From Aequorivita sp. (lineage in GTDB: Bacteria; Bacteroidota; Bacteroidia; Flavobacteriales; Flavobacteriaceae), in contig JAGXGE010000030.1 of assembly GCA_024637015.1 (NCBI GenBank), positions 1-64,000 on the forward strand: a stretch of DNA of 64,000 bases, given 5' to 3'. The position numbers and the translations under genes are program-made. Shown one piece after another: positions 1 through 64,000 of this stretch; the stretch's first letter is position 1; each line of letters opens with the position of its first letter. The notes beneath the pieces were generated by a model. It did not search any database. It had not been told where the DNA came from and saw only the letters and a program-made list of their open reading frames with translations.

Positions 1-2
1 GC

Positions 3-128
3 AGTACCGATGACAACAGTGTCCTTTATGCCATTTCATCCAAAAAAGGAATTAAGGGTCTTTTGGTAGATGCTTATGGCGTCTATGCTGAAAACATTTC
101 AGAAGCAATGAGAAAAAAATTACGATAA
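3..128 (+). CDS. C-terminal fragment of an unrecognised protein
   Basis: The reading frame is open from the left edge and ends at TAA 126-128, giving about 41 residues (from STDDNSVLYAI to SEAMRKKLR). The start lies outside the window. I do not recognise the family from this tail. It ends 18 bases before copB on the same strand, so it is probably co-transcribed with the copper genes, but nothing in the fragment itself shows a metal function. Confidence 0.55.
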   Translation, partial: STDDNSVLYAISSKKGIKGLLVDAYGVYAENISEAMRKKLR

Positions 129-146
129 GACTTAAACAATACTATA

Positions 147-2204
147 ATGGAAAATCATAATAATCACAATCACGAAGAAATGGACCATTCTAAAATGAAC
201 CACGGGAGCGGTGACCACTCAGGCCATAATCCTGGACATGGACAAATGGGACACGACCATCATAAAATGATGATTGCAGACTTTAGAAAACGATTTTGGG
301 TTACGCTAATCCTTACCATTCCAATATTGTTCTTCTCGCCAATGATCCAAGAATTTTTTGGGTATGAATTTTTACTTCCCGGAAATCCTTATGTACTTTT
401 TGCGCTTTCTACCGTTGTATATTTTTATGGTGGATGGCCTTTTCTTAAGGGTTTTGTTACAGAAATAAAGAATGGTGCGCCAGGGATGATGACGCTTATT
501 TCTATGGCAATAAGTGTCGCTTATTTCTACAGTTCTGCAACTGTTTTTGGTTTGAGTGGTGTTGATTTTTTCTGGGAACTGGCAACTCTAATCGCAATTA
601 TGCTTATTGGTCATTGGATAGAAATGAAAAGTGTTCTTGGAGCATCAAAAGCCTTGCAACTTCTAGTTAGTATGATGCCTGCCGAAGCTCACAGAGTAAA
701 GGGTGATACTATCGAGGATATTTCACTCGAAGATTTATTAAAAGATGATGTGATATTGGTAAAGCCGGGAGAGAAAGTTCCTGCTGATGGTATTATAATC
801 GAAGGTTCAAGTTATTTAAACGAATCAATGCTCACAGGAGAATCCAAGCCTGTAAAAAAAGAAGAAAAAGATAAGGTAATCGGTGGTTCTGTAAATGGCA
901 ATAGCACCTTAAAAGTAAAGGTTGAACATACTGGAAAAGACAGCTATCTCAACAAAGTCATCACGATGGTAGAGGAAGCGCAAAAAACCAAATCTAAAAT
1001 GCAAAACCTTTCCGATAGGGCTGCAAAGTGGTTGACTTATATTGCCTTGGCAATTGGATTTGGTACGTTGGCGGTTTGGTTGATTATGGGCTTTCCATTT
1101 GTATATGCACTGGAAAGAATGGTTACAGTTATGGTTATTGCTTGCCCTCACGCATTGGGCCTCGCTATTCCATTAGTTGTTGCAATCTCTACGGCCGTCT
1201 CTGCCCAAAATGGACTATTGATTCGCAATAGAACTGCCTTTGAAGAATCGCGTAAAATATCGGTATTGCTCTTCGATAAAACAGGAACATTGACCAAAGG
1301 GGATTTTGGCGTTACCCGAATTGAATCGGTAGATGAAAAGTATTCTTCAGATGAAGTATTGCGGCTTGCCAGTGCCTTGGAACAAAGCTCGGAACATCCT
1401 ATTGCCGTAGGCATTATTAAAAAAGTCAAACAAGACAATATTACCATCCCAAAACCTGAAAACTTTAATGCTATTACAGGTAAAGGCGTAGAGGCAAATG
1501 TAGAAGGTAAGCAAGTAAAAGTGGTTAGTCCTGGTTATTTAAGGGATGAAAAAATAACTATTCCTGAAGATGCTTATAGTGACGCTGCTGAAACTGTTGT
1601 ATTCATATTAATTGATGGAAAACTAGCAGGATATGTTGCCCTTGCTGATGAAATAAGACCAGAATCTGCGGAAGCTATCAAAATATTTAAAAAGAACAAT
1701 ATCAAAGTTTTGATGGCAACTGGCGATAACGAAAAAACAGCCAAAGCTGTTAGCGATAAACTTGGTTTGGATGGCTATTATGCCGAAGTGTTACCACACC
1801 AAAAAGTAGAAATTGTAGAAAAGTTGCAAAAGAAAGGAGAGTTTGTGGCTATGACTGGAGATGGCGTAAACGATGCGCCCGCACTTGCCAAAGCTGATGT
1901 AGGAATCGCTGTTGGTTCTGGTACTGATGTAGCTGCCGAAACAGCCGATATTATATTAGTAAATAGCAATCCACAAGATATTGCCAACCTTATTTTGTTC
2001 GGAAAGGCTACGTACAATAAAATGATTCAGAACCTAATATGGGCAACAGGGTATAATGTTGTGGCCATTCCTTTAGCGGCTGGCGTTCTATATTCTTCAG
2101 GCTTTGTTTTAGGACCAGCAGTAGGAGCTGTATTTATGAGTTTGAGTACGATTATTGTGGCCATCAATGCTCAGTTATTAAAAAGAAAAATAGAAAAGAA
2201 GTAA
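147..2204 (+). CDS. copB: CopB-type (P1B-3) copper-translocating P-type ATPase
   Basis: This is an inner-membrane ATPase that pumps copper out of the cytoplasm. The first 40 residues are His/Met-rich (HNNHNHEEMDHSKMNH), a likely metal-binding tail. The translocation motif is CPH at residues 333-335 rather than CPC, which is the mark of the CopB/P1B-3 group. Seen in order are the TGES actuator loop near residue 230, CPH, the phosphorylated aspartate in DKTGT at residue 377, and the hinge TGDGVNDAP. At 685 aa it has normal family length, with no HMA domain. It precedes copA, which carries CPC, so the pair covers two copper ATPase classes. The substrate oxidation state (Cu(II) or Cu(I)) cannot be read from the sequence. 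Confidence 0.93.
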   Translation: MENHNNHNHEEMDHSKMNHGSGDHSGHNPGHGQMGHDHHKMMIADFRKRFWVTLILTIPILFFSPMIQEFFGYEFLLPGNPYVLFALSTVVYFYGGWPFLKGFVTEIKNGAPGMMTLISMAISVAYFYSSATVFGLSGVDFFWELATLIAIMLIGHWIEMKSVLGASKALQLLVSMMPAEAHRVKGDTIEDISLEDLLKDDVILVKPGEKVPADGIIIEGSSYLNESMLTGESKPVKKEEKDKVIGGSVNGNSTLKVKVEHTGKDSYLNKVITMVEEAQKTKSKMQNLSDRAAKWLTYIALAIGFGTLAVWLIMGFPFVYALERMVTVMVIACPHALGLAIPLVVAISTAVSAQNGLLIRNRTAFEESRKISVLLFDKTGTLTKGDFGVTRIESVDEKYSSDEVLRLASALEQSSEHPIAVGIIKKVKQDNITIPKPENFNAITGKGVEANVEGKQVKVVSPGYLRDEKITIPEDAYSDAAETVVFILIDGKLAGYVALADEIRPESAEAIKIFKKNNIKVLMATGDNEKTAKAVSDKLGLDGYYAEVLPHQKVEIVEKLQKKGEFVAMTGDGVNDAPALAKADVGIAVGSGTDVAAETADIILVNSNPQDIANLILFGKATYNKMIQNLIWATGYNVVAIPLAAGVLYSSGFVLGPAVGAVFMSLSTIIVAINAQLLKRKIEKK

Positions 2205-2335
2205 CAAAGAATGAAATATCGAATTAATAAAATGAATCAATAGATGTACCCAATTTTATATAAATTCATCAAAATCATACATAATAGTCATGGTAATATA
2301 AATGACTTTTGCAGTATAAATACTATATTAGAAAT

Positions 2336-4840
2336 ATGAAACATACTTATAGAATTTCAGGAATGACCTGTAATGGCTGTCGTTCGCATGTTGAAAAAAC
2401 ACTTAATAGTGTAGAAGGCGTCGTTGAAGCTCAAGTAGATTTGCAAAAGGCAGAAGCCATTATTGAAATGAGTTCACATATTCCTTTAGAAACTTTTAAG
2501 GAAGCTCTTGAGTCAGATAGTAATGGGCGATACAGTATTTCCATGCCAGGAGATCACCAACTTGAACATAAACATACTAAACCTGAAAAACCCAAAGGGA
2601 AAGGAACAGGCACTTTTTATTGCCCTATGCACTGCGAAGGCGATAAAACCTACGATAAACCTGGCGATTGTCCTGTCTGTGGCATGGATTTGGTGGAAGA
2701 GCAAACCCAGTTAAAACCTTCAGGGACGCAGTATACCTGCCCAATGCATCCCGAAATTATACGCGATCAACCCGGTGATTGCCCAATCTGCGGGATGGAT
2801 TTAGTACCTATGGAGCCAAGTCTTTCAGCTGAAGAAAAAAAATATAAAAAGTTATCCAAAAAGTTTTGGATTTCTGTAGCATTCACATTACCAATTTTTT
2901 TGATTGCTATGTCGGAAATGATTCCAAATAATCCTTTATATGATATGCTTCCGTTGAAAACTTGGAATTGGATTCAGTTTGCTCTTTCTATTCCAGTCGT
3001 GTTCTATGCGACTTGGATGTTCTTTGAACGTGCCTATCGCAGTATCAAAACTTGGAACCTCAATATGTTCACGCTTATTGGGATTGGAGCAGGCGTAGCG
3101 TGGCTATTCAGTGTTTTCGGAATGCTGTTTCCAGATGTGTTTCCGGCGCAATTTAAAACTGAAGCAGGAACAGTCCATGTCTATTTTGAAGCCGCAACCG
3201 TTATTTTGACCTTGGTGTTGTTAGGTCAATTGTTGGAGGCAAGAGCACATAGTAAAACCAATAATGCAGTTAAGGAATTGTTGAAATTAGCACCCAATGA
3301 AGCCGTCAGAGTTGTAGATGGTCAAGAAGAAACCATAACCATTGATGCGATAAATATAGGTGATGTTCTTCGCGTAAAACCTGGTGATAAAATCCCGGTC
3401 GATGGGGTGATTAGCGAAGGACATAGCTCGTTGGACGAATCCATGATTACGGGGGAACCCATTCCTGTGGATAAACAGGAAGGCGACAAGGTAAGTAGTG
3501 GCACTATTAACGGCAAACAATCCTTTTTGATGACGGCCGAAAAAGTGGGGTCAGACACCTTATTGTCTCAAATTATCGACATGGTGAATAAAGCCAGTCG
3601 CAGTCAGGCACCTATTCAAAAATTGGCAGATAGAATTTCAGGTTATTTTGTACCTGTCGTAGTGCTAATTTCGGTCATAACTTTCATTGTTTGGGCTATT
3701 TTCGGACCTGAACCTGCTTACGTATATGCGTTGGTTAATGCCATCGCCGTTTTGATTATTGCATGTCCTTGTGCTTTAGGATTGGCAACACCAATGTCAG
3801 TCATGGTAGGTGTAGGTAAAGGTGCTCAAAATGGTGTGCTGATTAAAAACGCCGAAGCTCTCGAAAAGATGGATAAAATTGATACATTGATTATCGATAA
3901 GACAGGGACAATTACGGAAGGTAGACCATCTGTTGAAAAAATTGGGGCTACACATGTTGACTATTCAGAAAAAGAAGTACTTCAATACGTTATGTCGGTT
4001 AACAGTTCCAGTGAACATCCATTGGCTGAAGCCACGGTAAAATACGGAAAGGAGCAGAACACTGAAATTTTAAAAACTTCTAATTTTAGTTCCGTAACTG
4101 GCAAAGGTGTTACAGGTACAGTAAATGGAAAAACCATTGCTCTGGGTAACCAAAAAATGATGGAAGAAGCTAAGGCGTCCATGTCTGATAAAATCATTAA
4201 CGAAGTAACCGAGCAGCAAAAATTGGGTAAAACTGTTTCAATGCTTGCTGTAGATGGCACAGCGGTAGGGTATGTAGTCATCAGCGATAAAATAAAAGAA
4301 TCCAGCAAAAAAGCTATTGAAGAATTGCAATCGCATGGCGTCAAAGTCATTATGCTCACGGGAGATAATCATGATACCGCGAAAGCCGTAGCAGAAACCT
4401 TAAATCTTGCCGATTTTAAGGCGGAAATGCTGCCACAAGACAAATTAAACGAAGTCGAGCGTCTCCAAAAGGAAGGCAGAAAAGTCGCTATGGCAGGCGA
4501 TGGCATCAATGATGCGCCAGCCCTCGCAAAAAGTGATGTGGGCATTGCCATGGGAACAGGAACTGACGTCGCCATAGAAAGTGCGGCAATGACTTTAGTC
4601 AAAGGCGATTTACAGGGCATTGTCAAAGCACGAAATTTAAGTGTCAAGGTCATGAAAAACATCAAGCAAAATTTATTTTTCGCTTTAATTTATAACACTC
4701 TAGGAGTGCCCATTGCAGCGGGCGTTTTATTCCCGTTTTTTGGATTATTACTGTCTCCTATGATTGCCGCTTTGGCGATGAGTTTCAGTTCGGTGTCTGT
4801 TATCATGAATGCCTTAAGATTAAGAACAGCAAAAATTTAA
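2336..4840 (+). CDS. copA: CopA-type Cu(I)-translocating P-type ATPase with HMA and two HMBD modules
   Basis: This is a copper-exporting P1B-1 ATPase of the inner membrane. An N-terminal HMA domain has the Cu-binding CNGC at residues 12-15. Two heavy-metal-binding modules follow around residues 90-160, each with the CPMH...CPxCGMDLV pattern. The CPC translocation motif is at 477-479, DKTGT has its aspartate at 521, and GDGINDAP is present. I chose ATG 2336 over the upstream TTG 2309 because the HMA fold begins right after it. A near-consensus -7 box (GACTTTTG, 2305-2312) lies 24 bases ahead, which suggests a promoter separate from copB. At 834 aa it is slightly long because of the two extra modules. 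Silver is an alternative substrate. Confidence 0.94.
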
Positions 4841-4864
4841 TTATAACCAAACAATCAAAATAAG

Positions 4865-5455
4865 ATGAAAAAATTACGAATACTTTTAATGTTACCACTT
4901 TTAATCTTGAGTTGCAAAAATGAGCCGAAACCATCAGAGAAACAAGACCATAAAAATCATATGGAAACCGTTGATACCAAAGAAGAAACCAAAAAGCCGG
5001 TTTTAAGTCCACACACATCAGCGATGGCTATGATTGGTGATGCCCATATTCATATAGATTATTCTTCACCTGGTGTTAGGGAGCGCATTATTTTTGGAGG
5101 TCTTGTAGGTTATGAGAGCGTATGGCAAGCTGGAGCACACAATGCAACGTGGTTAGAAACCAATAAAGATTTGGTCATTGATGGAAAAACGCTTCCATCA
5201 GGAAAATATGGATTTTTTGTCATTCCATCAAAGGGAGATTGGACCGTTATGATAAACAAAAACTGGAATCAACATGGAAAAGACGATTTTGATGCAAAAG
5301 ATGATGTTCTAAAATTTAAAGTCACACCAACTATTAGTGATACGATAACGGAACATTTGGAATACAAGGTGAAAGAAGTCAGTAAAACAGAAGGTATCAT
5401 CTCAATGGCCTGGGAAAAAGTAACTATCAATTTTCCATTTAAAGTAAAACAATAA
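4865..5455 (+). CDS. DUF2911 family lipoprotein
   Basis: This is a predicted lipoprotein. The signal peptide MKKLRILLMLPLLILSC ends in a lipobox cysteine (ILSC), followed by a charged linker and a DUF2911 domain. The domain is recognised from the pattern IDYSSPGVRERIIFGGLV, WRAGA-like WQAGAHNATWLE, and DGKTLPSGKYGFFVIP. The function of DUF2911 is not established. The gene sits 24 bases after copA and 1 base before the PepSY gene, so it is part of the copper operon. A role in periplasmic metal stress is inference from context only. Confidence 0.82.
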   Translation: MKKLRILLMLPLLILSCKNEPKPSEKQDHKNHMETVDTKEETKKPVLSPHTSAMAMIGDAHIHIDYSSPGVRERIIFGGLVGYESVWQAGAHNATWLETNKDLVIDGKTLPSGKYGFFVIPSKGDWTVMINKNWNQHGKDDFDAKDDVLKFKVTPTISDTITEHLEYKVKEVSKTEGIISMAWEKVTINFPFKVKQ

Positions 5456-5456
5456 C

Positions 5457-6167
5457 ATGGTAAAAAGGCATACAGCAAAGAAAATTAGGAAAACCCACAG
5501 GTATTTGGGTCTCTTTTTAGGGATTCAATTTCTGTTTTGGACCATCAGCGGCCTCTATTTCAGTTGGACCGATATCGATGAGATTCATGGTGACCAATTC
5601 AAAAATCTTGCTTATCAGCCTAAACCCTTCGAAACGCTCATTAGTCCATCGCAACTCAACACGAAAGTGGGCATAAGTACCATCGAATTACGCGATATCA
5701 ATGCTAAACCCTATTATTGGATTAACAACAAACACTTATATAGTGCCCTCGATGGAACTCTAAAAAACGAAATCACCTCCGAGGAAGCTGTGTATGTTGC
5801 CAAAAATTATATGCAAGCTGATTTGGAAGTCAGTAACATCGAAAAAATCGAAACTGTAGATGTCCAGCATGAATACCGCGAAAAACTCTTGCCTGCTTAT
5901 GTTATTTCCTATAATCATGACGAGGCACTCAAAGCCTATGTGTCCATAAAGGATGGAAAATTCCAGACTGTAAGGCATCGGGCTTGGAGATGGTTCGATT
6001 TTTTATGGATGACCCACACGATGGATTATGAAGGACGCGACAATTTTAATACCCTTGTGTTACGTGCTTTTTCACTCTTGGGGCTGATTACTGTATTAAG
6101 CGGATTTGTGCTATGGATCACATCCTCACCAACGATAAGAAAAATAATAAAAAGAGTAAAAAATTGA
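5457..6167 (+). CDS. PepSY domain membrane protein
   Basis: The protein has 236 aa, with a membrane segment near residues 17-37 (YLGLFLGIQFLFWTISGLYFSW), a periplasmic PepSY-like region with two repeats of the EAVYVAKNY type, and a second membrane segment near 203-225. PepSY-associated membrane proteins occur in metal-reduction and metal-uptake loci of Bacteroidota, but their biochemical role is unclear. It starts 1 base after the DUF2911 stop, so translation is probably coupled. The C-terminal tail is basic (IIKRVKN). Confidence 0.78.
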   Translation: MVKRHTAKKIRKTHRYLGLFLGIQFLFWTISGLYFSWTDIDEIHGDQFKNLAYQPKPFETLISPSQLNTKVGISTIELRDINAKPYYWINNKHLYSALDGTLKNEITSEEAVYVAKNYMQADLEVSNIEKIETVDVQHEYREKLLPAYVISYNHDEALKAYVSIKDGKFQTVRHRAWRWFDFLWMTHTMDYEGRDNFNTLVLRAFSLLGLITVLSGFVLWITSSPTIRKIIKRVKN

Positions 6168-6193
6168 TTATTAACCATAACAATCAAATAAAA

Positions 6194-6679
6194 ATGGAAC
6201 AATCAAATCAACACAACGGAAAAGGAAATTACACAAAATTTGCATTGATGCTAGCGGCATCCTTTGTAGCCATGTACATTACAATGTATCTAAACACATA
6301 TGCAATAGACCACGTCTATTTTAGTCTGACACGATTTTACATGTCATGTTTAGGTATTGCAGCCATGGCGGTCATTATGTGGGCATTTATGCGGAAAATG
6401 TACCAAGACAAGAAAAAAAATATGGTCATTTTAATTGGAAGTCTTGTGCTTTTCATTGGTGCCTTAAGTTTGGTAAGAGCGCAACGACCAATCATTGGTG
6501 ATGTCCTTTGGATGAAAGCCATGATACCACATCACTCCATTGCTATATTAACCAGTGAACGTGCCGATATCAAAGACCCAGAAGTCAAAAAACTTGCGGA
6601 AGAGATTATTGAGGCACAGAGAAAAGAGATTGAAGAAATGAAGACAATGTTAAACCGATTGGAAAACAGCAACAAGTAG
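6194..6679 (+). CDS. DUF305 family membrane protein
   Basis: This 161-aa protein has three hydrophobic segments (about residues 13-33, 40-60 and 70-90) followed by a DUF305-like helix pair with the signature MIPHHSIAILTSERA and EEIIEAQRKEIEEM. DUF305 (ferritin-like, CopM family) proteins are common beside copper genes, and the conserved His/Met residues here could bind metal. An upstream start at 6113 exists but overlaps the PepSY gene by 55 bases. ATG 6194, preceded by an A-rich stretch, gives the usual family N-terminus. Confidence 0.8.
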   Translation: MEQSNQHNGKGNYTKFALMLAASFVAMYITMYLNTYAIDHVYFSLTRFYMSCLGIAAMAVIMWAFMRKMYQDKKKNMVILIGSLVLFIGALSLVRAQRPIIGDVLWMKAMIPHHSIAILTSERADIKDPEVKKLAEEIIEAQRKEIEEMKTMLNRLENSNK

Positions 6680-6683
6680 AATT

Positions 6684-6830
6684 TGGGCGCTCGGGCGGGC
6701 TTTCCGCTATATCTTTTTTTGTTCCGCAAAAAGGCGAGACAAAAAAAGGATGCCACTGCAAATGCGTAGCATTCACGATTTCAAATAAAAAGTTATCGAT
6801 GAGTAATCCCTAGCGCAGATTCGGATAAAT
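6684..6830. repeat. Intergenic hairpin repeat resembling a dispersed Bacteroidota element
   Basis: This non-coding stretch begins GGGCGCTCGGGCGGGCTTTC and ends near AATCCCTAGCGC. It encloses a perfect inverted repeat CTTTTTTTGT (6713-6722) / ACAAAAAAAG (6739-6748). From memory, similar intergenic sequences are dispersed in many flavobacterial genomes; I saw no second full copy in this window. It separates the DUF305 gene from the broken cusB. Confidence 0.45.
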
Positions 6831-6861
6831 ATAAAATTTGAAAGGTTTTAATAACATCATT

Positions 6862-8649
6862 ATGAAAAAGTATATTAGTTATGCAGTCATTTTAGGTTTA
6901 GGGTTAACCTTGGGTTATGTCTTTTTTGGAGGTTCTACCAACGATTCGGAAAACATCAATAGTACCGATAGGGAAAATGCACACCAAGAAAACTAAATGT
7001 GGACCTGCTCCATGCATCCCCAGATTATGCAACCCGAACCTGGCGATTGCCCTATTTGTGGTATGGATTTGATTCCGGCAGAATCGGGAGGTGAAGGACT
7101 TGCCATGAACGAAATAAAAATGTCCGATAACGCGATGGCACTGGCGAACATCCAAACCACCATAGTAGGCAATGCATTAGGAACAGGAGAAAATAAAATG
7201 TCGCTTTCGGGTAAGATAATGGCGAATGAAGAAGCCAATGCGGTACAGGCGAGCTATTTTGAAGGGCGCATAGAAAAACTGAATGTTAATTTTACAGGCG
7301 AAGAAGTACGAAAGGGACAATTATTGGCAACCATTTATGCACCCTCACTCGTCGCTGCGCAATAAGAACTTTTAACTGCAGCATCTATGAAAACTTCACA
7401 ACCTGCATTATATAATCCCGTCCGAAATAAATTGAAATTGTGGAAACTTTCGGAAAGCCAAATCAACCAAATTGAAACATCTGGAAAAGTACGGGAAAAC
7501 TTTCCGATTTACGCAACTGTTTCTGGCACGGTTTCTCAGAAAATGGAAGAGGAAGGCGACTATGTGAAACAAGGACAACCCATTGTAAAAGTAAGTGATT
7601 TGGGTACGGTTTGGGCAATATTTGATGCCTATGAAAATCAAATCTCACAACTAAAGGAAGGACAAAAAATTAAGGTTACTACCAAAGCTTATCCCAACAA
7701 GGAATTTGATGCTACAGTATCTTTTATTGACCCAACTTTGAATACCAAATCCAGAACCGTTTCGGTTAGGGCAACCTTAAATAATAAAGACGATATCCTG
7801 AAGCCTGGCATGTTCGTTACCGCAACAGTACAGATGTCCAAAGATAATGCAACCCAATCACAGATTACCGTTCCTGCAACCGCTGTGCTTTGGACGGGAA
7901 GCAGGTCTTCGGTGTATGTTAAAACAAATCCTAATGAACCTGTTTTTGAAATGCGAGAAGTAACCTTAGGAACTAGAAATGGTAATGTTTACACTATTGT
8001 GGACGGACTAAAGAACGGCGAAGAAGTGGTAACCAATGGCACATTTACAGTAGATACTGCGGCGCAGTTACAAGGCAAAAAAAGTATGATGAATGCTAAG
8101 GGAAGCAAAACAACCATTGGCCACGAAGGACATTCAGAAATGGAAAGTACAACGAACACGGAAACTAAAGACCGTGGATCAAATGTCAGAAGATTGGAAG
8201 TGTCTTCAAAATTCCAAACCCAGTTACAAGTTGTTTTTGACGCTTACATAGCTGTGCAAAATGCCTTGGCAAAAGACAACCCAGAATTGGCAAAGCAAGG
8301 CGCAAGCAAATTGCTTAATAAAATTACAGAAGTGAATATGGAATTACTGAAAGACAATACGGCACATACTCATTGGATGCGGTTAGAAAAGGAGCTAAAT
8401 ACAGCTACTAGCACAATATCCAGTACTTCAGACATCAAAAAGCAAAGAGAACATTTTATTCATCTTTCAGCACATTTGCTAAATGCCCTAAAAACCTTTG
8501 GCATCAATCAAAAGGTGTATGTAGATTTTTGCCCAATGGCAAATAACAATGTGGGCGTATATTGGTTGAGCAAAGAGCAGGAAATCCGCAACCCTTATTT
8601 TGGAAACGATATGTTGGATTGTGGGAGTGTTACTGATGAAATAGACTAG
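6862..8649 (+). pseudogene. cusB: CusB-like RND efflux adaptor, interrupted by two in-frame TAA codons
   Basis: A single reading frame runs from ATG 6862 to TAG 8649 and is broken only by TAA at 6994-6996 and TAA at 7363-7365. Read through, it gives a complete CusB-type membrane fusion protein of about 595 codons. It has an N-terminal membrane anchor, an HMBD module (WTCSMHPQI...[10 protein letters not shown]), a barrel-sandwich and beta-barrel core with the LVAAQ/ELLTAA hairpin junction and SGTVSQKMEEEGDYVKQG lipoyl-like half, and a C-terminal DUF3347 domain ending in CPMANN..GVYWLS. Both stops sit where a CAA glutamine codon is expected (QENQ|MW and AAQQ|ELL), so each needs one C-to-T change. 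The last fragment (7387-8649, 420 aa) could still be translated alone from ATG 7387. No CusA or CusC partner is present in the window, which fits decay. Confidence 0.85.
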
Positions 8650-9026
8650 TCTTTTGATATCGGTAGCCTCGATACAAATTCCAATTCGCTGCGCTCTAAG
8701 GAATTCACTCGGCCACCTTTGATTTGTATTTAATAGAAGTCCTTCTTAATTTATATTTCGTCGCTCGTCGTTCGTAATTCGTAATTCGTACCTCATGAAG
8801 GTTCCTGAATGTTTCGCTGATAAGCAGAATGTATCGAAGTGCCGACACAGAAAAAACAGACAACAAAACAAAATGTTCAAAATTGGTAGGTTTATTTTTA
8901 CCTTGGTAATTGTGTTTTGAATTACATAACAAGCTTATTCCCAAAGTTTTCTGTAATATGATATTTATCATTCTAAAGAAGAAAAATCGTCTTGATATTT
9001 GTTTAGCTTTATTACATACATAAAAT
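8650..9026. other. Gene-free stretch between broken cusB and the nickel permease gene
   Basis: No credible gene is seen on either strand. The left half has an inverted repeat ATACAAAT (8669-8676) / ATTTGTAT (8725-8732) enclosing AATTCC/GGAATT, and short tandem copies of TTCGTAA near 8770-8790. It looks like remnant intergenic repeat DNA. The right half holds the Crp/Fnr-like site and promoter of the nickel permease gene. Confidence 0.5.
8958..8971 (+). promoter_or_regulatory. Crp/Fnr-like palindrome upstream of the nickel permease gene
   Basis: ATGATATTTATCAT is a perfect inverted repeat (ATGATA-TT-TATCAT) with the TGATnnnnATCA core typical of Fnr-family regulators. Its centre lies 29.5 bases before the -7-like box GATATTTG (8994-9001), which places it near -41 as for class II activation. 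The wider sequence from 8953 to 8971 matches the hydrogenase intergenic site in 18 of 19 positions. Confidence 0.6.
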
Positions 9027-9731
9027 ATGCATATAGCATTTCCCTTAATCGCAGGTTTAATTGCATCTATGTTACATGTAATCATGGGGCCTGATCACTT
9101 GGCCGCAGTTATGCCTTTTGCAGTTGAATCAAAAAAAGGAGCATGGAAGATTGGACTTTCTTGGGGTTTTGGTCATTTAGCAGGAATGATGCTTATTGGT
9201 ACTTTGTTTTATTTCTTTAAGGGGTTAATACCTATAAATAATATATCCTCACATAGTGAACAATTGGTGGGCGTTTTATTAATAGGTATTGGAGCTTGGT
9301 TCTTATATGGTATTCTTATAAAGAAGAAAAGCCATGAACATTTGCATTCTCATAGTGAAAATGGCCCAGTTATCCATTCACATATACATAGCCATAATAC
9401 TAATAAATCGCATAGTCATTCACATGATTTCAAAGTAAAAAAAAGTAATTTTTCTTCCTTTTCCATAGGTCTTTTACATGGCTTGGCAGGGATTGCTCAT
9501 TTTTTACTGTTTTTACCTGTTTTAGGTTTTGAAAATCAATCGGATGTATTGGTATATATCATAGGGTTTGGAGGTGGCACTTTATTGGCAATGTCTTCTT
9601 TTGCTTTTATAGTGGGCAACATTTCTTCCTATGTTAGAATAGAACACAACGAATTATATTTCAAGAGCATCAGAATTGCTACTAGTCTTTTTGCGGTAGT
9701 TATTGGAATTTATTGGCTGCTAAGAGTTTAG
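9027..9731 (+). CDS. Nickel/cobalt permease of the UreH/NicO type
   Basis: This 234-aa membrane protein probably imports Ni2+ for the [NiFe] hydrogenase next to it. The second membrane segment carries H-V-I-M-G-P-D-H (residues 14-21), the H(x)5DH signature of UreH/NicO-like metal transporters. A cytoplasmic or periplasmic loop around residues 95-130 is rich in histidine (HEHLHSHSE, HSHIHSHN, HSHSHD), and the second half repeats the pattern with GLLHGLAGIAHF. About six membrane segments are seen. The gene converges on hypE; the two stop codons overlap by 2-3 bases. The upstream Crp/Fnr-like site links it to the hydrogenase promoter. A related TauE/SafE-type exporter is less likely given the context. 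Confidence 0.82.
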   Translation: MHIAFPLIAGLIASMLHVIMGPDHLAAVMPFAVESKKGAWKIGLSWGFGHLAGMMLIGTLFYFFKGLIPINNISSHSEQLVGVLLIGIGAWFLYGILIKKKSHEHLHSHSENGPVIHSHIHSHNTNKSHSHSHDFKVKKSNFSSFSIGLLHGLAGIAHFLLFLPVLGFENQSDVLVYIIGFGGGTLLAMSSFAFIVGNISSYVRIEHNELYFKSIRIATSLFAVVIGIYWLLRV

Positions 9732-10747
9732 CATATTCTTGGTAGTTGTTCTCCAATTAAAGGAGTTACAATTCTTTTTCCACCAATTGTATTGTGCATT
9801 ATGACCTTGGAAGGGTGATCACCAGTAACTTCACCAATGCAGCTAGTGTTTTTTCCTTTACTATCCTTGCGCATTAATGCTACCACTTCATTTTCAATAC
9901 TAGAATCTACAATAGTTATAAAGACGCCTTCATTGGCTACATACATTGGGTCTAGTCCTAAAATTTCACAAGCCGCTGCAACTTGTTTTTCCAAAGGAAT
10001 TTTTGATTCATAAATAGCAATTCCTTTATTAATATCGGTTGCTATTTCAGAAAGCACACTCGATAAGCCACCCCGTGTTGGATCTCTAAAAAAATGTATT
10101 TTGTTTCCGAAAACATCTAAAAGTTTGTTGGTCAAAAAATTTAAATTAGTGGTATCGCTCACAATATCCGATTCAAATTCAAGCCCTTGCCGTTCAGACA
10201 TAATAGCCATTCCATGCTGTGCAATTGAACCGTTAATAATTATTTTATCGCCAACTTTTATGTTGTCAGTTGCAATGCTTCCCTTTGGATGCACTTCTCC
10301 GAAACCCGTGGTATTGATAAATATTTTATCTCCTTTTCCTCGTTCTACCACTTTTGTGTCTCCAGTGATTATCAGAACACCACTGGCATCAGCAGCTTTT
10401 TTTATAGCGTTTACAATAGTAACGAAATCCGCTATCTTTAAACCTTCCTCAATTATAAAAGCGAGGGATAAATATTTTGGTACCGCTCCGCACATGGCCA
10501 CGTCGTTCACGGTTCCATGAACGGCTAGCTCCCCAATATTACCGCCTTTAAAAAAAATAGGTGAAACCACAAAACTATCAGTAGAGATAGCAATTTCACC
10601 TTTAAACTTCACGATAGAACCATCATGTTTTTGATTTAAGTATGGATTATTAAATGTTTTAAATATGATGTTATCCAACAAATCCCGAGTCATCCTGCCA
10701 CCACTTCCGTGGCCTAAATTGATGTTTTCTAATGCTAAATTGTCCAT
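9728..10747 (-). CDS. hypE: Hydrogenase maturation factor HypE (carbamoyl dehydratase)
   Basis: HypE dehydrates the thiocarbamate on its own C-terminal cysteine to a thiocyanate, which supplies the CN ligands of the [NiFe] centre. The C-terminus is the diagnostic PRIC. The N-terminus has GHGSGGRMTRDL, and the AIRS-type ATP-binding fold shows GDTKVVERGKGD and DPTRGGLSSVLSEIA. At 339 aa it has normal length. It follows hypD with no gap (TAA directly followed by ATG) and is the last gene of the minus-strand hydrogenase operon. Confidence 0.96.
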   Translation of the reverse strand: MDNLALENINLGHGSGGRMTRDLLDNIIFKTFNNPYLNQKHDGSIVKFKGEIAISTDSFVVSPIFFKGGNIGELAVHGTVNDVAMCGAVPKYLSLAFIIEEGLKIADFVTIVNAIKKAADASGVLIITGDTKVVERGKGDKIFINTTGFGEVHPKGSIATDNIKVGDKIIINGSIAQHGMAIMSERQGLEFESDIVSDTTNLNFLTNKLLDVFGNKIHFFRDPTRGGLSSVLSEIATDINKGIAIYESKIPLEKQVAAACEILGLDPMYVANEGVFITIVDSSIENEVVALMRKDSKGKNTSCIGEVTGDHPSKVIMHNTIGGKRIVTPLIGEQLPRIC

Positions 10748-11845
10748 TTATTCTGAAGATATTAAAGTGTCCGAAAAGTGATAATATGCTGCACAGGCCC
10801 CTTCTGAAGAAACCATTGGCGCCCCTAAAGGATTTGAAGGATTACAGGCTTTTCCAAATTGACTGCACTGATGCGGTTTTTTAATTCCCCTTAAAACCTC
10901 TCCGGCAATACAATCACTGTTTTCTGGTGCATTGATGTTGCTTATGCCAAATTTTGATTCGGCATCAAAATCCTTGTAAGCAGCTTTTAATACATAGCCA
11001 CTGTTTGGGATCTCACCAATTCCACGCCATGCTCTATTGCCTATTTGGAATACTTCATTAATAACATTGATGGCTGCTTTATTGCCTTCCTCTTTAACAA
11101 CTCTAGCATACTGATTTTCTACTTGGTGCAATCCCTTCTCTAATTGAGCTACAGCCATATAAATTCCTTGAACCAAATCCAGTGGTTCAAAGCCTGTAAC
11201 TACGATGGGAATTTTATATTTTTCAGCCATAGGCTTATATTCCTCATAACCCATAATTGCACATACATGGCCTGCACCTAAAAATGCATTTATAGTACAA
11301 AATTTATCATCCAATATGGCTTCCATTGCAGGAGGTACTAGTACATGTGAAACTAGAATGGAATAATTTTTAAGCCCTTCTTTTTGAGCATGAAGCACTG
11401 ATAGAGCATTAGCTGGGGCTGTGGTTTCAAACCCTACTGCAAAAAATACCACTTCTTTATCTGGGTTTTCCCTAGCCACTTTTACGGCTTCCAAAGGAGA
11501 ATATAAAATGCGTAAATCACCACCATTTGCCTTTGCCTCCAATAAACTTTTTTTGCTCCCTGGCACGCGAATCATATCTCCAAAAGAGCAAACAATTACA
11601 TCATTTTCCAATAACTCAATGGCTTTGTCTATTAAATTTAGTGGGGTAACACATACGGGGCAACCTGGTCCATGAATCATTTGTACTTTCTCAGGTAAGA
11701 GGTCTAATATTCCATTTTTCACCAAACCATGCGTTTGGCCACCACATATTTCCATGATGTTCCAATTCCTTGTTACGGTCTTTTCAATAAGCCTTAAATA
11801 GCTTTTGGTTGCCTCTAAATTTCTATATTCACTTAAATACTTCAT
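10748..11845 (-). CDS. hypD: Hydrogenase maturation factor HypD
   Basis: HypD, with HypC, is the scaffold on which the Fe(CN)2CO moiety is assembled. The sequence shows CGGQTH (Cys34), HGPGCPVC (Cys62 and Cys65), the GFETTAP motif, and C-terminal cysteines in a [4Fe-4S] cluster region ([18 protein letters not shown]). At 365 aa it has family length. It lies 3 bases downstream of hypF and abuts hypE. Confidence 0.96.
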
Positions 11846-11848
11846 CTC

Positions 11849-14128
11849 TCAATTTTTTATGTGCAAATAATACATGAGCTGTCCAAAAGAAATGTTCTCA
11901 TCATTAGGACTTAAGTTACGATTAAAATACAATTCATATTCATTTTCTCCCAATTCATATAGCATATCTATCAGGATACTATTTTGAAATACGCCTCCGC
12001 TAAAGGCAATTTTTTTAATATTTTGACGCTTCGCCACTTCAAATACCAAACTTGCTAAAGTGTACAGAAAATTGATAATAATTGTTTTCTTTTCAGTTCC
12101 CTTTTTAATATCCATTTGTAAATTATAAAAAAGGAGTTGGGTTGGTATATTTCCGTTTTTTGACAATTTACCATAGCTTTTACATTTACTTAAGTCGAAG
12201 TCTATGATCAAGCTTTCCATCAACATAGCTGCTTCCCCTTCATAAGAATTAATATGGCAAATATTTAATAAGGAGGCAACTGCATCAAAGAGGCGGCCTA
12301 CAGAAGATGTCATTAAATGCGATTGACTTTTAAGGGATTGGTAGATGGCAAATTCTTCTATAGAAAACCGATTGGCGATTTCAGGTTGAAGATTGTCATT
12401 GACCAACGATAATAGTGAAAGGCGAGGTTCTTTTGCCATTTTATCTCCTGCCAACCAACTGAAATATTCAAAATGCGATAGTCGGTCTATTTCAGATTGG
12501 TGGTACTTAAAAAACTCTCCTCCCCAAATATGGTCATCTTCACCATAGCCAGTACCATCCCAAACTACTCCCAAAACAGGATTTTCTTCTGCAAATAGAT
12601 TATGCTCCCCAAGAACAGATGTAAAATGCGCTTTGTGATGCTGAATTTCCTGATATGAAACTTTCAGTTCCTGAGCCAATTCTTTACCATATTGGGTGCT
12701 GAGATAGGAGGGGTGTGAATCTACCAAAACAACATCAGGCACTTCTTCAAAGAGACCCATGAATTTATCGGAAGTGTTTGTAAATCTATTATATACCTCA
12801 AAATTATCTAGATTTCCTAAATACTCACTTATGTAAATGTAATCGTTGGGCATAAAAGCAATTGTGCTCTTTAAATGGCTGCCCATGGCCATAATTTTTT
12901 TATTACTTATATAGCATCCAAAGCTATTGGGTGCATAACCTCGAGAGCGTCTAAGAATTACCTTATGACTTTGTTTTGCACTAAATTTTAGTACGGAATC
13001 ATCCTGTGGGTGCGTTATCTCTAAATTGTGATGCAGAAAATAATCGGCTATAGTACTTAATTCCAAAACCGCAATTTCTTGAGTGCTTATAATAGGCGAT
13101 CCATGAATATTTCCGCTAGTGGCAACAAGGGGGAATTTTACTTCTTTAGCTAGTAATTCTAAAATTCCTGAATAGGGCAACATAATGCCCAGCTGATTTA
13201 GGTTTGGAGCCAAATCCTGCATCGCCAGATTATAGGTGGAATTTAATTTTTGAACAATAACGATGGGTCGTTCCTTCGAATTAAGTGCTTTTTCTTCTTC
13301 AGGACTTAATATAGCATACGCTTTAACAAGCTCCAAGTCTGGAAACAAAATAGCAAAAGGTTTATTAGGCCGATTTTTTCGAACCCTTAATTGCTGGATT
13401 GTCTTTTTATTACTGGCATCACAACAAAGCAAATAACCTCCTGTGTTCTTAATAGCAATGATATTACCTGCTTTTAACAACTCTGAAATTTTAGTAAAAA
13501 TCCACTTTTCTGAAAGTTCCAAATCAGTACCTTTAGCATCTGTCAACTGCAAGCTAATACCACAATTTGAACACGAATTGGTTTGGGAATGAAAACGTCT
13601 GTTTGTGGGGTTTATATATTCTGCTTGGCAAACTTCGCACATATCAAATGCTTGCATGGTTGTATGCTCGCGTTCAAATGGAAAGGAATTGGTAATTGCC
13701 CATCTTGGCCCACAATTTACGCAAGTGGTAAACGGATAGTGGTAACGTCTGTTAGCTTCATCTAAAATTTCATTTTTACAATTTTCACAAATAGCAAGGT
13801 CAGGGGAGAGGAGTAGATTTAGTTTGCCAGATTTTTGGGAAGGCAAAATTTTAAAATCATCAAAGTCTATAAAATCCACTTCTTCGATTTTGTATTTATT
13901 TATTTTACAAACTTCTGGAGGATTATTTATTAAGTGTTTATAGAATTCAAGAATCTTTTTTTGAGTTCCAGATAAATTAATAATGACGCCTTCTTCATTA
14001 TTGTAAACAGATCCCTTTAACTTGTATTGATCTGCTAAAACATAAACATAAGGCCTAAAGCCAACACCTTGAACAAGACCGGCTATTGTAATTTTAAATG
14101 ACTTATAGGATTTAAGAACATTAATCAT
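11849..14128 (-). CDS. hypF: Carbamoyltransferase HypF
   Basis: HypF makes carbamoyl-AMP from carbamoyl phosphate and transfers the carbamoyl group to HypE. Domains in order are an acylphosphatase-like N-terminus (VQGVGFRPYVY), two zinc-finger pairs (CENCKNE, CVNCGPRW, CEVCQAEY, CSNCG at about residues 113-192), a YrdC-like domain (RKNRPNKPFAI), and a Kae1-like domain with HHKAH and the GGVFQN signature near residue 715. At 759 aa it is full length. It overlaps hupD by 8 bases, so translation is probably coupled. Confidence 0.96.
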   Translation of the reverse strand: MINVLKSYKSFKITIAGLVQGVGFRPYVYVLADQYKLKGSVYNNEEGVIINLSGTQKKILEFYKHLINNPPEVCKINKYKIEEVDFIDFDDFKILPSQKSGKLNLLLSPDLAICENCKNEILDEANRRYHYPFTTCVNCGPRWAITNSFPFEREHTTMQAFDMCEVCQAEYINPTNRRFHSQTNSCSNCGISLQLTDAKGTDLELSEKWIFTKISELLKAGNIIAIKNTGGYLLCCDASNKKTIQQLRVRKNRPNKPFAILFPDLELVKAYAILSPEEEKALNSKERPIVIVQKLNSTYNLAMQDLAPNLNQLGIMLPYSGILELLAKEVKFPLVATSGNIHGSPIISTQEIAVLELSTIADYFLHHNLEITHPQDDSVLKFSAKQSHKVILRRSRGYAPNSFGCYISNKKIMAMGSHLKSTIAFMPNDYIYISEYLGNLDNFEVYNRFTNTSDKFMGLFEEVPDVVLVDSHPSYLSTQYGKELAQELKVSYQEIQHHKAHFTSVLGEHNLFAEENPVLGVVWDGTGYGEDDHIWGGEFFKYHQSEIDRLSHFEYFSWLAGDKMAKEPRLSLLSLVNDNLQPEIANRFSIEEFAIYQSLKSQSHLMTSSVGRLFDAVASLLNICHINSYEGEAAMLMESLIIDFDLSKCKSYGKLSKNGNIPTQLLFYNLQMDIKKGTEKKTIIINFLYTLASLVFEVAKRQNIKKIAFSGGVFQNSILIDMLYELGENEYELYFNRNLSPNDENISFGQLMYYLHIKN

Positions 14129-14645
14129 GTAATTGGGCTGTCAATTCAAATATTTTTTTAATAACCTCGGGTATGGCCTCTTTTACCTTTGCACTTAATT
14201 CAATAGTCATAGGGATAACTTCCTGAATAGAAACTGTAAATAATTGAATATCGGGGTTTGCTTCTGTAATATAAACAGCCTCTATCATATCCTTTAACCC
14301 AACATCGTGAACACTCAAGGCAGTCGGAAAATCGGATGCAAATTTAGGGCGTAACAAAGAAATTGTCCCTGCTTCTTTTCCATCCATGGTAGCATCTATA
14401 AATATTACATTTTTATAGGCTTCAAAACAATTAAGCAATAAAAAACCACCTGTTCCACCATCTAAAATATCGACATAATCAGGCAATTCCAATTTTGCCA
14501 TTTCCTGTATTACATGAACACCAACCCCCTCATCACCCATTAGATAATTGCCCACACCCAATATCAAAATGCTATTGGACTTGTCTTTCTCAAAAAAGAA
14601 GGCATCACTACTTATTGCTACAGGAGTTCTATCTTGTTTAGTCAT
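14121..14645 (-). CDS. hupD: Hydrogenase maturation endopeptidase (HupD/HyaD family)
   Basis: This nickel-dependent checking protease removes the C-terminal tail of the large subunit after Ni insertion. Motifs are ILGVGNYLMGDEGVGVH (the Glu/Asp metal ligand), DGGTGGF, IDATMDG, and SVHDVGLKD with the histidine ligand. It has 174 aa, with about 25 residues before the core that are a little longer than usual. It lies between hupC and hypF and overlaps hypF. Its substrate would be the 20-residue tail of HupL. Confidence 0.93.
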   Translation of the reverse strand: MTKQDRTPVAISSDAFFFEKDKSNSILILGVGNYLMGDEGVGVHVIQEMAKLELPDYVDILDGGTGGFLLLNCFEAYKNVIFIDATMDGKEAGTISLLRPKFASDFPTALSVHDVGLKDMIEAVYITEANPDIQLFTVSIQEVIPMTIELSAKVKEAIPEVIKKIFELTAQLHD

Positions 14646-14673
14646 TGCTTCTATTTTGGGAATGTTTTTGAAT

Positions 14674-15423
14674 TTAGCTTTCTTGCTCAGTAGTTTTGGG
14701 TAGGTTCTCTGAAACGGATTCTTTTGTTTTATCCTTTAAACGGTCTTTATCAACAAACTTATAACCTCCAAACATAGATGAAACTTCACCTTTTCCTTCC
14801 AACCAGTCGTGGTAGAAAACCAAATACACATGTATTAAGACAAATAGAATGAAGATCCAAGTAGAAAAATGATGTATCGTTCTAACTATGAAATCTCCTC
14901 CCAGTAATGGCACCACCCATGTGAACAATTGAGGTAGCCACCAGTTAGACATATCTGCATAAAGGGCAAAGCCTGTAAACACTTGTACTAAAGAAATGAC
15001 GAAAAGAGCTATATAAGAAATAGCGGCAACACTATTATGACCTATACTCTCATCTTTAATGTCTGGCTTTTCTTCCTTTTGTAAAAAAACGTCAACCTTA
15101 ATTACGTGTAAAAAGTTTTGCCACATTTTTTTTGTAAAAGGCCAAAAGGCGCGCCAGCTTGCATATTTATTACCGACAAAAGACCAGTATATTCTTAAAA
15201 TCATGTTGAAGAAGAAAATATAGGCAGCGGTAAAGTGTATAAAACGTACTGTTCCAAACCAATAACTTTCACTAGCGTCCATATTTAATAAAATAGCTGG
15301 TGGATCTGAAATAATCAAGCCTGTTACTGCAAGCACTGTAACTGCCAAGACATTAATCCAATGAAAGATTCGTACGGGCAGCTCCCAAACGTAAACTCTT
15401 TTATAATTTCTAGTTTTCATCAT
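14674..15423 (-). CDS. hupC: Ni/Fe-hydrogenase b-type cytochrome subunit
   Basis: This membrane cytochrome b anchors the hydrogenase and passes electrons to the quinone pool. The 249-aa protein has four predicted membrane segments, and histidines suited to haem binding occur in FHWINVLAV near the N-terminus, in RFIHFTAAYIFFF, and in HHFSTWIFILFVLIHVYLVFYHDW. An insertion around residues 100-135 (KKMWQNFLHVIKVDVF...) lies between segments two and three. It sits 11 bases after hupL. Its presence identifies the enzyme as a membrane-bound respiratory uptake hydrogenase. Confidence 0.94.
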   Translation of the reverse strand: MMKTRNYKRVYVWELPVRIFHWINVLAVTVLAVTGLIISDPPAILLNMDASESYWFGTVRFIHFTAAYIFFFNMILRIYWSFVGNKYASWRAFWPFTKKMWQNFLHVIKVDVFLQKEEKPDIKDESIGHNSVAAISYIALFVISLVQVFTGFALYADMSNWWLPQLFTWVVPLLGGDFIVRTIHHFSTWIFILFVLIHVYLVFYHDWLEGKGEVSSMFGGYKFVDKDRLKDKTKESVSENLPKTTEQES

Positions 15424-15434
15424 GACCTTTAATA

Positions 15435-17168
15435 TTATATATCACAACTTGAAATATTTTGAACTTTAGAAATATGATTTCCATGTTCGTCATATAGATG
15501 GACTGCACAAGCCAGACAAGGATCAAAAGAGTGAATAGTTCTAATAATTTCCAGTGGTAGTTCAGTATCTGCTACGGGAGTTCCCAATAAAGCAGATTCA
15601 TAAGAGGACCGCTGTCCTTTCGGATCTCTAGGGGAGGCATTCCAAGTACTTGGCACTACCAACTGATAGTTTTCAGTCTTTTTATCTTTAATTCGTATCC
15701 AATGCCCTAATGCACCTCTAGGTGCTTCAGCAAAACCAACCCCTTTGGATTCTTGAGCCCATTTCTCGGGTTCCCATTTTTCCATATTGGCCATTCGGCT
15801 ATCGCCACTTTTAATATTCTGTAGCAAGGTCTCATAGAATTCAAGGGTCCAATTGGCTACCAATTGAGTTTCAATACCTCTTGCCGCCGTTCTTCCTAAG
15901 GTAGAAAACAAAGCATCAACGGGAACCTCTAAATGAGCTAGGGCGCCATTGACCACTTCTTGAATTTCTTTATTTCCTCGGCCATAACCTACTAGCAATC
16001 TAGCCAATGGGCCAACTTCCATAGGTTTTCCACGCCATCTAGGAGTTTTTACAAAACTGTATTTCTGATTTACATCCAGTTGGTCATAAGGAGGTTTGGG
16101 GCCAGAATAATTAATTTTGGTTACCCCGTCCCAAGGGTGTTTTCCTTTGTCTTTGCCTTCTTCGTAATCGTCATACCAAGAGTTGTTTACGAACTCTTCA
16201 ATATCATCATTTCTATGGTTAACATCATAAATTTTGGATAAGTCCCGATTTAAAATGATGCCTTGGGGAAACTTAAAGTTTGTAACATCATTATATCCAT
16301 TTATGGGGAATTCTCCATAGGACATATAATTTCCAAATCCTTTGCCTATCCCAGCCCAGTCTTTGTAAAAAGACGCTATAGCTAAGAGATCAGGGATATA
16401 AACTTGTTCTACAAATTCTTTTGCTTGTTTTAATAACTTCCCAACATATTCTAAGCGGTCTATATTAATACCTCCAATATCATCTGTATTAATGGCACAG
16501 GCCATGCCACCAACCAAGTAATTAGGATGCGGATTTTTTCCACCAAAAATGGTGTGCACTTTTACAATCTCCTTTTGCCAGTCCAGGGCTTCCAAATAAT
16601 GAGCCACAGCCATTAAATTAACTTCTGGAGGCAATTTCATTTGAGGGTGCCCCCAATATCCATTGGCAAAAATTCCCAATTGACCACTTTCTACGAACCT
16701 TGTGATTCGTTTTTTTATGTCAGAGAAATAGCCTGGAGAACTTTTTGGCCATTTAGAAATACTTTGTGCAAGCTCAGATGTTTTTACAGGATCTGCTTTT
16801 AATGCATTAACTACATCTACCCAGTCTAAAGCATGGAGATGATAAAAATGCACCGTGTGATCATGCATATATTGGGTTCCAAGCATTATGTTTCGAACCA
16901 TTTCTGCATTTGGTGGCACTTCAATTCCAATAGAATCTTCCACAGCTCTCACTGAAGCCAAGGCATGAACTGTGGTGCAAACACCACAGGCACGTTGTAC
17001 GAACGCCCAGACATCTCTGGGGTCTCTGCCTACAACAATGTTTTCAAGACCTCGCACCATAGGGCTGGAACTATAGGCATCGGTTATGATACCATTTTTA
17101 ACTTCAACTTCTATTCTTAAGTGACCTTCAATTCGTGTGATTGGATCAACTACTATTCTATTTGCCAT
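15435..17168 (-). CDS. hupL: [NiFe] uptake hydrogenase large subunit
   Basis: This is the catalytic subunit, which oxidises H2 at the Ni-Fe centre on the periplasmic side. The L1 motif RACGVCTTVH provides Cys61 and Cys64. The L2 motif DPCLACAVH provides Cys551 and Cys554 and ends at His557. The following 20 residues (LYDEHGNHISKVQNISSCDI) are the tail expected to be cut by HupD after His557. The GGxNPHPN-like FGGKNPHPNYLVGG motif is also present. At 577 aa it is full length. It has no signal peptide of its own and would be co-exported with the Tat-targeted small subunit. Confidence 0.97.
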   Translation of the reverse strand: MANRIVVDPITRIEGHLRIEVEVKNGIITDAYSSSPMVRGLENIVVGRDPRDVWAFVQRACGVCTTVHALASVRAVEDSIGIEVPPNAEMVRNIMLGTQYMHDHTVHFYHLHALDWVDVVNALKADPVKTSELAQSISKWPKSSPGYFSDIKKRITRFVESGQLGIFANGYWGHPQMKLPPEVNLMAVAHYLEALDWQKEIVKVHTIFGGKNPHPNYLVGGMACAINTDDIGGINIDRLEYVGKLLKQAKEFVEQVYIPDLLAIASFYKDWAGIGKGFGNYMSYGEFPINGYNDVTNFKFPQGIILNRDLSKIYDVNHRNDDIEEFVNNSWYDDYEEGKDKGKHPWDGVTKINYSGPKPPYDQLDVNQKYSFVKTPRWRGKPMEVGPLARLLVGYGRGNKEIQEVVNGALAHLEVPVDALFSTLGRTAARGIETQLVANWTLEFYETLLQNIKSGDSRMANMEKWEPEKWAQESKGVGFAEAPRGALGHWIRIKDKKTENYQLVVPSTWNASPRDPKGQRSSYESALLGTPVADTELPLEIIRTIHSFDPCLACAVHLYDEHGNHISKVQNISSCDI

Positions 17169-17178
17169 GATATCATTT

Positions 17179-18306
17179 TTAAGAATCTAATGTTTGTTCA
17201 TTTTTTTTACCTCTCGCAATATGGTCGGAAACTTCTTTTCGTTTTGTGATTGCTGCAGAAACAGCATGTACTCCTATAGCTCCAGCAAGTACACCTGCGG
17301 CTACTTTACCAATTGTATCTGCTGAACTTTCAATGCCAAACCCGTGTAATCCGGTCATGCGTTCATATATAGGTCCATTGTCCCAAAAATTTTCTTCACT
17401 ACAACCAAAGCACCCATGGCCTGATTGTATTGGGTAACTAATACCGTTGTTCCATTTTATGGTTCCACATGCGTTATAAGTCATTGGTCCTTTGCACCCT
17501 ACTTTGTATAGGCAGTATCCTTTTTTTGCATTCTCATCATCAAAAGATTCAACAAATAATCCTGCATCATAATAGGGTCTTCTGTAGCAAGTATCGTGAA
17601 CGCGTTTTGAATAAAATGCTTTAGGTCTTCCCAGTCCGTCGAGTTCAGGAAATTTTCCAAAGGTTATGATATGAAGAATTACACCAGCCATAACCTCGCC
17701 TATTGGAGGACAACCTGGAACTCTTATGATTGGTTTGTTTTTTATAATCTTATGGATTGGTGTGGCGTCAGTTGGGTTTGGATAAGCGGCTTGCACACAA
17801 CCATTGGAGGCGCAACTGCCCCAAGCTATTATTGCTTTAGCTCCAGCGGCTGATTCTTCCAAAACATCCTTTGCAGACCTTCCTGCAATACAACAATAGT
17901 TACCGTCATCTCCCAAAGGAACGGATCCTTCAACACAAAGAATGTATTCACCATTATACTTTTCCATAGTCGCTTTTTTAGCAGCTTCTGCTTGATGTCC
18001 CGACGCTGCCATTAAGGTAAGGGTATAATCCAACGATATCTTATCTAAGATAATATCTGCAACAATTGGATGGTCTGAGCGTATGAATGATTCGCTACAA
18101 CAAGTGCATTCTTGAAAATGCTCCCAAATTACAGGCACTCTAGTGGTAGTCTCTAATGCCTTGGCAACTTGCCCAAGCATACTAGTTTCTAAACCCATGT
18201 ATGCCGTTATATAGGTGACAAATTTCATAAAATCACGTCTACTATACCCCTGATCTATGATATGCTCGTAGTACGTTTTGTCCTTAACTTCATTTTTTGT
18301 GGCCAT
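17179..18306 (-). CDS. hupS: [NiFe] uptake hydrogenase small subunit, oxygen-tolerant type
   Basis: This is the electron-transfer subunit with three Fe-S clusters. A Tat signal (SRRDFMKF at residues 22-29) is followed by a hydrophobic stretch. The proximal cluster motif is ECTCC (Cys67, Cys69, Cys70), which contains the extra cysteine in place of the usual Gly. A second extra cysteine aligns at 138 in DGNYCCIAG. Known O2-tolerant membrane hydrogenases use this pair to build a [4Fe-3S] cluster. Distal and medial cluster ligands are seen in HDTCYRRPYYDAG, CLYKVGCKGP and CFGCSEENFW. A C-terminal membrane helix lies near residues 325-350 (AAGVLAGAIGVHAVSAAI). It is the first gene of the operon. 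Confidence 0.96.
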   Translation of the reverse strand: MATKNEVKDKTYYEHIIDQGYSRRDFMKFVTYITAYMGLETSMLGQVAKALETTTRVPVIWEHFQECTCCSESFIRSDHPIVADIILDKISLDYTLTLMAASGHQAEAAKKATMEKYNGEYILCVEGSVPLGDDGNYCCIAGRSAKDVLEESAAGAKAIIAWGSCASNGCVQAAYPNPTDATPIHKIIKNKPIIRVPGCPPIGEVMAGVILHIITFGKFPELDGLGRPKAFYSKRVHDTCYRRPYYDAGLFVESFDDENAKKGYCLYKVGCKGPMTYNACGTIKWNNGISYPIQSGHGCFGCSEENFWDNGPIYERMTGLHGFGIESSADTIGKVAAGVLAGAIGVHAVSAAITKRKEVSDHIARGKKNEQTLDS

Positions 18307-18391
18307 GACTGTATTTTTTGTAAGTATGGTTAATTATTTTTCAAAGCGAGATGTAATGCACTAAATTTAAATAGCATAATTGACTGGTAAT

Positions 18392-18405
18392 ATGACATTT
18401 ATCAT
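18392..18405. promoter_or_regulatory. Crp/Fnr-like palindrome in the hupS/hypA divergent promoter
   Basis: ATGACATTTATCAT is an inverted repeat with one mismatch (ATGACA-TT-TATCAT). Its centre is 29.5 bases from a minus-strand -7-like box TAAATTTA (18369-18362) for hupS, the same spacing as at the nickel permease gene. On the plus side a weak box TAATATTA (18428-18435) stands at the same distance towards hypA. It probably controls both operons through an Fnr-type activator, which is not encoded in this window. Confidence 0.6.
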
Positions 18406-18466
18406 ATTCGCAGAATTATTTTATATCTAATATTACTATCATCTATTCAATAGTCAAATTTTAAGA

Positions 18467-18808
18467 ATGCACGAATTATCAGTTGCCTTAGGGATTGTTA
18501 AAATTGCGGAAGACGAAACAAAAAAAGCAAACGCTACGGCGGTTGAATTGATTGAACTGGAAATTGGTACCCTGGCTGGAATAGAACTTGAATCTTTAAA
18601 TTTTGTTTGGCCAGCTGCCGTAAAGGATACAGTTTTAGAAAACGCAATTAAGAAGATTATTACGATTAAGGGTAAGGCGAAATGTATTGATTGTGATACC
18701 GTATTTGGTATTACACATTTTTATGATGCTTGCCCAAAATGTAAAAGTAACTTCAAAGGAATTTTAAAAGGTAAGGAGTTACGGGTTAAAGCTTTAGAGG
18801 TTGTTTAA
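18467..18808 (+). CDS. hypA: Hydrogenase nickel incorporation protein HypA
   Basis: HypA is a zinc protein that delivers nickel to the large subunit with HypB. The N-terminal MHEL motif contains the Ni-binding His2. The zinc site is formed by CIDCDTVF (about residues 73-76) and CPKCKSNF (about 87-90). At 113 aa it has normal length. It is the first gene of the plus-strand operon, divergent from hupS. Confidence 0.95.
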   Translation: MHELSVALGIVKIAEDETKKANATAVELIELEIGTLAGIELESLNFVWPAAVKDTVLENAIKKIITIKGKAKCIDCDTVFGITHFYDACPKCKSNFKGILKGKELRVKALEVV

Positions 18809-18826
18809 TTAATAAAAAAAATAGTT

Positions 18827-19732
18827 ATGTGTGGAACATGTGGTTGTGGAAGTGAAAAAAATGGGGTTGTTATACAAAACCCGTTAGAAATTAAAACCCA
18901 TCAACACGAGCATCAAAATCATGAGCATCATCATTCGCACGAAGATGAACACACTCATGAACACACCCATGATGGGCACTCCCATAATCATGAACATAAT
19001 CATGATGGGCATTCCCATAGTCATGAACACACCCACGATGGCCATTCTCATAGCCATGAACACAGCCCCCATAAAAAAAAGGTGTTGGAAATTGAACAAG
19101 ATATCTTGCAGCAAAATGATATTATGGCTGCCAGAAACAAAGGATATTTTGAGGCAAAAAGCATCTTTGCGCTTAATTTGGTCAGTTCACCAGGCTCAGG
19201 TAAAACAGCTTTGTTGGAGCGTACTTTAAAAGATTTAAAAGAGGACCTCTCATTTTATGTTATCGAAGGCGATCAGCAAACATTGAATGATGCCAATAGA
19301 ATAGCTGCAGTTGGAATTCCTGTTATACAAATAAACACAGGAAAAGGATGTCATTTGGAAAGTGATATGGTATATGACGCAGTTAAAAAGCTAGACATAA
19401 GTGACAATTCAATCTTAATGATCGAAAACGTAGGTAATTTAGTATGCCCATCTATGTTCAATTTAGGTGAAAGCAAAAGGGTTGTTATCATTAGCACTAC
19501 AGAAGGGGAAGATAAACCTTTAAAATATCCAGATATGTTTCATACTTCCGATATCTGTATCATAAATAAAATTGATTTAATGCCTTATTTGCAATTTGAT
19601 CTGGCACAGCTAAAGGAAAATGCATTAAAAGTAAATCCGCATTTGCAATTTTTTGAGTTGTCTGCTACTACTGGAGATGGCATGGAAGCTTGGTATCAAT
19701 GGTTAAAAGAAAGTAGAATTACATTAAAATAA
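18827..19732 (+). CDS. hypB: GTPase HypB with nickel-storing histidine-rich region
   Basis: HypB is the GTPase that powers nickel insertion. It begins with the high-affinity Ni site MCGTCGCG (the C-x2-C-x-C type motif). A histidine-rich region follows at about residues 25-82, then the GTPase with P-loop SSPGSGKT, EGDQQT, and NKIDLMPY. The metal-binding motif around KGCHLE is also present. At 301 aa its extra length comes from the His repeat. It is 18 bases after hypA and 6 before hypC. The His tract probably buffers nickel, as in HypB of nodulating bacteria; this is inference from family knowledge. Confidence 0.96.
   Translation: MCGTCGCGSEKNGVVIQNPLEIKTHQHEHQNHEHHHSHEDEHTHEHTHDGHSHNHEHNHDGHSHSHEHTHDGHSHSHEHSPHKKKVLEIEQDILQQNDIMAARNKGYFEAKSIFALNLVSSPGSGKTALLERTLKDLKEDLSFYVIEGDQQTLNDANRIAAVGIPVIQINTGKGCHLESDMVYDAVKKLDISDNSILMIENVGNLVCPSMFNLGESKRVVIISTTEGEDKPLKYPDMFHTSDICIINKIDLMPYLQFDLAQLKENALKVNPHLQFFELSATTGDGMEAWYQWLKESRITLK
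18956..19068 (+). repeat. 33-bp tandem repeat coding the HypB histidine tract
   Basis: Three full units (18956-18988, 18989-19021, 19022-19054) and a partial fourth each encode an 11-residue pattern HEHTHDGHSHS. The units differ at several bases, mainly third positions, so the array is not newly made, but its length could vary between strains and change nickel-storage capacity. Confidence 0.8.
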
Positions 19733-19738
19733 GAAACC

Positions 19739-19999
19739 ATGTGTTTATCCATACCAGGAAAATTAATTGAAATAACGGCCCAACTAGATGAAACTTTTAG
19801 AATTGGTAAGGTTTCGTTTGATGGTGTTCTCAAGGAAGTAAGCCTAACATTAGTGCCTGCCGCAAAAATAAATGACTATGTTATGGTACATGTTGGAGCA
19901 GCCATAAGTATTGTTGATGAGGTGGAAGCAAAAAAAACGTTTGAGATTTTAAAGCAATTAGGGGAGCTAGACGATTTGCACAACCTAGATATCAATTAA
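19739..19999 (+). CDS. hypC: Hydrogenase assembly chaperone HypC
   Basis: HypC is a small OB-fold chaperone that works with HypD in Fe(CN)2CO assembly and escorts it to the large subunit. The N-terminal MCLSIPGKL with Cys2 is diagnostic, and VHVGAAISIVDEVEA is the typical second half. At 86 aa it has normal length. It starts 6 bases after hypB and precedes aat by 21 bases. Confidence 0.95.
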   Translation: MCLSIPGKLIEITAQLDETFRIGKVSFDGVLKEVSLTLVPAAKINDYVMVHVGAAISIVDEVEAKKTFEILKQLGELDDLHNLDIN

Positions 20000-20020
20000 A
20001 CGGATACTAACAGTAAGAGC

Positions 20021-20695
20021 ATGCCATATTTTGAACTATCCAAAGATGAAATTGCTTTCCCTCCAGCTTTTTATGCAGATAATGAGGGATTGTTAGCCGT
20101 TGGTGGCGATATGGATATTGAAAGATTGTTACTGGCATACAACAGTGGCATTTTCTACTGGCATTTTCCATTAAAGCACATTAAATGGTGGTCTCCAGAT
20201 CCTAGAACTGTAATATTTTTAGATTCCTTTGATTTCCCAGAAGATGGGTACAATTCATTAAAAGATACTTTTCAAGTAACTCATAATACTAATTTTGAAA
20301 ACGCATTACGGGTATGCCAACAAGTATATAATATAAAAGACCGTATGAATAATGAATGGTTATCCGAACGTTCCTTTCGTGCGTTTTTAGAATTGCATAA
20401 AAAGGGATTTGCCCATTCTGTGGAAATATGGAAAAATAAAAAGTTGGTAGGAGGCTCATTTGGCGTTGCCATAGGAAAGCTCTTTTTTGGTGAATATAAA
20501 TTTGAGATCATGGAAAGTGCCGCTGAGTTTGCAGTTTTGTCCTTACTGAAAAAACTTTCAGATGAAAAATTTCGTTTAATCGATATGCAAAAACCAACCA
20601 TATTTCTTGATGGTTTAGAATATGACGAGCTATCAAGGATTGAATACGTTGGTATTTGTAAAGATAACGCAGAGAAATACCCAAGTCATGTATAG
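20021..20695 (+). CDS. aat: Leucyl/phenylalanyl-tRNA--protein transferase
   Basis: Aat adds Leu or Phe to the N-termini of proteins with basic ends, marking them for ClpSP degradation. The sequence shows FPPAFYADNEGLLAVGGDM, SGIFYWHFP, KWWSPDPR, and the GGSFGVAIGKLFFGE.F core. At 224 aa it has full length. It lies 21 bases after hypC in the same direction, so it is probably co-transcribed with the hyp genes. The family does not suggest a direct link to hydrogenase. Confidence 0.93.
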   Translation: MPYFELSKDEIAFPPAFYADNEGLLAVGGDMDIERLLLAYNSGIFYWHFPLKHIKWWSPDPRTVIFLDSFDFPEDGYNSLKDTFQVTHNTNFENALRVCQQVYNIKDRMNNEWLSERSFRAFLELHKKGFAHSVEIWKNKKLVGGSFGVAIGKLFFGEYKFEIMESAAEFAVLSLLKKLSDEKFRLIDMQKPTIFLDGLEYDELSRIEYVGICKDNAEKYPSHV

Positions 20696-20724
20696 AAGCG
20701 ATAAAAATTTCAAACACATTGAAA

Positions 20725-22470
20725 ATGGATACTTTATTTAAAGAGCAGATTAGTATTGCGAGTATATTTTTGCAAGAAAATGATATTGAAAAAGCGCTGC
20801 AAGGGTATGAAAATGCTTTAGCAGTTGCAGAGACTATTGACCAAAAAATAGATCTTTATAATGTATTGGGTAGGTTGTACCTAAAAACAAAAAATCCAGA
20901 CAGGGCAGCATCCATGTTTGAAGAATCCCTGATCCTTCATACCAATGATGATAATGCTGGAAATTTGGGCGATAAAGCTGCCATTTATAATAATCTGGGA
21001 GCTATTTATTTAACTTCAAATCTCAAGAAAGCCATTGAGAATTATACAACGGCATTAAAGATATACAAGGAAATTACTGAAACTGGAAATGAATTGTTTC
21101 TTCCGCATTTGGCGAACACGAATTTTGCTTTGGCCGAAGCATATACCCAAAAAAACAAACTATTTTTTGCAAAAAAACACTTTAAAGAGGTAATTGCGGT
21201 GTGTAATCAAATTTCCGACAAAAGCTTTAATCCATTAAAAGCAAGTTCATACTATAATTTAGGAAATCTGTATACCGAAGAATTCAATCTTCATGATGCC
21301 AAAGTGAATTACCAAAAATCTTTGGATTTATTTGAAGGGTTAACCAATGAGAACAAGGAATATTATCAACCTTATTTGGCTTCAGTTTACAATAATTTGG
21401 GAGTCACTTTTAAATCTAATGAAGATTATAAAAATGCGTTGACGTATTTCGAAAAAGCGCTAGAACACTATATTGATTTAGCCGAAAACTTCACCCCTAA
21501 ATTTTTTCCCTACGTTGCAGCAACCTACAACAGTATGGGTATTTTATCTGCTGAAATCAAAAATTTTGAAAAAGCAATTTTGTATATGCAAAATACGAGT
21601 GCCATTTATAATGATTTAGTAGATGCACATCCAGAGGAATACACGCACTATTTAGCTACTTCGCTTCACAATTTGGGGTTGTTTTACTTGGAGCTAAAAA
21701 AAATTGAGGAAGCCGAAGAGCATTTTTTGACGGCCTTGCGAATGCGCAAAAAACTTGCTCTTCAAGAACCAAAAATTTTTAATGATGATGTTTGTGCTAC
21801 AACCATGAATCTCGTTGAATTATATATGGTTAAATTGGAGAACAGCATGGATTTTAGCTATAAAAAAATCTGTACAGACTTATTGGATGATGTTGAAGAA
21901 CGTTTGCAAAAACTTGATAAACCATCACCAGTGCAAAAAACCATGAATAGTGATTGCCAATATTATCTGGAGTACTTTAAAAGCTTAACCGAGGAACAAC
22001 TTCTATCGGAAGTCACTCTTAAAAAAGTAGATGCTTTTATTGAAGAAATCAACTCAACAATAGTACCTGCTGAAAAAATTGTATTTCAACTGAAAATTGT
22101 GGATCTACTTGAAGAAGTGTATAATGAATATCCACAAAATGCTAAAATAGTCAATGAACTTGGGTATGCATATAACGATTTGTCGTGGCTATACATAAGA
22201 ATAAAAGAATTTAAAAAAGCAGAAATAACAGTGCTAACGGCATCAAAATTAGAACTTCCCATTCTTCCTTTAAAATGCAATTTGGCACATAGCTATTTAT
22301 TACAGGATAAGTTTGACGAATCACAGCGCTTATATCTTGAATTTATAAATGGAAAAAGAATTGAAAATGAACCCTTGGAAGTTTCAATAGTAAGAGATTT
22401 CCAAACCTTAACAAATGATGGCGTATACCATCAAGATTTTGAAAAAATAAAGAGCTTACTTAAATTATAA
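20725..22470 (+). CDS. Tetratricopeptide repeat protein
   Basis: A 581-aa protein built mainly from TPR helices, for example AAIYNNLGAIYLTSNLKKAIENYTTALKI-like units at about residues 85-120, then again near 165, 215, 260 and 305, each separated by about 45-50 residues. The spacing with a conserved YLAxxxxNLG core resembles TPR_10/TPR_12 type arrays. No signal peptide is seen, so it is likely cytoplasmic. The C-terminal 200 residues are less repetitive. I prefer ATG 20725 to TTG 20719. It follows aat by 29 bases. Its partner is unknown. Confidence 0.75.
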   Translation: MDTLFKEQISIASIFLQENDIEKALQGYENALAVAETIDQKIDLYNVLGRLYLKTKNPDRAASMFEESLILHTNDDNAGNLGDKAAIYNNLGAIYLTSNLKKAIENYTTALKIYKEITETGNELFLPHLANTNFALAEAYTQKNKLFFAKKHFKEVIAVCNQISDKSFNPLKASSYYNLGNLYTEEFNLHDAKVNYQKSLDLFEGLTNENKEYYQPYLASVYNNLGVTFKSNEDYKNALTYFEKALEHYIDLAENFTPKFFPYVAATYNSMGILSAEIKNFEKAILYMQNTSAIYNDLVDAHPEEYTHYLATSLHNLGLFYLELKKIEEAEEHFLTALRMRKKLALQEPKIFNDDVCATTMNLVELYMVKLENSMDFSYKKICTDLLDDVEERLQKLDKPSPVQKTMNSDCQYYLEYFKSLTEEQLLSEVTLKKVDAFIEEINSTIVPAEKIVFQLKIVDLLEEVYNEYPQNAKIVNELGYAYNDLSWLYIRIKEFKKAEITVLTASKLELPILPLKCNLAHSYLLQDKFDESQRLYLEFINGKRIENEPLEVSIVRDFQTLTNDGVYHQDFEKIKSLLKL

Positions 22471-23094
22471 AACCAATTTAGCACTATCTAAAAAGCCCAT
22501 AAATATATAGCGAGCAAAGCGAAGCAATCCTCTTCACGCTTCATCTCTCACCCTCCATTACTCATTACTAACCCACTCACCTTATCTAGAAAAACAAACT
22601 AAGTACTTATCACTTTGTAAATCCGCTTTGTCTAATTGTATCTGCTACCTAAGCCTAAAACTCTTCATCCTTACTTGCGAAGGCTTGTAATTTATGTCTC
22701 TCCAACTATTATTTTATAGCTCTCAATCCACCTCCAAAATATTAATAGCCTCTTCCCAAACTTTTTTCATTTCCACCAAAAGCCCTTATAGCTGTTTTCA
22801 AAGTTTCAAAAAGAATATGCGCAGATTTCAAAACCATAGTTTATATCCAATTTTAAAAAAAATATCTTCTAAAAGTATCTGGTTTTCAATAATTTATTAA
22901 ATTTACATAGTTGATATCCATTTTGGGTATAAACCAAAACTCTCCTCTTTCTAAGCAGTTCGCTTTTTATTCGGCGTTAATTTTCAATTGTTTTCTTACT
23001 GATTGTCCAACTTAAAAACATTAGTAGGATGACAACAAAAAAGACCTTAGATCAGAATTAAATACGTTGCAATTAATGATTATTAAATTATTGA
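22471..23094. other. Gene-free stretch
   Basis: No convincing gene on either strand. The plus strand is pyrimidine-rich between about 22520 and 22700, with no coding pattern. A 68-codon open frame at 22694-22900 has no family features and is judged to be chance. No hairpin terminator stands out after the TPR gene. Confidence 0.5.
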
Positions 23095-23940
23095 ATGCCC
23101 AAAATCCTAAACATACCACCCAGTATTTTCTTGGCGCCTTTTGTGCGCACCTACACCCTTTTGAAATTTAATACCTATCAAAAAGAGCTATGCTGGCCGT
23201 GCTACTCCGGCCCCGAAATGTGCCTACTCTTTTTTCTTGAGGAACACCCAAAAGGTTTGCCAATTAACGGCAATGATTCCAGTGACAATAAATCAAAACG
23301 TGCTTTGCTAAAAGGACTTTTTACAAGGTTTAGTGGAAGTTGGAAATTTAAGGGCGAATATTCCATTTTTAGGATACAGTTTACCCCGAATGGATTCCAT
23401 AGCCTTTTCGGTTTACCGTTAAAGGAATTCACGAATAAAATTGTAGATGCACAAACCGTTTTTGGCAAAGAGATTACCCTGCATTGTGAACAACTCCAAC
23501 AAACACAAAACATTTTTAAAATGGCAGCGCTCACCGATGAGTACCTAAAGAAGTATGTTACACAAAAAAAAGCAACTGCTAGTAAAAAGGGAGTGGACTT
23601 GGTTTCCAATGCCATATTGCGGTCCAATTGCTCAGTACCTATAGAACAATATGCAGCGATGGCCAAAATGAGTCTGCGCAATTTTGAACGAAAATTCAGG
23701 AAACAGGTAGGAACTTCGCCCAAAACATTTTGCCGCTTGTTACGCTTCAATCGTGCCATACAATTAAAGTTAATGTCTCCTGAAAAATGCTGGACCAGCA
23801 TTGCACTGGATTGTGATTACTATGACCAGATGCATATGATCAAGGATTTCAAAAAATTCGCTGGCGCCAGTCCCACAAAGCTTTTTGAAAATAGTTCCCG
23901 TCCTGCCCTTCGTATTGAAAATGTAAAAAGGAGGATATAG
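23095..23940 (+). CDS. AraC family transcriptional regulator
   Basis: A 281-aa DNA-binding regulator. The C-terminal two-HTH AraC domain spans about residues 175-265 (MAKMSLRNFERKFRKQVGTSPKTF, CDYYDQMHMIKDFKKFAGASP). The N-terminal 140 residues resemble the DUF6597 sensor type found in flavobacterial AraC proteins (YSGPEMCLLFFLEE, RIQFTPNGFHSLFGLP). ATG 23095 is the only reasonable start. The next gene downstream on the same strand, 337 bases away, is a large unrecognised protein that it could control; this is inference. Confidence 0.88.
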   Translation: MPKILNIPPSIFLAPFVRTYTLLKFNTYQKELCWPCYSGPEMCLLFFLEEHPKGLPINGNDSSDNKSKRALLKGLFTRFSGSWKFKGEYSIFRIQFTPNGFHSLFGLPLKEFTNKIVDAQTVFGKEITLHCEQLQQTQNIFKMAALTDEYLKKYVTQKKATASKKGVDLVSNAILRSNCSVPIEQYAAMAKMSLRNFERKFRKQVGTSPKTFCRLLRFNRAIQLKLMSPEKCWTSIALDCDYYDQMHMIKDFKKFAGASPTKLFENSSRPALRIENVKRRI

Positions 23941-24277
23941 CTATAGGGTAGCCATCAGCTACAACAAACTCTTTATAATGGAACCTATAAAATACCCTGC
24001 TTCCTTTCTTTTATTAAAATAAGCTGTCGCTTTTGTACTATTCCAAATAAAGAAGGATTATTAATTTAATGCCATTATTTGTAGGTATTTAAAAGCAAAG
24101 GATTTCTCTCCTCTTAAAGATTTGCTTGGCTTGCATTGTTTAGTATATACTACAAAGAACTTCCCATTTAATACGTACAAGGTTTGTTGATTGCCGTCAA
24201 CAAGCAATATGAATTAATGGAGTATGCCCAAAATCCAAATTGAAATAGAGTAGGCACTAACCTATAATCAAGTAATC
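23941..24277. other. Gene-free stretch upstream of the 755-aa protein
   Basis: No gene, clear hairpin or repeat is seen. It is long enough to hold the promoter of the 755-aa gene. A long 5' leader is possible. Confidence 0.4.
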
Positions 24278-26545
24278 ATGGCAAAAAATCCTGACTACCC
24301 GAACAGAAATTTCAAAATCAAAGTAGATTTTGAACAACCCCCAGAAAGAGATTTTCCACTTATCGGTTTTCTTTTTCATTGCAGGGGTAAGTTGCTTCAA
24401 TGGCAATATGTGAAAGACAATATCTTGGAATTCAATCTAGAGAAATTGCCTAAGGAAAACAGGGAAATGAAAATAAATCCTGAGCAGCTCAGGCTATTTA
24501 TCGCTCCCGCTTCCGACAAAAAAATCACCCGAATAAACACTGCCGAACAGTTGCAAAGCTATAAGGCATACGAGGCATTGATAAAAATGGACGCCAACCA
24601 AGGCTTCTCTATTTTGCCCATTCCTGAGGTGTTATCCCGCTTCTGGCTTTGGTGCAAATGCCGCGTAAGTGGAAAAGTTTCAAAATGGTTCCACACGGGC
24701 AACAATTGGGAAGATCGCGCAGTTTGCAGGGCGCGTGTACATATTTGTGAGATTGATCCTATTTTGTATTGGATCAATAGAATACCGGATCACATTATCG
24801 CCAAGGTGCCAGATGCCATATTGAAGCCAGTATTTAAATTCCCGATTCCCATTCCAGATCCTGAGCCTTTTCAACGGATTGAACGCTTTCCAATGATGGA
24901 AGGGGGAAATGAAGAGAATATTTTCAAAACGCAATCGCTTCAAGGGATACGTAAGGAAACCATTTCCAAATTACCCGAATTGGGTCCTGAAATAAAACAG
25001 CAATTTGCCTCTGGCAACCTGAATACTATTAGGGAAGCTATAGCAAAAAATTATATGTTGTTGCATCCATGGTTCTGCTTTTGGCCGTGGTGGTGGCCTT
25101 ATTTTTACCGTTGTAAGGAATTGGCGGTAGTAGAAACCAATGCCAGCGGTAGGTTTGAAAAGAGTGTTTACTATAACTGCTTTGGCGATAAGCCTGATAT
25201 TTATATTTGGGTTGAATATATGATCAATGGGGTTTGGACCACAGTTTACAAACCGCCCATCCCTTGCAATACCCATTGGAACTACGCTTGTGGTACCGAT
25301 ATAAACATTCATCTTACTCACGAGATGGTTGCAGGCGATTGCTGCTGCGATTGCCATTTGCCAGGGCAAAATGTCTTTTTAAGGTCTGTTGGATATACCA
25401 GCGTTTCCCATATAAAACAGACGCATCAACTGCTACCACCCCCAATGCAATCTGTAGCTTATGATAGGATTGGTTTAACGGATGCAGGCGCATCTGGAGA
25501 CAGTTTCTTAATTACCACAGTAGATGATTATAAAAGACCATTTGGCGGGATTCCGACTTTTAGAATGGGCTTCGGCAATGATTTGCCAAATTCCAATATG
25601 TATTATTATCGTTGGAGTTATAGGAAAATAAAAAGTACCGATTTGTCTCCCGAAACTTCGTATGAGCCATTGGAGCCTATGGGCGCCACGTTTAGTAAGG
25701 GATATGACTATATCTATGAGGATTCAAACGGCGATGAACAATGGGGTGCAGACAGTGTGAAACTTGGTCCTTTTACAGAGGGCCCGAATGATAACTTATA
25801 TATTATACCGCCGGAACTGCCAGAGATGGCGCCGTTCAATATATCTGAGGATTCGCATCCGCATTGGCATCAGCAAACGTATAATATGAATACGATGACC
25901 TTTGATTCCACGAAGCTTGCGGGAGATGGGTTATACCAATTTAAGTTGGAGCTGTTCGACAAGGGAGGCAATCTTTTACAAAATCTTCCAAGGACAACCT
26001 TCAAAACGCCAAGACACGACAACGCGAGTTTTAGTGAAAATGCACCCGATATTCTATTGGAAAATCCAAATTCCTCCAATGCGGATGCTTTCAATATTAT
26101 TATGCGAATAGACAACGGTCAGTGCGCAGGCGATATTTACACAGTAAATGTAGATGACGTGCCTGCTTCTTCAAACTGTTGTGGCTTCGTGAAATATAAA
26201 CCCGATGGGGAAGAAGCTGAACTTGAACTTACCTTTAAAGCAGTCCATCCCACCAATTTTGCTGAGTTTAGCTTTGGTGTGGTTAAAGGTACCTGTGGGG
26301 GAGTACCCATAGCCAATGCAAAAGGAATGGTTATAGATAGTGCCTCTGGCTATACCCTAGACACGACTACGGGAATTTACAGCAAAAGTTTTACCCCTTC
26401 AGAATTGTTGGGTGAATGTTATGTAGATGGAACTGGAAAAGCCGCATTTGCTGAAACATTGCGCATAATTTCTACGGCTACGGACGGTAAATCGCGCGTT
26501 GCCAGAGATTACGGCAGAACAGTGGCATTTGCACTTGAACCCTAA
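24278..26545 (+). CDS. Unrecognised 755-aa Cys/Trp-rich protein
   Basis: I do not recognise the family. There is no signal peptide or membrane segment. The N-terminal 100 residues are polar, and residues 130-230 are rich in Pro, Trp and Ile. Residues 265-285 form an aromatic cluster (WFCFWPWWWPYFYRC), followed by a segment VETNASGRFEKSVYYNCFG...IYIWVEYMINGVW that has the look of a carboxypeptidase-regulatory/transthyretin-like beta-sandwich. Residues near 355-370 contain DCCCDCH, a possible metal-binding or disulfide cluster. The C-terminal half has several beta-rich stretches. A strong terminator follows at 26571-26604, so the gene may be monocistronic. It lies downstream of the AraC regulator. 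No function is proposed. Confidence 0.75.
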   Translation: MAKNPDYPNRNFKIKVDFEQPPERDFPLIGFLFHCRGKLLQWQYVKDNILEFNLEKLPKENREMKINPEQLRLFIAPASDKKITRINTAEQLQSYKAYEALIKMDANQGFSILPIPEVLSRFWLWCKCRVSGKVSKWFHTGNNWEDRAVCRARVHICEIDPILYWINRIPDHIIAKVPDAILKPVFKFPIPIPDPEPFQRIERFPMMEGGNEENIFKTQSLQGIRKETISKLPELGPEIKQQFASGNLNTIREAIAKNYMLLHPWFCFWPWWWPYFYRCKELAVVETNASGRFEKSVYYNCFGDKPDIYIWVEYMINGVWTTVYKPPIPCNTHWNYACGTDINIHLTHEMVAGDCCCDCHLPGQNVFLRSVGYTSVSHIKQTHQLLPPPMQSVAYDRIGLTDAGASGDSFLITTVDDYKRPFGGIPTFRMGFGNDLPNSNMYYYRWSYRKIKSTDLSPETSYEPLEPMGATFSKGYDYIYEDSNGDEQWGADSVKLGPFTEGPNDNLYIIPPELPEMAPFNISEDSHPHWHQQTYNMNTMTFDSTKLAGDGLYQFKLELFDKGGNLLQNLPRTTFKTPRHDNASFSENAPDILLENPNSSNADAFNIIMRIDNGQCAGDIYTVNVDDVPASSNCCGFVKYKPDGEEAELELTFKAVHPTNFAEFSFGVVKGTCGGVPIANAKGMVIDSASGYTLDTTTGIYSKSFTPSELLGECYVDGTGKAAFAETLRIISTATDGKSRVARDYGRTVAFALEP

Positions 26546-26570
26546 AATCTTTAGGTTCTTGTAAATAAAA

Positions 26571-26604
26571 AGCTCGTAGATGTGAGGCTACGAGCTTTTT
26601 TTTT
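26571..26604 (+). terminator. Rho-independent terminator after the 755-aa gene
   Basis: A perfect 9-bp stem AGCTCGTAG (26571-26579) / CTACGAGCT (26588-26596) with an 8-base loop is followed by nine T. It lies 26 bases after the stop codon of the upstream gene. Confidence 0.92.
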
Positions 26605-26679
26605 GCTCACATTTCAAAATTCAATCGATGTAATAGTATAACCAATAACTTTTATTATGTACAGCTTATCGGTCTAACC

Positions 26680-26895
26680 TTGGCTTGGTTTAAGGAAACG
26701 GTAAATAACGATACCTTTATTGGCTCTACCGGACAGATAACAAAGGAGATGCTAGAAAATTACAATATGCTGGCAGATAGCTATGTAACCAATACCGGTA
26801 AATTTTTTAATATGATGGAGGATCTCGCAGAGCCTTCAAACAAAAAAGCAAAAAAGAAGAAAAAGGATGAAGGTATGTCTGCTCCATTGTTTTGA
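26680..26895 (+). CDS. Small Lys-rich hypothetical protein, start uncertain
   Basis: A 71-aa frame begins at TTG 26680 (LAWFKETVNNDTFIGS) and ends in a Lys-rich tail before GMSAPLF. The amino acid composition looks coding, but no ATG is available. A frame-shifted ATG at 26657 reads MYSLSV and then stops, so the 5' end may be disrupted, or TTG may be used. The family is not recognised. It sits directly before the displaced ssrA terminator, facing it. Confidence 0.4.
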   Translation: MAWFKETVNNDTFIGSTGQITKEMLENYNMLADSYVTNTGKFFNMMEDLAEPSNKKAKKKKKDEGMSAPLF

Positions 26896-26924
26896 GCAAG
26901 TTCAGCAATTCCATGAACTAATAA

Positions 26925-26946
26925 AACCACACCTGTCGGTGTGGCT
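26925..26946 (-). terminator. Displaced original ssrA terminator
   Basis: The stem CCACACC-tgtc-GGTGTGG is flanked by AAAA on the left. Read on the minus strand it becomes CCACACC-gaca-GGTGTGG followed by TTTTATT, starting just after the CCA end of the left att copy. This is the layout of a tmRNA 3' end and its terminator, now separated from the functional ssrA by the mobile element. It may also stop the small gene on the plus strand. Confidence 0.75.
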
Positions 26947-26954
26947 TTCTGATG

Positions 26955-26977
26955 GTGGAGCCGGAGGGAATCGAACC
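26955..26977 (-). repeat. Left attachment repeat (old 3' end of ssrA)
   Basis: This 23-base segment matches 31696-31718 at 22 positions; the mismatch is A26970 versus T31711. On the minus strand it reads as the tmRNA T-arm and acceptor 3' strand, and continues into an encoded CCA. It marks the left boundary of the element. Confidence 0.88.
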
Positions 26978-27103
26978 TATCTAATTGAAATTATTTTTTT
27001 TCACAATAAAATTATGTAAAAACCTTTTATTAATAACTGTTTACGAGTATTTGAAAAATATCTATAATTAGAATACGTAATACTTAGATAGTATAAATAC
27101 GTA

Positions 27104-27126
27104 AAATGTCGGGAAGATGTCGGGAA
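27104..27126 (+). repeat. Left arm-type direct repeat of the element
   Basis: A 23-base sequence identical to 31616-31638. It contains two tandem copies of ATGTCGGGAAG. It lies 126 bases inside the left att repeat and 49 bases before the integrase start. Two copies of AATACGTAA (27072-27080 and 27096-27104) precede it and could be excisionase sites. Confidence 0.8.
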
Positions 27127-27142
27127 GAATATTAACATTTGC

Positions 27143-27150
27143 TATATTTG
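27143..27150 (+). promoter_or_regulatory. Integrase promoter -7 box
   Basis: TATATTTG is an exact match to the Bacteroidota TAnnTTTG box, 25 bases before the integrase ATG. The expected -33 region overlaps the arm-type repeat at 27104-27126, so integrase binding could repress its own promoter. Confidence 0.65.
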
Positions 27151-27175
27151 AAGTGTTCAAAAATGATATTTTCTA

Positions 27176-28492
27176 ATGGCAACAATAAAATACTTCACAA
27201 AAGGAGCCGGAAACCCCAGTACAATTCATTTAAGATTGGTACACGGCCGTAAATTCGACTTTACAAAATCTACTCAGCTTTTAATTGATCCTAAGTACTG
27301 GAATAATAAAAAAGGATTGGTTAAACAGATAGCGGACTTTCCCGATAAGGTAAACGTACAAAATGACCTCAACGATTTAAGGAGCCATATTTTAAATGTT
27401 TTCAATGATAGTTATACCTCCGGCCAGTTAATTAATAGTGATTGGCTAAAAAGTACAATAGAGAGCTTTTTTAATCAAAATGAGAATGTAGATTTTAACT
27501 ATATAGTTGACTACGGAAATTATTTTGTAAAGAATTTAAAAAACTCAATTCAGTCAAACGGTAAAATTGGGGTAACTCCGGCAACCTCAAAAAAATATCA
27601 AACCATAGTAAATAAATTAAAAGAGTTTGAAACCTATAAGAAAAAACGTTTAAAGGTTACAGATATTAATTTGGCTTTTCATAAAGATTTTATTTATTTC
27701 CTTCACGATATACAGTTACTCAGCTACAATACAACCGGGCGTTATTTGAAATTTGTAAAAACTATTGTGAAAAGTGCTAAAGGTTACGGCCTAAAAATTA
27801 GTGAGGATATTGATAAAAAGGAATTTAGGCAACCGAAGGAACCCACGACCTTTATAACACTTTCAGAAAGTGAAATCGAAACTATTTTTAAACACGACTT
27901 TAGTAAAACGCCTTATTTAGAAAACGCCCGGAATTGGTTAATAATTGGCGTATGGACCGGAGCACGTGTAAGTGATTTATTGAAATTTACAGTTGGAAAT
28001 ATACACAATGGCTTTATAGAATATACGGCTAAAAAAACCGGACAAAAAATTGTCCTCCCTTTACACTCACAAGTAATTGAGATTTTGAACAACCTCAACG
28101 GCCAATTTCCACGACCTATTTCAGACCAAAGGTTTAACGATTATATAAAATTAGTATGTAAAGACGTTGAACTAAAAGAGCTTGTTAATGGTGCAAAAAA
28201 GAAAAAATTGAAACCGAAAGTTTATCGGAAAGTAAAGGGGGAATATGAAAAATGGGAATTGGTAAGTAGTCATATTTGCCGGAGATCTTTTGCAACAAAC
28301 CATTACGGCAAATTACCCACTCCGGTATTAATGGCTATTACAGGCCACACCACAGAAAAAATGTTTTTACAGTACATTGGCAAAACCGCAATGGATAATG
28401 CTGAGGTATTAAATAGCTTTTGGCAAGACCAGGAACACAAAAAGAATAAAACCGCAAAACTGAAATTAATTAAAACCGGAACCAATGAATGA
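27176..28492 (+). CDS. int: Tyrosine recombinase (integrase) of the ssrA element
   Basis: This is a site-specific recombinase, expected to integrate and excise the element at ssrA. The N-terminal arm-binding domain (about residues 1-90) has the IHLRLVHGRKFDFTKSTQLLIDPKYWN pattern of Bacteroidota integrases. A SAM-like core-binding domain covers about 105-210. Catalytic residues are Arg264 (GARVSDL), His366 and Arg369 (HICRRSFATN), His391 (GHTTEKMF) and Tyr400 (LQYIG). At 438 aa it is complete. Its stop overlaps the next small ORF by 8 bases (ATGAATGA). It lies beside the left att repeat. Confidence 0.96.
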   Translation: MATIKYFTKGAGNPSTIHLRLVHGRKFDFTKSTQLLIDPKYWNNKKGLVKQIADFPDKVNVQNDLNDLRSHILNVFNDSYTSGQLINSDWLKSTIESFFNQNENVDFNYIVDYGNYFVKNLKNSIQSNGKIGVTPATSKKYQTIVNKLKEFETYKKKRLKVTDINLAFHKDFIYFLHDIQLLSYNTTGRYLKFVKTIVKSAKGYGLKISEDIDKKEFRQPKEPTTFITLSESEIETIFKHDFSKTPYLENARNWLIIGVWTGARVSDLLKFTVGNIHNGFIEYTAKKTGQKIVLPLHSQVIEILNNLNGQFPRPISDQRFNDYIKLVCKDVELKELVNGAKKKKLKPKVYRKVKGEYEKWELVSSHICRRSFATNHYGKLPTPVLMAITGHTTEKMFLQYIGKTAMDNAEVLNSFWQDQEHKKNKTAKLKLIKTGTNE

Positions 28493-28631
28493 TTTAAACA
28501 ATAAAGGAATTAAAGGTTTAATAAGTACTTTAGAACGTATTGAACGAGAAAAAAAAGAAAAGGAATTAAGATTTTATTTGAAAAATATAGGGGTAAAATT
28601 AAACACTTTCCCAATAATTTATTTAAACTAA
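28485..28631 (+). CDS. 48-aa hypothetical protein overlapping the integrase stop
   Basis: ATG 28485 overlaps the int stop by 8 bases, and the frame ends at TAA 28631. The product is a charged helix (ISTLERIEREKKEKELRFYL) with a short hydrophobic tail. It starts MNDL, as does the next gene. No family is recognised. Translation coupling to int is the main support. Confidence 0.5.
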   Translation: MNDLNNKGIKGLISTLERIEREKKEKELRFYLKNIGVKLNTFPIIYLN

Positions 28632-28652
28632 ATTTTTTAAAAACTGGATACA

Positions 28653-28991
28653 ATGAATGATTTAACCACAATTAGAGGATTTTACGAAACTTATTTAATG
28701 CTTTTACCCCAGTACGAAACCCAAAAGGAATGTTTTGATTTTCTTAATGCTGAGGTTAAAAAAATCAATGGCGAAAAAATGTTTTTCAATTTATGTGATT
28801 TTCAAATTCGTACCATTGGAAAAGGATTGGAAACAATACCGGACTTTTGCAAAACGTATTTTAATTTATTGCCGTATTTCCCGAGCGCAAAAGAATGTTT
28901 TGAATATCTACACGGAATTTCAGAAACGAGGGCAGAAAACGCCCTATTTTTAGATTATCGGGATTTTAAAGAGCGCACTTGGAGTGCATAA
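28653..28991 (+). CDS. 112-aa protein made of two tandem repeats
   Basis: The protein is an internal duplication. The first unit has YETYLMLLPQYETQKECFDFL (residues 11-31) and the second CKTYFNLLPYFPSAKECFEYL (66-86), sharing TYxxLLP....KECFxxL; each is followed by a similar EKMFFNLCDFQIRT / ENALFLDYRDFKERT tail. No signal peptide or membrane segment is seen. The family is not recognised. It lies in the same direction as int and ends just before the 273/260-aa gene. The repeats could form a small helical binding domain; this is inference. Confidence 0.65.
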   Translation: MNDLTTIRGFYETYLMLLPQYETQKECFDFLNAEVKKINGEKMFFNLCDFQIRTIGKGLETIPDFCKTYFNLLPYFPSAKECFEYLHGISETRAENALFLDYRDFKERTWSA

Positions 28992-29022
28992 AGTTTTAAT
29001 TGTTCAAAATGATTTAGGCAAA

Positions 29023-29805
29023 ATGGCAAATAATGAGATTAGAAATAAATTTTTTGATCTACTCAACAATAGAATTAATTTAAAAGTTGCTGAGGATTAT
29101 AAAAATAGCATAGTTGAAAACGCATTATATAAATATGCAGTTGACAATAACGCCCGGATTAACTTTTTAGAAACTTTAAAAGAGTACGATATTTTGCCAC
29201 ATTGGAACCCCTATACAATAAAGGGGGTTCATTTTGAAAATGGAACTTGTGAATTAATAGAAAGTGAAATTAATGAGCTATTAAATGAATACCGGGTTAA
29301 TCTTTCTAATAATGATTTTGGGGAATTTCAAAACGAACTGGATAAAGAAAAACCGTTAGGCCTAAAAAGTTACTTTCGTTTGATAATGGCCGTTAATGAT
29401 TGTTTGGAAATACAAATAATCAATGAAATGATTAGGGAGCTTCGAGTAAACCAAACCGCCCTTAAAACCCCCGAAAAGAATTTTAACCGTATTGTATTTG
29501 AAACTTCGGAAAGTGAATGTTTTTTCAACTTCTTAATTTCTGAATGGATTGTAAAAGAAGAAAATAAAAAAACGGCAATTAGTTTTATTTTTAGGGAAAT
29601 GTGGTATAAGAATACCGATAGTGAACTAAAGTATAAGATCGTATGTACCTCAACGAGATTTGCGGAATATTGGAATAAAGAATACAAAGAAATTTTTGAA
29701 AAACTGGATCCAAAAAATCCAAAGTTTAAAAATGACTTTACGAATACATATTATAGAACTTCATTTAATGACTATTTAAAAAGTTTTGATAGTAGGGAGC
29801 AATAG
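29023..29805 (+). CDS. Unrecognised 260-aa protein of the ssrA element
   Basis: The product is a polar protein rich in Asn, Glu and Lys and mostly helical in appearance, with no signal peptide or membrane segment. Recognisable stretches such as EYDILPHWNPYTIKGVHFENG and SESECFFNFLISEWIVKEE do not point to a known family. I chose ATG 29023. A GTG at 28984 would extend it by 13 residues and overlap the previous gene by 8 bases, which is also possible. A 13-mer TGTTCAAAATGAT lies just before it. It ends 79 bases before the HTH gene. Confidence 0.65.
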   Translation: MANNEIRNKFFDLLNNRINLKVAEDYKNSIVENALYKYAVDNNARINFLETLKEYDILPHWNPYTIKGVHFENGTCELIESEINELLNEYRVNLSNNDFGEFQNELDKEKPLGLKSYFRLIMAVNDCLEIQIINEMIRELRVNQTALKTPEKNFNRIVFETSESECFFNFLISEWIVKEENKKTAISFIFREMWYKNTDSELKYKIVCTSTRFAEYWNKEYKEIFEKLDPKNPKFKNDFTNTYYRTSFNDYLKSFDSREQ

Positions 29806-29817
29806 GAGATTAAAAAC

Positions 29818-29861
29818 CCCTATTTGTCGCCTATTGTCGCCTATTTGCTAAAATACATTTG
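29818..29861 (+). promoter_or_regulatory. Repeats and promoter ahead of the HTH gene
   Basis: Near-tandem copies CCTATTTGTCG, CCTATTGTCG and CCTATTTGC (about 29819-29848) cover the expected -33 region. They are followed by an exact -7 box TACATTTG (29854-29861), with TTG 29834-29836 standing 17 bases ahead of it. The repeats are placed as an operator for a regulator, perhaps the HTH protein itself. Confidence 0.5.
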
Positions 29862-29883
29862 TCCAAACATTAAATACTTTGTT

Positions 29884-30165
29884 ATGGACAATACAACATT
29901 AGTAACTGGAACTACTCCCGAAAAATTAACTGAAAACATTCTACAAGGGGTAAGGAAAGAAATTGAAGATTTAAAACAATACTTTCAACCAAAAGAGCCG
30001 GACGATCTTTTAACACGCAAAGAAACAAGTGAGCTATTAAAAATTTCCCTTGTTTGTTTACACGACTGGTGCAACAAGGGAATACTTAAACACTACAAAA
30101 TAGGGAACCGTACGTATTTCAAACGGAAAGAGATCAACGAGGTATTGTGTAATTCAAATAAATAG
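29884..30165 (+). CDS. HTH protein of the excisionase (HTH_17) type
   Basis: A 93-aa DNA-binding protein. After a helical lead of about 40 residues it has LLTRKETSELLKISLVCLHDWCNKGILKHYKIGNRTYFKRKEINEVL, which is a MerR-like/HTH_17 winged HTH as in excisionases and AlpA-type activators. ATG 29884 was chosen over the upstream TTG because a -7 box lies at 29854-29861. In small integrative elements such proteins direct excision or control the int or rep promoter. Which role applies here cannot be told from the sequence. Confidence 0.8.
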   Translation: MDNTTLVTGTTPEKLTENILQGVRKEIEDLKQYFQPKEPDDLLTRKETSELLKISLVCLHDWCNKGILKHYKIGNRTYFKRKEINEVLCNSNK

Positions 30166-30169
30166 AGTT

Positions 30170-30652
30170 ATGCAAACCGGCAATTTGAGATATTTCCGGG
30201 GGATCTATGCCCTCAAAAAAAGTACTGGCGAAAATCCTATAAAGGAATTTGAGTTGATCAATACCGATATTCTAAAGGATTGTAAACTATTCACAAATAT
30301 AGTCCGTATTGAAAATGATAATGGTTACCACGACCGGAGCCGTTATTTTGAATACTGGCTATTCCTAAGAAACGAAACCAACTGGAAACGGTGCTATAAG
30401 TCCGGCCTTGCCAAAACTCAAAATGATTTTGTATTTGAGGGTAATTTTTCGCGGCCGGTAATACTGGATCAAAAGACGGCCAAAGGCAAAGATTTTGAAA
30501 ATCCTCAGCATTTTATTATTGCTCAGTCAATAAACACCTGGAATACTTTTGTACTGGATATATTCCCGAACTTTTACCCAGTCCAAAAGAAACTGCAAAC
30601 TGCAATACTCAAAGAACATAACTACTTACTAAGAATAAAAAAGGGAGCCTAA
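30170..30652 (+). CDS. Unrecognised 160-aa protein of the ssrA element
   Basis: It starts 4 bases after the HTH gene, so the two are probably co-transcribed. The protein looks like a mixed alpha/beta globular domain (YHDRSRYFEYWLFLRNETNWKRC, AQSINTWNTFVLDIFPNFYP), without a signal peptide or membrane segment. I do not recognise a family. A hairpin overlaps its stop codon. Roles such as modulation of replication or host interference are possible but unsupported. Confidence 0.65.
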   Translation: MQTGNLRYFRGIYALKKSTGENPIKEFELINTDILKDCKLFTNIVRIENDNGYHDRSRYFEYWLFLRNETNWKRCYKSGLAKTQNDFVFEGNFSRPVILDQKTAKGKDFENPQHFIIAQSINTWNTFVLDIFPNFYPVQKKLQTAILKEHNYLLRIKKGA

Positions 30653-30662
30653 AACAGCTCCC
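30643..30662 (+). terminator. Hairpin at the end of the 160-aa gene
   Basis: GGGAGC (30643-30648) / GCTCCC (30657-30662) with an 8-base loop overlaps the stop codon. It has an A-run before it and no T-run after it (TAATTTG), so it may be a weak or minus-strand-directed terminator. Confidence 0.4.
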
Positions 30663-30684
30663 TAATTTGTTCAAAATGATTGTA

Positions 30685-30700
30685 CAAACTGGCAAGTTTG
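30685..30700 (+). promoter_or_regulatory. Palindrome at the rep-like promoter
   Basis: CAAACT-ggca-AGTTTG is a perfect inverted repeat. Its right arm supplies a TTTG that fits a -33 element; a -7-like TACAATTT starts 17 bases later (30717), just before the ATG at 30725. A bound repressor would block the promoter of the Rep-like gene. Confidence 0.45.
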
Positions 30701-30724
30701 ATACAGTCACAAAGATACAATTTA

Positions 30725-31333
30725 ATGGAAGAAACAAAACAATATAGATTTAGTATTTATATTAATCAAAGAGCAATTAAACAATTTTTAGAAATCAATA
30801 ATTACCCTTTGGAATATATGACTTATGAGAAAATTTGTATTTTATCATTTTTGGCAGATAGTTTTAAAGAAACAAATACCGGACTTAAAAAAAAGAAGAT
30901 TAAGGGGAAAATGTATTTATACTTTTCGGATAAATTGATTTGTGATAATTGTATTTTTTTGTCAATCAAAAAAAGAACTGTAAAATTACGTATTTCTGAA
31001 TTAGTGGGATTGGAATTTGTAGAACGAATAGTTATAAATAACCGCCGGTATCTAAGGCTTTCCGATAGCTTCACAGAATTATGCGAGTCTAATAACTCCT
31101 GGCTTACACCCCTTCAGTTTTTAATGAAATTTAAACCTAATTTCTTTAAAAGTCTTAAAAGTGAATTTGAGCCACATTTGGATAATTTTAAAGATTTAAC
31201 AGAACGTTTTAATGATAGTTACAATATAAAAGGAAAAGAATATGATTGTGATAAAATCTATTATGAATTGAGCTCATATTTGGGAAAATGTTTAACTAAT
31301 AGAAATAAAGGTATGCAAGGGGGTGCATACTAA
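30725..31333 (+). CDS. Winged-helix protein, putative replication initiator
   Basis: A 202-aa protein with a winged-helix look over residues 25-115. A helical start (MTYEKICILSFLADSF) is followed by a strand pair (KMYLYFSDKLICDNCIFLSI), a recognition-like helix (KKRTVKLRISELVGLEFVERI) and a wing (INNRRYLRLSDSF). This order is seen in initiator and HTH_36-type proteins of mobile elements. The C-terminal 90 residues are unassigned. Its last codons and stop are part of an iteron array, which is the main reason to suspect a Rep role. I chose ATG 30725; a TTG at 30680 would extend it through the operator. Confidence 0.55.
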   Translation: MEETKQYRFSIYINQRAIKQFLEINNYPLEYMTYEKICILSFLADSFKETNTGLKKKKIKGKMYLYFSDKLICDNCIFLSIKKRTVKLRISELVGLEFVERIVINNRRYLRLSDSFTELCESNNSWLTPLQFLMKFKPNFFKSLKSEFEPHLDNFKDLTERFNDSYNIKGKEYDCDKIYYELSSYLGKCLTNRNKGMQGGAY

Positions 31334-31377
31334 GTATGCAAGGGGGTGCATAGTAAGTATGCAAGAATTTGCAACAT
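31311..31377 (+). repeat. Iteron-like array overlapping the Rep-like stop codon
   Basis: Two 23-base units (31311-31333 and 31334-31356) differ at one base, and a third, shorter copy follows (31357-31377). Each full unit contains the inverted repeat TATGCA-agggGG-TGCATA. The first unit encodes the C-terminus KGMQGGAY minus its first residues and includes the TAA stop. The array has the form of replication iterons next to an initiator gene. Confidence 0.75.
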
Positions 31378-31615
31378 ATTATATATATAAGAAATAAAAA
31401 AATAAAATTAGCGAGAATTATAATTCGCCCTCTTTTTAAATTGAATTTAAAAGGGGTATGGGGTAAAAAACTTTGAGTATTGCCGGGCGTGTACATCGCT
31501 ATTATCTTTTCTTTTTACTCACTTGAATATTTTAAAGGGGGGGGTTATATGTTATAAGTAGTATAGAAGAAATGAAAAATAGCTATTATAAACCTCAACT
31601 TATTAGATTTTACTG
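31378..31615. other. AT-rich palindromic region, candidate replication origin
   Basis: After the iterons comes a run of A/T (TATTATATATATAAG). It is followed by a perfect 12-bp palindrome GAATTATAATTC (31415-31426) and a 9-bp inverted repeat TTTTAAATT-g-AATTTAAAA (31434-31452). No gene is seen. An A/T-rich unwinding element beside iterons is the usual origin layout; here it is inference. A run of eight G near 31540 is unexplained. Confidence 0.5.
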
Positions 31616-31638
31616 AAATGTCGGGAAGATGTCGGGAA
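31616..31638 (+). repeat. Right arm-type direct repeat of the element
   Basis: It is identical over 23 bases to 27104-27126, including the two tandem ATGTCGGGAAG units. It lies 57 bases inside the right att repeat. The pair fits arm-type integrase sites on both sides of the attachment core in the excised circle. Confidence 0.8.
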
Positions 31639-31645
31639 AAAGAAA

Positions 31646-31681
31646 AACGCCCTATCTACGAATTACTGTAAATAGGGCGTT
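31646..31681 (-). terminator. Element-supplied terminator for ssrA
   Basis: AACGCCCTAT (31646-31655) pairs with ATAGGGCGTT (31672-31681). On the minus strand the stem ends in GGGCGTTTTTCTTTTT, a T-rich tail, and lies 15 bases after the tmRNA 3' end. It replaces the displaced native terminator at 26925-26946. Confidence 0.8.
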
Positions 31682-31695
31682 CTTATAAATTAATT

Positions 31696-31718
31696 GTGGA
31701 GCCGGAGGGATTCGAACC
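31696..31718 (-). repeat. Right attachment repeat within the functional ssrA
   Basis: These are the 3'-terminal bases of the intact tmRNA gene, matching the left copy at 26955-26977 in 22 of 23 positions. Beyond it the element side reads AATTAATTTA, so the encoded CCA of the left copy is absent here. Confidence 0.88.
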
Positions 31719-32092
31719 CTCGTCCAAACGCGCAATTATACTGCCTTCTACATGCTTAGTTTTCATTTAGGTTTTCGTGGGATTGCCGGTCGAAAACTAC
31801 CAACGCACCCCTTATCTTCACTTGAGCTTCACCCTGCCATCAAAGCACTAACAGAGCTAGGTTTACTTTTACGAAGCCACTATATCAACCGCCGCAAACC
31901 AAGGCCGTTGAGTGACTTCCTGCTTGCCCACCTTGTGGGCCGAGGCACATCCTACTGTAATTCGGATTATGCAGCTAGGGCGTAGTTATTCTCGCCGTTT
32001 AAAAAGTGTGAAATATGATATTAACGAGCTATATCCCAGCGCTCGACATGCTTACAATACAATTAGACCCGCTGTCAAAACCAGTCGGCCCC
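31697..32092 (-). ncRNA. ssrA: Transfer-messenger RNA (tmRNA)
   Basis: tmRNA rescues stalled ribosomes by trans-translation. The minus strand starts GGGGCCGACTGGTTTTGACA (from 32092) and ends GGTTCGAATCC...CGGCTCCA; the acceptor strands GGGGCCG and CGGCTCC pair over 7 bp with one G-U. The tag reading frame at 31996-31967 encodes GENNYALAA followed by TAA, which is the typical Bacteroidota tag. About 396 nt is a normal size. A -7 box (TATCTTTG, minus strand 32156-32149) lies upstream. The 3' end has been rebuilt by the integrated element and does not encode CCA. Confidence 0.95.
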
Positions 32093-32148
32093 TTTATTCA
32101 GTTGTCAGTTATCGGTTATCAGTTAGCCTACAACTTCTATAGAGCGGG

Positions 32149-32156
32149 CAAAGATA
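32149..32156 (-). promoter_or_regulatory. ssrA promoter -7 box
   Basis: On the minus strand this reads TATCTTTG, an exact TAnnTTTG match, 57 bases before the mature tmRNA 5' end. The interval would be a processed leader. Confidence 0.55.
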
Positions 32157-32168
32157 CATGAAAAACCC

Positions 32169-32176
32169 TATCTTTG
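32169..32176 (+). promoter_or_regulatory. -7 box of the AlaDH/LYS1-like gene
   Basis: TATCTTTG on the plus strand matches TAnnTTTG exactly and lies 33 bases before ATG 32209. It argues against the longer reading frame that starts at 32158. It is back to back with the ssrA box. Confidence 0.6.
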
Positions 32177-32208
32177 CCACCCTAATAATTACTCAAAAAG
32201 CATACCAA

Positions 32209-33423
32209 ATGCCTATAACCTTTGCCATCATCAAAGAACGCAAAAACCCACCAGATCGTCGGGTGGTTTTTTCGCCGGAAAAGTGCCAAGAAGTCATAAA
32301 GCAATTTCCCGATGCGAGGATAATTGTAGAATCTTCCGATATCCGCATTTTTTCTGATGAGGCTTATGCTAAAGCAGGTTTTGAAGTGTTGGATGATGTT
32401 TCTGAAGCAGACATAATGCTGGGTGTAAAGGAAGTGCCGGTAGATGCTCTAATTCCGAACAAAAAATACTTTTACTTTAGCCATACCATTAAAAAACAGC
32501 CTTACAACCGAAAGCTATTAAAGGCAATGCTCAACAAAAATATTGAAATGTTTGATCACGAAACTATCGTGAATGTAGAGAATCACAGGCTGATTGGTTT
32601 TGGGTATTACGCAGGCTTGGTGGGCGCTTATAATGGTTTTAGGGAATTGGGTTTGCGCGATCAGCTGTTCACGCTTCCAAAAGTAGAAACCCTTTCCGAC
32701 CTGAAAGCTGTAAAAGCAGAATTGGATAAAATAACACTTCCAAATATAAATATTATTCTTTCGGGAACGGGGAAAGTTACGAGAGGAGCAAAGGAGATTT
32801 TGGATCACTTGAAAATCCGCGAAGTTAACGATGCCGATTACCTTTCTAAAAATTACAATGAGCCCGTTTATTGTCTGATTGACGTTTCTGAATACAATAA
32901 ACACAAAGACGGTGGCGAATTTGTCAAAGAAGAATTCTACAACGACCCATCTGATTACGAAAGTGATTTTATGAAATACGCCAAGGTGAGCGATATGTTT
33001 ATTACGGGCCATTTCTACGGAAACGGTGCGCCCTATATTTTCACTAGGGAGGACGCCAAAAGTCCTGACTTTAAAATAAGTTTAGTAGCCGATATTTCTT
33101 GTGATGTAGATGGTCCCGTAGCTTGCACGCTACGTGCTTCCACAGTTGCAAATCCTTTTTACGGTTACGACCGAAAGACTGAAAGCGAAACCGCTTTTGA
33201 TGCTCCTGGGGCAATAGCTGTAATGGCGGTAGATAACTTGCCCTGCGAACTTCCCAAAGATGCCAGCGAGGGTTTTGGCGATATGTTTTTGGAAAATGTA
33301 ATTCCCGCTTTTTTTAATGGCGATAAGGATGGAATACTGCATCGTGCCCAAATAACTACAAAGGAAGGAAAATTGACTCCCAGATTTGCATATCTACAGG
33401 ATTATGTTGAAATTGCCGACTAG
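32209..33423 (+). CDS. NAD(P)-dependent dehydrogenase of the AlaDH/PNT family (LYS1-like)
   Basis: A 404-aa cytoplasmic oxidoreductase. The N-terminal half matches the alanine dehydrogenase / saccharopine dehydrogenase fold (FAIIKERKNPPDRRVVFSPEKC, VKEVPVDALIPNKKYFYFSHTIKKQPYNRKLL, LIGFGYYAGLVGAYNGFR). The second half has the nucleotide-binding stretch IILSGTGKVTRGAKEIL and DISCDVDGPV. HTIKKQ and the overall length fit the lysine-forming saccharopine dehydrogenase-like group better than true alanine dehydrogenase, but the substrate cannot be assigned. ATG 32209 was chosen from the promoter position. It precedes an SDR gene by 24 bases. Confidence 0.78.
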   Translation: MPITFAIIKERKNPPDRRVVFSPEKCQEVIKQFPDARIIVESSDIRIFSDEAYAKAGFEVLDDVSEADIMLGVKEVPVDALIPNKKYFYFSHTIKKQPYNRKLLKAMLNKNIEMFDHETIVNVENHRLIGFGYYAGLVGAYNGFRELGLRDQLFTLPKVETLSDLKAVKAELDKITLPNINIILSGTGKVTRGAKEILDHLKIREVNDADYLSKNYNEPVYCLIDVSEYNKHKDGGEFVKEEFYNDPSDYESDFMKYAKVSDMFITGHFYGNGAPYIFTREDAKSPDFKISLVADISCDVDGPVACTLRASTVANPFYGYDRKTESETAFDAPGAIAVMAVDNLPCELPKDASEGFGDMFLENVIPAFFNGDKDGILHRAQITTKEGKLTPRFAYLQDYVEIAD

Positions 33424-33447
33424 CAAATTAACTTTTTGTTAACAACC

Positions 33448-34260
33448 ATGCAATTGAAACATACTGAGCAGAATATACAAACAGCTCTAGTAACTGGAGC
33501 CGCTTCGGGACTGGGTTTTGAGTTGGCTTTGCTATTGGCAAAAGATGGCTACGACCTTATTTTAGTGGATGTTGATGCCGAAAAACTTGAAACAGCAAAG
33601 CAGGAAATTATTGCTATTTACTCCCCCAAAATTCAACTAATACACAAAGATCTTAGCACCTGCAATGTAGCGGGTGAAATTTTTAAAGCTATAGAAGATA
33701 GGCAAATTGATGTTCTTATAAATAATGCTGGCTTCGGAATTTTCGGTAATTTCAACGATACTGACTGGGAACGTGACGCAGAAATGCTAAATCTGCATGT
33801 GGTTACTACTACACATTTAACCAAACTCGTTTTAAAGGGAATGGTTGAGCGGGGCAATGGAAAAATAATGAATATGTCTTCCCTTGCAGCTTTTCAGCCC
33901 GGCCCTTTGATGTCTTTATATTACGCCTCCAAAGCTTATATTCTTTCCTTTTCTGAAGCCATTGCCAATGAACTGAAAGGTACAGGAGTTACTGTTACCG
34001 CGCTTTGTCCGGGGCAGACCAAAACCTGTTTTCAGGAAGTGGTTTCCAGCGGGACAAAAAATTCAGAGAATAAAATAAAGTTCAATATTGCCTGCCCAAA
34101 ACAAGTAGCCGAGTACGGTTATGAAGCCATGCAGAAAGGAAAAGTTGTGGCTATTCCGGGAAACTTCAACAAATTCTTGTCTAAATTGCCGCGTTTTGTT
34201 TCAAGAAGAACCGCTACGGCTGTCATACGAAAGATTCAGGAAAAGAATAGGGATGCCTAA
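33448..34260 (+). CDS. Short-chain dehydrogenase/reductase (SDR)
   Basis: A classical SDR of 270 aa. It has the cofactor motif TGAASGLGFELA near residue 18, the LVDVDAEKL acidic end of beta-2 (suggesting NAD(H)), NNAGFG, a serine in MSSLAAF, and the catalytic YxxxK in YYASKAY. The later part resembles DltE/YqjQ-type SDRs that act on fatty or branched substrates. The substrate is unknown. ATG 33448 is preferred to TTG 33436. It is co-directional with the LYS1-like gene and faces the DUF3857 pair. Confidence 0.88.
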   Translation: MQLKHTEQNIQTALVTGAASGLGFELALLLAKDGYDLILVDVDAEKLETAKQEIIAIYSPKIQLIHKDLSTCNVAGEIFKAIEDRQIDVLINNAGFGIFGNFNDTDWERDAEMLNLHVVTTTHLTKLVLKGMVERGNGKIMNMSSLAAFQPGPLMSLYYASKAYILSFSEAIANELKGTGVTVTALCPGQTKTCFQEVVSSGTKNSENKIKFNIACPKQVAEYGYEAMQKGKVVAIPGNFNKFLSKLPRFVSRRTATAVIRKIQEKNRDA

Positions 34261-34269
34261 TATTCTTCT

Positions 34270-36237
34270 TTAAATCTTCTTTAACTGAATAGGCTCTTCC
34301 GATTGTATTTTTATCAACTCTGTAAAAAATTCACGAAGCGTTTTATAAGCTTCCGGGGAAAAGGTATAATTGTCCAACTTTACGCTTAATCTAATATTTA
34401 CCTTGCTTGCTGTTTGGCTGTAAACAATAGACATTTCGCCATCGTTATTTGGCAGTTTCACAAGGCGGCTAGCAGGTGTTTGTACAATTTCATATTGATC
34501 CGTAACATCCATGGAGATTAAATAGTTATTTGTAATGGGAAATCCAAACTCTATAGGGTATTGGCGGTTTTCTTTTTTGAAAGGGTTTTCTGAAAAATAG
34601 GTCTGCATCAAAAACGGATACACAAATAGCTTGTCGCCCACGGGCTGTTCGTACAATGAAATATCGTAGCTTTCCTTGTAGGGTTGCTCAAGATCCTTTT
34701 CATTTTGAATTTCAAGATTTGTAATGTTCAAGCCTTCATTTTTGCTTTGCTTTCTTTTAATGATTTCCTCTTTACTGAATTCATTGTATTCCTTTCGCTT
34801 TTCAACAGAAATATAACCTGTGGAAACTTCATTGACCTTTCCAGAAAACTGGCCAGTTTCATCTGCGGACAGTTGCAGATTCACATAATGCATATTTTTG
34901 GCAAAAGGCTCAATAGGTGCCCAATAGCTTCCCTTTTTGAAATCCAAAACACGTCCTTCCATATTAAGGTCACGGTAGGGAAGTACTCCAAACGGAGTGT
35001 ATTTATCCGTTGCATCCAGTAAATACTTTGTGTTGTTGATGTCTAGATATACAATGGCATAGTTAAAGTCTGTAAGAACTGGGTATTGTTTGGTAGGCAT
35101 AGCTCTATCCCGGGTTGCCAGGAGCATTATCTTCGCATCCAGACCAACAGATTCCAAGGCGTTAATAAGTCCCAAATTGATTTCGGAACTATTTCCGGCA
35201 TTCTTTTCAAAAGCTTCTTTAACACGAATGTCATCTAGGATCCGTGTTTCGTTATTCCAAGACATTTTATCCTGAATAAAATAGTAAACTGCCTTTGCGC
35301 GTTCCAGTTCATCAGATACAGAAAGTATAGAGGAGGGCAGTTGATCTTTAAAGAAACCGGTATATTTTAATTGCCGCCCTAAATCTTTATCGTACCTAAA
35401 CTCGTGATCCACATCGTCCCAAGATTTGGAAAAGGCCGATCTGCTTTCATCTAAGCGGACTATATCGCGAAGTTCAAACTTTAATGCGGGCATGTAGTTA
35501 TCCCTAGAGAGCATATATTGCTCTTCTTTAAAAGCAGGGATTCCTTTCATTACGTAGGTTGCCGATTCGCAGTCACCAGGAACCTTAAAGCCAGGGAGAT
35601 GGAAACAATCCATTTTTATTTCGGCGTGGTTCACATCAAGTTTTCTATCGCCATAAAGAGTTCTATTAAAAGTATAGTTTCCAGGAATCTCTGTGTGAAG
35701 TTCTGAGTAAATAGTAGGTAGGTCATTCATAAATGACCAGCCCCCAAAATTGAAAAAATACGGGGTTTCTACTCTATAGGAATATTCTAGAATACTGCCA
35801 TCCTGAACATTGGCAAATGTAAATTTTTTAAGAGACCAGTGCTGGGTTTCGTCAGTATCAAAGATTGCGTTACTGCTCACATAAACTTTCGATTTGCCGT
35901 TGTGTGTAATAGCTTTAAGGTCTTTTATATTTTCTCGAACATTGTTTTCGCGGTAATATGGTATTTCTACGGTAGCATAATCAAAGTTTTTGGCATCGAA
36001 TACTTTAATTTTTCGGTGTACTTCTTTTATAAGCCTGATATAACCATCGGCAGCATCTACGGTATAATTTCCTCTTTCGTAAAGCACCACTCCCGCTGCG
36101 TCCGGATCTAAGGAATAGCTGGTCATAGCAAACTCTTCACGCAGTGGTTCCCCAAAGGTATGCACAGACTGTGTTTGGGAGTAACAAAATGATAATAAAA
36201 AGAAACAGCTAGTGAAAAGTAAAGTTTTTAAAAACAT
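34270..36237 (-). CDS. DUF3857 and transglutaminase-like protein (paralogue 2)
   Basis: An exported 655-aa protein. A signal peptide (MFLKTLLFTSCFFLLSFCYSQ) is followed by a DUF3857 domain (about residues 50-230), then a transglutaminase-like region (about 295-410), and a C-terminal beta-rich part. In the transglutaminase region the usual Cys position reads NAGNSSEINLGLINALE and the usual His position reads FNYAIVYLD; only the aspartate in LLDATDKY is kept. It is therefore probably not a peptidase or transglutaminase. It lies 1 base after its paralogue on the same strand, as a tandem duplication. Confidence 0.85.
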   Translation of the reverse strand: MFLKTLLFTSCFFLLSFCYSQTQSVHTFGEPLREEFAMTSYSLDPDAAGVVLYERGNYTVDAADGYIRLIKEVHRKIKVFDAKNFDYATVEIPYYRENNVRENIKDLKAITHNGKSKVYVSSNAIFDTDETQHWSLKKFTFANVQDGSILEYSYRVETPYFFNFGGWSFMNDLPTIYSELHTEIPGNYTFNRTLYGDRKLDVNHAEIKMDCFHLPGFKVPGDCESATYVMKGIPAFKEEQYMLSRDNYMPALKFELRDIVRLDESRSAFSKSWDDVDHEFRYDKDLGRQLKYTGFFKDQLPSSILSVSDELERAKAVYYFIQDKMSWNNETRILDDIRVKEAFEKNAGNSSEINLGLINALESVGLDAKIMLLATRDRAMPTKQYPVLTDFNYAIVYLDINNTKYLLDATDKYTPFGVLPYRDLNMEGRVLDFKKGSYWAPIEPFAKNMHYVNLQLSADETGQFSGKVNEVSTGYISVEKRKEYNEFSKEEIIKRKQSKNEGLNITNLEIQNEKDLEQPYKESYDISLYEQPVGDKLFVYPFLMQTYFSENPFKKENRQYPIEFGFPITNNYLISMDVTDQYEIVQTPASRLVKLPNNDGEMSIVYSQTASKVNIRLSVKLDNYTFSPEAYKTLREFFTELIKIQSEEPIQLKKI

Positions 36238-36238
36238 A

Positions 36239-38212
36239 TTATATTTTTTTTAAAATAATGGATTCTTCCTTCAACATCGTTATCATAGTGCCGAAAAATT
36301 CTTTTATGGATTGGTATGCGTCGGGAGGGAAACGGTATGCGGCAAGTTTCATATTAAAGCGAATGTTTATTTTTCCATCTTCTGAAACATAGGTTACTGT
36401 GCACTCGCCATCTTCCCTAGGAAGTTTAATGCTTCGGCTTTTGGGTAGTTGTTCAATTTCATACATTTTGCCAAGATCTATGGAAATTAAATAGGTGTTT
36501 GTAAAAGGAAAGCCAAAACCCATCGGGTAACTTCTTTCCTTCATTGTGAAGGGATTTTCAGAAATATAAGTTTTGTTGAAAAAGGGGTAGAGAATCACTT
36601 TGTCTCCCACTGTTTCGGGTTCTATGGAAATGCTGTAGTTTTCTTTGAACGGCTTTTCAATTTCGCTGAGGTCTTCTACCTGATAGTTGTCAATTTCTAT
36701 TCCCGCTTTTTCCTTTTCCTCACTTTTTATGTATGCTTCAAGAGTTTCCTCTTCAATAGCGCTCCTTTTTTCCAGCCCAATATACCCATAACTTGCTTGG
36801 TTTACTTTTCCGGAGAAATTGCCATCCGCCCCAGCAGCTATTTGCGCATTTGCATAATGGATGTTTTGTTTAAAAGGCTCAATGGGCATCCAGTAGCTTC
36901 CATTTTTAAAATTCATTACACGGCCTTGCACGTTCAATGCCCGAAAGGGAATGACTCCGAAAGGAGCTTGTTTGTTGGTTGCGTCTAACAGAAAGGTTTG
37001 GTCTGCAATTTTGAGTACTGCGATGCTGTAATTAAATTTTGTCATTACAGGATACAGTTCCGTAGGTAGTCCATTTTGTCTTGTGGAAAGCAACATCAAC
37101 TTTGCATCTAGCCCAGCAGCTTCCAGCGCATTTATTAGTGAAAGATTGATTTCTGGAATACTTCCTTTTCTTTGATCAAAAGCATCTTTTACCTCTGTCT
37201 CTGAACTATAATAAGTACCGTCCCAAGTATAATGGTTTTGAATGAAGCTATAGACTGCTTTTGCTCTTTCAAGATTGACAGTTTTTGAAAGAATTGAATC
37301 GGGCAGACGCCTTTTGAAATAACCGGTTTTGTTTAATTGTTTACCTACATAGTCACCCTTTTTGAAAAGCTTGTCCACATCTTCCCATTTATTGGAGAAT
37401 TTGGTTGTGCCACCAAAATGCCCCACAAATTCTATGGGCTCAAAATCTATTCGAGATATATAGTTGCTTGATGAAAGCATATAATCTTCTTTATGAAAAG
37501 CAGGCACATCAGTCATTGCATATACGGAGGTTACGCAATCAGCCACCGAATAGTGTTCAGCAGGTCTAAAACATCCATGTTCTATTTCTGATGATTGAAA
37601 GTACAATGGATGCTTACCATACATAACACTTTTATAGCGAAAATTTCCAGCGATTTTACTTATAAATTCGCTGTATATTTTAGGAAGTTCCCCTTGAAAT
37701 TCCCATCCGTCAAAATTAAAAAAAAATGGAGATTCAAGTCTATATGTATATTCTATGATACTTCCATTCTTAACATTTGGAAAAACAATACGGCAAACCT
37801 TACCGATATGAGGTGCAGAGGTTACGAATATTGCATCTGAAGCAACATAGGTTTTTAATGGCCCATTATGAGTAAGTGCATTGTACCCTGTAACTTTTTC
37901 GCTATTACCATTAGATACTAGCAAAGGTATATCAACGGCACCACCATCAAATCTTTTGGAATCAAAGATTTTTACTTTTCTGTAAACGTTTTTGATTAGC
38001 CTAATATAATCGCCCACAGTTTCAAATTCATAATAACCCTGATCAAACAAAACCACCGCCGCGGCCGTGGTATCTTTTTCGTAAACTTTTAGGGTAAAAT
38101 CGCTTTCAGAAGGTTCGCCAAATTCGGATGTTTGGCGTTCTTGGGAATGAATAGAATGAAGTGAAAGAAAAAGAGTAAATAAGATTATGGGACGCAAAAA
38201 CATAAAAGTCAC
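36239..38212 (-). CDS. DUF3857 and transglutaminase-like protein (paralogue 1)
   Basis: A 657-aa exported protein with the same architecture as the next gene: a signal peptide ending around HSIHSQ, DUF3857, a degenerate transglutaminase-like region, and a beta-rich C-terminus that ends SIILKKI (the paralogue ends PIQLKKI). The Cys position reads RKGSIPEINLSLINALE and the His position FNYSIAVLK, so the catalytic pair is missing here too. The two share the order of motifs along their whole length, with clear divergence. It would be the first gene of a two-gene operon. Its role is unknown. Confidence 0.85.
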   Translation of the reverse strand: MTFMFLRPIILFTLFLSLHSIHSQERQTSEFGEPSESDFTLKVYEKDTTAAAVVLFDQGYYEFETVGDYIRLIKNVYRKVKIFDSKRFDGGAVDIPLLVSNGNSEKVTGYNALTHNGPLKTYVASDAIFVTSAPHIGKVCRIVFPNVKNGSIIEYTYRLESPFFFNFDGWEFQGELPKIYSEFISKIAGNFRYKSVMYGKHPLYFQSSEIEHGCFRPAEHYSVADCVTSVYAMTDVPAFHKEDYMLSSSNYISRIDFEPIEFVGHFGGTTKFSNKWEDVDKLFKKGDYVGKQLNKTGYFKRRLPDSILSKTVNLERAKAVYSFIQNHYTWDGTYYSSETEVKDAFDQRKGSIPEINLSLINALEAAGLDAKLMLLSTRQNGLPTELYPVMTKFNYSIAVLKIADQTFLLDATNKQAPFGVIPFRALNVQGRVMNFKNGSYWMPIEPFKQNIHYANAQIAAGADGNFSGKVNQASYGYIGLEKRSAIEEETLEAYIKSEEKEKAGIEIDNYQVEDLSEIEKPFKENYSISIEPETVGDKVILYPFFNKTYISENPFTMKERSYPMGFGFPFTNTYLISIDLGKMYEIEQLPKSRSIKLPREDGECTVTYVSEDGKINIRFNMKLAAYRFPPDAYQSIKEFFGTMITMLKEESIILKKI

Positions 38213-38355
38213 AGTTAATTGACTTGCAAAATAGACTAAATATTATAATTACAAAATGATCACCCTTTTATATAAACGAAAATATATTTTTCAAAACTCC
38301 AATATCCCAATTTTAAAAACAGCCCGAAAAAAGCGGAAACAATATATGGAAACGA

Positions 38356-38736
38356 TCAAAGAGAAATGTTTTTAAGGTCTTCATTTTTGATAAATATTTT
38401 TTCGATTAATAAAATTAGTATAAAGCCCAGCGTATATGCAACCAAATCCCAAAAGTCAAACACGGAACCAATAATGGTTAACAGTATTTCTGACTGTATA
38501 TCGAATTTTGCAGCGAGCTTAAAAAACTGTAACAGTTCCACGAAATAGGTAAATGCCAAGACAGAAAGTGCAGTTTTTAAAACGTTATTTTTTATAAAGA
38601 TTTTTAGGAAAGAATACAGTAACAATATTACGAGCACATCCCCTAAAAATCCTCTAATGAAAGAATTGAAGTGGAAATAAGCAATTGCAAATTCTAGCAG
38701 GAGGAGTATTATAAATAAAATTAAATAGTTCTTCAT
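38356..38736 (-). CDS. DUF2809 family membrane protein
   Basis: A 126-aa protein with four membrane segments. The pattern RGFLGDVLVILLLYSFLK, FVELLQFFKLA and GSVFDFWDLVAYTLGFILILLIE is typical of DUF2809. Its function is unknown. I chose ATG at 38736 (MKNYLILF); a longer frame from 38835 runs through an intergenic inverted repeat and is unlikely. It lies downstream of creD on the same strand. Confidence 0.8.
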   Translation of the reverse strand: MKNYLILFIILLLLEFAIAYFHFNSFIRGFLGDVLVILLLYSFLKIFIKNNVLKTALSVLAFTYFVELLQFFKLAAKFDIQSEILLTIIGSVFDFWDLVAYTLGFILILLIEKIFIKNEDLKNISL

Positions 38737-38764
38737 TTTTTTAGATTCGTTTGAAATATTTGAA

Positions 38765-38834
38765 TGTCCGTTCGAGCGCAGTCCATAACTTGTGATTAGT
38801 AGCCATAGTTTCCTAACTGCGCCCAAACGGAACA
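38765..38834. repeat. Imperfect inverted repeat between creD and the DUF2809 gene
   Basis: The left arm TGTCCGTTCGAGCGCAGT (38765-38782) pairs with the right arm ACTGCGCCCAAACGGAACA (38816-38834), with two or three mismatches. The CGAGCGCAGT core resembles interspersed repeats common in flavobacterial genomes. It would form a stem-loop in the transcript. Confidence 0.5.
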
Positions 38835-38838
38835 TAAT

Positions 38839-40185
38839 CTATTCATTGTTCCAATCAATTCTTCGCGAAGCGAACATTATAATTGCCAGAATTAAGAAAA
38901 GTCCAATACTACCAACCAAAAGCGCATAGTTTTCCAACTGAATAATGACATAGATGAAACCATATAGCGAAGCCAACGAACCGCAGATAAGCAATGGGAA
39001 CTTAAACCCTTTCAAAATTGCCCGTGAATAAACTGTTATGAGTGCGAGTACCGAAAAAGCGGCAATGGCGTATGCCTTTAAAAAATTGCTATGTTCGGAA
39101 ATGGAGATAAGTAAGGTATAAAACATTACTAATGCCAACCCGATCATTACATATTGAAACGGATGGATGTAGATTTTGCTTACCAATTGTATCAACAAAA
39201 ACACCAACAGCGTTAGCCCGATAACCATAAAACCATATTTAGCGGTGCGTTCACTCTTTTGGTACTCGTCCACGGGAATAATAAGTTTGGTTCCAAAGGC
39301 AGATGCCGAAAGATCCGGAAGATACCCAAAAAACGATTGCTCAAACTGTCGGTTTATTTGTAGAATACGCCAATTGGCAGTGAAACCATCTTTGCTGATT
39401 TCTTTGTTGGTGTCTTCCGGCAAAAAGTTGCCGTCAAAACTAGGGGAGTGCCAGTTCGATTTCATTGTGGCGTCAGTTTCTTTTCCTATGGGCAAAAACT
39501 TCAGGCTTTCGCTGCCGTTAATTTTTAGATTGAAAGAAAAGGGCAGCGACTCAGTAAAAATTTCCTTTCCATTTGCAATGTAATTGCTTTGGATAGTATT
39601 CAGATATTCCTTGGAATACTGTGGCGCCATAGATAGAGCTTCCGAATCCAAATTTACAATAGGTGTGGTCTTTATTCCCTTTAGATTCGACGTTTTTAAA
39701 AGAACGGTAGCTTTTTCCCAAAGTATATTTTCCTCGGGAATATCGGTATTCGTAAAATCAATTTTCGGAAAACTTCCCTTAATGTCGATGACCGCGGAAT
39801 AAACAACCGATTCGTAGATGCTTCGGTTTAACGGTTTTGTGTCAACTTGGGAGACAATATTTAATTTGTCTGGAAAGAAATAGGCGTTTTCCACAGTTTC
39901 CTTTGTTTTTGTATAATAGGAATTACTTTTCTCGTTGAAAATCTTTTCTTCGGAAATAACTTTGTAGGGAATTTTCACAATTGGGCCAGAAAGTAGGACT
40001 TCATTTCCCCATTTCTCATTTATTTCTCGGACCACTTCCTCTTGCCTGTATGCCCTTTCGTTGATAAGGGATTTTACAAATTCCAACGGTATCAATAATA
40101 TTAATAATAAAAACCCGACCACAAGCATTCTTGCGGTGATGGAGTTACGCATCCAGTTTCCAAATTTATTTCTTTTTAATTCCAT
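38839..40185 (-). CDS. creD: CreD family inner membrane protein
   Basis: A 448-aa membrane protein with one N-terminal membrane segment (MLVVGFLLLILLIPLEFV), a large periplasmic domain (about residues 45-300, with WGNEVLLSGPIVKIPY, GSFPKIDF, ANWRILQINRQFEQSFFG), and five or six C-terminal membrane segments. This is the CreD (inner membrane protein, colicin tolerance) architecture. Its biochemical role is unclear. In Bacteroidota it often lies beside a PF13601 regulator, as here. It follows a 104-aa membrane protein by 38 bases. Confidence 0.88.
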   Translation of the reverse strand: MELKRNKFGNWMRNSITARMLVVGFLLLILLIPLEFVKSLINERAYRQEEVVREINEKWGNEVLLSGPIVKIPYKVISEEKIFNEKSNSYYTKTKETVENAYFFPDKLNIVSQVDTKPLNRSIYESVVYSAVIDIKGSFPKIDFTNTDIPEENILWEKATVLLKTSNLKGIKTTPIVNLDSEALSMAPQYSKEYLNTIQSNYIANGKEIFTESLPFSFNLKINGSESLKFLPIGKETDATMKSNWHSPSFDGNFLPEDTNKEISKDGFTANWRILQINRQFEQSFFGYLPDLSASAFGTKLIIPVDEYQKSERTAKYGFMVIGLTLLVFLLIQLVSKIYIHPFQYVMIGLALVMFYTLLISISEHSNFLKAYAIAAFSVLALITVYSRAILKGFKFPLLICGSLASLYGFIYVIIQLENYALLVGSIGLFLILAIIMFASRRIDWNNE

Positions 40186-40223
40186 TTTGTTGATTTTAAG
40201 GTTTGAGAAATTTTACTTACAAT

Positions 40224-40538
40224 CTATGATCCTGAAATTGGTGTACCGAAGATGCCAACGGCAAGTTCTGCCCAAATAAGGAAGAGCATGATTAAAATCA
40301 TTGCACAGATAATGAATCGATGGGTTATTTTTTTTACTTTTCTCAATACTAGTTCACACCAAAGCCCAGTGACGAGCAATAGGAATCCCATAACTATAAA
40401 GTCAAAAAGATCCCAATTTACTTCATCGGTAAATTGCATGGCTATCAAGGGTACCAACAATAGTAGAATAACGCTGCATATAATGGCGATTAGTCTTTTG
40501 TTTTCATTTATTCCAAGTTTACTTTTTTGTGTTTTCAT
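40224..40538 (-). CDS. Small three-segment membrane protein
   Basis: A 104-aa protein with three hydrophobic segments (about residues 15-35, 44-64 and 75-97) and basic ends. The family is not firmly recognised; similar proteins accompany creD in Bacteroidota. It is the first gene of the creD unit, and the palindrome TACTTTG..CAAAGTA lies 31 bases upstream. Confidence 0.65.
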   Translation of the reverse strand: MKTQKSKLGINENKRLIAIICSVILLLLVPLIAMQFTDEVNWDLFDFIVMGFLLLVTGLWCELVLRKVKKITHRFIICAMILIMLFLIWAELAVGIFGTPISGS

Positions 40539-40569
40539 GTTTTAGCGTTGTTATTAATTAATGATAAAG

Positions 40570-40588
40570 TACTTTGTTTTTCAAAGTA
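40570..40588 (-). promoter_or_regulatory. 19-bp palindrome, candidate operator of the creD unit
   Basis: The plus strand reads TACTTTGTTTTTCAAAGTA: perfect 7-bp arms TACTTTG/CAAAGTA with a 5-base T centre. Its reverse complement is identical to the palindrome at 41529-41547. It lies 31 bases before the 104-aa gene and just after the 3' end of the regulator gene. Confidence 0.75.
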
Positions 40589-40610
40589 AATTAATAAAAA
40601 AATATATTTC

Positions 40611-40910
40611 TTACTTTTTTGGTTTTTGAATTAGTTTTTCAAGTGCGTCGATGTGCTTTTTGAATTCAGCTTTTCCAAGTTTTGTGGCTGTGTAATTGGT
40701 GTTTGGTTTTCTTCCCACAAAGCTTTTTTCCACCAAAATATATTCTGCCTGTTCCAATGCTTTTATGTGACTGGCTAAATTGCCATCGGTAACTTCAAGC
40801 AATTCTTTAAGACGGTTGAAATCGGCATCTTCGTTCACAACAAGAATGCTCATAATCCCCAGGCGAATACGATGATCAAAAAGTTTATTTATGTTGTCTA
40901 TAATGCCCAC
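40611..40910 (-). CDS. Winged-helix transcriptional regulator (PF13601/HTH_34 type)
   Basis: A 99-aa DNA-binding protein. The pattern NKLFDHRIRLGIMSILVVNEDADFNRLKELLEVTDGNLASHIKALEQAEYILVEKSFVGRKPNTNY is that of the ArsR/MarR-like family used in Bacteroidota. No metal-binding cysteines are seen. I chose GTG 40910, 2 bases after the stop of the upstream membrane protein gene. The longer ATG frame at 41018 would overlap that gene by 106 bases. It probably binds the two TACTTTG palindromes and so controls its own operon and the creD unit. Confidence 0.85.
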   Translation of the reverse strand: MGIIDNINKLFDHRIRLGIMSILVVNEDADFNRLKELLEVTDGNLASHIKALEQAEYILVEKSFVGRKPNTNYTATKLGKAEFKKHIDALEKLIQKPKK

Positions 40911-40912
40911 GC

Positions 40913-41521
40913 TTAGCTTTTTCGCTCTTTTAAATACATAATACTTCCATAGATAATATGGAATAGTCCAAAGCCCAAGAGCCAAAACCAGAGGCCATAA
41001 CCTGGTAGGGCTGCGCAAAGTAATCCAATACTAATTTCGGCGTAGCCCAAATATTTTACGTTTCCAATAGTGTATTTTGAGGCATTTACGAGTGCCAGTC
41101 CATAAAAGATAAGCATTAATGAAGCGCTTAGACCATAATGTTGGCTGTTCAGTTTTATGATAATGTATATACCACCGGTAATAAGCGGCACTAAAAAGTT
41201 TATGAGTAAACGACGGGTAGTGGTGTCCCAGATTTTTTCCTTGTTTTTTTTTGCTTTTTGGGTAGTCAGTAAATAAGCAGTAACTACACTGAGTATGGCT
41301 ACAGAGACTAAGAGTGCGACCAATAATTTAAAATTCCAGCTATGTAGGGTGAGAAATTCCCCAGGTTTCGGGAAAAGATATAGATATGCAATGACGGCAC
41401 CAATAATGGCATAGATTCCCGCAAAAATCCCGGAGAGCCCACTGAGCGATATAAAACGGGAAGAGCGGTTCATTAAGTTTTTAATCTCGCTGATGTCTTT
41501 CAAATAATCATTTTCGCTCAT
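40913..41521 (-). CDS. Integral membrane protein co-transcribed with the regulator
   Basis: A 202-aa protein with six hydrophobic segments (for example GIYAIIGAVIAYLYLF, LLVALLVSVAILSVVTAYLL, YGLWFWLLGFGLFHIIYGSIMY). The N-terminal 30 residues are polar. The family is conserved upstream of PF13601 regulators in Bacteroidota and has no known function. It may sense a membrane condition for the regulator, which is inference from the coupling (2-base gap). Confidence 0.7.
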   Translation of the reverse strand: MSENDYLKDISEIKNLMNRSSRFISLSGLSGIFAGIYAIIGAVIAYLYLFPKPGEFLTLHSWNFKLLVALLVSVAILSVVTAYLLTTQKAKKNKEKIWDTTTRRLLINFLVPLITGGIYIIIKLNSQHYGLSASLMLIFYGLALVNASKYTIGNVKYLGYAEISIGLLCAALPGYGLWFWLLGFGLFHIIYGSIMYLKERKS

Positions 41522-41528
41522 AATAAAG

Positions 41529-41547
41529 TACTTTGAAAAACAAAGTA
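41529..41547 (-). promoter_or_regulatory. 19-bp palindrome, candidate operator of the regulator operon
   Basis: The plus strand reads TACTTTGAAAAACAAAGTA, with perfect 7-bp arms and a 5-base centre. It lies 7 bases before the ATG of the 202-aa membrane protein, so binding would cover the transcription or translation start. Confidence 0.75.
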
Positions 41548-41645
41548 AATATAAAAATACTTCTCATCCAAATTAAATTCTAAAATATTTTTGGAAGCTA
41601 ATTTTTTAAAATACCAATTTGTAGGAAATATCTTATAGTAAAAAA

Positions 41646-41712
41646 GGGGGAAATCCCCCATGAAATTCAGGCTTTTTCCTCTTGACTGATGTTGGTCTTC
41701 TTCGCATCTTTA
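41646..41712 (+). promoter_or_regulatory. Palindrome and promoter of small RNA unit 1
   Basis: The palindrome GGGGGA-AA-TCCCCC (41646-41659) lies upstream of TTG (41682-41684) and a -7-like CATCTTTA (41705-41712; 6 of 8 fit), with a 20-base spacer. The stretch from CTCTTGA to GGGGAGTT aligns with unit 2 at near-equal length. Confidence 0.5.
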
Positions 41713-41717
41713 CAGTA

Positions 41718-41791
41718 TCAAATTAATTGGGGAGTTAATTTAGACAAGAGGTTAAAGGCTGTTTCCGAAAAGAAGCAGCTTTTTCTTTTTT
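41718..41791 (+). ncRNA. Candidate small RNA, unit 1
   Basis: About 74 nt from the presumed start to the T-run. The 5' part contains TTAATTGGGGAGTT. The 3' end is a terminator stem GGCTGTTTC (41757-41765) / GAAGCAGCT (41772-41780), 9 bp with two G-U pairs, followed by TTTTTCTTTTTT. No start codon is found after the GGGGAG, so it looks non-coding. It is homologous to the next unit in promoter and 5' part, but its stem differs. Confidence 0.55.
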
Positions 41792-41839
41792 AGTCACTAT
41801 CCAAAGTATAGAAAAACAGGAAAAACCCTGTAAAAAATT

Positions 41840-41885
41840 GGGGGAAATCCCTCTTGATTGGTATCTGTTTTTAGCCCGATATTTG
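41840..41885 (+). promoter_or_regulatory. Palindrome and promoter of small RNA unit 2
   Basis: GGGGGAAATCCCTC (41840-41853) is followed at once by TTG (41854-41856), a 21-base spacer and a -7-like GATATTTG (41878-41885; 7 of 8 fit). A second inverted repeat ACAGG (41816-41820) / CCTGT (41827-41831) lies just upstream. Confidence 0.55.
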
Positions 41886-41890
41886 AATAC

Positions 41891-41960
41891 TTATTTAATT
41901 GGGGAGTTTTATAAGTTTTAAATTCTGAGACTGTTCCCTAAAAGGGAACAGTCTTTTTTT
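41891..41960 (+). ncRNA. Candidate small RNA, unit 2
   Basis: About 70 nt. The 5' part shares TTAATTGGGGAGTT with unit 1. The 3' end is a perfect 12-bp stem AGACTGTTCCCT (41928-41939) / AGGGAACAGTCT (41943-41954) with a 3-base loop and seven T. No reading frame of note is present. Confidence 0.6.
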
Positions 41961-42007
41961 GTTAAGAATCAACATTTCTTATTTTATAAAGTTCTGTTAT
42001 TAGCCGA

Positions 42008-42044
42008 AGAGCCCTGCCAGCAAACGCTGGCAGGGCTCTTTTTT
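42008..42044 (+). terminator. Strong hairpin downstream of kdsA and the small RNAs
   Basis: A 14-bp perfect stem AGAGCCCTGCCAGC (42008-42021) / GCTGGCAGGGCTCT (42026-42039) with loop CAAAC-like AAAC and six T on the plus strand. It stops plus-strand read-through into kdsA. The minus-strand side lacks a T-run but could still slow kdsA transcripts. Confidence 0.85.
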
Positions 42045-42060
42045 ATAGATTATTTTCAGC

Positions 42061-42879
42061 CTATAACTGATTAATGGTTTTTCGGATGGCCACAAGATCT
42101 GTCAACAGTTTTTCCAGTAGGCTTAAATTCAACATATTGGCGCCATCGCTTTTTGCGTTTGCGGGATCGAAATGAGTTTCTATAAAAATGCCATCCGCAC
42201 CTGTGGCTATTCCTGCACGTGCTATTGTAGAAATCATTTCGGGTCTGCCCCCTGTAACGCCAGCACTTTGGTTGGGCTGTTGTAAACTATGGGTGACGTC
42301 CAAAACTACGGGAGCATATTGCTTCATTGTGGGAATGCCTCGGAAATCCACAATCATATCTTGGTACCCGAACATCGTTCCGCGATCGGTGATAACAACT
42401 TGTTGATTGTTGCAATCGGTAACTTTTGTAACCGCGTGCTTCATACTTTCCGGGCTCATGAATTGTCCCTTTTTCAAGTTCACCACTTTTCCTGTTTCAG
42501 CAGCTGCTACCACTAAATCGGTTTGGCGCACCAAAAATGCTGGTATTTGTAAAACATCCACATATTCCGCAGCCATTGCCGCATTACTCACTTCGTGGAT
42601 ATCTGTAACGGTGGGAACGCCAAAAGTTTCGGAAACTTTTCGGAGTATTTTCAAGGCTTTTTCATCGCCAATTCCAGTAAAACTATCAATCCGGCTTCGG
42701 TTTGCTTTTTTGAAACTTCCTTTGAAGATGTAGGGAATTTCCAGCTTGTCAGTAATTTTTACAATCTTTTCAGCAATCTGCATCGCCATTTCTTCGCCTT
42801 CAATAGCGCAGGGGCCAGCGAGAAGGAAGAAATTGTTGGAAGTTGTGTGTTTTATTTTTGGGATTTTATTCAGTTGCAT
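42061..42879 (-). CDS. kdsA: 3-deoxy-8-phosphooctulonate (KDO-8-P) synthase
   Basis: The enzyme joins PEP and arabinose 5-phosphate to KDO-8-P for the lipopolysaccharide inner core. The motifs are LAGPCAIEGEEMAMQIAE, FKGSFKKANRSR, VLQIPAFLVRQTDLV, ITDRGTMFGY, DVTHSLQQP, and GIFIETHFDPANAKSDGANML. At 272 aa it has normal length. The Cys in GPCAIE could indicate a metal-dependent form, but the sequence does not settle this. It stands alone between the small RNA region and the FG-GAP gene. Confidence 0.96.
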   Translation of the reverse strand: MQLNKIPKIKHTTSNNFFLLAGPCAIEGEEMAMQIAEKIVKITDKLEIPYIFKGSFKKANRSRIDSFTGIGDEKALKILRKVSETFGVPTVTDIHEVSNAAMAAEYVDVLQIPAFLVRQTDLVVAAAETGKVVNLKKGQFMSPESMKHAVTKVTDCNNQQVVITDRGTMFGYQDMIVDFRGIPTMKQYAPVVLDVTHSLQQPNQSAGVTGGRPEMISTIARAGIATGADGIFIETHFDPANAKSDGANMLNLSLLEKLLTDLVAIRKTINQL

Positions 42880-42960
42880 TGTTTCTCCTTATTTTAAAAC
42901 AAAGGTAGTTAAAAGCTTCTTTCGCCCAACTTTGAAAAATCAATGGAAGTTTACCAAGAT

Positions 42961-44355
42961 TTATTCTTTCACAATTTTATGGGTTTGGGAATTTCCATTT
43001 TCATCTTCAATATTTAAAATATAAACACCCGCTTCTGCTTTGGAGAGATCAATTTGATTGGTGTTTTGCTTTCTTTCTATACTTTGTCCCAAAATAGTAA
43101 AAACAGAAATCTGCGAAATAGGTAGTTTTGATTCTATATAAAGAACTCCACTTGTTGGGTTTGGATAAATATGGTAGTTGGCAATTTCATTTTCTGAAAT
43201 GCCCAAAGTGTTGTTTTTGTACCACGCTAATTTATTGTCACCGCTAGATGCAGAAGCAATATCTAGCCAACCGTCACCGTCAAAATCTGCAGCTTTTGCG
43301 TCACTTGCAAAATCAGCTGCTGCATTTATAATAATAGGTGTTCCGAATGTTCCTTCTCCGTCTTCATTTTTTTTCCAAGAAACATTATCTAAATCTCTAT
43401 TCCATAATAGCATGTCATTGTCATTATCATTGTCAAGATCATAAAAAAGGTATTGATCATAAAAATCTAATATTATAGATTGAAGGTCTCCAAAATTTCC
43501 TTGATTATCTAAGTTTTCAAGCCAATGGGTGCTTACAACGGAATTATCATCTACAGAGGTCATTATTAAATCCTTTTTTCCGTCTGTGTTTATATCTGCA
43601 TATTGAAATTCAATAATATTTGTTCCTCCAGATTGAACATAAAGGAATTGATAAATAATCTGCATTGGGCCAAATGTTGCATTGCCTAAATTTTTATACC
43701 AAAAAATCTTACCCTGAACATAAACAAATTCTGTTGCCAAAATATCCAATAGGCCATCGTTATCAATATCTTCAAGTAATATTTTAGCAAACTCATTATC
43801 ATTTTGAATCAATAAATTTTCTGGTCCAAAGGTGCCTTGTCCGTCCTCGTTTTCATACCACACAATCTTCACGCTAGAACTATTGGCCAATGCCACAATC
43901 AAATCTTGATCCCCATCATTGTCCATGTCTAAGGTTTTAACTGAAGAAATAAAATCCTGTTCATTTATAATTTGCTCCGTTCCAAAATTTCCCGCCCCAT
44001 CAAGATTTTCTAACCAAGCAATATAACTTGCATTATTGCTATGATATAAAATGTCCATGTCGCCATCAGTGTCTATGTCTACAAAGTCAACTGAAAGATA
44101 ATAAACAGGAGTTTCGTTGATAATAATTTCTGAGCTGAAATTCCCGTTACCATCTAAATTTCGATACCAACTCATTTTATAAGTTTCACCAGAAGCAGTT
44201 AAAATATCAACAAACCCATCATTGTCTATATCAAAAGGGATTGATAAATAAGGTTTTTCAGTTTCCGTAGAAATAACCTGTTGTTGGCCAAATTGCTGTG
44301 CAAACCCTGAAATAGCCCAAAAGATTGAAAGTGTAAATAGTAGTTTTGTCTTCAT
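42961..44355 (-). CDS. T9SS-secreted FG-GAP/VCBS repeat protein
   Basis: A 464-aa secreted protein. A signal peptide (MKTKLLFTLSIFWAISGFAQ) is followed by about seven VCBS/FG-GAP repeats of the form DIDNDGFVDILTASG...WYRNLDGNGNF, each with a DxDxDGxxD Ca-binding-like loop. It ends in a type IX secretion sorting domain (IYPNPTSGVLYIES...VFTILGQSIE...AGVYILNIEDENG...HKIVKE). This architecture gives surface or extracellular beta-propeller proteins. The binding partner is unknown. It shows that the organism has type IX secretion. Confidence 0.92.
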   Translation of the reverse strand: MKTKLLFTLSIFWAISGFAQQFGQQQVISTETEKPYLSIPFDIDNDGFVDILTASGETYKMSWYRNLDGNGNFSSEIIINETPVYYLSVDFVDIDTDGDMDILYHSNNASYIAWLENLDGAGNFGTEQIINEQDFISSVKTLDMDNDGDQDLIVALANSSSVKIVWYENEDGQGTFGPENLLIQNDNEFAKILLEDIDNDGLLDILATEFVYVQGKIFWYKNLGNATFGPMQIIYQFLYVQSGGTNIIEFQYADINTDGKKDLIMTSVDDNSVVSTHWLENLDNQGNFGDLQSIILDFYDQYLFYDLDNDNDNDMLLWNRDLDNVSWKKNEDGEGTFGTPIIINAAADFASDAKAADFDGDGWLDIASASSGDNKLAWYKNNTLGISENEIANYHIYPNPTSGVLYIESKLPISQISVFTILGQSIERKQNTNQIDLSKAEAGVYILNIEDENGNSQTHKIVKE

Positions 44356-44457
44356 AACTAAATATTTAACTTAAAGTTATGGCTTTTTTACTTTAAAATC
44401 TGGTTTTTCCAATCAAAATAAAATCACAACTTTTAGTTCTAATCCACTTAGAAACAC

Positions 44458-44465
44458 TACTTTTG
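44458..44465 (+). promoter_or_regulatory. typA promoter -7 box
   Basis: TACTTTTG matches TAnnTTTG exactly and lies 27 bases before ATG 44493. It overlaps the upstream TTG-type start at 44463, which argues for the later start. Confidence 0.65.
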
Positions 44466-44492
44466 CACCCTCTTAAAAAAAGGAGCAAGTTT

Positions 44493-46286
44493 ATGAAAGT
44501 CAAAAACATCGCTATTATTGCACACGTTGACCACGGTAAGACCACGCTGGTTGATAAAATTATGCACCATTGTAGTATTTTCCGTGAAAACGAAAATACA
44601 GGAGACCTTATCTTGGATAACAACGATCTGGAGCGCGAACGCGGTATTACCATTACCTCAAAAAACGTTTCAGTTATATATAAAGACACTAAAATAAATA
44701 TTATCGATACTCCTGGTCACGCCGATTTTGGTGGTGAAGTAGAGCGTGTATTGAATATGGCCGATGGTGTTTTGCTTTTGGTAGATGCTTTTGAAGGGCC
44801 AATGCCACAAACACGTTTTGTATTACAAAAAGCAATCAATCTTGGTTTGAAACCCTGTGTTGTTATCAATAAAGTAGATAAAGAAAACTGTACTCCTGAA
44901 GAAGTTCACGAAGCTGTATTTGACTTGATGTTTGAATTGGGCGCAGAAGAATGGCAACTTGATTTCCCAACAGTTTACGGCTCTGCCAAACATAACTGGA
45001 TGAGCGATGATTGGAAAAATCCAACAGATAATATTGAACCATTGCTAGATATGGTTTTGGAACACATTCCATCGCCAAAAATTGAGGATGGAAACGTGCA
45101 AATGTTGATCACTTCTTTGGACTTTTCATCTTTTACTGGTCGTATTGCTATTGGCCGTTTACAAAGAGGAGTATTAAAAGAAGGAATGCAAATTGCTCTA
45201 GTTAAACGCGATGGAAAAATAGTAAAATCTAAAATAAAGGAGCTCCATACTTTTGAAGGCTTGGGCCGCAAAAAAGTTACTGAAGTAAAGGCAGGAGATA
45301 TTTGTGCCTTGGTAGGCTTGGAAGGTTTTGAAATTGGTGATACTGTTGCCGATGTCGAAAACCCAGAAGCTTTAAAAACTATCGCCATTGACGAGCCTAC
45401 AATGAGTATGCTTTTCACCATCAACGATTCACCTTTCTTTGGGAAAGATGGAAAGTTTGTTACTTCGCGCCACATTAGAGAGCGCCTTGAAAAGGAGTTG
45501 GAGAAAAACCTTGCTTTGCGCATGGAACCAACGGACAGTGCTGATAAATTTATTGTTTTTGGCCGTGGAGTTTTGCACCTTTCTGTTTTGATAGAAACCA
45601 TGCGTCGCGAAGGTTATGAAATGCAAATTGGACAGCCACAAGTTATTATCAAGGAAATTGATGGTGTAAAATGCGAACCTGTTGAGGAAATGACCATTGA
45701 TCTACCTGAAGATGTAAGTGGAACTGCTATCAATATGGTGACCATTCGTAAAGGTGAAATGATAAGCATGGAAGGAAAAGGAGATAGAATGGTATGCAAA
45801 TTCCTTATACCTTCTCGGGGGATTATAGGTATGCGTAACCAATTGTTGACAGCAACTGCTGGTGAGGCAATTATGACACACCGTTTTCTTGAATACCAAC
45901 CGATGAAAGGTGGGATTCCGGAAAGACAAAATGGAAGTTTGGTTTCTATGGAAACTGGTTCTGCGATTCCTTATTCTATTGATAAATTACAAGACAGAGG
46001 TCGTTTCTTTGTAAACCCTAACGAAGATATTTACGAAGGACAGGTTATTGGTGAAAATACACGTCAAGATGATATGGCTGTAAACATTACTAAGACCAAG
46101 AAAATGTCAAACGTACGTTCTTCGGGAGCTGACGATAAGGCACGGATTATTCCAGCTATCAAATTTTCTTTGGAAGAAGCTTTGGAATACATCCAAAAAG
46201 ACGAATATGTTGAGGTTACACCACACTATTTAAGGCTTCGTAAAATTTATTTGAAAGAAACGGATCGTAAAAGAAATAAAATATAG
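44493..46286 (+). CDS. typA: Ribosome-associated GTPase TypA/BipA
   Basis: A translational GTPase of 597 aa that acts on the ribosome, in stress and cold adaptation and in 50S assembly. G1 is [10 protein letters not shown] (about residues 10-19), G2 is RGITI, G3 is DTPGH, G4 is NKVD, and the EF-G-like domains III and V follow ([27 protein letters not shown]). The C-terminal TypA-specific part has [25 protein letters not shown]. The start was set from the promoter and the GTPase core. Confidence 0.97.
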
Positions 46287-46376
46287 AAAAGATAATTGGC
46301 GTTCAATTCAATAAACTCAGCGTTTTTTAGTTTATTTGTTATCGCCTAATGGCAAACTTAGTATAAAACAATAGGT

Positions 46377-46580
46377 ATGAATTTTCTTTATTTCGATCCA
46401 GGACTGGGAGCAATGATAGTACAGGCGTTAGTGGCAGCAGCAGCGGGCATATTGCTTTTCTCAAAAGGTGTTATGTATAAGGTGAAATCTTTTTTCGGAT
46501 TGACAAAAGAGAAGGAAGATACTTACGATTCAATTGACGTTGAAGAGCAGGACACCGATAACAATGACAAAAAAGACTGA
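46377..46580 (+). CDS. 67-aa membrane protein
   Basis: It has one hydrophobic segment (residues 11-30, GAMIVQALVAAAAGILLF), then a basic stretch and an acidic C-terminus (DVEEQDTDNNDKKD). The family is not named, but similar short proteins open polysaccharide loci with downstream sulfatase-like membrane proteins. It overlaps the following methyltransferase gene by 17 bases, which suggests coupled translation. Confidence 0.65.
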   Translation: MNFLYFDPGLGAMIVQALVAAAAGILLFSKGVMYKVKSFFGLTKEKEDTYDSIDVEEQDTDNNDKKD

Positions 46581-47958
46581 AGCACACCAAGCCTCATTTC
46601 GCGATCCCTCGGGTTATATGTTTTATGATGGTAAAACCCTACGAAGGGCCATCAAACCTATCTATTTTCCGCAGTACAATAAACTGAAAGAGAGTGGTTT
46701 TTTCAAAAATCTAATTTCGAATGGTTTGTTGATTCCGCATGAGGAAACTTCTGTTTCTTCGGAAGAGATAATCATTACTCCGGAAGAAATTCCGTTTATC
46801 ACAAATCCTTACGAATGGAGTTTTGAGCAATACAAACACGCTGCGCTTCACACTTTAAAAATTCAAAAATACGCACTTTCAAAAGGTTTTATTTTGAAGG
46901 ATGCATCTGCCTACAATGTTACTTTTCACAAAGGGAAACCTGTTTTTATAGACACACTTTCCTTCGATTTTTATGAAGAAGGAACCCCTTGGCGCGCTTA
47001 CAAGCAATTTATCACACATTTTTTAGGGCCATTGGTCCTTGCAAAATATCATGGCACCGAGGTTTTTAGAATGATGCAGACGCACATTGATGGTATTCCT
47101 GTGAAATTGACTTCTTCGTTGCTTCCCACGCGTACTAAGTTGAGCTCGGTAATTTATCCAAACATTCACTTGCTAGCAAAAATGGAGAGTAAGCATAGTG
47201 AAGATTACAAAGCCGAAACCAAAATTGCCACCCTTTCTAAAAAAGCGCAGGAGAATATTCTGGAAAGCCTTTATGATCACATAAAAGGTTTAATGTTAAA
47301 AGAAGCAAGCGAATGGGGTGATTATTACAGCAAAACCAATTATGACGAGGCTGCTTTTGAAGCCAAAAAAGAACTTATAAAACAATGGATAAAACCATTG
47401 GCCCCACAAAAGTTGATTGACGTGGGCGGCAACGACGGTACTTTTGCGCGAACAGTGATTGACAGTGTGCCACATATAATTGTGACCGATATTGACAGCA
47501 ATGCAGTAGATTATAATTACAAACAGCTTCAAAAGAACAAAGAAACCAATATGCTTCCTTTTGTGTGCGATGTTTTGCAACCTGCACCAGGCATTGGTTT
47601 TAACAATACAGAGCGAAATTCTTTAATAGAACGTCTAGCCGAATATGCGCCAGATGTTACAATGGCTCTGGCTTTGATCCATCACATCACCCTTTCGGGA
47701 AATGTTCCTTTTGAAAAATCGGCTGAATTCTTCGCTTCATTTTCAAAAAATCTAATCATTGAATTCCCGACCCGAGATGATTCTTGGGCGCAATCGTTAC
47801 TAGTTCGTAAACGCGAATTTATAAATCACTTCGATTTTTACAACGAAACGGAATTTGAAAAGGGCTACCTGCAGTATTTTACTCTTGAAAAAAAGGAAGT
47901 TGTTAAAGGCACTAAACGCTTGCTATACTTATTGAAAAACAAAACCCATGAAGGCTAA
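46564..47958 (+). CDS. Class I SAM-dependent methyltransferase
   Basis: A 464-aa protein. The N-terminal half (residues 1-250) includes SFRDPSGYMFYDGKTLRRAI and a kinase-like IDTLSFDFYEEGTPWRAYKQF stretch, as in NoeA-type proteins. The methyltransferase core follows at about residue 280 (LIDVGGNDGTFART, VTDIDSNAVDYNY, ALALIHHI). The acceptor is unknown, likely a surface glycan given the neighbours. ATG 46564 overlaps the 67-aa gene; a longer frame from 46534 is less likely. It overlaps the next gene by 11 bases. Confidence 0.8.
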   Translation: MTKKTEAHQASFRDPSGYMFYDGKTLRRAIKPIYFPQYNKLKESGFFKNLISNGLLIPHEETSVSSEEIIITPEEIPFITNPYEWSFEQYKHAALHTLKIQKYALSKGFILKDASAYNVTFHKGKPVFIDTLSFDFYEEGTPWRAYKQFITHFLGPLVLAKYHGTEVFRMMQTHIDGIPVKLTSSLLPTRTKLSSVIYPNIHLLAKMESKHSEDYKAETKIATLSKKAQENILESLYDHIKGLMLKEASEWGDYYSKTNYDEAAFEAKKELIKQWIKPLAPQKLIDVGGNDGTFARTVIDSVPHIIVTDIDSNAVDYNYKQLQKNKETNMLPFVCDVLQPAPGIGFNNTERNSLIERLAEYAPDVTMALALIHHITLSGNVPFEKSAEFFASFSKNLIIEFPTRDDSWAQSLLVRKREFINHFDFYNETEFEKGYLQYFTLEKKEVVKGTKRLLYLLKNKTHEG

Positions 47959-49435
47959 AAAAAAGCAGGGATTTTTCTCCGTTTTTTTAAATGATAACAA
48001 AGCATATCCTGCGTTGGCAGCTATTGCGGCTGGTCTATACCCACTATTATTTTATTATACAAACAATTATAAAATGATAAATTCGTGGGACCATTTGGGG
48101 TATTTTGTATCCTTGTTTTTATTGGCTCCGCTTGTTATTTTTTTTGCAGCACACATCATATCCAAAGGCGTATTTTTTAAAAAATATAAAGATTTTGTAC
48201 TGCCTTTTTTAAACTTTTTTTTCTTCGCCTTTTATTTAAATATTGCGCTTTATGCAGGTTTTAGCTGGCTGCGGACTCTTGTTGTCTTCGCAATTGCTGT
48301 ATTGTTCACTATGTTTCTTCGGAAGTATTTTAAAAAAATAATCGTTTTTCAATTGATACTCGCGGTTATTGGCATTTTTACATTAACGCCCGTTGTTATA
48401 AAGCAATTGAACTATTCCAAAGAATGGATGAAACAGCCCGATGCTATCGAAACTGCAGTGTTTAAAAAGAAACCGAATATCTATTTCATCCAACCGGATG
48501 GGTATGTAAATTTTTCGGAATTGGAGAAAGGGAATTATAATATTGAAAATAAGGATTTTGAAAATTATTTGGAAGAAAGTAATTTCAAGTCATATCCTAA
48601 TTTTCGAAGTAACTATGCCGCCACACTGCCTACCAATAGCGCGGTTTTTATGATGAAGCACCATTATTATAATGAGGGTTCTGATTTCACCGAAACTATT
48701 GATGCACGTAACGTTATTGTTTCGGACAACAGTGTTTTGAGAATTTTAAAAAATAACGGTTACCGAACATTCTTTCTCACCGAACAACCGTATTTCTTAA
48801 CAAACAAGCCAGAGCTTGGGTATGATTTCTGCAATTTTTCATTAGAGGAAATAAATTTTTTGACCAAAGGAATTGGCGATCCGAAAGATGTGATTGCACC
48901 CTTTAATACTTATTTGGAAAAATATCCCGAAGGCCCGAATTTCTTTTTTGTTGAAATTTTCAATCCAGGACATATTACAAATACAATGGAAGATTCCAAA
49001 GGGATTGAAGGCGAGCGGAATTATTATATTGAAGGAGTAAAAGAATCCAACAAAAAATTGACCCAGCTTACAGAGTCAATCCTCAAAAACGACACTGAAG
49101 CTTTAATAATTATAATGGCAGATCATGGAGGTTTTGTCGGTATGACCAATACTCAGGAATCATACACTAAAAACACGGACCGAGACTTTGTAAACTCCAT
49201 TTTCAGTACAATTTTATCCATTCATTGGCCCAACGGGGAAGTACCAGAATTTGACGAAAAATTGAAAACTTCGGTGAACTTGTTTCGTATTTTGGTTTCT
49301 TATTTAAGCGAAAATCCTTCGTATCTTTCAAACCTGCAGACAGATAAAAGTTATATACTCATCAATTTTGACGCCCCAAAAGGTATTTATGAATATTTGG
49401 ATCCTGAGGGGAACGTAGTCTTTAAAAAGTACTAA
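47948..49435 (+). CDS. Sulfatase-like membrane protein (copy 1)
   Basis: A 495-aa protein with four or five N-terminal membrane segments (residues 15-165) and a periplasmic alkaline-phosphatase/sulfatase-fold domain. The domain shows IYFIQPDGYVNF (metal-binding aspartate), the nucleophile region FRSNYAATLPTNSAVFMMKHH, and the IIMADHGGF metal site. The plan resembles phosphoethanolamine or phosphoglycerol transferases (EptA/LtaS-like), so it may transfer a phospho-group to a surface glycan. The substrate is inference. It overlaps the paralogue by 1 base (TAATG). Confidence 0.78.
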   Translation: MKAKKKQGFFSVFLNDNKAYPALAAIAAGLYPLLFYYTNNYKMINSWDHLGYFVSLFLLAPLVIFFAAHIISKGVFFKKYKDFVLPFLNFFFFAFYLNIALYAGFSWLRTLVVFAIAVLFTMFLRKYFKKIIVFQLILAVIGIFTLTPVVIKQLNYSKEWMKQPDAIETAVFKKKPNIYFIQPDGYVNFSELEKGNYNIENKDFENYLEESNFKSYPNFRSNYAATLPTNSAVFMMKHHYYNEGSDFTETIDARNVIVSDNSVLRILKNNGYRTFFLTEQPYFLTNKPELGYDFCNFSLEEINFLTKGIGDPKDVIAPFNTYLEKYPEGPNFFFVEIFNPGHITNTMEDSKGIEGERNYYIEGVKESNKKLTQLTESILKNDTEALIIIMADHGGFVGMTNTQESYTKNTDRDFVNSIFSTILSIHWPNGEVPEFDEKLKTSVNLFRILVSYLSENPSYLSNLQTDKSYILINFDAPKGIYEYLDPEGNVVFKKY

Positions 49436-50919
49436 TGCAATCTAAGCGAACCAACAGTTTTGGAAAATTTTTTGAAAATGCTTCAAGAAACCCTTTTTTT
49501 ATAGGTCTTGGAGTAGGTCTTTATCCATTAGTCTTTTATTATTCCCGAAATTTTGGAATGATTAATTCTTGGGAACAGTTTGGATATTTTTTGGCATTGT
49601 TTCTATTGTTTCCAATTGTTTTCTTTTCATTACTTAAATGGCTTTCCTCGTTTTCTTTTGTTTCAAAATGGGAAAAATATATATTGCCTTTTTTCAGTGT
49701 ATTTCTTTTTCTCTTTTTTATAAAAATTATTTTATACACTGACATGCAGCGGAAAATAATATTGGGAATCTTTATTATTTCGACATTGGCAGCGTTTTTT
49801 TTACAAAGGCACTTTAAAAAATTTGTCTTAATCCAACTGCTTTTGGCGGCTATTGGGCTTTTCAGCTTAGCGCCAATATTGATGAAATACCTCAATTATT
49901 CAAGTGCTTGGAAACAACAGCCAGATGCAATAGAAAGTGTTGTTTTTGAGAAAACACCGAATATATATTATATTCAACCTGACGGCTACGTTAACTTTTC
50001 TGAACTTGAGGGTGGGTTTTACAATGTGGACAATACCGAATTTAAAACTTTTTTAGGCGAAAGGAATTTTAAAAATTATCCAAATTTTAGAAGTAATTAT
50101 ATTTCTACATTAACATCCAACAGTGCTACATTTATGATGAAGCACCATTATTACCACAACAGGAAAGACTATTCAGAAATGCTTAATGCACGGAAAAATA
50201 TAATTTCTGAGAATGCTGTGCTTTCTATTTTCAAAATCAACGGATATAAAACTCATTTTATTACTGAATATCCATATTTAATGGTGAATCGCCCTAAAAT
50301 CGGATATGATTTCACCAACTTCAAGTACAGTGATATTCCCTATATAACAACAGGTTTCAATGTTGGAAGGGATGTTTATAATGATTTGGAAAGTACAATA
50401 GCTTCAAAAAAAGCTGATGGAAATTTCTTTTTTATCGAAATTTTTGAACCAAGTCATATTTCTAGTACTAAGACAGCTTCAAAAGGAAAAGTGACCGAGC
50501 GTTCACAATGGCTTGACAAAAGAGAAATTGCAAATAAGAAAATCGAGAAATTAGTGAACCTAATAATTGAGAAGGATCCCGGAGCGCTTATTATGATCAT
50601 GGCAGATCACGGAGGTTTTGTAGGTTTGGACTATAGCCAAGAGGTGTATAAAAAAACGACAGACCGTGATGTTATTTACAGTACTTTTGGAGCTATGCTG
50701 TCCATAAGATGGCCAAATAATGAAGTTCCTGCAGCTGACACCTATTTTAAAAGTTGTGTGAATGTTTTTAGGATACTTATTTCCTATTTAAGTGATGATG
50801 AAAAATATCTGCAACATTTGCAAGATGACAAGAGTTATTTAATAATTAAAGAGGGTGCTGAGCCAGGAATCTATGAATATATTGATGAAAACGGAAATAT
50901 TACATTCAAAAAAATATAA
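49435..50919 (+). CDS. Sulfatase-like membrane protein (copy 2)
   Basis: A 494-aa paralogue of the preceding gene with the same membrane and sulfatase-fold plan. It shares IYYIQPDGYVNFSELE, FRSNYISTLTSNSATFMMKHHYY, and MIMADHGGFVGLDYSQEVY. Thr/Ser positions in the nucleophile loop are kept, so it looks active. The pair is a tandem duplication that has diverged. Either the two modify different positions, or one regulates the other; the sequence cannot tell. Confidence 0.78.
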   Translation: MQSKRTNSFGKFFENASRNPFFIGLGVGLYPLVFYYSRNFGMINSWEQFGYFLALFLLFPIVFFSLLKWLSSFSFVSKWEKYILPFFSVFLFLFFIKIILYTDMQRKIILGIFIISTLAAFFLQRHFKKFVLIQLLLAAIGLFSLAPILMKYLNYSSAWKQQPDAIESVVFEKTPNIYYIQPDGYVNFSELEGGFYNVDNTEFKTFLGERNFKNYPNFRSNYISTLTSNSATFMMKHHYYHNRKDYSEMLNARKNIISENAVLSIFKINGYKTHFITEYPYLMVNRPKIGYDFTNFKYSDIPYITTGFNVGRDVYNDLESTIASKKADGNFFFIEIFEPSHISSTKTASKGKVTERSQWLDKREIANKKIEKLVNLIIEKDPGALIMIMADHGGFVGLDYSQEVYKKTTDRDVIYSTFGAMLSIRWPNNEVPAADTYFKSCVNVFRILISYLSDDEKYLQHLQDDKSYLIIKEGAEPGIYEYIDENGNITFKKI

Positions 50920-50978
50920 CCTATTTTTTATCGGTAACAGTAAGATGAATTTCTTTTAAAAAATAAAAAACAAGAGAG

Positions 50979-51956
50979 GTGATAGGTTATTCAGTAAAAA
51001 AATATGAGTCGAGTGACAGCTTAGAATGGGACAATTTTATTGATTCTGCAAAAAACGCCACATTTCTTTTTAAGCGAGATTTTATGGATTACCATAAGGA
51101 TCGTTTTGAAGATTTTTCAATGATGGTCTATAAAGGTGAAGAGCTGTATGCCGTTATCCCAGCGAACCGAAGAGATTCCAAAGTTTACTCACACCAAGGA
51201 CTTACCTATGGTGGATTTGTACTACAGAGTAGCGCAAAATTAATTTCAGCATTTGAGGCCTTCAGGGCAATGCTCCAGTTTCTTTCTTCCAATGGAATAT
51301 TAAAACTCGATATAAGGGTAATACCTCCATTTTACAACCTATTGCCTTCAGATGAATTGGTCTATTTTTTATTTTTGGCGAATGCCACTTTATTAAAGAG
51401 GGACGTAGTCTTTTTAATAGATTATCAGAATAAAATTAGGTTTCAAAAAAATAGGCGAGAGGGCATAAATAAAGCTAACAGAATGGGACTTAGTGTGAAA
51501 ATGGACACTAATTTTGATGGATTTTGGGACGAAATACTCATCCCGAATCTAAAAAATAAACACGATGTGGCACCGGTACATTCATTGTCTGAAATAAAAT
51601 TATTGGCCAATCGTTTTCCTGAAAATATCAAGCAATTTAGTGTTTATAAGGACGATAAAATTGTTGCGGGAACAACAATATTTTTAACAAAAACCACAGT
51701 CCATCCACAATATGTTTCTGGAAATGCAGATAAAAATATATACGGTAGTCTAGACCTTGCGTATAATTTTATAATTGAAAAATACAAAGACAGTAAAAGA
51801 TATTTTGACTTTAATATTTCAAGTGAAGAAAACGGGAAATACTTGAATAAGGGACTGATTTTTTGGAAAGAAAGCTGTGGTGCTCGTTCATACACTGTAG
51901 ATAATTATGTCTTGGATACTAGGATTGCAGATACTTTAACACTCAATTTGCTATGA
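50979..51956 (+). CDS. FemAB/GNAT-like acyltransferase
   Basis: A 325-aa protein with the two-domain GNAT look of FemAB-type proteins: [25 protein letters not shown] at the start, [12 protein letters not shown] in the middle, and a second GNAT-like half ([59 protein letters not shown]). In this position it may acylate the amino sugar made by FdtA/FdtB, but amino-acid transfer is also possible. The start is GTG 50979, as no ATG fits. It overlaps the aminotransferase gene by 4 bases (ATGA). Confidence 0.72.
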
Positions 51957-53053
51957 TTCCATTTTTAGATATTCACGCAATAAATGCACGCTTTGAAAAA
52001 CAATTCCAACAAAGTTTTCAGCAATTTTTAGATTCGAGTTATTACATTTTAGGAAATCAGGTAAAGTTATTTGAGGCCAACTTCGCAAGATTTTGCGGCG
52101 CAAAACATTGTATTGGCGTTGGGAACGGTTTAGATGCACTACGATTGATTTTAGAAGGTTATAAAATTCTCGGAAAACTAAAGGAGAATGATGAGATTTT
52201 GGTAGCTTCCAATACATATATTGCAACTATTTTGGCAATTAAACAAGCTGGTTTGAAACCAGTTTTGGTGGAAGCTGATTTTGATACCTATAATTTTGAC
52301 CTTGATTCACTAAAAAATTCAATTTCAAAAAAAACGAAAGCAATAATGCCCGTACATCTATACGGACAGCTTTCACCAATGGATGAAATTTTGAAGATTT
52401 CAAAGAAAAATAATTTATTAGTGATTGAAGACGCCGCACAGGCACATGGCGTAAAAGATAAATTGGGCAAGAGAGTAGGGAATATTGGTGATGCAGCGGG
52501 TTTCAGTTTTTATCCCACTAAAAATCTTGGTGCGTTGGGCGATGGGGGAGCGGTAACTACCAATGATGATGCTTTGGCTAAAGTGATCAAAAAACTTCGA
52601 AATTATGGCACTTCAACTAAATATGTGAATGAGTTGCTCGGTTTCAATTCAAGGCTCGACGAGCTGCAAGCAGCATTTTTAAATGTAAAATTGCCAACGG
52701 TAGATGCTGATAATATTCAGCGAAGAGCAATTGCAAAAAGGTATATTTCAGAAATAAAAAACGAAAAAATAAAACTTCCAAAGTATGACGGCGGTGAGAG
52801 CCATGTGTTCCACCTTTTTGTTGTTCGGGTTGAAAACAGAAACGAATTTATTGATTATTTAGACCGAAACGGGATTGGCCATTTAATCCATTACCCGATT
52901 CCACCGCACAAACAAGAGGCGCTTTCTGAGTATTCACATCTATCATTTCCAATTACAGAAAAGATACATAATCAAGTTCTGAGTATCCCAATGAGCCCAG
53001 TACTTAGTGATGAAGAAGCGAACAGTGTGATTTCAGTTTTAAACAAATATTAA
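51953..53053 (+). CDS. fdtB: DegT/DnrJ/EryC1 sugar aminotransferase (FdtB-like)
   Basis: A PLP-dependent sugar aminotransferase of 366 aa. [45 protein letters not shown], and [20 protein letters not shown] (with the PLP lysine in PTKN) identify the family. Together with the FdtA cupin 3.7 kb downstream, it probably makes dTDP-3-amino-3,6-dideoxyhexose (Fuc3N or Qui3N) from the 3-keto sugar. The symbol is by analogy; the exact sugar is uncertain. It overlaps the GNAT gene upstream and abuts the flippase. Confidence 0.83.
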
Positions 53054-54346
53054 TTGAAAATTCCAGAATTCATACGCGGTAATTTACTTTTAAAGATGAC
53101 TTCTTTAAATGCTGGCGTTATTGGGATTCGGCTGGTCATTTCACTTTTTATTCAGCGTTTATTGGCAGAGATTGTTGGCGAAGCTGGAATCGCAAAGATT
53201 GGTTCATTGCGTAATCTTCTGGAAATGCTCGGTTCGTTTGCTTCATTGGGTGTTTTCAGCGGGGTTGTAAAATATGTCGCCGAATATAAAGACGATAAAG
53301 AACAACTGCAAAAACTATTTTCCACCGTCTTTGTTTTTACTATTTTGGGAACTGTTGTAGTTTCCATAGTGCTATTTTTTTTTGCGGGCTATCTAAGCAC
53401 TACCATTTTTGATTCTTCCGATTATACTTATCTCATAAAATTATTGGCGGTAATTATTCCCTTTATAAGTATGTACCGCGCTTTTAACGGTATCGTCAAT
53501 GGACTTTCCCGTTATAAAAAATTGGCTAGCATAGATATTTTCAGTTATATTTTGAGCGTTGCGTTGACAGTGGCTTTGCTACTTAGCCACAATATCGACG
53601 GAGCCCTTATTGCAATTGCAATCACACCGGCTTTGCAATTTTTTGTATTGCTGTTTATCTTTATAAAGGTACTTCGGGAATACGTTAAGTTTTCAAAACT
53701 TTCTTTCAGAATCCCGATGGCAAAAGAATTATTGGCTTTTTCGCTGATGTCTTTTTTTTCTACGGTTTTACTAAATTATGTGGAAATTGATATTCGAGTA
53801 ATGATCCAAAAACGCATTACGATGGCCGATGCAGGAATATGGACAGCAATGACCAATATCTCTAAAAATTATATGGTTTTTTCGAGTGCCGTTTTCACAT
53901 TGTATGTGTTGCCAAAATTTGCCGGAATCCACAACAGAACTGATTTTAAAGCCGAACTTTTCAATATTTATAAAACTTTATTGCCTCTTTTCGGGGTGGG
54001 AATGTTGCTGATTTATTTTTTGCGGGATTATGTAATCCAAATCATTTATCCCGATTTTCACGCAATGGCGCCGCTTTTTAAATGGCAGCTATTAGGGGAT
54101 TTCGTTAGGCTTGCTGCAGTAGTTTTGGGTTACCAATTTTTAGCAAAAAAAATGGTGCGCAATTTTATATTTTCAGAATTAGTATCGCTTGCACTTTTCT
54201 ATGGTTTTTCCTATTATTTAGCGGGAATTTATGGTATTGAAGGCGTTGTAATGGCACACTTTTTAAGATACATAGTTTACTTTTTCTTGGTGTTTTTCCT
54301 CGTGTTCCGTTATTTTAAAAAACAGGAAAAAAAGGCTGAAAACTAA
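53054..54346 (+). CDS. Polysaccharide flippase (Wzx/MATE-like)
   Basis: A 430-aa membrane protein with about 12 hydrophobic segments, of the polysaccharide biosynthesis/export family. It would move lipid-linked repeat units across the inner membrane. The N-terminus LNAGVIGIRLVISLFIQRLLAEIVGEAGIAKIGSLRN is typical of WzxE-like flippases. The start is probably TTG 53054, directly after the aminotransferase stop; an internal ATG at 53096 would drop 14 residues. Its stop overlaps the stop of the convergent glycosyltransferase. Confidence 0.84.
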   Translation: MKIPEFIRGNLLLKMTSLNAGVIGIRLVISLFIQRLLAEIVGEAGIAKIGSLRNLLEMLGSFASLGVFSGVVKYVAEYKDDKEQLQKLFSTVFVFTILGTVVVSIVLFFFAGYLSTTIFDSSDYTYLIKLLAVIIPFISMYRAFNGIVNGLSRYKKLASIDIFSYILSVALTVALLLSHNIDGALIAIAITPALQFFVLLFIFIKVLREYVKFSKLSFRIPMAKELLAFSLMSFFSTVLLNYVEIDIRVMIQKRITMADAGIWTAMTNISKNYMVFSSAVFTLYVLPKFAGIHNRTDFKAELFNIYKTLLPLFGVGMLLIYFLRDYVIQIIYPDFHAMAPLFKWQLLGDFVRLAAVVLGYQFLAKKMVRNFIFSELVSLALFYGFSYYLAGIYGIEGVVMAHFLRYIVYFFLVFFLVFRYFKKQEKKAEN

Positions 54347-55482
54347 GCTTTTTTCCAAGTTTCCAAATATTTTTCGGCAATGGAAATATAGTTGTGTTCA
54401 CGTTCAATAAAATCCCGGGCGTTTACTGAAATTGAAGCTAATTTTTCTGGATTTAAAATTAAGTCTTCCAGTTTTTCAAATAGATATTTTACATCGGGAA
54501 GTGCGTTTACACATACTTCATCTTCCTTCAAATTATAACGCTCCAAAAACTCAGTTTCGGCTCCAGTAAAAACCACCTTTCCCTTTGCCATCGCTTCCAG
54601 AGCATTGTATCCTTGGTCATACGCAAACACTTGATCCAAAAGTATGTGAGCCGAATTATATTTTTCGATATATTCAGAATAGGGAATATTTTCTACTGAA
54701 ATGATTGAAACTTTTCCGGAATATTTCTGTTGTATTTTTTCAAGCGCCATTTCAAAATAATCGTTTCCCTTTTTTAAATAATTGGCTCTATTTATCCCGT
54801 GAAAAATGATGATTTTCCCTTCTTCTGAAAAGGGTTGATAATTTAAGATTGAAGTATTTACAGGATTTGGAATCAGCCCCAAATACTTTTCGTTTCCTAT
54901 AAGCGGAATGTGATAATCCAAATCTGAGGCTACTATTCCAGCTACATTTTCAAATACAAATGTGTGCAGATCTTTGTACTCAGGTTTTAAATATTTCAGA
55001 ACGGAATAGAAGTTTTTTTCAGAAACCTTTCCTTCAAATAAAGGATTGAAAATTGAGTAACGAAACTTTTTTTCAAAAGCATATTTCACACTTATATAAT
55101 CAGTTCCGCAAGAAAGAAGGAATATTTTTTTGTTGTTTTTCTTTAAAAATGAAATGATTTCTTTTTCATATTTGGGCAAAATTCCCAAAGGGCTTTCGTT
55201 GATCAACTGAACACTGTCAAACCTCTTGAATTTTTCTTTTTGCTGAAAAAATTGATTTTTTAAGGATAATGAAGTAATATCCAAACCAAACATTCTGTAT
55301 AGCCCGACCTTCACTTTTTTTGTAATTCCGGAATCGTATTTCCGTTTCAATAATATATCTGAAGGAAAGCTTTTAAATTCATCACCAGATGAAACTAGCG
55401 TTACTTCGTGGCCAAGTACCAACAAACCCTCCTTTAAGGAATTGTGCAACCGGCTGTATTCGCCCACCAAAAGTATATTCAT
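54343..55482 (-). CDS. Glycosyltransferase, GT-B fold (GT4-like)
   Basis: A 379-aa cytoplasmic glycosyltransferase. The N-terminal GT-B motif MNILLVGEYSRLHNSLKEGL and the C-terminal donor-site region HILLDQVFAYDQGYNALEAMAKGKVVFTGAETEF (acidic residue in NALEAM) support family GT4 or a close relative. It faces the flippase on the opposite strand and is divergent from the next glycosyltransferase across 133 bases. The donor and acceptor are unknown. Confidence 0.76.
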   Translation of the reverse strand: MNILLVGEYSRLHNSLKEGLLVLGHEVTLVSSGDEFKSFPSDILLKRKYDSGITKKVKVGLYRMFGLDITSLSLKNQFFQQKEKFKRFDSVQLINESPLGILPKYEKEIISFLKKNNKKIFLLSCGTDYISVKYAFEKKFRYSIFNPLFEGKVSEKNFYSVLKYLKPEYKDLHTFVFENVAGIVASDLDYHIPLIGNEKYLGLIPNPVNTSILNYQPFSEEGKIIIFHGINRANYLKKGNDYFEMALEKIQQKYSGKVSIISVENIPYSEYIEKYNSAHILLDQVFAYDQGYNALEAMAKGKVVFTGAETEFLERYNLKEDEVCVNALPDVKYLFEKLEDLILNPEKLASISVNARDFIEREHNYISIAEKYLETWKKA

Positions 55483-55615
55483 GTGTCGATAATATTTTAT
55501 TTAATGGTCACATGCAACATCCCAATACATTTTTTTGAAGGATCAAAAGTTAGCCTTGGATGTTTCATAAAAGCTATATTTGCCTTGTGCGACCAAAAAT
55601 ACATAATAAATAGCG

Positions 55616-56725
55616 ATGCCCGCCGAAAAGAAATTCAAAGTGTGCCTAGTTTCCATTTCCCTTGCAAAAGGTGGTTTGGAGCGTTCCTGCGCAATGCTTT
55701 CACAAATGTTGGAGCAATATGGCCACGAAGTTCATTTGGTAATTTTGAATGATGAAATTGATTACCCATATAGTGGGAAAATGCTAAATTTGGGAAAAAT
55801 GAAGACCGGAAAAGACTCGATAGTGAAGCGGTTGCTGCGCTTTCGAAAATTTCGAAATTATTTAAAAAAGGAAAACTTTGATGTAATTATTGACCATCGC
55901 CCCAAAAATGATTTTGAGCGAGAACTATTTTATTCAAAATTCATCTATCGCGAACAGCAAAAAATTTATGTGGTGCACAGCTCCAAAAAGGCTGAATACC
56001 TCACGGAAAATCCATCATCATTTTCAAAAATCTGCTGCAAAAACCTTTTGAATGTGGCCGTTTCGGAATATATTGAAAACCAAATTTTGAAAAAGGAAGG
56101 GATAAACAATTCCTTGACCATCCATAATGCTTTTAATCCTGCTTGGGAAAATGAAAGCGGCGAGTTTCCTGAAATACTTCAAAACAAAAACTACATACTT
56201 TCATATGGCAGACTGGACGATTCAATAAAGGATTTTTCTTTTTTGATGGAAGCTTTTTCACAATCAAAAGTATGGGAAAAGGACATTAATCTTGTTATTC
56301 TGGGCGATGGGAAGGATAAGGAGATGCTTCAAAAGTTAGCAGCTTCAAAACCGTGCGCGAAGCAGATTTTGTTTTTGCCATTCACCAAAAATCCATTCGA
56401 AATTATAAAAAGTGCCCGCTGCGTAACACTTACCAGCAAATACGAAGGTTTCCCAATGGTGTTGGTAGAATCATTCTCTTTGGGAACGCCTGTAGTTTCT
56501 TTGGATATAATTTCCGGCCCTTCGGAAATCGTGCAGCACAAAAAAAACGGTTTGCTGATTGCCGAAAGAAGTTTACCTTTATTTGCTGAAGCGTTGCAAA
56601 GTTTATGTTTTGATGAGGATCTTTATAAAACGCTTAACAGGAACGCAAAAGCTTCCGTAGAAAAATTTTCAATGCAAGCCATTTCTGAAAAATGGAACCA
56701 AACTTTACAGCATGCAATACATTGA
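55616..56725 (+). CDS. Glycosyltransferase family 4
   Basis: A 369-aa GT-B enzyme. It has the N-terminal glycine-rich VSISLAKGGLERSCAMLSQML, a central YGRLDDSIKDFSFLMEAF, LVILGDGKDKEML, and the GT4 donor motif SKYEGFPMVLVESFSLGTPVVS with the two acidic residues seven apart. It overlaps fdtA by 14 bases, so the two are co-translated. It probably adds one sugar of the repeat unit. Confidence 0.9.
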   Translation: MPAEKKFKVCLVSISLAKGGLERSCAMLSQMLEQYGHEVHLVILNDEIDYPYSGKMLNLGKMKTGKDSIVKRLLRFRKFRNYLKKENFDVIIDHRPKNDFERELFYSKFIYREQQKIYVVHSSKKAEYLTENPSSFSKICCKNLLNVAVSEYIENQILKKEGINNSLTIHNAFNPAWENESGEFPEILQNKNYILSYGRLDDSIKDFSFLMEAFSQSKVWEKDINLVILGDGKDKEMLQKLAASKPCAKQILFLPFTKNPFEIIKSARCVTLTSKYEGFPMVLVESFSLGTPVVSLDIISGPSEIVQHKKNGLLIAERSLPLFAEALQSLCFDEDLYKTLNRNAKASVEKFSMQAISEKWNQTLQHAIH

Positions 56726-57131
56726 TTTGGATAAAATAGCACTCAAAGAAATACCTAAAATCAGCGATCCCGATGGTCGTGGAAACCTATCGGTAGTCGA
56801 GAAGGATTTTTTACCTTTTGTAATAAAACGAGTTTATTATTTGTATGACGTTCCAAGTTCCTCCACCCGTGGTGGTCACGCCCATAAGCAGTTACAGCAA
56901 TTTTTGATTGCGCTGAGTGGTAGTTTTGATGTGGTCTTGGATAATGGTAAAATCCGTCGAGTCATCACCCTTAATAGACCTGATAGAGGCTTGTTAATTC
57001 CAAATGGTGTTTGGCGAGAGTTGGAAAATTTTTCTTCCGGAGCCGTTTGTCTTTCTTTGGTGAGCGAAGAATATAATGAAGACGATTACATTCGCGAATA
57101 CGACGAATTCAAGTTATTTAAAGGTGCCTAA
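56712..57131 (+). CDS. fdtA: dTDP-4-keto-6-deoxyhexose 3,4-ketoisomerase (FdtA/QdtA cupin)
   Basis: This is a cupin enzyme that moves the keto group from C4 to C3, preparing the sugar for FdtB. The 139-aa protein shows GNLSVVEK, RVYYLYDVPSSSTRGGHAHKQLQQFLIALSGSFDVVLDNG, and IPNGVWRELENFSSGAVCLSLVSEEYNEDDYIREYDEF, which are the FdtA/WxcM-like signatures with His residues in GGHAHK. Whether the product is the galacto or gluco isomer cannot be told. Its 3' end overlaps the convergent GT2 gene by 18 bases. Confidence 0.9.
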   Translation: MQYIDLDKIALKEIPKISDPDGRGNLSVVEKDFLPFVIKRVYYLYDVPSSSTRGGHAHKQLQQFLIALSGSFDVVLDNGKIRRVITLNRPDRGLLIPNGVWRELENFSSGAVCLSLVSEEYNEDDYIREYDEFKLFKGA

Positions 57132-58043
57132 TCGCAGCCCGAGCTTTTCCAAGTTGTCTTTTGTTTTTGAAAGATATTTTAAAATAGTTTTATTTTGACG
57201 TAGCAGGAATTGCTGCTTTTTACTAAGGTTTCCTTGATTTATCTTCTCAAAATTTTTCTTAAAAGCTTCTTTGTTACCTTCCATTTTTGCGAGAATACAG
57301 AGCGAATACCTGTTTAAATCCAAAAACTTTTTGAGTGCGGGATTGTCTTTTTCGTGAACTGCATAAGCTTCGAAATTCGCTTTTTCTTCCAGTTTTTTTA
57401 CACTCTGAAATAAACTGTTTTTCCTAACAACATAGGTTGCACAGACTTTTGGACTAAAAACTACTTTATACTTTAGCCCGATTCGCACGTAAAGATCTGT
57501 GTCCTCCCCACTTTTTATTTTTGGATCATAATAACCTACATTTTCAAAAACCTCTTTTTTAATAACTATAGATATGCTCAGTAATACCGAATCCAATTGG
57601 CTTGCTTCAAAATAATCTACAACAACAATATCTTTTGTTGCAAAATCTATGGAATAGTTGTTTTTAAAAGTTTTTCCGTTACGCTTTATCTCTGTAGCAG
57701 TTGCAAAAACAGATTCTTTTGGAAATTTGTCAATCAACCTATTTTGCTCCTCCAAATAAAAAGGATACCAATAATCATCTGCGTCCATAAACGCAATATA
57801 TTCTGAAGTTGCTTGCTGGATTGTAAAATTTCGAGCAGCGGACGCCCCACTGTTTTCTTTTGAAAAATAACGAATCCGCGGATCTTTGAATTTTAATATT
57901 TCGGCTTCACTATTGTCTGTGGATCCATCGTTTAGAATCACGACTTCAAAATCAGTAAAGGTTTGTGCAAATACACTTTTCAATGTGTCTGCAATATATT
58001 TTTCTTTATTAAAGACCGATATGACTACTGAAAATTTAGGCAT
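57114..58043 (-). CDS. Glycosyltransferase family 2 (A)
   Basis: A 309-aa GT-A enzyme. The N-terminus has SVVISVFNKEKYIADTLKSVFAQTFTDFEVVILNDGSTDNS, the DXD-like motif is AFMDADDYW, and GEDTDLYVRI is the acidic acceptor-side motif. The family is typical of O-antigen and exopolysaccharide loci. It overlaps the upstream GT2 by 8 bases and the convergent fdtA by 18. Confidence 0.9.
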   Translation of the reverse strand: MPKFSVVISVFNKEKYIADTLKSVFAQTFTDFEVVILNDGSTDNSEAEILKFKDPRIRYFSKENSGASAARNFTIQQATSEYIAFMDADDYWYPFYLEEQNRLIDKFPKESVFATATEIKRNGKTFKNNYSIDFATKDIVVVDYFEASQLDSVLLSISIVIKKEVFENVGYYDPKIKSGEDTDLYVRIGLKYKVVFSPKVCATYVVRKNSLFQSVKKLEEKANFEAYAVHEKDNPALKKFLDLNRYSLCILAKMEGNKEAFKKNFEKINQGNLSKKQQFLLRQNKTILKYLSKTKDNLEKLGLRLGTFK

Positions 58044-58932
58044 TCTTCACTTTGAGAGAACTAAGATAACCCAAGCGATACAAATCAAAAAAGAAAAGTG
58101 AGGGTTTTGGGGAGTTCAAATTTTTTAACAATGAATTTTCAGAAATCTTAAAGAACTTTCGAACTACAAAAAGTAGGTTAAGCTTTTTAAGTTTTAAATA
58201 CGTTTTTAGAATTTTTACGGTTTCTCCATCAATTTCTCCAGCTTTATAAAATTTCATCAAATTTTGGAGAGCCATCTGTGATTTTTTAATAAAATCTTCA
58301 TTGGTTTCCAAATTCAAATGAATTATAGGATTGTCTATGTGAAGCAGTTGGATTTTATTTTTCTGAAGTTCATACCCAAAAACGGAGTCTTCATAGCCAT
58401 ATCCGGCTAAGTTTTCATTAAATTTTATTTTTTCAAAAACGTCTTTTTTAATGGCAAATCCCATTGTTATAAAACTTCGATATGGATTTTTAAGACGTTC
58501 TTCGAGTGACATACTTTCACGTTCGCAACCGTATTTATACCTTAATTTGAAATTTTCTGAAGTGTTTTTTGGGTAATCAATTCCACCAAAAACAACGGAA
58601 CCTTCCTTAGAAAAGGCCGCCAAATATTTTGATATAAATTCTGAATTTGAAGGAAATGTGTCTGCGTCCAAAAAAAGCAACCAATCATACCTTGCTTTTT
58701 CCGCCAAAAGGTTTCGGATTTTACTTCTGCCAATATTTTGGTCCAAAACCTGAAAACTGCATTGCTTCAATGAATTGATTTTTGAATTTTCTTCCAAGAA
58801 TTTTTTATCAGTTGAAGCATCATCCAAAACTAATATTTCATAGACAACATTTGCACTTTCGGATTGTTTTTGCAAGTTTTCTACTAACAAAAAAACATTG
58901 TAATTGTATGTTGGAATAAGGATGGAAATCAT
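58036..58932 (-). CDS. Glycosyltransferase family 2 (B)
   Basis: A 298-aa GT-A enzyme with ISILIPTYNYNVFLLVENLQKQSE, EILVLDDASTDK, the nucleotide-sugar site LLFLDADTFP, and GYEDSVFGYEL as the ED motif. It overlaps the methyltransferase by 4 bases upstream and the next GT2 by 8 downstream. It acts in the cytoplasm on a lipid-linked acceptor, by family analogy. Confidence 0.9.
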   Translation of the reverse strand: MISILIPTYNYNVFLLVENLQKQSESANVVYEILVLDDASTDKKFLEENSKINSLKQCSFQVLDQNIGRSKIRNLLAEKARYDWLLFLDADTFPSNSEFISKYLAAFSKEGSVVFGGIDYPKNTSENFKLRYKYGCERESMSLEERLKNPYRSFITMGFAIKKDVFEKIKFNENLAGYGYEDSVFGYELQKNKIQLLHIDNPIIHLNLETNEDFIKKSQMALQNLMKFYKAGEIDGETVKILKTYLKLKKLNLLFVVRKFFKISENSLLKNLNSPKPSLFFFDLYRLGYLSSLKVKNA

Positions 58933-59660
58933 TTTTTGGCGATTAATACAGTTTCTTCCATAAACCCGTAACGTTCGTTTGCCGGAAAAGTTTTGATTTC
59001 AACATTTTGAAAGCCATTTTCTTTCAGCCGACTTTGCAATCCTTCCACTGAATAAATGCGCACGTGGTCTTTCTGCCCAAAAGCTTGCAGCCTTTCTTTT
59101 GGAGTCTTTTTTGAAAGATCTTCGTAAATGTTTCCTTCTTTAAATGGCGTTTGAATTATGCAAGTCCCATCATTCTTCGAAACGCGGTTCAATTCTTCCA
59201 TTGCCTTTTTATCGTTTTCAATATGTTCTAAAATATGGTAGCAGATTATGAGGTCAAAAAAATCATTTTCCAAAGGAATTTGGGTAATGTCATAACGATA
59301 ATCTGCAAGAAATTCATCTTCAAAATCAGTACTGAAATATGTTATCTTTGGGTTTTTCTTCAACAATCTGTATACACTTCGCGACGGTGAGAAATGGAGC
59401 ACTTTTCCGCCAATTAAATCATTTTCATTTAGAAAAGAATAAAGTCTCCTGGTTCGCGAACGACTTCCGCAAAAAGGGCAGAGCAGATCGCCGTCAGGAA
59501 TTGTGATAAATTTTTTCAATCCTTGGCCACAAACACAACATTCGTAGTTTTTTCCACGTAAGTGATATGAAAAAATAGAGCGAAAAAAAATCTCGTTTTC
59601 AAAGAGTATCTTTTTTGGAACCACAGAAAGCGCAACCTTTTTAAGCATTTGGTACATCAC
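58929..59660 (-). CDS. SAM-dependent methyltransferase with zinc-ribbon-like N-terminus
   Basis: A 243-aa protein. The N-terminal part has paired cysteines, CCVCGQ and CPFCGSRSRTRR (about residues 37-70), which look like a small zinc ribbon. The methyltransferase core follows (GGKVLHFSPSRSVYRLL, YSTDFEDEF-like, LIICYHILEHIENDKKAMEELNRV), of the Methyltransf_11 type. It is the first gene of a three-gene minus-strand unit with two GT2 genes, so it probably methylates a glycan or its lipid carrier. Confidence 0.83.
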   Translation of the reverse strand: MMYQMLKKVALSVVPKKILFENEIFFRSIFSYHLRGKNYECCVCGQGLKKFITIPDGDLLCPFCGSRSRTRRLYSFLNENDLIGGKVLHFSPSRSVYRLLKKNPKITYFSTDFEDEFLADYRYDITQIPLENDFFDLIICYHILEHIENDKKAMEELNRVSKNDGTCIIQTPFKEGNIYEDLSKKTPKERLQAFGQKDHVRIYSVEGLQSRLKENGFQNVEIKTFPANERYGFMEETVLIAKK

Positions 59661-59801
59661 GCTAAAATACAGGAAAGTTTCTTAAACTTTAAAAATATAA
59701 TTGTTGAATGTTCAAGGTACAACCCAAAAAAAACGAATACTTTCATCCATCGTTAAAAGATGTATTGTTTGTATATTGCAGAAAAAAATAACAGCAAGTA
59801 G

Positions 59802-61223
59802 ATGCTTTTTAATACCATAGATTTTGCTATTTTTTTCCCAACGGTACTTCTTTTATACTGGACGGTTTTTAAAAAATCTCTCTCAGTACAAAATTTATTT
59901 TTAGTAGTTGTAAGTTATGTTTTTTATGCCTTTTGGGATTGGCGTTTTCTTTCCTTGATTTTTCTTAGCACAATTGTAGACTACTCTGTGGGATTATGGT
60001 TGGGCAAAACCAACAATTTAAGTAAGCGAAAAATACTTTTAGGAATTAGTCTCTTCTTTAATTTAGGACTGCTAATGACTTTTAAATATTTCAATTTTTT
60101 TGTTGAAACATTTGTTGATGCTTTTGCCTTATTTGGAACTCCCTTAAAAGTTACTTCGTGGAATATTCTACTGCCGGTTGGGATAAGCTTTTATACGTTT
60201 CAAACTATGAGTTACACCATAGATCTGTATCGCAGAAAAATTGAACCAACACATAATATTGTTGCATTTTTTGCCTTTGTTTCCTTTTTTCCACAATTGG
60301 TGGCAGGCCCAATTGAGCGGGCTTCACATTTATTGCCACAGTTTAAGGTTAAAAGAAAATTCAGTTATAATGAAAGTGTTGACGGGCTTCGATTAATTTT
60401 GGGAGGGCTTTTCAAAAAAATGGTAATTGCTGATAATTGTGCATTGTTGGTAAATAATATTTTTGAAAATTATGAAGTGACCAGCGGCAGCACCTTGTTT
60501 TTTGGCGCTGTATTTTTTGCTTTTCAAATTTACGGAGATTTTTCTGGCTATAGCGATATAGCAATTGGTACAGCACGTTTGATGGGTTTTGACTTGATGA
60601 AAAACTTCAATTATCCCTATCTCTCCCAAAACCTGTCAGAGTTTTGGCGTCGCTGGCACATTTCTTTATCCACTTGGTTTAGGGATTATGTTTATATTCC
60701 GTTGGGTGGAAGCAGAGTTTCAAAAAGCAGGCTTATATTTAATGTCTTTATAGTTTTTATAGTTAGTGGATTGTGGCATGGGGCAAATTTAACCTTTGTT
60801 TTCTGGGGCTTTATACATGCCTTGTTTGTGATTCCTGTTATATTGTTTTTTAAAAAAGAAACCCCCTTTGCTAAAGATAAAAAGTTACCTACTATCAGTC
60901 AGTTTTTAAAAATCGTTACAACGTTTTTTATTGTGGTTATAGCTTGGGTGTTTTTTAGGTCTGAAACCTTGACAATGGCTTTTAGTTACATTGGAAAAAT
61001 ATTTTCAAGTAGTTTTTTTACAATGCCTCAAATTCCTAGAAGTGGTATTTTTTTACTTTTCTTTTATATGGTCATTGAATGGATCCAAAGACATCGCGAT
61101 CACGTATTGGACATCGGTTATATTAATAATAAATGGATTAGATATACCATTTATTATTTGGTGGTTTTTGCCATTTTCTATTACGCTGGCGATTTACAAC
61201 CTTTTATTTACTTTCAATTTTAA
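59802..61223 (+). CDS. MBOAT family O-acyltransferase (AlgI-like)
   Basis: A 473-aa membrane protein with 10-12 segments. It shows QTMSYTIDLYRRKIEPTHNIVAFFAFVSFFPQLVAGPIERA, NLSEFWRRWHISLSTWFRDYVYIPLGG, and the active-site His region SGLWHGANLTFVFWGFIHA. The MBOAT (AlgI/DltB-like) family moves acyl groups across the inner membrane for O-acetylation of exported glycans. It lies 2 bases before an SGNH-type gene, a typical partner. Confidence 0.93.
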   Translation: MLFNTIDFAIFFPTVLLLYWTVFKKSLSVQNLFLVVVSYVFYAFWDWRFLSLIFLSTIVDYSVGLWLGKTNNLSKRKILLGISLFFNLGLLMTFKYFNFFVETFVDAFALFGTPLKVTSWNILLPVGISFYTFQTMSYTIDLYRRKIEPTHNIVAFFAFVSFFPQLVAGPIERASHLLPQFKVKRKFSYNESVDGLRLILGGLFKKMVIADNCALLVNNIFENYEVTSGSTLFFGAVFFAFQIYGDFSGYSDIAIGTARLMGFDLMKNFNYPYLSQNLSEFWRRWHISLSTWFRDYVYIPLGGSRVSKSRLIFNVFIVFIVSGLWHGANLTFVFWGFIHALFVIPVILFFKKETPFAKDKKLPTISQFLKIVTTFFIVVIAWVFFRSETLTMAFSYIGKIFSSSFFTMPQIPRSGIFLLFFYMVIEWIQRHRDHVLDIGYINNKWIRYTIYYLVVFAIFYYAGDLQPFIYFQF

Positions 61224-61225
61224 GG

Positions 61226-62143
61226 ATGAAAAAATTTTATAAAAACCTGCTGATTTTCTTAATACCTGTTTTTGTGGTATGGGGCCTTACGGAGGTTTTT
61301 TATCGTACAGCTGAAAATAATTTCACTTTCAAAAATCAACGAATTATTTCAGAATACAATCAAATAGAAACATTGGTATTCGGCGATTCCCATGCTTTCT
61401 TTGGAATAAATCCGGAGTATTTCACTTCAAACACTTTCAATATCGCCAACGTAAGCCAAAGTTTATATTTTGATGAATTGCTTCTTCAAAAACATATTGA
61501 CAGTCTTCCCAATTTAAGAAACGTAATTTTAAACATCAGTTATTTTACACTTTCTGCAGTTGATAATTCTTCAGAAGATAGATGGAGAAGATATTTTTAT
61601 CAGCAACAAATGGATTTAAACATTTCTTCTATATCCGTTTTTGATCCGAACCAATACAGCCTAGCATTAGTTAGAAGATTTGATAAATCTGTAGAATTAT
61701 TTGGAGAATATCTCCAAAATGGAACCATTGTAAGTTGTTATGGAAATGGGTTTGGAATGCAGGACGAAACCAATATCGTTCCCGATAAGGAAAAAATCTC
61801 AGTATTGATAGCTAAAAAGCACGAAGACCATTTATTTGATTTTGAGGTAAATAAAAACCGTTTGCAACGAATGATTGATTTGTGCAACAAGAGAGGAGTT
61901 GAAGTATTTTTGATAGAAATGCCAGTCTACAAAACGTATTATAGTCTGTTGGACACAGCAAAAAAGGAAAAAATAAATGCAACCCTATCTCAATTAGAAG
62001 AGCAAAATAAAGGTGTTCATTATTTTGATTTCAGTCAGGAAGAAAGTTTTATTGATTCAGATTTTCGGGATGCGGATCATCTAACCAATGAGGGCGCAGA
62101 AAAATTCAGTATAATTTTAAATGCTATTTTGCAGAAAAAGTGA
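61226..62143 (+). CDS. SGNH/AlgX-like hydrolase-fold protein, partner of MBOAT
   Basis: A 305-aa protein with one N-terminal membrane anchor (residues 4-23). The SGNH block I is FGDSHAFFGIN (Ser at the start), and the catalytic D-x-x-H is DADHLTNEGAEKF near the C-terminus. The periplasmic domain would transfer the acetyl group supplied by the MBOAT protein to the glycan. The combination is known from alginate (AlgI with AlgJ/AlgX) and other acetylation systems. The acceptor here is not known. Confidence 0.82.
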   Translation: MKKFYKNLLIFLIPVFVVWGLTEVFYRTAENNFTFKNQRIISEYNQIETLVFGDSHAFFGINPEYFTSNTFNIANVSQSLYFDELLLQKHIDSLPNLRNVILNISYFTLSAVDNSSEDRWRRYFYQQQMDLNISSISVFDPNQYSLALVRRFDKSVELFGEYLQNGTIVSCYGNGFGMQDETNIVPDKEKISVLIAKKHEDHLFDFEVNKNRLQRMIDLCNKRGVEVFLIEMPVYKTYYSLLDTAKKEKINATLSQLEEQNKGVHYFDFSQEESFIDSDFRDADHLTNEGAEKFSIILNAILQKK

Positions 62144-62151
62144 GATGAAGT

Positions 62152-62835
62152 TTAAACCGTTTTTTGAACCACTTCAAAAATTTGGTTTTGATCACACTTT
62201 AATGTTTTAGAAGGATATTTCAATAGCAATGCATAATCGTGTGTTGCCATTAATATGGTATTTCCGTTTTTGTTTATTTCGCGCAGCACTTCCATTACCT
62301 CTACACTTGTTTGCGGATCCAGGTTTCCGGTTGGTTCGTCTGCTAATATCAGCTCAGGATCGTTTAAAAGGGACCTTGCAATGGCTATACGTTGTTGTTC
62401 TCCCCCCGAAAGTTGGTACGGATATTTAAAGGCTTTGGTCTTCATGTCTACTTTATCGAGCACTTCGTTTATTTTACTTTCCATTGCGGCTTTATCTTTC
62501 CAGCCTGTAGCGGTGAGAACAAAACGGAGGTTGTCGCTTACAGTTCGATCGTTCAAAAGTTTAAAATCCTGAAAGACCACGCCCAGTTTTCTTCTTAAAA
62601 AAGGGATGTCTTTTTCTTTCAGCGTTGCCAAATCATAACCCACAATATGACCTTCGCCTTTTTGAAGTGGAAGATCGCCGTAAAGGGTTTTCATAAAACT
62701 GCTTTTTCCGGTTCCTGTTTTCCCAATAAGATATACAAATTCGCCTTTTTCCACAGAAACGGAAACATCTGAAAGCACGAGATTTTCACCTTGAAAAATA
62801 GAGGCGTTTTCTAATTGAAGAACAGCTTGGTCCAT
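62152..62835 (-). CDS. ftsE: Cell-division ABC ATPase FtsE
   Basis: FtsE is the ATPase partner of FtsX that regulates septal peptidoglycan hydrolases. The 227-aa protein has Walker A GKTGTGKSS, the Q-loop VVFQDFKLL, the signature LSGGEQQR, Walker B LILADEPTGNLDP, and the H-loop MATHDYALL. The NDRTVSDNLRFVL motif is FtsE-like. I chose ATG 62835; the frame starting at 62856 adds seven residues that look non-native. FtsX is not adjacent, which is common in this phylum. Confidence 0.9.
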   Translation of the reverse strand: MDQAVLQLENASIFQGENLVLSDVSVSVEKGEFVYLIGKTGTGKSSFMKTLYGDLPLQKGEGHIVGYDLATLKEKDIPFLRRKLGVVFQDFKLLNDRTVSDNLRFVLTATGWKDKAAMESKINEVLDKVDMKTKAFKYPYQLSGGEQQRIAIARSLLNDPELILADEPTGNLDPQTSVEVMEVLREINKNGNTILMATHDYALLLKYPSKTLKCDQNQIFEVVQKTV

Positions 62836-62913
62836 AAAATAATTTATTTTTAGCAAATGTAACGCAAAGCAAATGGAAACAAAAATGTGTTTTATTATTT
62901 AGTAAAAATAATA

Positions 62914-63999
62914 TCATTTAAAGATCCTATCATATTTTTTGGGAGGTTGTGGCTCGCATTCTCGGTTTGATATGTTGGGGTCAATAGCTAATTTTATCTT
63001 CCCAGCTGCATTGGGCTTTAAATGTGTGTTTGGTTTTAATATTATTGCATTCCGCGCTTTAAAATCTACAGATGCATCTTCACGAAATGTTTGGTTTTGA
63101 ACGATAATATTATGCTGTGCACGTTCTATTTTAAAATCGAATCTATAAAAGTCCCGATCTTTTATGGTAATGTTCCCGTTTAAGTTCTTCATATTATTCG
63201 CCATTTTTACGGCTTTGTAAGCATCAAGCCTTCCAGCTCCCAACATTCCTTTAAAAGGAATATTCCCGTTTAGATTTTCAACATCTGCAGAAGTCAATTT
63301 TAAAATGGTTTCTATTTCATAGGAAGAAAGGCAATAATTTACGGACCACATAAGGCCGATGGTACCAGTAACATAAGGTGCTGCACTTGAAGATGCTCCG
63401 CCAAAGACAACATCTTTTCCACATATATCGTGTCCCAGTAGATATCCCTGGCGGGGCGCAACAATGTCAACTGCCGTATTTACTTGAACTCCTTTTTCCA
63501 ATGGCGCGGGATTCAATACACCAGCCTCATTTATTGTGAAATATCCACTTCGTCGATCACTTACTTCATGGGTGTAGTTAATATTGTCTTTGGTAAAAAA
63601 GCCATCTTCAATAAAAGGATATTCAGGAAATACTCCGGTAACGGAGATAACTTTATCAAATGATGACGGATACATTAGATCGCCAATAGAAGTTTTATCG
63701 CGATTACAATCCCTACCATTTCCTGCGGCAGCTACTATTATAATTCCGTCTTCGTAATATTCACTAATTCGCTTGTTAATAGCCTCTTGTTGGGAACCCA
63801 TGCCGCACATAGCCCAACTTGTATTTATAACTTTCGCACCGGCGTCAACCAAATCTTCTATATACTTGAATGACCCATAACGGGTGCTTATACCATCACA
63901 TTCGCTGCAGATGCCAGGTCTGCCAAAAGCATTGTCCATTCTGGCGAAAGCAATGCCAGCTACATTTGTTCCATGGCTACAATCACTTACTCTTGCTGG
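62914..63999 (-). CDS. Subtilisin-like S8 serine peptidase, 5' end outside the window
   Basis: The frame stays open to the right edge of the window, so the N-terminus and the catalytic Asp are outside. The catalytic His is in CSHGTNVAGI (just before 63940), the oxyanion Asn in AAAGNGRD, and the catalytic Ser in GGASSSAAP. The peptidase domain is followed by a short C-terminal region ending PPKKYDRIFK, with no type IX sorting domain. A likely export signal is not visible. About 361 residues are present. Cysteines in CSECDG suggest a disulfide-containing secreted enzyme. Confidence 0.9.
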   Translation of the reverse strand, partial: PARVSDCSHGTNVAGIAFARMDNAFGRPGICSECDGISTRYGSFKYIEDLVDAGAKVINTSWAMCGMGSQQEAINKRISEYYEDGIIIVAAAGNGRDCNRDKTSIGDLMYPSSFDKVISVTGVFPEYPFIEDGFFTKDNINYTHEVSDRRSGYFTINEAGVLNPAPLEKGVQVNTAVDIVAPRQGYLLGHDICGKDVVFGGASSSAAPYVTGTIGLMWSVNYCLSSYEIETILKLTSADVENLNGNIPFKGMLGAGRLDAYKAVKMANNMKNLNGNITIKDRDFYRFDFKIERAQHNIIVQNQTFREDASVDFKARNAIILKPNTHLKPNAAGKIKLAIDPNISNRECEPQPPKKYDRIFK

Positions 64000-64000
64000 A

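Follow-up and report, generated by a model that had tools for sequence, protein, structure and literature searches.

A 4.7-kb integrated element with a putative iteron-type replication module in ssrA of Aequorivita sp. and its relatives in Flavobacteriaceae

The Insertion in ssrA

The window, that is, the 64,000 nucleotides of an Aequorivita sp. contig analyzed here, contains an integrated element bounded by two 23-bp repeats, attL (26955-26977) and attR (31696-31718), which are identical at 22 of 23 positions, exactly as a preliminary description of this DNA had claimed. The right repeat lies inside the 3' end of the target gene ssrA, encoding the tmRNA (31696..32092, minus strand; ARAGORN, Rfam RF00023), and this gene is complete. 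The arm repeats that the same description reported at both ends are also present: the left arm site (27104..27128) is a tandem 11-bp repeat (ATGTCGGGAAG, two copies) and the right arm site (31616..31638) is an identical tandem repeat, with AAATGTCGGGAAGATGTCGGGAA starting at 27104 and at 31616. Both measures of this likeness lie above the control maxima. The best mutual match of the two 300-bp ends scores 23, compared to at most 13 in 200 pairs of Markov sequences, and the arm common to both ends measures 23 nt, compared to at most 12 in 223 control pairs (300 drawn, pairs less than 400 bp apart removed).

Outside the element lies a terminator-like hairpin (26927..26944, plus strand; CCACACC/GGTGTGG, terminator scan), the displaced host hairpin of ssrA; L067 and L068 are examples of congeneric sites in which a similar hairpin directly adjoins ssrA. 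In its place the element supplies the tmRNA gene with another terminator-like hairpin (31643..31684, minus strand; terminator scan), which has a predicted RNA fold of -24.2 kcal/mol (z -8.2). When the flanks of the element are joined, 7 of 26 congeneric ssrA loci can be aligned with them through the junction, with 32-72 bp of each alignment on its left side, and the insertion is therefore precise and has given ssrA a new terminator-like hairpin. Att repeats, complete RNA gene and empty site together firmly establish an integrated tyrosine-recombinase element at an RNA gene.

Genes of the Element

All genes of the element are on the plus strand. The first encodes a tyrosine integrase of 438 aa (27176..28492), complete as previously claimed, in which both Phage_int_SAM_5 and Phage_integrase exceed the Pfam cut-offs and the alignment shows the R, K, HxxR, H and Y residues that form the catalytic set of tyrosine integrases. 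It is overlapped by 8 nt by a 48-aa open reading frame (28485..28631), which may be the leftover of a local duplication of the adjacent 112-aa gene (28653..28991), since it shares with the start of that gene a 44-nt repeat of 80% identity. The 112-aa protein has two halves that can be aligned to one another (33%) and to single proteins of about 60 aa in relatives. The 260-aa protein that follows (29023..29805) occupies the least conserved position of the element, with 14-40% identity to its relatives; the idea that its C-terminal half is related to RteC was dropped, as none of 10 members gave such a Pfam match. Next comes a 93-aa HTH_17 protein (29884..30165; Pfam E 5.5e-12), with HTH and excisionase matches in PHROGs, which agrees with the excisionase-type HTH protein described earlier and is a putative excisionase or activator. 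Immediately 3' of it lies the gene for a 160-aa protein (30170..30652), here called p160 and used as the marker of the group. Its AlphaFold2 model has a pLDDT of 77.6, and comparison with PDB and viral models gave nothing better than E 0.018, so that a function cannot be read from the fold.

The preliminary description could not place the 112-, 260-, 160- and 202-aa proteins, and neither can we: no Pfam or NCBIfam match passes its cut-off, PHROGs and PADLOC give nothing better than E 0.024, and no terS-like packaging or capsid-redirecting family was matched. Among the seven element proteins, no structural, packaging or lysis family of PHROGs reaches an E-value below 0.03, and there is no match to AlpA, primase or relaxase families. 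Packaging, capsid or relaxase genes were not recognized in the element.

Relatives of p160 were absent from the IMG/VR viral contigs in two scans with p160 alignments, as were relatives of the 260-aa and 202-aa proteins in one scan each. Phage records contained no relative of p160 or the 260-aa protein, and no plasmid record carried the 160- or 202-aa protein. The sole DNA match in a phage collection, MT837283, was rejected: it matches the ssrA 3' end alone and has genes resembling those of a capsule locus. Three gut contigs of that collection (MT840060, MT837234, and MT836782) were also set aside; they have related integrases and, in two, weak HTH matches, but no p160, and MT837234 reads as a mobilizable element. 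In the host genome, the HK97 capsid and Relaxase (PF03432) models found no match, so a resident helper of either kind was not seen.

A Putative Replication Module

The last gene (30725..31333) encodes a 202-aa protein with a winged-helix model (AlphaFold2, mean pLDDT 78.6), regarded here as a putative replication initiator (Rep). Its 3' end is overlapped by 2.4 copies of a 23-bp repeat unit (31311..31365), and these iterons adjoin a stretch of 77% AT (31366..31465), which is a candidate origin. The Rep-like gene with iterons of the preliminary description is thereby recovered, and the layout is that of an iteron-type replicon, in which tandem repeats of about 22 bp adjoin a putative initiator gene and AT-rich DNA. 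The window iterons have a tandem score of 29, compared to at most 13 in 300 Markov sequences of element length. Across the window element and its relatives described below (11 elements, 50.5 kb), nine tandem arrays of 21-24 bp units were found, as against none in 102 kb of element flanks, none in the remaining 59 kb of the window and five in 324 kb of congeneric ssrA loci. Nine of the 11 elements have iterons of 22-23 bp within their putative rep gene or close to it, and none were called in L015 and L022; the bounds of L015, L017, and L018 were drawn by eye for this count. The rep genes fall into two groups without detectable mutual similarity plus one singleton, and iterons occur in both groups (5/6 and 4/4).

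The top PDB matches of the 202-aa model are winged-helix DNA-binding proteins, the best at E 4e-3 and none at E <= 0.001. They are headed by MarR-type regulators, while a plasmid initiator domain (4pql) ranks seventh, so the protein could be a regulator. Its gene would then encode a transcription regulator with the 23-bp repeats as operators, and the element would not replicate. We consider this unlikely, given that all nine arrays are inside, overlapping or 1-296 bp 3' of the putative rep gene (in L019 with an 82-aa ORF in between) and never 5' of it, and that the gene at the same place in L013 matches HTH_36 (1.6e-9) and replication-initiation families of phages (PHROGs, 2e-11). A role in replication is, judging from gene content and layout, well supported.

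Relatives in Flavobacteriaceae

Searching Bacteroidota genomes for the 160-aa protein had been proposed at the outset as a check. A scan of genome contigs with this family yielded ten more loci from nine genera of Flavobacteriaceae, with a plan like that of the window element, whole or damaged (L004, L010, and L011 are the same loci as L017, L014, and L016 and were counted once). The same gene order thus recurs in other genera, instead of the lack of synteny that would have spoken against an element. The marker is nevertheless rare, being present in 8 of the 397 genomes sampled from the family and in 1 of 28 from the genus. Eight elements, including that of the window, have two ends; they measure 4.3-5.4 kb and reside in ssrA or tRNA-Leu(CAA). 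Outside this set are the damaged L015 and L018 and L017, whose contig ends and whose site lies beside a galK-like end. Att repeats were found in 8 of the 10 loci examined for them (window included), and the arm sites lie at +149 to +155 and -67 to -81 from att in all eight two-ended elements. A small gene overlaps the integrase by 4 nt in four and by 8 nt in two of nine members checked. In relatives, AbiH (over the Pfam cut-off in L013 and L018) or other cargo occupies the slot that extends from rep to the right end. The window copy has no recognizable cargo.

Compared to the nearest relative, L013, the att-int part is 92.7% and the HTH-p160 part 89.3% identical, versus 73.1% for the neighboring host gene, which indicates recent horizontal movement. 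In the integrase tree, ssrA users and tRNA-Leu users need two label changes each and a single origin is possible, so that the tree neither shows nor excludes one switch of target site.

More distant p160 matches occur in 14 genomes, of which 13 were examined in context (G1118, with three stops, was left out); the HTH-p160 pair is kept in all 13 loci, and att repeats were sought in 5 of them. One of these distant relatives, L076, carries a 624-aa relative of a virion protein (35% over 98% to Flavobacterium phage 11b). It was not accepted as evidence for a satellite and is read as cargo, because the similar element L099 has no counterpart. The idea that small proteins of the distant relatives L076, L077, and L078 are terminase small subunits was likewise abandoned; that of L077 matches HTH and replication families and the other two match nothing.

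Proposed Life Cycle and Alternative Explanations

The explanation we favor, and hold to be somewhat probable, is that Flavobacteriaceae harbor an unnamed family of minimal elements that integrate, are able to replicate and are probably moved by a helper, and that the window contains an undamaged integrated member of it. The att and arm ends, the empty sites and the recurrent gene order support the small autonomous or helper-dependent Bacteroidota element proposed in the preliminary description, while its helper and satellite part is what we infer. In such a cycle, the integrase, acting as expected from its family, would bind the arm sites paired at the two ends and carry out recombination at the 23-bp core within the 3' end of ssrA, so that the gene stays complete and acquires a new terminator. 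Infection by a phage or damage to the DNA would probably be the signal that turns on HTH-p160-rep, and with the HTH protein as excisionase or activator the element would exit as a circle. The winged-helix Rep would then initiate replication at the iterons with which its own gene ends, as the architecture and the presence of iterons beside two dissimilar kinds of rep in relatives suggest. The amplified circle or a concatemer would be carried to a new cell by the helper, most likely a tailed phage. The group may repay its hosts in phage defense, since relatives have AbiH or other cargo in the slot that follows rep.

Transfer could also take place by other routes. An integrative mobilizable element without its own relaxase might ride a conjugative element via an oriT (iOriT type), and the Int-HTH-replication order does resemble that of gut contig L081, which has relaxase- and MobC-like genes (identified by eye). 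This seems improbable, as neither the element proteins scanned with Pfam nor the host genome (PF03432) gave a relaxase match, and the few known IMEs of Bacteroidetes all belong, according to a review of IMEs, to a class encoding its own relaxase (PMC5704250). With a similarly low likelihood, the element resembles an integrating plasmid and has no dedicated helper, its spread depending on natural transformation, vesicles or generalized transduction. Besides int, HTH, and p160, the recurring module is indeed a rep-like gene with iterons, but its 160- and 202-aa proteins are absent from plasmid records, and the retention of the HTH-p160 pair in all 13 distant loci examined suggests an additional function under regulation. 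That the element is what remains, dead or in decay, of a larger prophage or island, a possibility raised in the preliminary description, is very improbable: decay does occur in the family (no integrase was found in L015, L018 has a fragment of 105 aa and L060 retains the right end alone), but in the window copy the two ends and the two arm sites are present and every gene is open, and the eight two-ended members hold only the gene set plus cargo and, unlike remnants, are nearly equal in length and order.

Among the matches listed from the open-access PMC literature, there was neither a satellite family of Flavobacteriaceae nor a family of integrative elements without a relaxase from these hosts. 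If the favored explanation is confirmed, the HTH-p160 pair would be a genetic marker for a group of tiny mobile islands, the elements a test case for the minimum number of genes of a hitch-hiking element, and their transfer a route of movement for AbiH and perhaps other defense genes. Flavobacteriaceae are common in the sea. Two-ended copies are present in what the record titles give as the cultured strains Algibacter pacificus H164, Winogradskyella epiphytica CECT 7945, and Oceanihabitans sediminis S9-10, which makes the idea directly testable.

Comparison With Known Systems

NBU elements are larger than the 4.7-kb element, and NBU1 targets tRNA-Leu. NBU-type IMEs of Bacteroidetes share a tyrosine integrase with excision factors and, in some IMEs, replication-type genes, but have their own relaxase, which was not recognized here (PMC5704250). 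The Riemerella anatipestifer 10K genomic island is similar in its flavobacterial host, tyrosine integrase and excision and integration at a tRNA gene (Arg), but has 10 kb and 12 ORFs (PMC6764341). The marine, 4.6-kb Charybdis elements were considered and rejected; the accessible portion of the report assigns one clade to archaea and reports no plasmid or transposon hallmark (PMC12324425). Prophages differ in the head, tail, terminase and lysis families that are absent from the seven element proteins (PHROGs).

PICIs are much larger than the 4.7-kb element. They resemble the element in having a specific att site, int and xis, a rep gene with ori after it (putative here) and phage-interference genes (here AbiH in relatives), and differ in having a primase, a divergently transcribed repressor and a terminase small subunit, none recognized here (PMC6092414). 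For their rep/primase/ori trait, the element has a winged-helix gene and iterons and no primase match.

The closest plan is that of the PICMI satellites of Vibrionaceae, which average 6.7 kb, have no capsid-remodeling genes, are defined by int, AlpA, primase and the fis site, and have demonstrated transfer (PMC10803314). Shared with these are the small size, the lack of recognized capsid-remodeling genes, an HTH regulator, a replication gene, a defense gene (AbiH in relatives), an integrase followed by a small, often overlapping gene, and often one gene of unknown function between regulator and replication gene. In contrast, the element has HTH_17 and a winged-helix Rep with iterons and no AlpA or primase match, and its family resides in ssrA or tRNA-Leu (ssrA in the window) instead of fis, so that by its gene content and site it fails the features that define PICMIs. 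The likeness is one of layout, and the host phylum differs. It is a fair possibility, though we put it forward tentatively, that these are minimal phage satellites of Bacteroidota that reached the PICMI plan independently, with int, an overlapping excision gene, HTH, p160, an exchangeable iteron replicon and a defense slot. If so, p160 would be the hallmark of the lineage and perhaps sense or subvert the helper. The HTH-p160 pair would in that case identify a broader superfamily within Flavobacteriales that trades whole replication modules.

The Element and Its Target Gene

The host genome of the window (3.2 Mb, 39 contigs) belongs to the same family as Aureibaculum marinum, and its tmRNA gene, ssrA, lies at 31696-32092 on the minus strand. 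The last 23 bp of this gene recur at 26955-26977 with one difference, which bears out the 23-bp att repeats (22/23) that a preliminary description had placed at ssrA. The two copies enclose seven open frames, all on one strand, which encode in order an integrase, proteins of 48, 112 and 260 aa, a 93-aa HTH_17 protein (HTH), a 160-aa protein (p160) and a 202-aa putative replication initiator (Rep), with no ORF of note between the Rep gene and the right end. A host terminator-like hairpin (26927-26944) is now found outside the left end of the element, and a 17-pair hairpin at ssrA is supplied by the element itself. The right-hand host neighbour matches the N-terminal domain of alanine dehydrogenase. 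The left flank contains a 71-aa frame with a TTG start (26680-26895), and positions 26654-26846 share 70% identity with a stretch near ssrA in the congeneric locus L064; this frame may be a gene remnant. Elsewhere in the window, the minus strand at 11849-18306 encodes the large and small subunits of a NiFe hydrogenase, a cytochrome b-type subunit and HypF (Pfam), and an Rfam DUF805b RNA motif at 24217-24256 scores exactly the gathering score.

Insertion at ssrA

Of 28 genomes in the genus, 27 gave an ssrA match, the window's own among them, which leaves 26 others for comparison. At these 26 loci the only matches to the element proteins were two remote integrases, 25-27% identical, that belong to other elements, and the p160 profile was positive in one of the 28 genomes, the window's own. 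The joined window flanks align across the junction with seven of the 26 loci (77-92% over 434-477 bp), in alignments that consist mostly of ssrA itself and include 32-72 bp left of the junction; no such alignment is obtained with the remaining 19. When the right end is left unjoined, L060 is the only one of the 26 loci with which it aligns in the same manner; there, a right end made up of arm and terminator, 86% identical to that of the window, lies beside ssrA (2498-2569) with no integrase within the 2.5 kb in view. This locus probably once held an element of the same kind. At the level of sequence, comparison with the empty loci of the genus demonstrates that the window element is an insertion at a precise site.

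A different, remotely similar integrase lies just left of ssrA in opposite direction in two congeneric loci (L043 and L045); more than one type of element may thus use this site. In another (L044), ssrA and a gene related to the 755-aa gene of the window (24278-26545) are separated by two proteins (9751-10670) that look by eye like parts of a contractile injection system or of a phage tail tube, so the 755-aa gene may form the edge of what is, elsewhere in the genus, an injection-system cluster.

A Family Across the Flavobacteriaceae

A scan of genome contigs with the 160-aa family gave ten loci, in an Altibacter MAG, Algibacter pacificus, a Urechidicola MAG, Subsaxibacter, Aureibaculum marinum, Polaribacter irgensii, Flavobacterium orientale, Winogradskyella epiphytica, Oceanihabitans sediminis and Polaribacter sp. 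BAL334. The gene order, which the preliminary description had proposed to look for in other genomes, does recur beyond the window: HTH and p160 are both present in 10/10 loci, an integrase is found with the window proteins as queries in 9/10 (as a 105-aa fragment only in L018, and not in L015), and a window-type Rep in 5/10. The RNA gene at the right end is tRNA-Leu(CAA) in five loci and ssrA in four, and the tenth locus (L017) is a contig of 5 kb with a left end that by eye resembles the end of galK.

Repeats of 13-24 bp serving as att were found in eight of the ten loci tested, window included, and not in L015 and L018; with the att sites as limits, the eight elements that have two ends span 4343-5426 bp. 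The longest string that the two ends have in common lies, in every one of the eight, at +149 to +155 and at -67 to -81 relative to att. This arm string exceeds the control maximum of 12 (223 controls) in six elements, equals it in L022 and is 9 nt long in L013. The position of the arms is constant between elements and their sequence varies, as would be expected if each integrase had its own arm specificity. Judged from these shared ends and the shared gene plan, the window element is a member of a family, of which no description was found in the open-access papers searched.

Between the window and L013, identity is 92.7% from att through the integrase gene (1558 bp) and 89.3% from HTH to p160 (880 bp), compared with 73.1% over 1268 bp in the one neighbouring host gene compared; the two element cores therefore resemble each other far more than the two copies of this host gene do. 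Identity is 72.5% over 378 bp around the 112-aa gene, and the 260-aa and Rep genes are for the most part without a match; the element is a mosaic. Recent horizontal movement and a mosaic structure are evident from these identities. The window element is real, undamaged and recently mobile.

The Putative Replication Slot and Cargo

Tandem arrays (TRF, unit 21-24 bp, score at least 70) number nine in 50.5 kb of 11 elements; the 26 congeneric loci, 324 kb in total, have five, and there are none in 102 kb of element flanks or in the window's other 59 kb. All nine lie inside, across the end of, or at most 296 bp after the gene following p160; L019 has an 82-aa ORF between the rep gene and the array, and L015 and L022 have no iterons. 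By blastp (E <= 1e-3), the genes in this slot form two groups and a singleton (L015). The first comprises the window, L014, L017, L018, L019 and L022 (iterons in 5/6), the second L013, L016, L020 and L021, which are loosely chained (iterons in 4/4). The L013 product matches HTH_36 and PHROGs replication-initiation families and that of L020 matches Phage_rep_org_N below threshold (E 0.045). No Pfam match above the cut-off was obtained for the products of the window, L014, L016, L021 and L022. That iterons accompany two dissimilar genes in the same slot would be best explained by exchangeable replicons. For the window Rep, the predicted fold is a winged helix that carries a helical tail. MarR regulators head its matches, an N-terminal domain (4pql) comes seventh and an initiator (4pt7) forty-third, all with E >0.001, so the fold alone does not decide the role of the protein.

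In two elements the stretch from Rep to the right end holds AbiH: Pfam matches it at E 5e-21 in L013 and at E 4e-26 in L018, and PADLOC in L013 (E 1e-4) and not in L018. The same slot in L016 holds a 200-aa protein, HEPN-like by eye and without a family match, and in the F. orientale element (L019, 9727-10788) a 59-bp tandem repeat in arrays of 12.8 and about 3 copies, separated by a stretch of N.

The Wider p160 Group

The p160 profile matched 3/395 phylum-sampled, 8/397 family-sampled and 12/395 order-sampled genomes, in samples that overlap and each include the window's own genome. Distant matches only were found in 14 genomes, of which 13 were examined. HTH directly precedes p160 in all 13 loci, an integrase lies upstream in ten, and a tRNA or tmRNA gene downstream in nine (tmRNA in four). 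The gene after p160 encodes 309-457 aa in 12/13; four products were scanned and none passed the Pfam cut-off, and in eight distant loci the product matches that of L076 (8/8). Among five distant loci examined for ends, exact 15-21-bp repeats join the left flank and the RNA gene in four (L012, L076, L077, L079), and paired 11-12-bp arms are present at both ends in three (L076, L077, L079). Within its att-bounded 8-kb island at tmRNA, L076 encodes a 624-aa protein (9341-11215, reverse-complement coordinates) related to virion proteins from Flavobacterium phage 11b and from Cellulophaga phages; L099, a relative of L076, lacks it. In a further distant locus (L095, 9129-13418), where no integrase is in view, an HTH-p160-Rep-p199 block precedes a protein of 1429 aa that by eye resembles type II Cas9.

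Comparison With Known Systems

Scans of viral contigs with the 260-aa protein, the 202-aa protein and p160 alignments (twice) found no relative; because such a scan starts from short exact pattern matches, it may miss remote relatives. Viral-contig collections favour known viral genes, so absence from them is weak evidence, though evidence all the same, against abundant packaging. Phage records contain no match to p160 or the 260-aa protein, and plasmid records none to p160 or the 202-aa protein. The two helper models searched in the host genome, HK97 capsid and Relaxase, gave no match. With no relaxase recognised in it, the element is not an NBU-type IME. PICMIs (PMC10803314) are ordered as an integrase, a small gene often overlapping it, an HTH regulator, often an unknown gene, and a replication gene, with a defence gene. 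The plan of the element family agrees with this order. The element is without AlpA, primase and fis site and is thus not a PICMI. For the window element we infer excision, replication and a helper, and in its way of working it would resemble either a minimal satellite or a plasmid that integrates.
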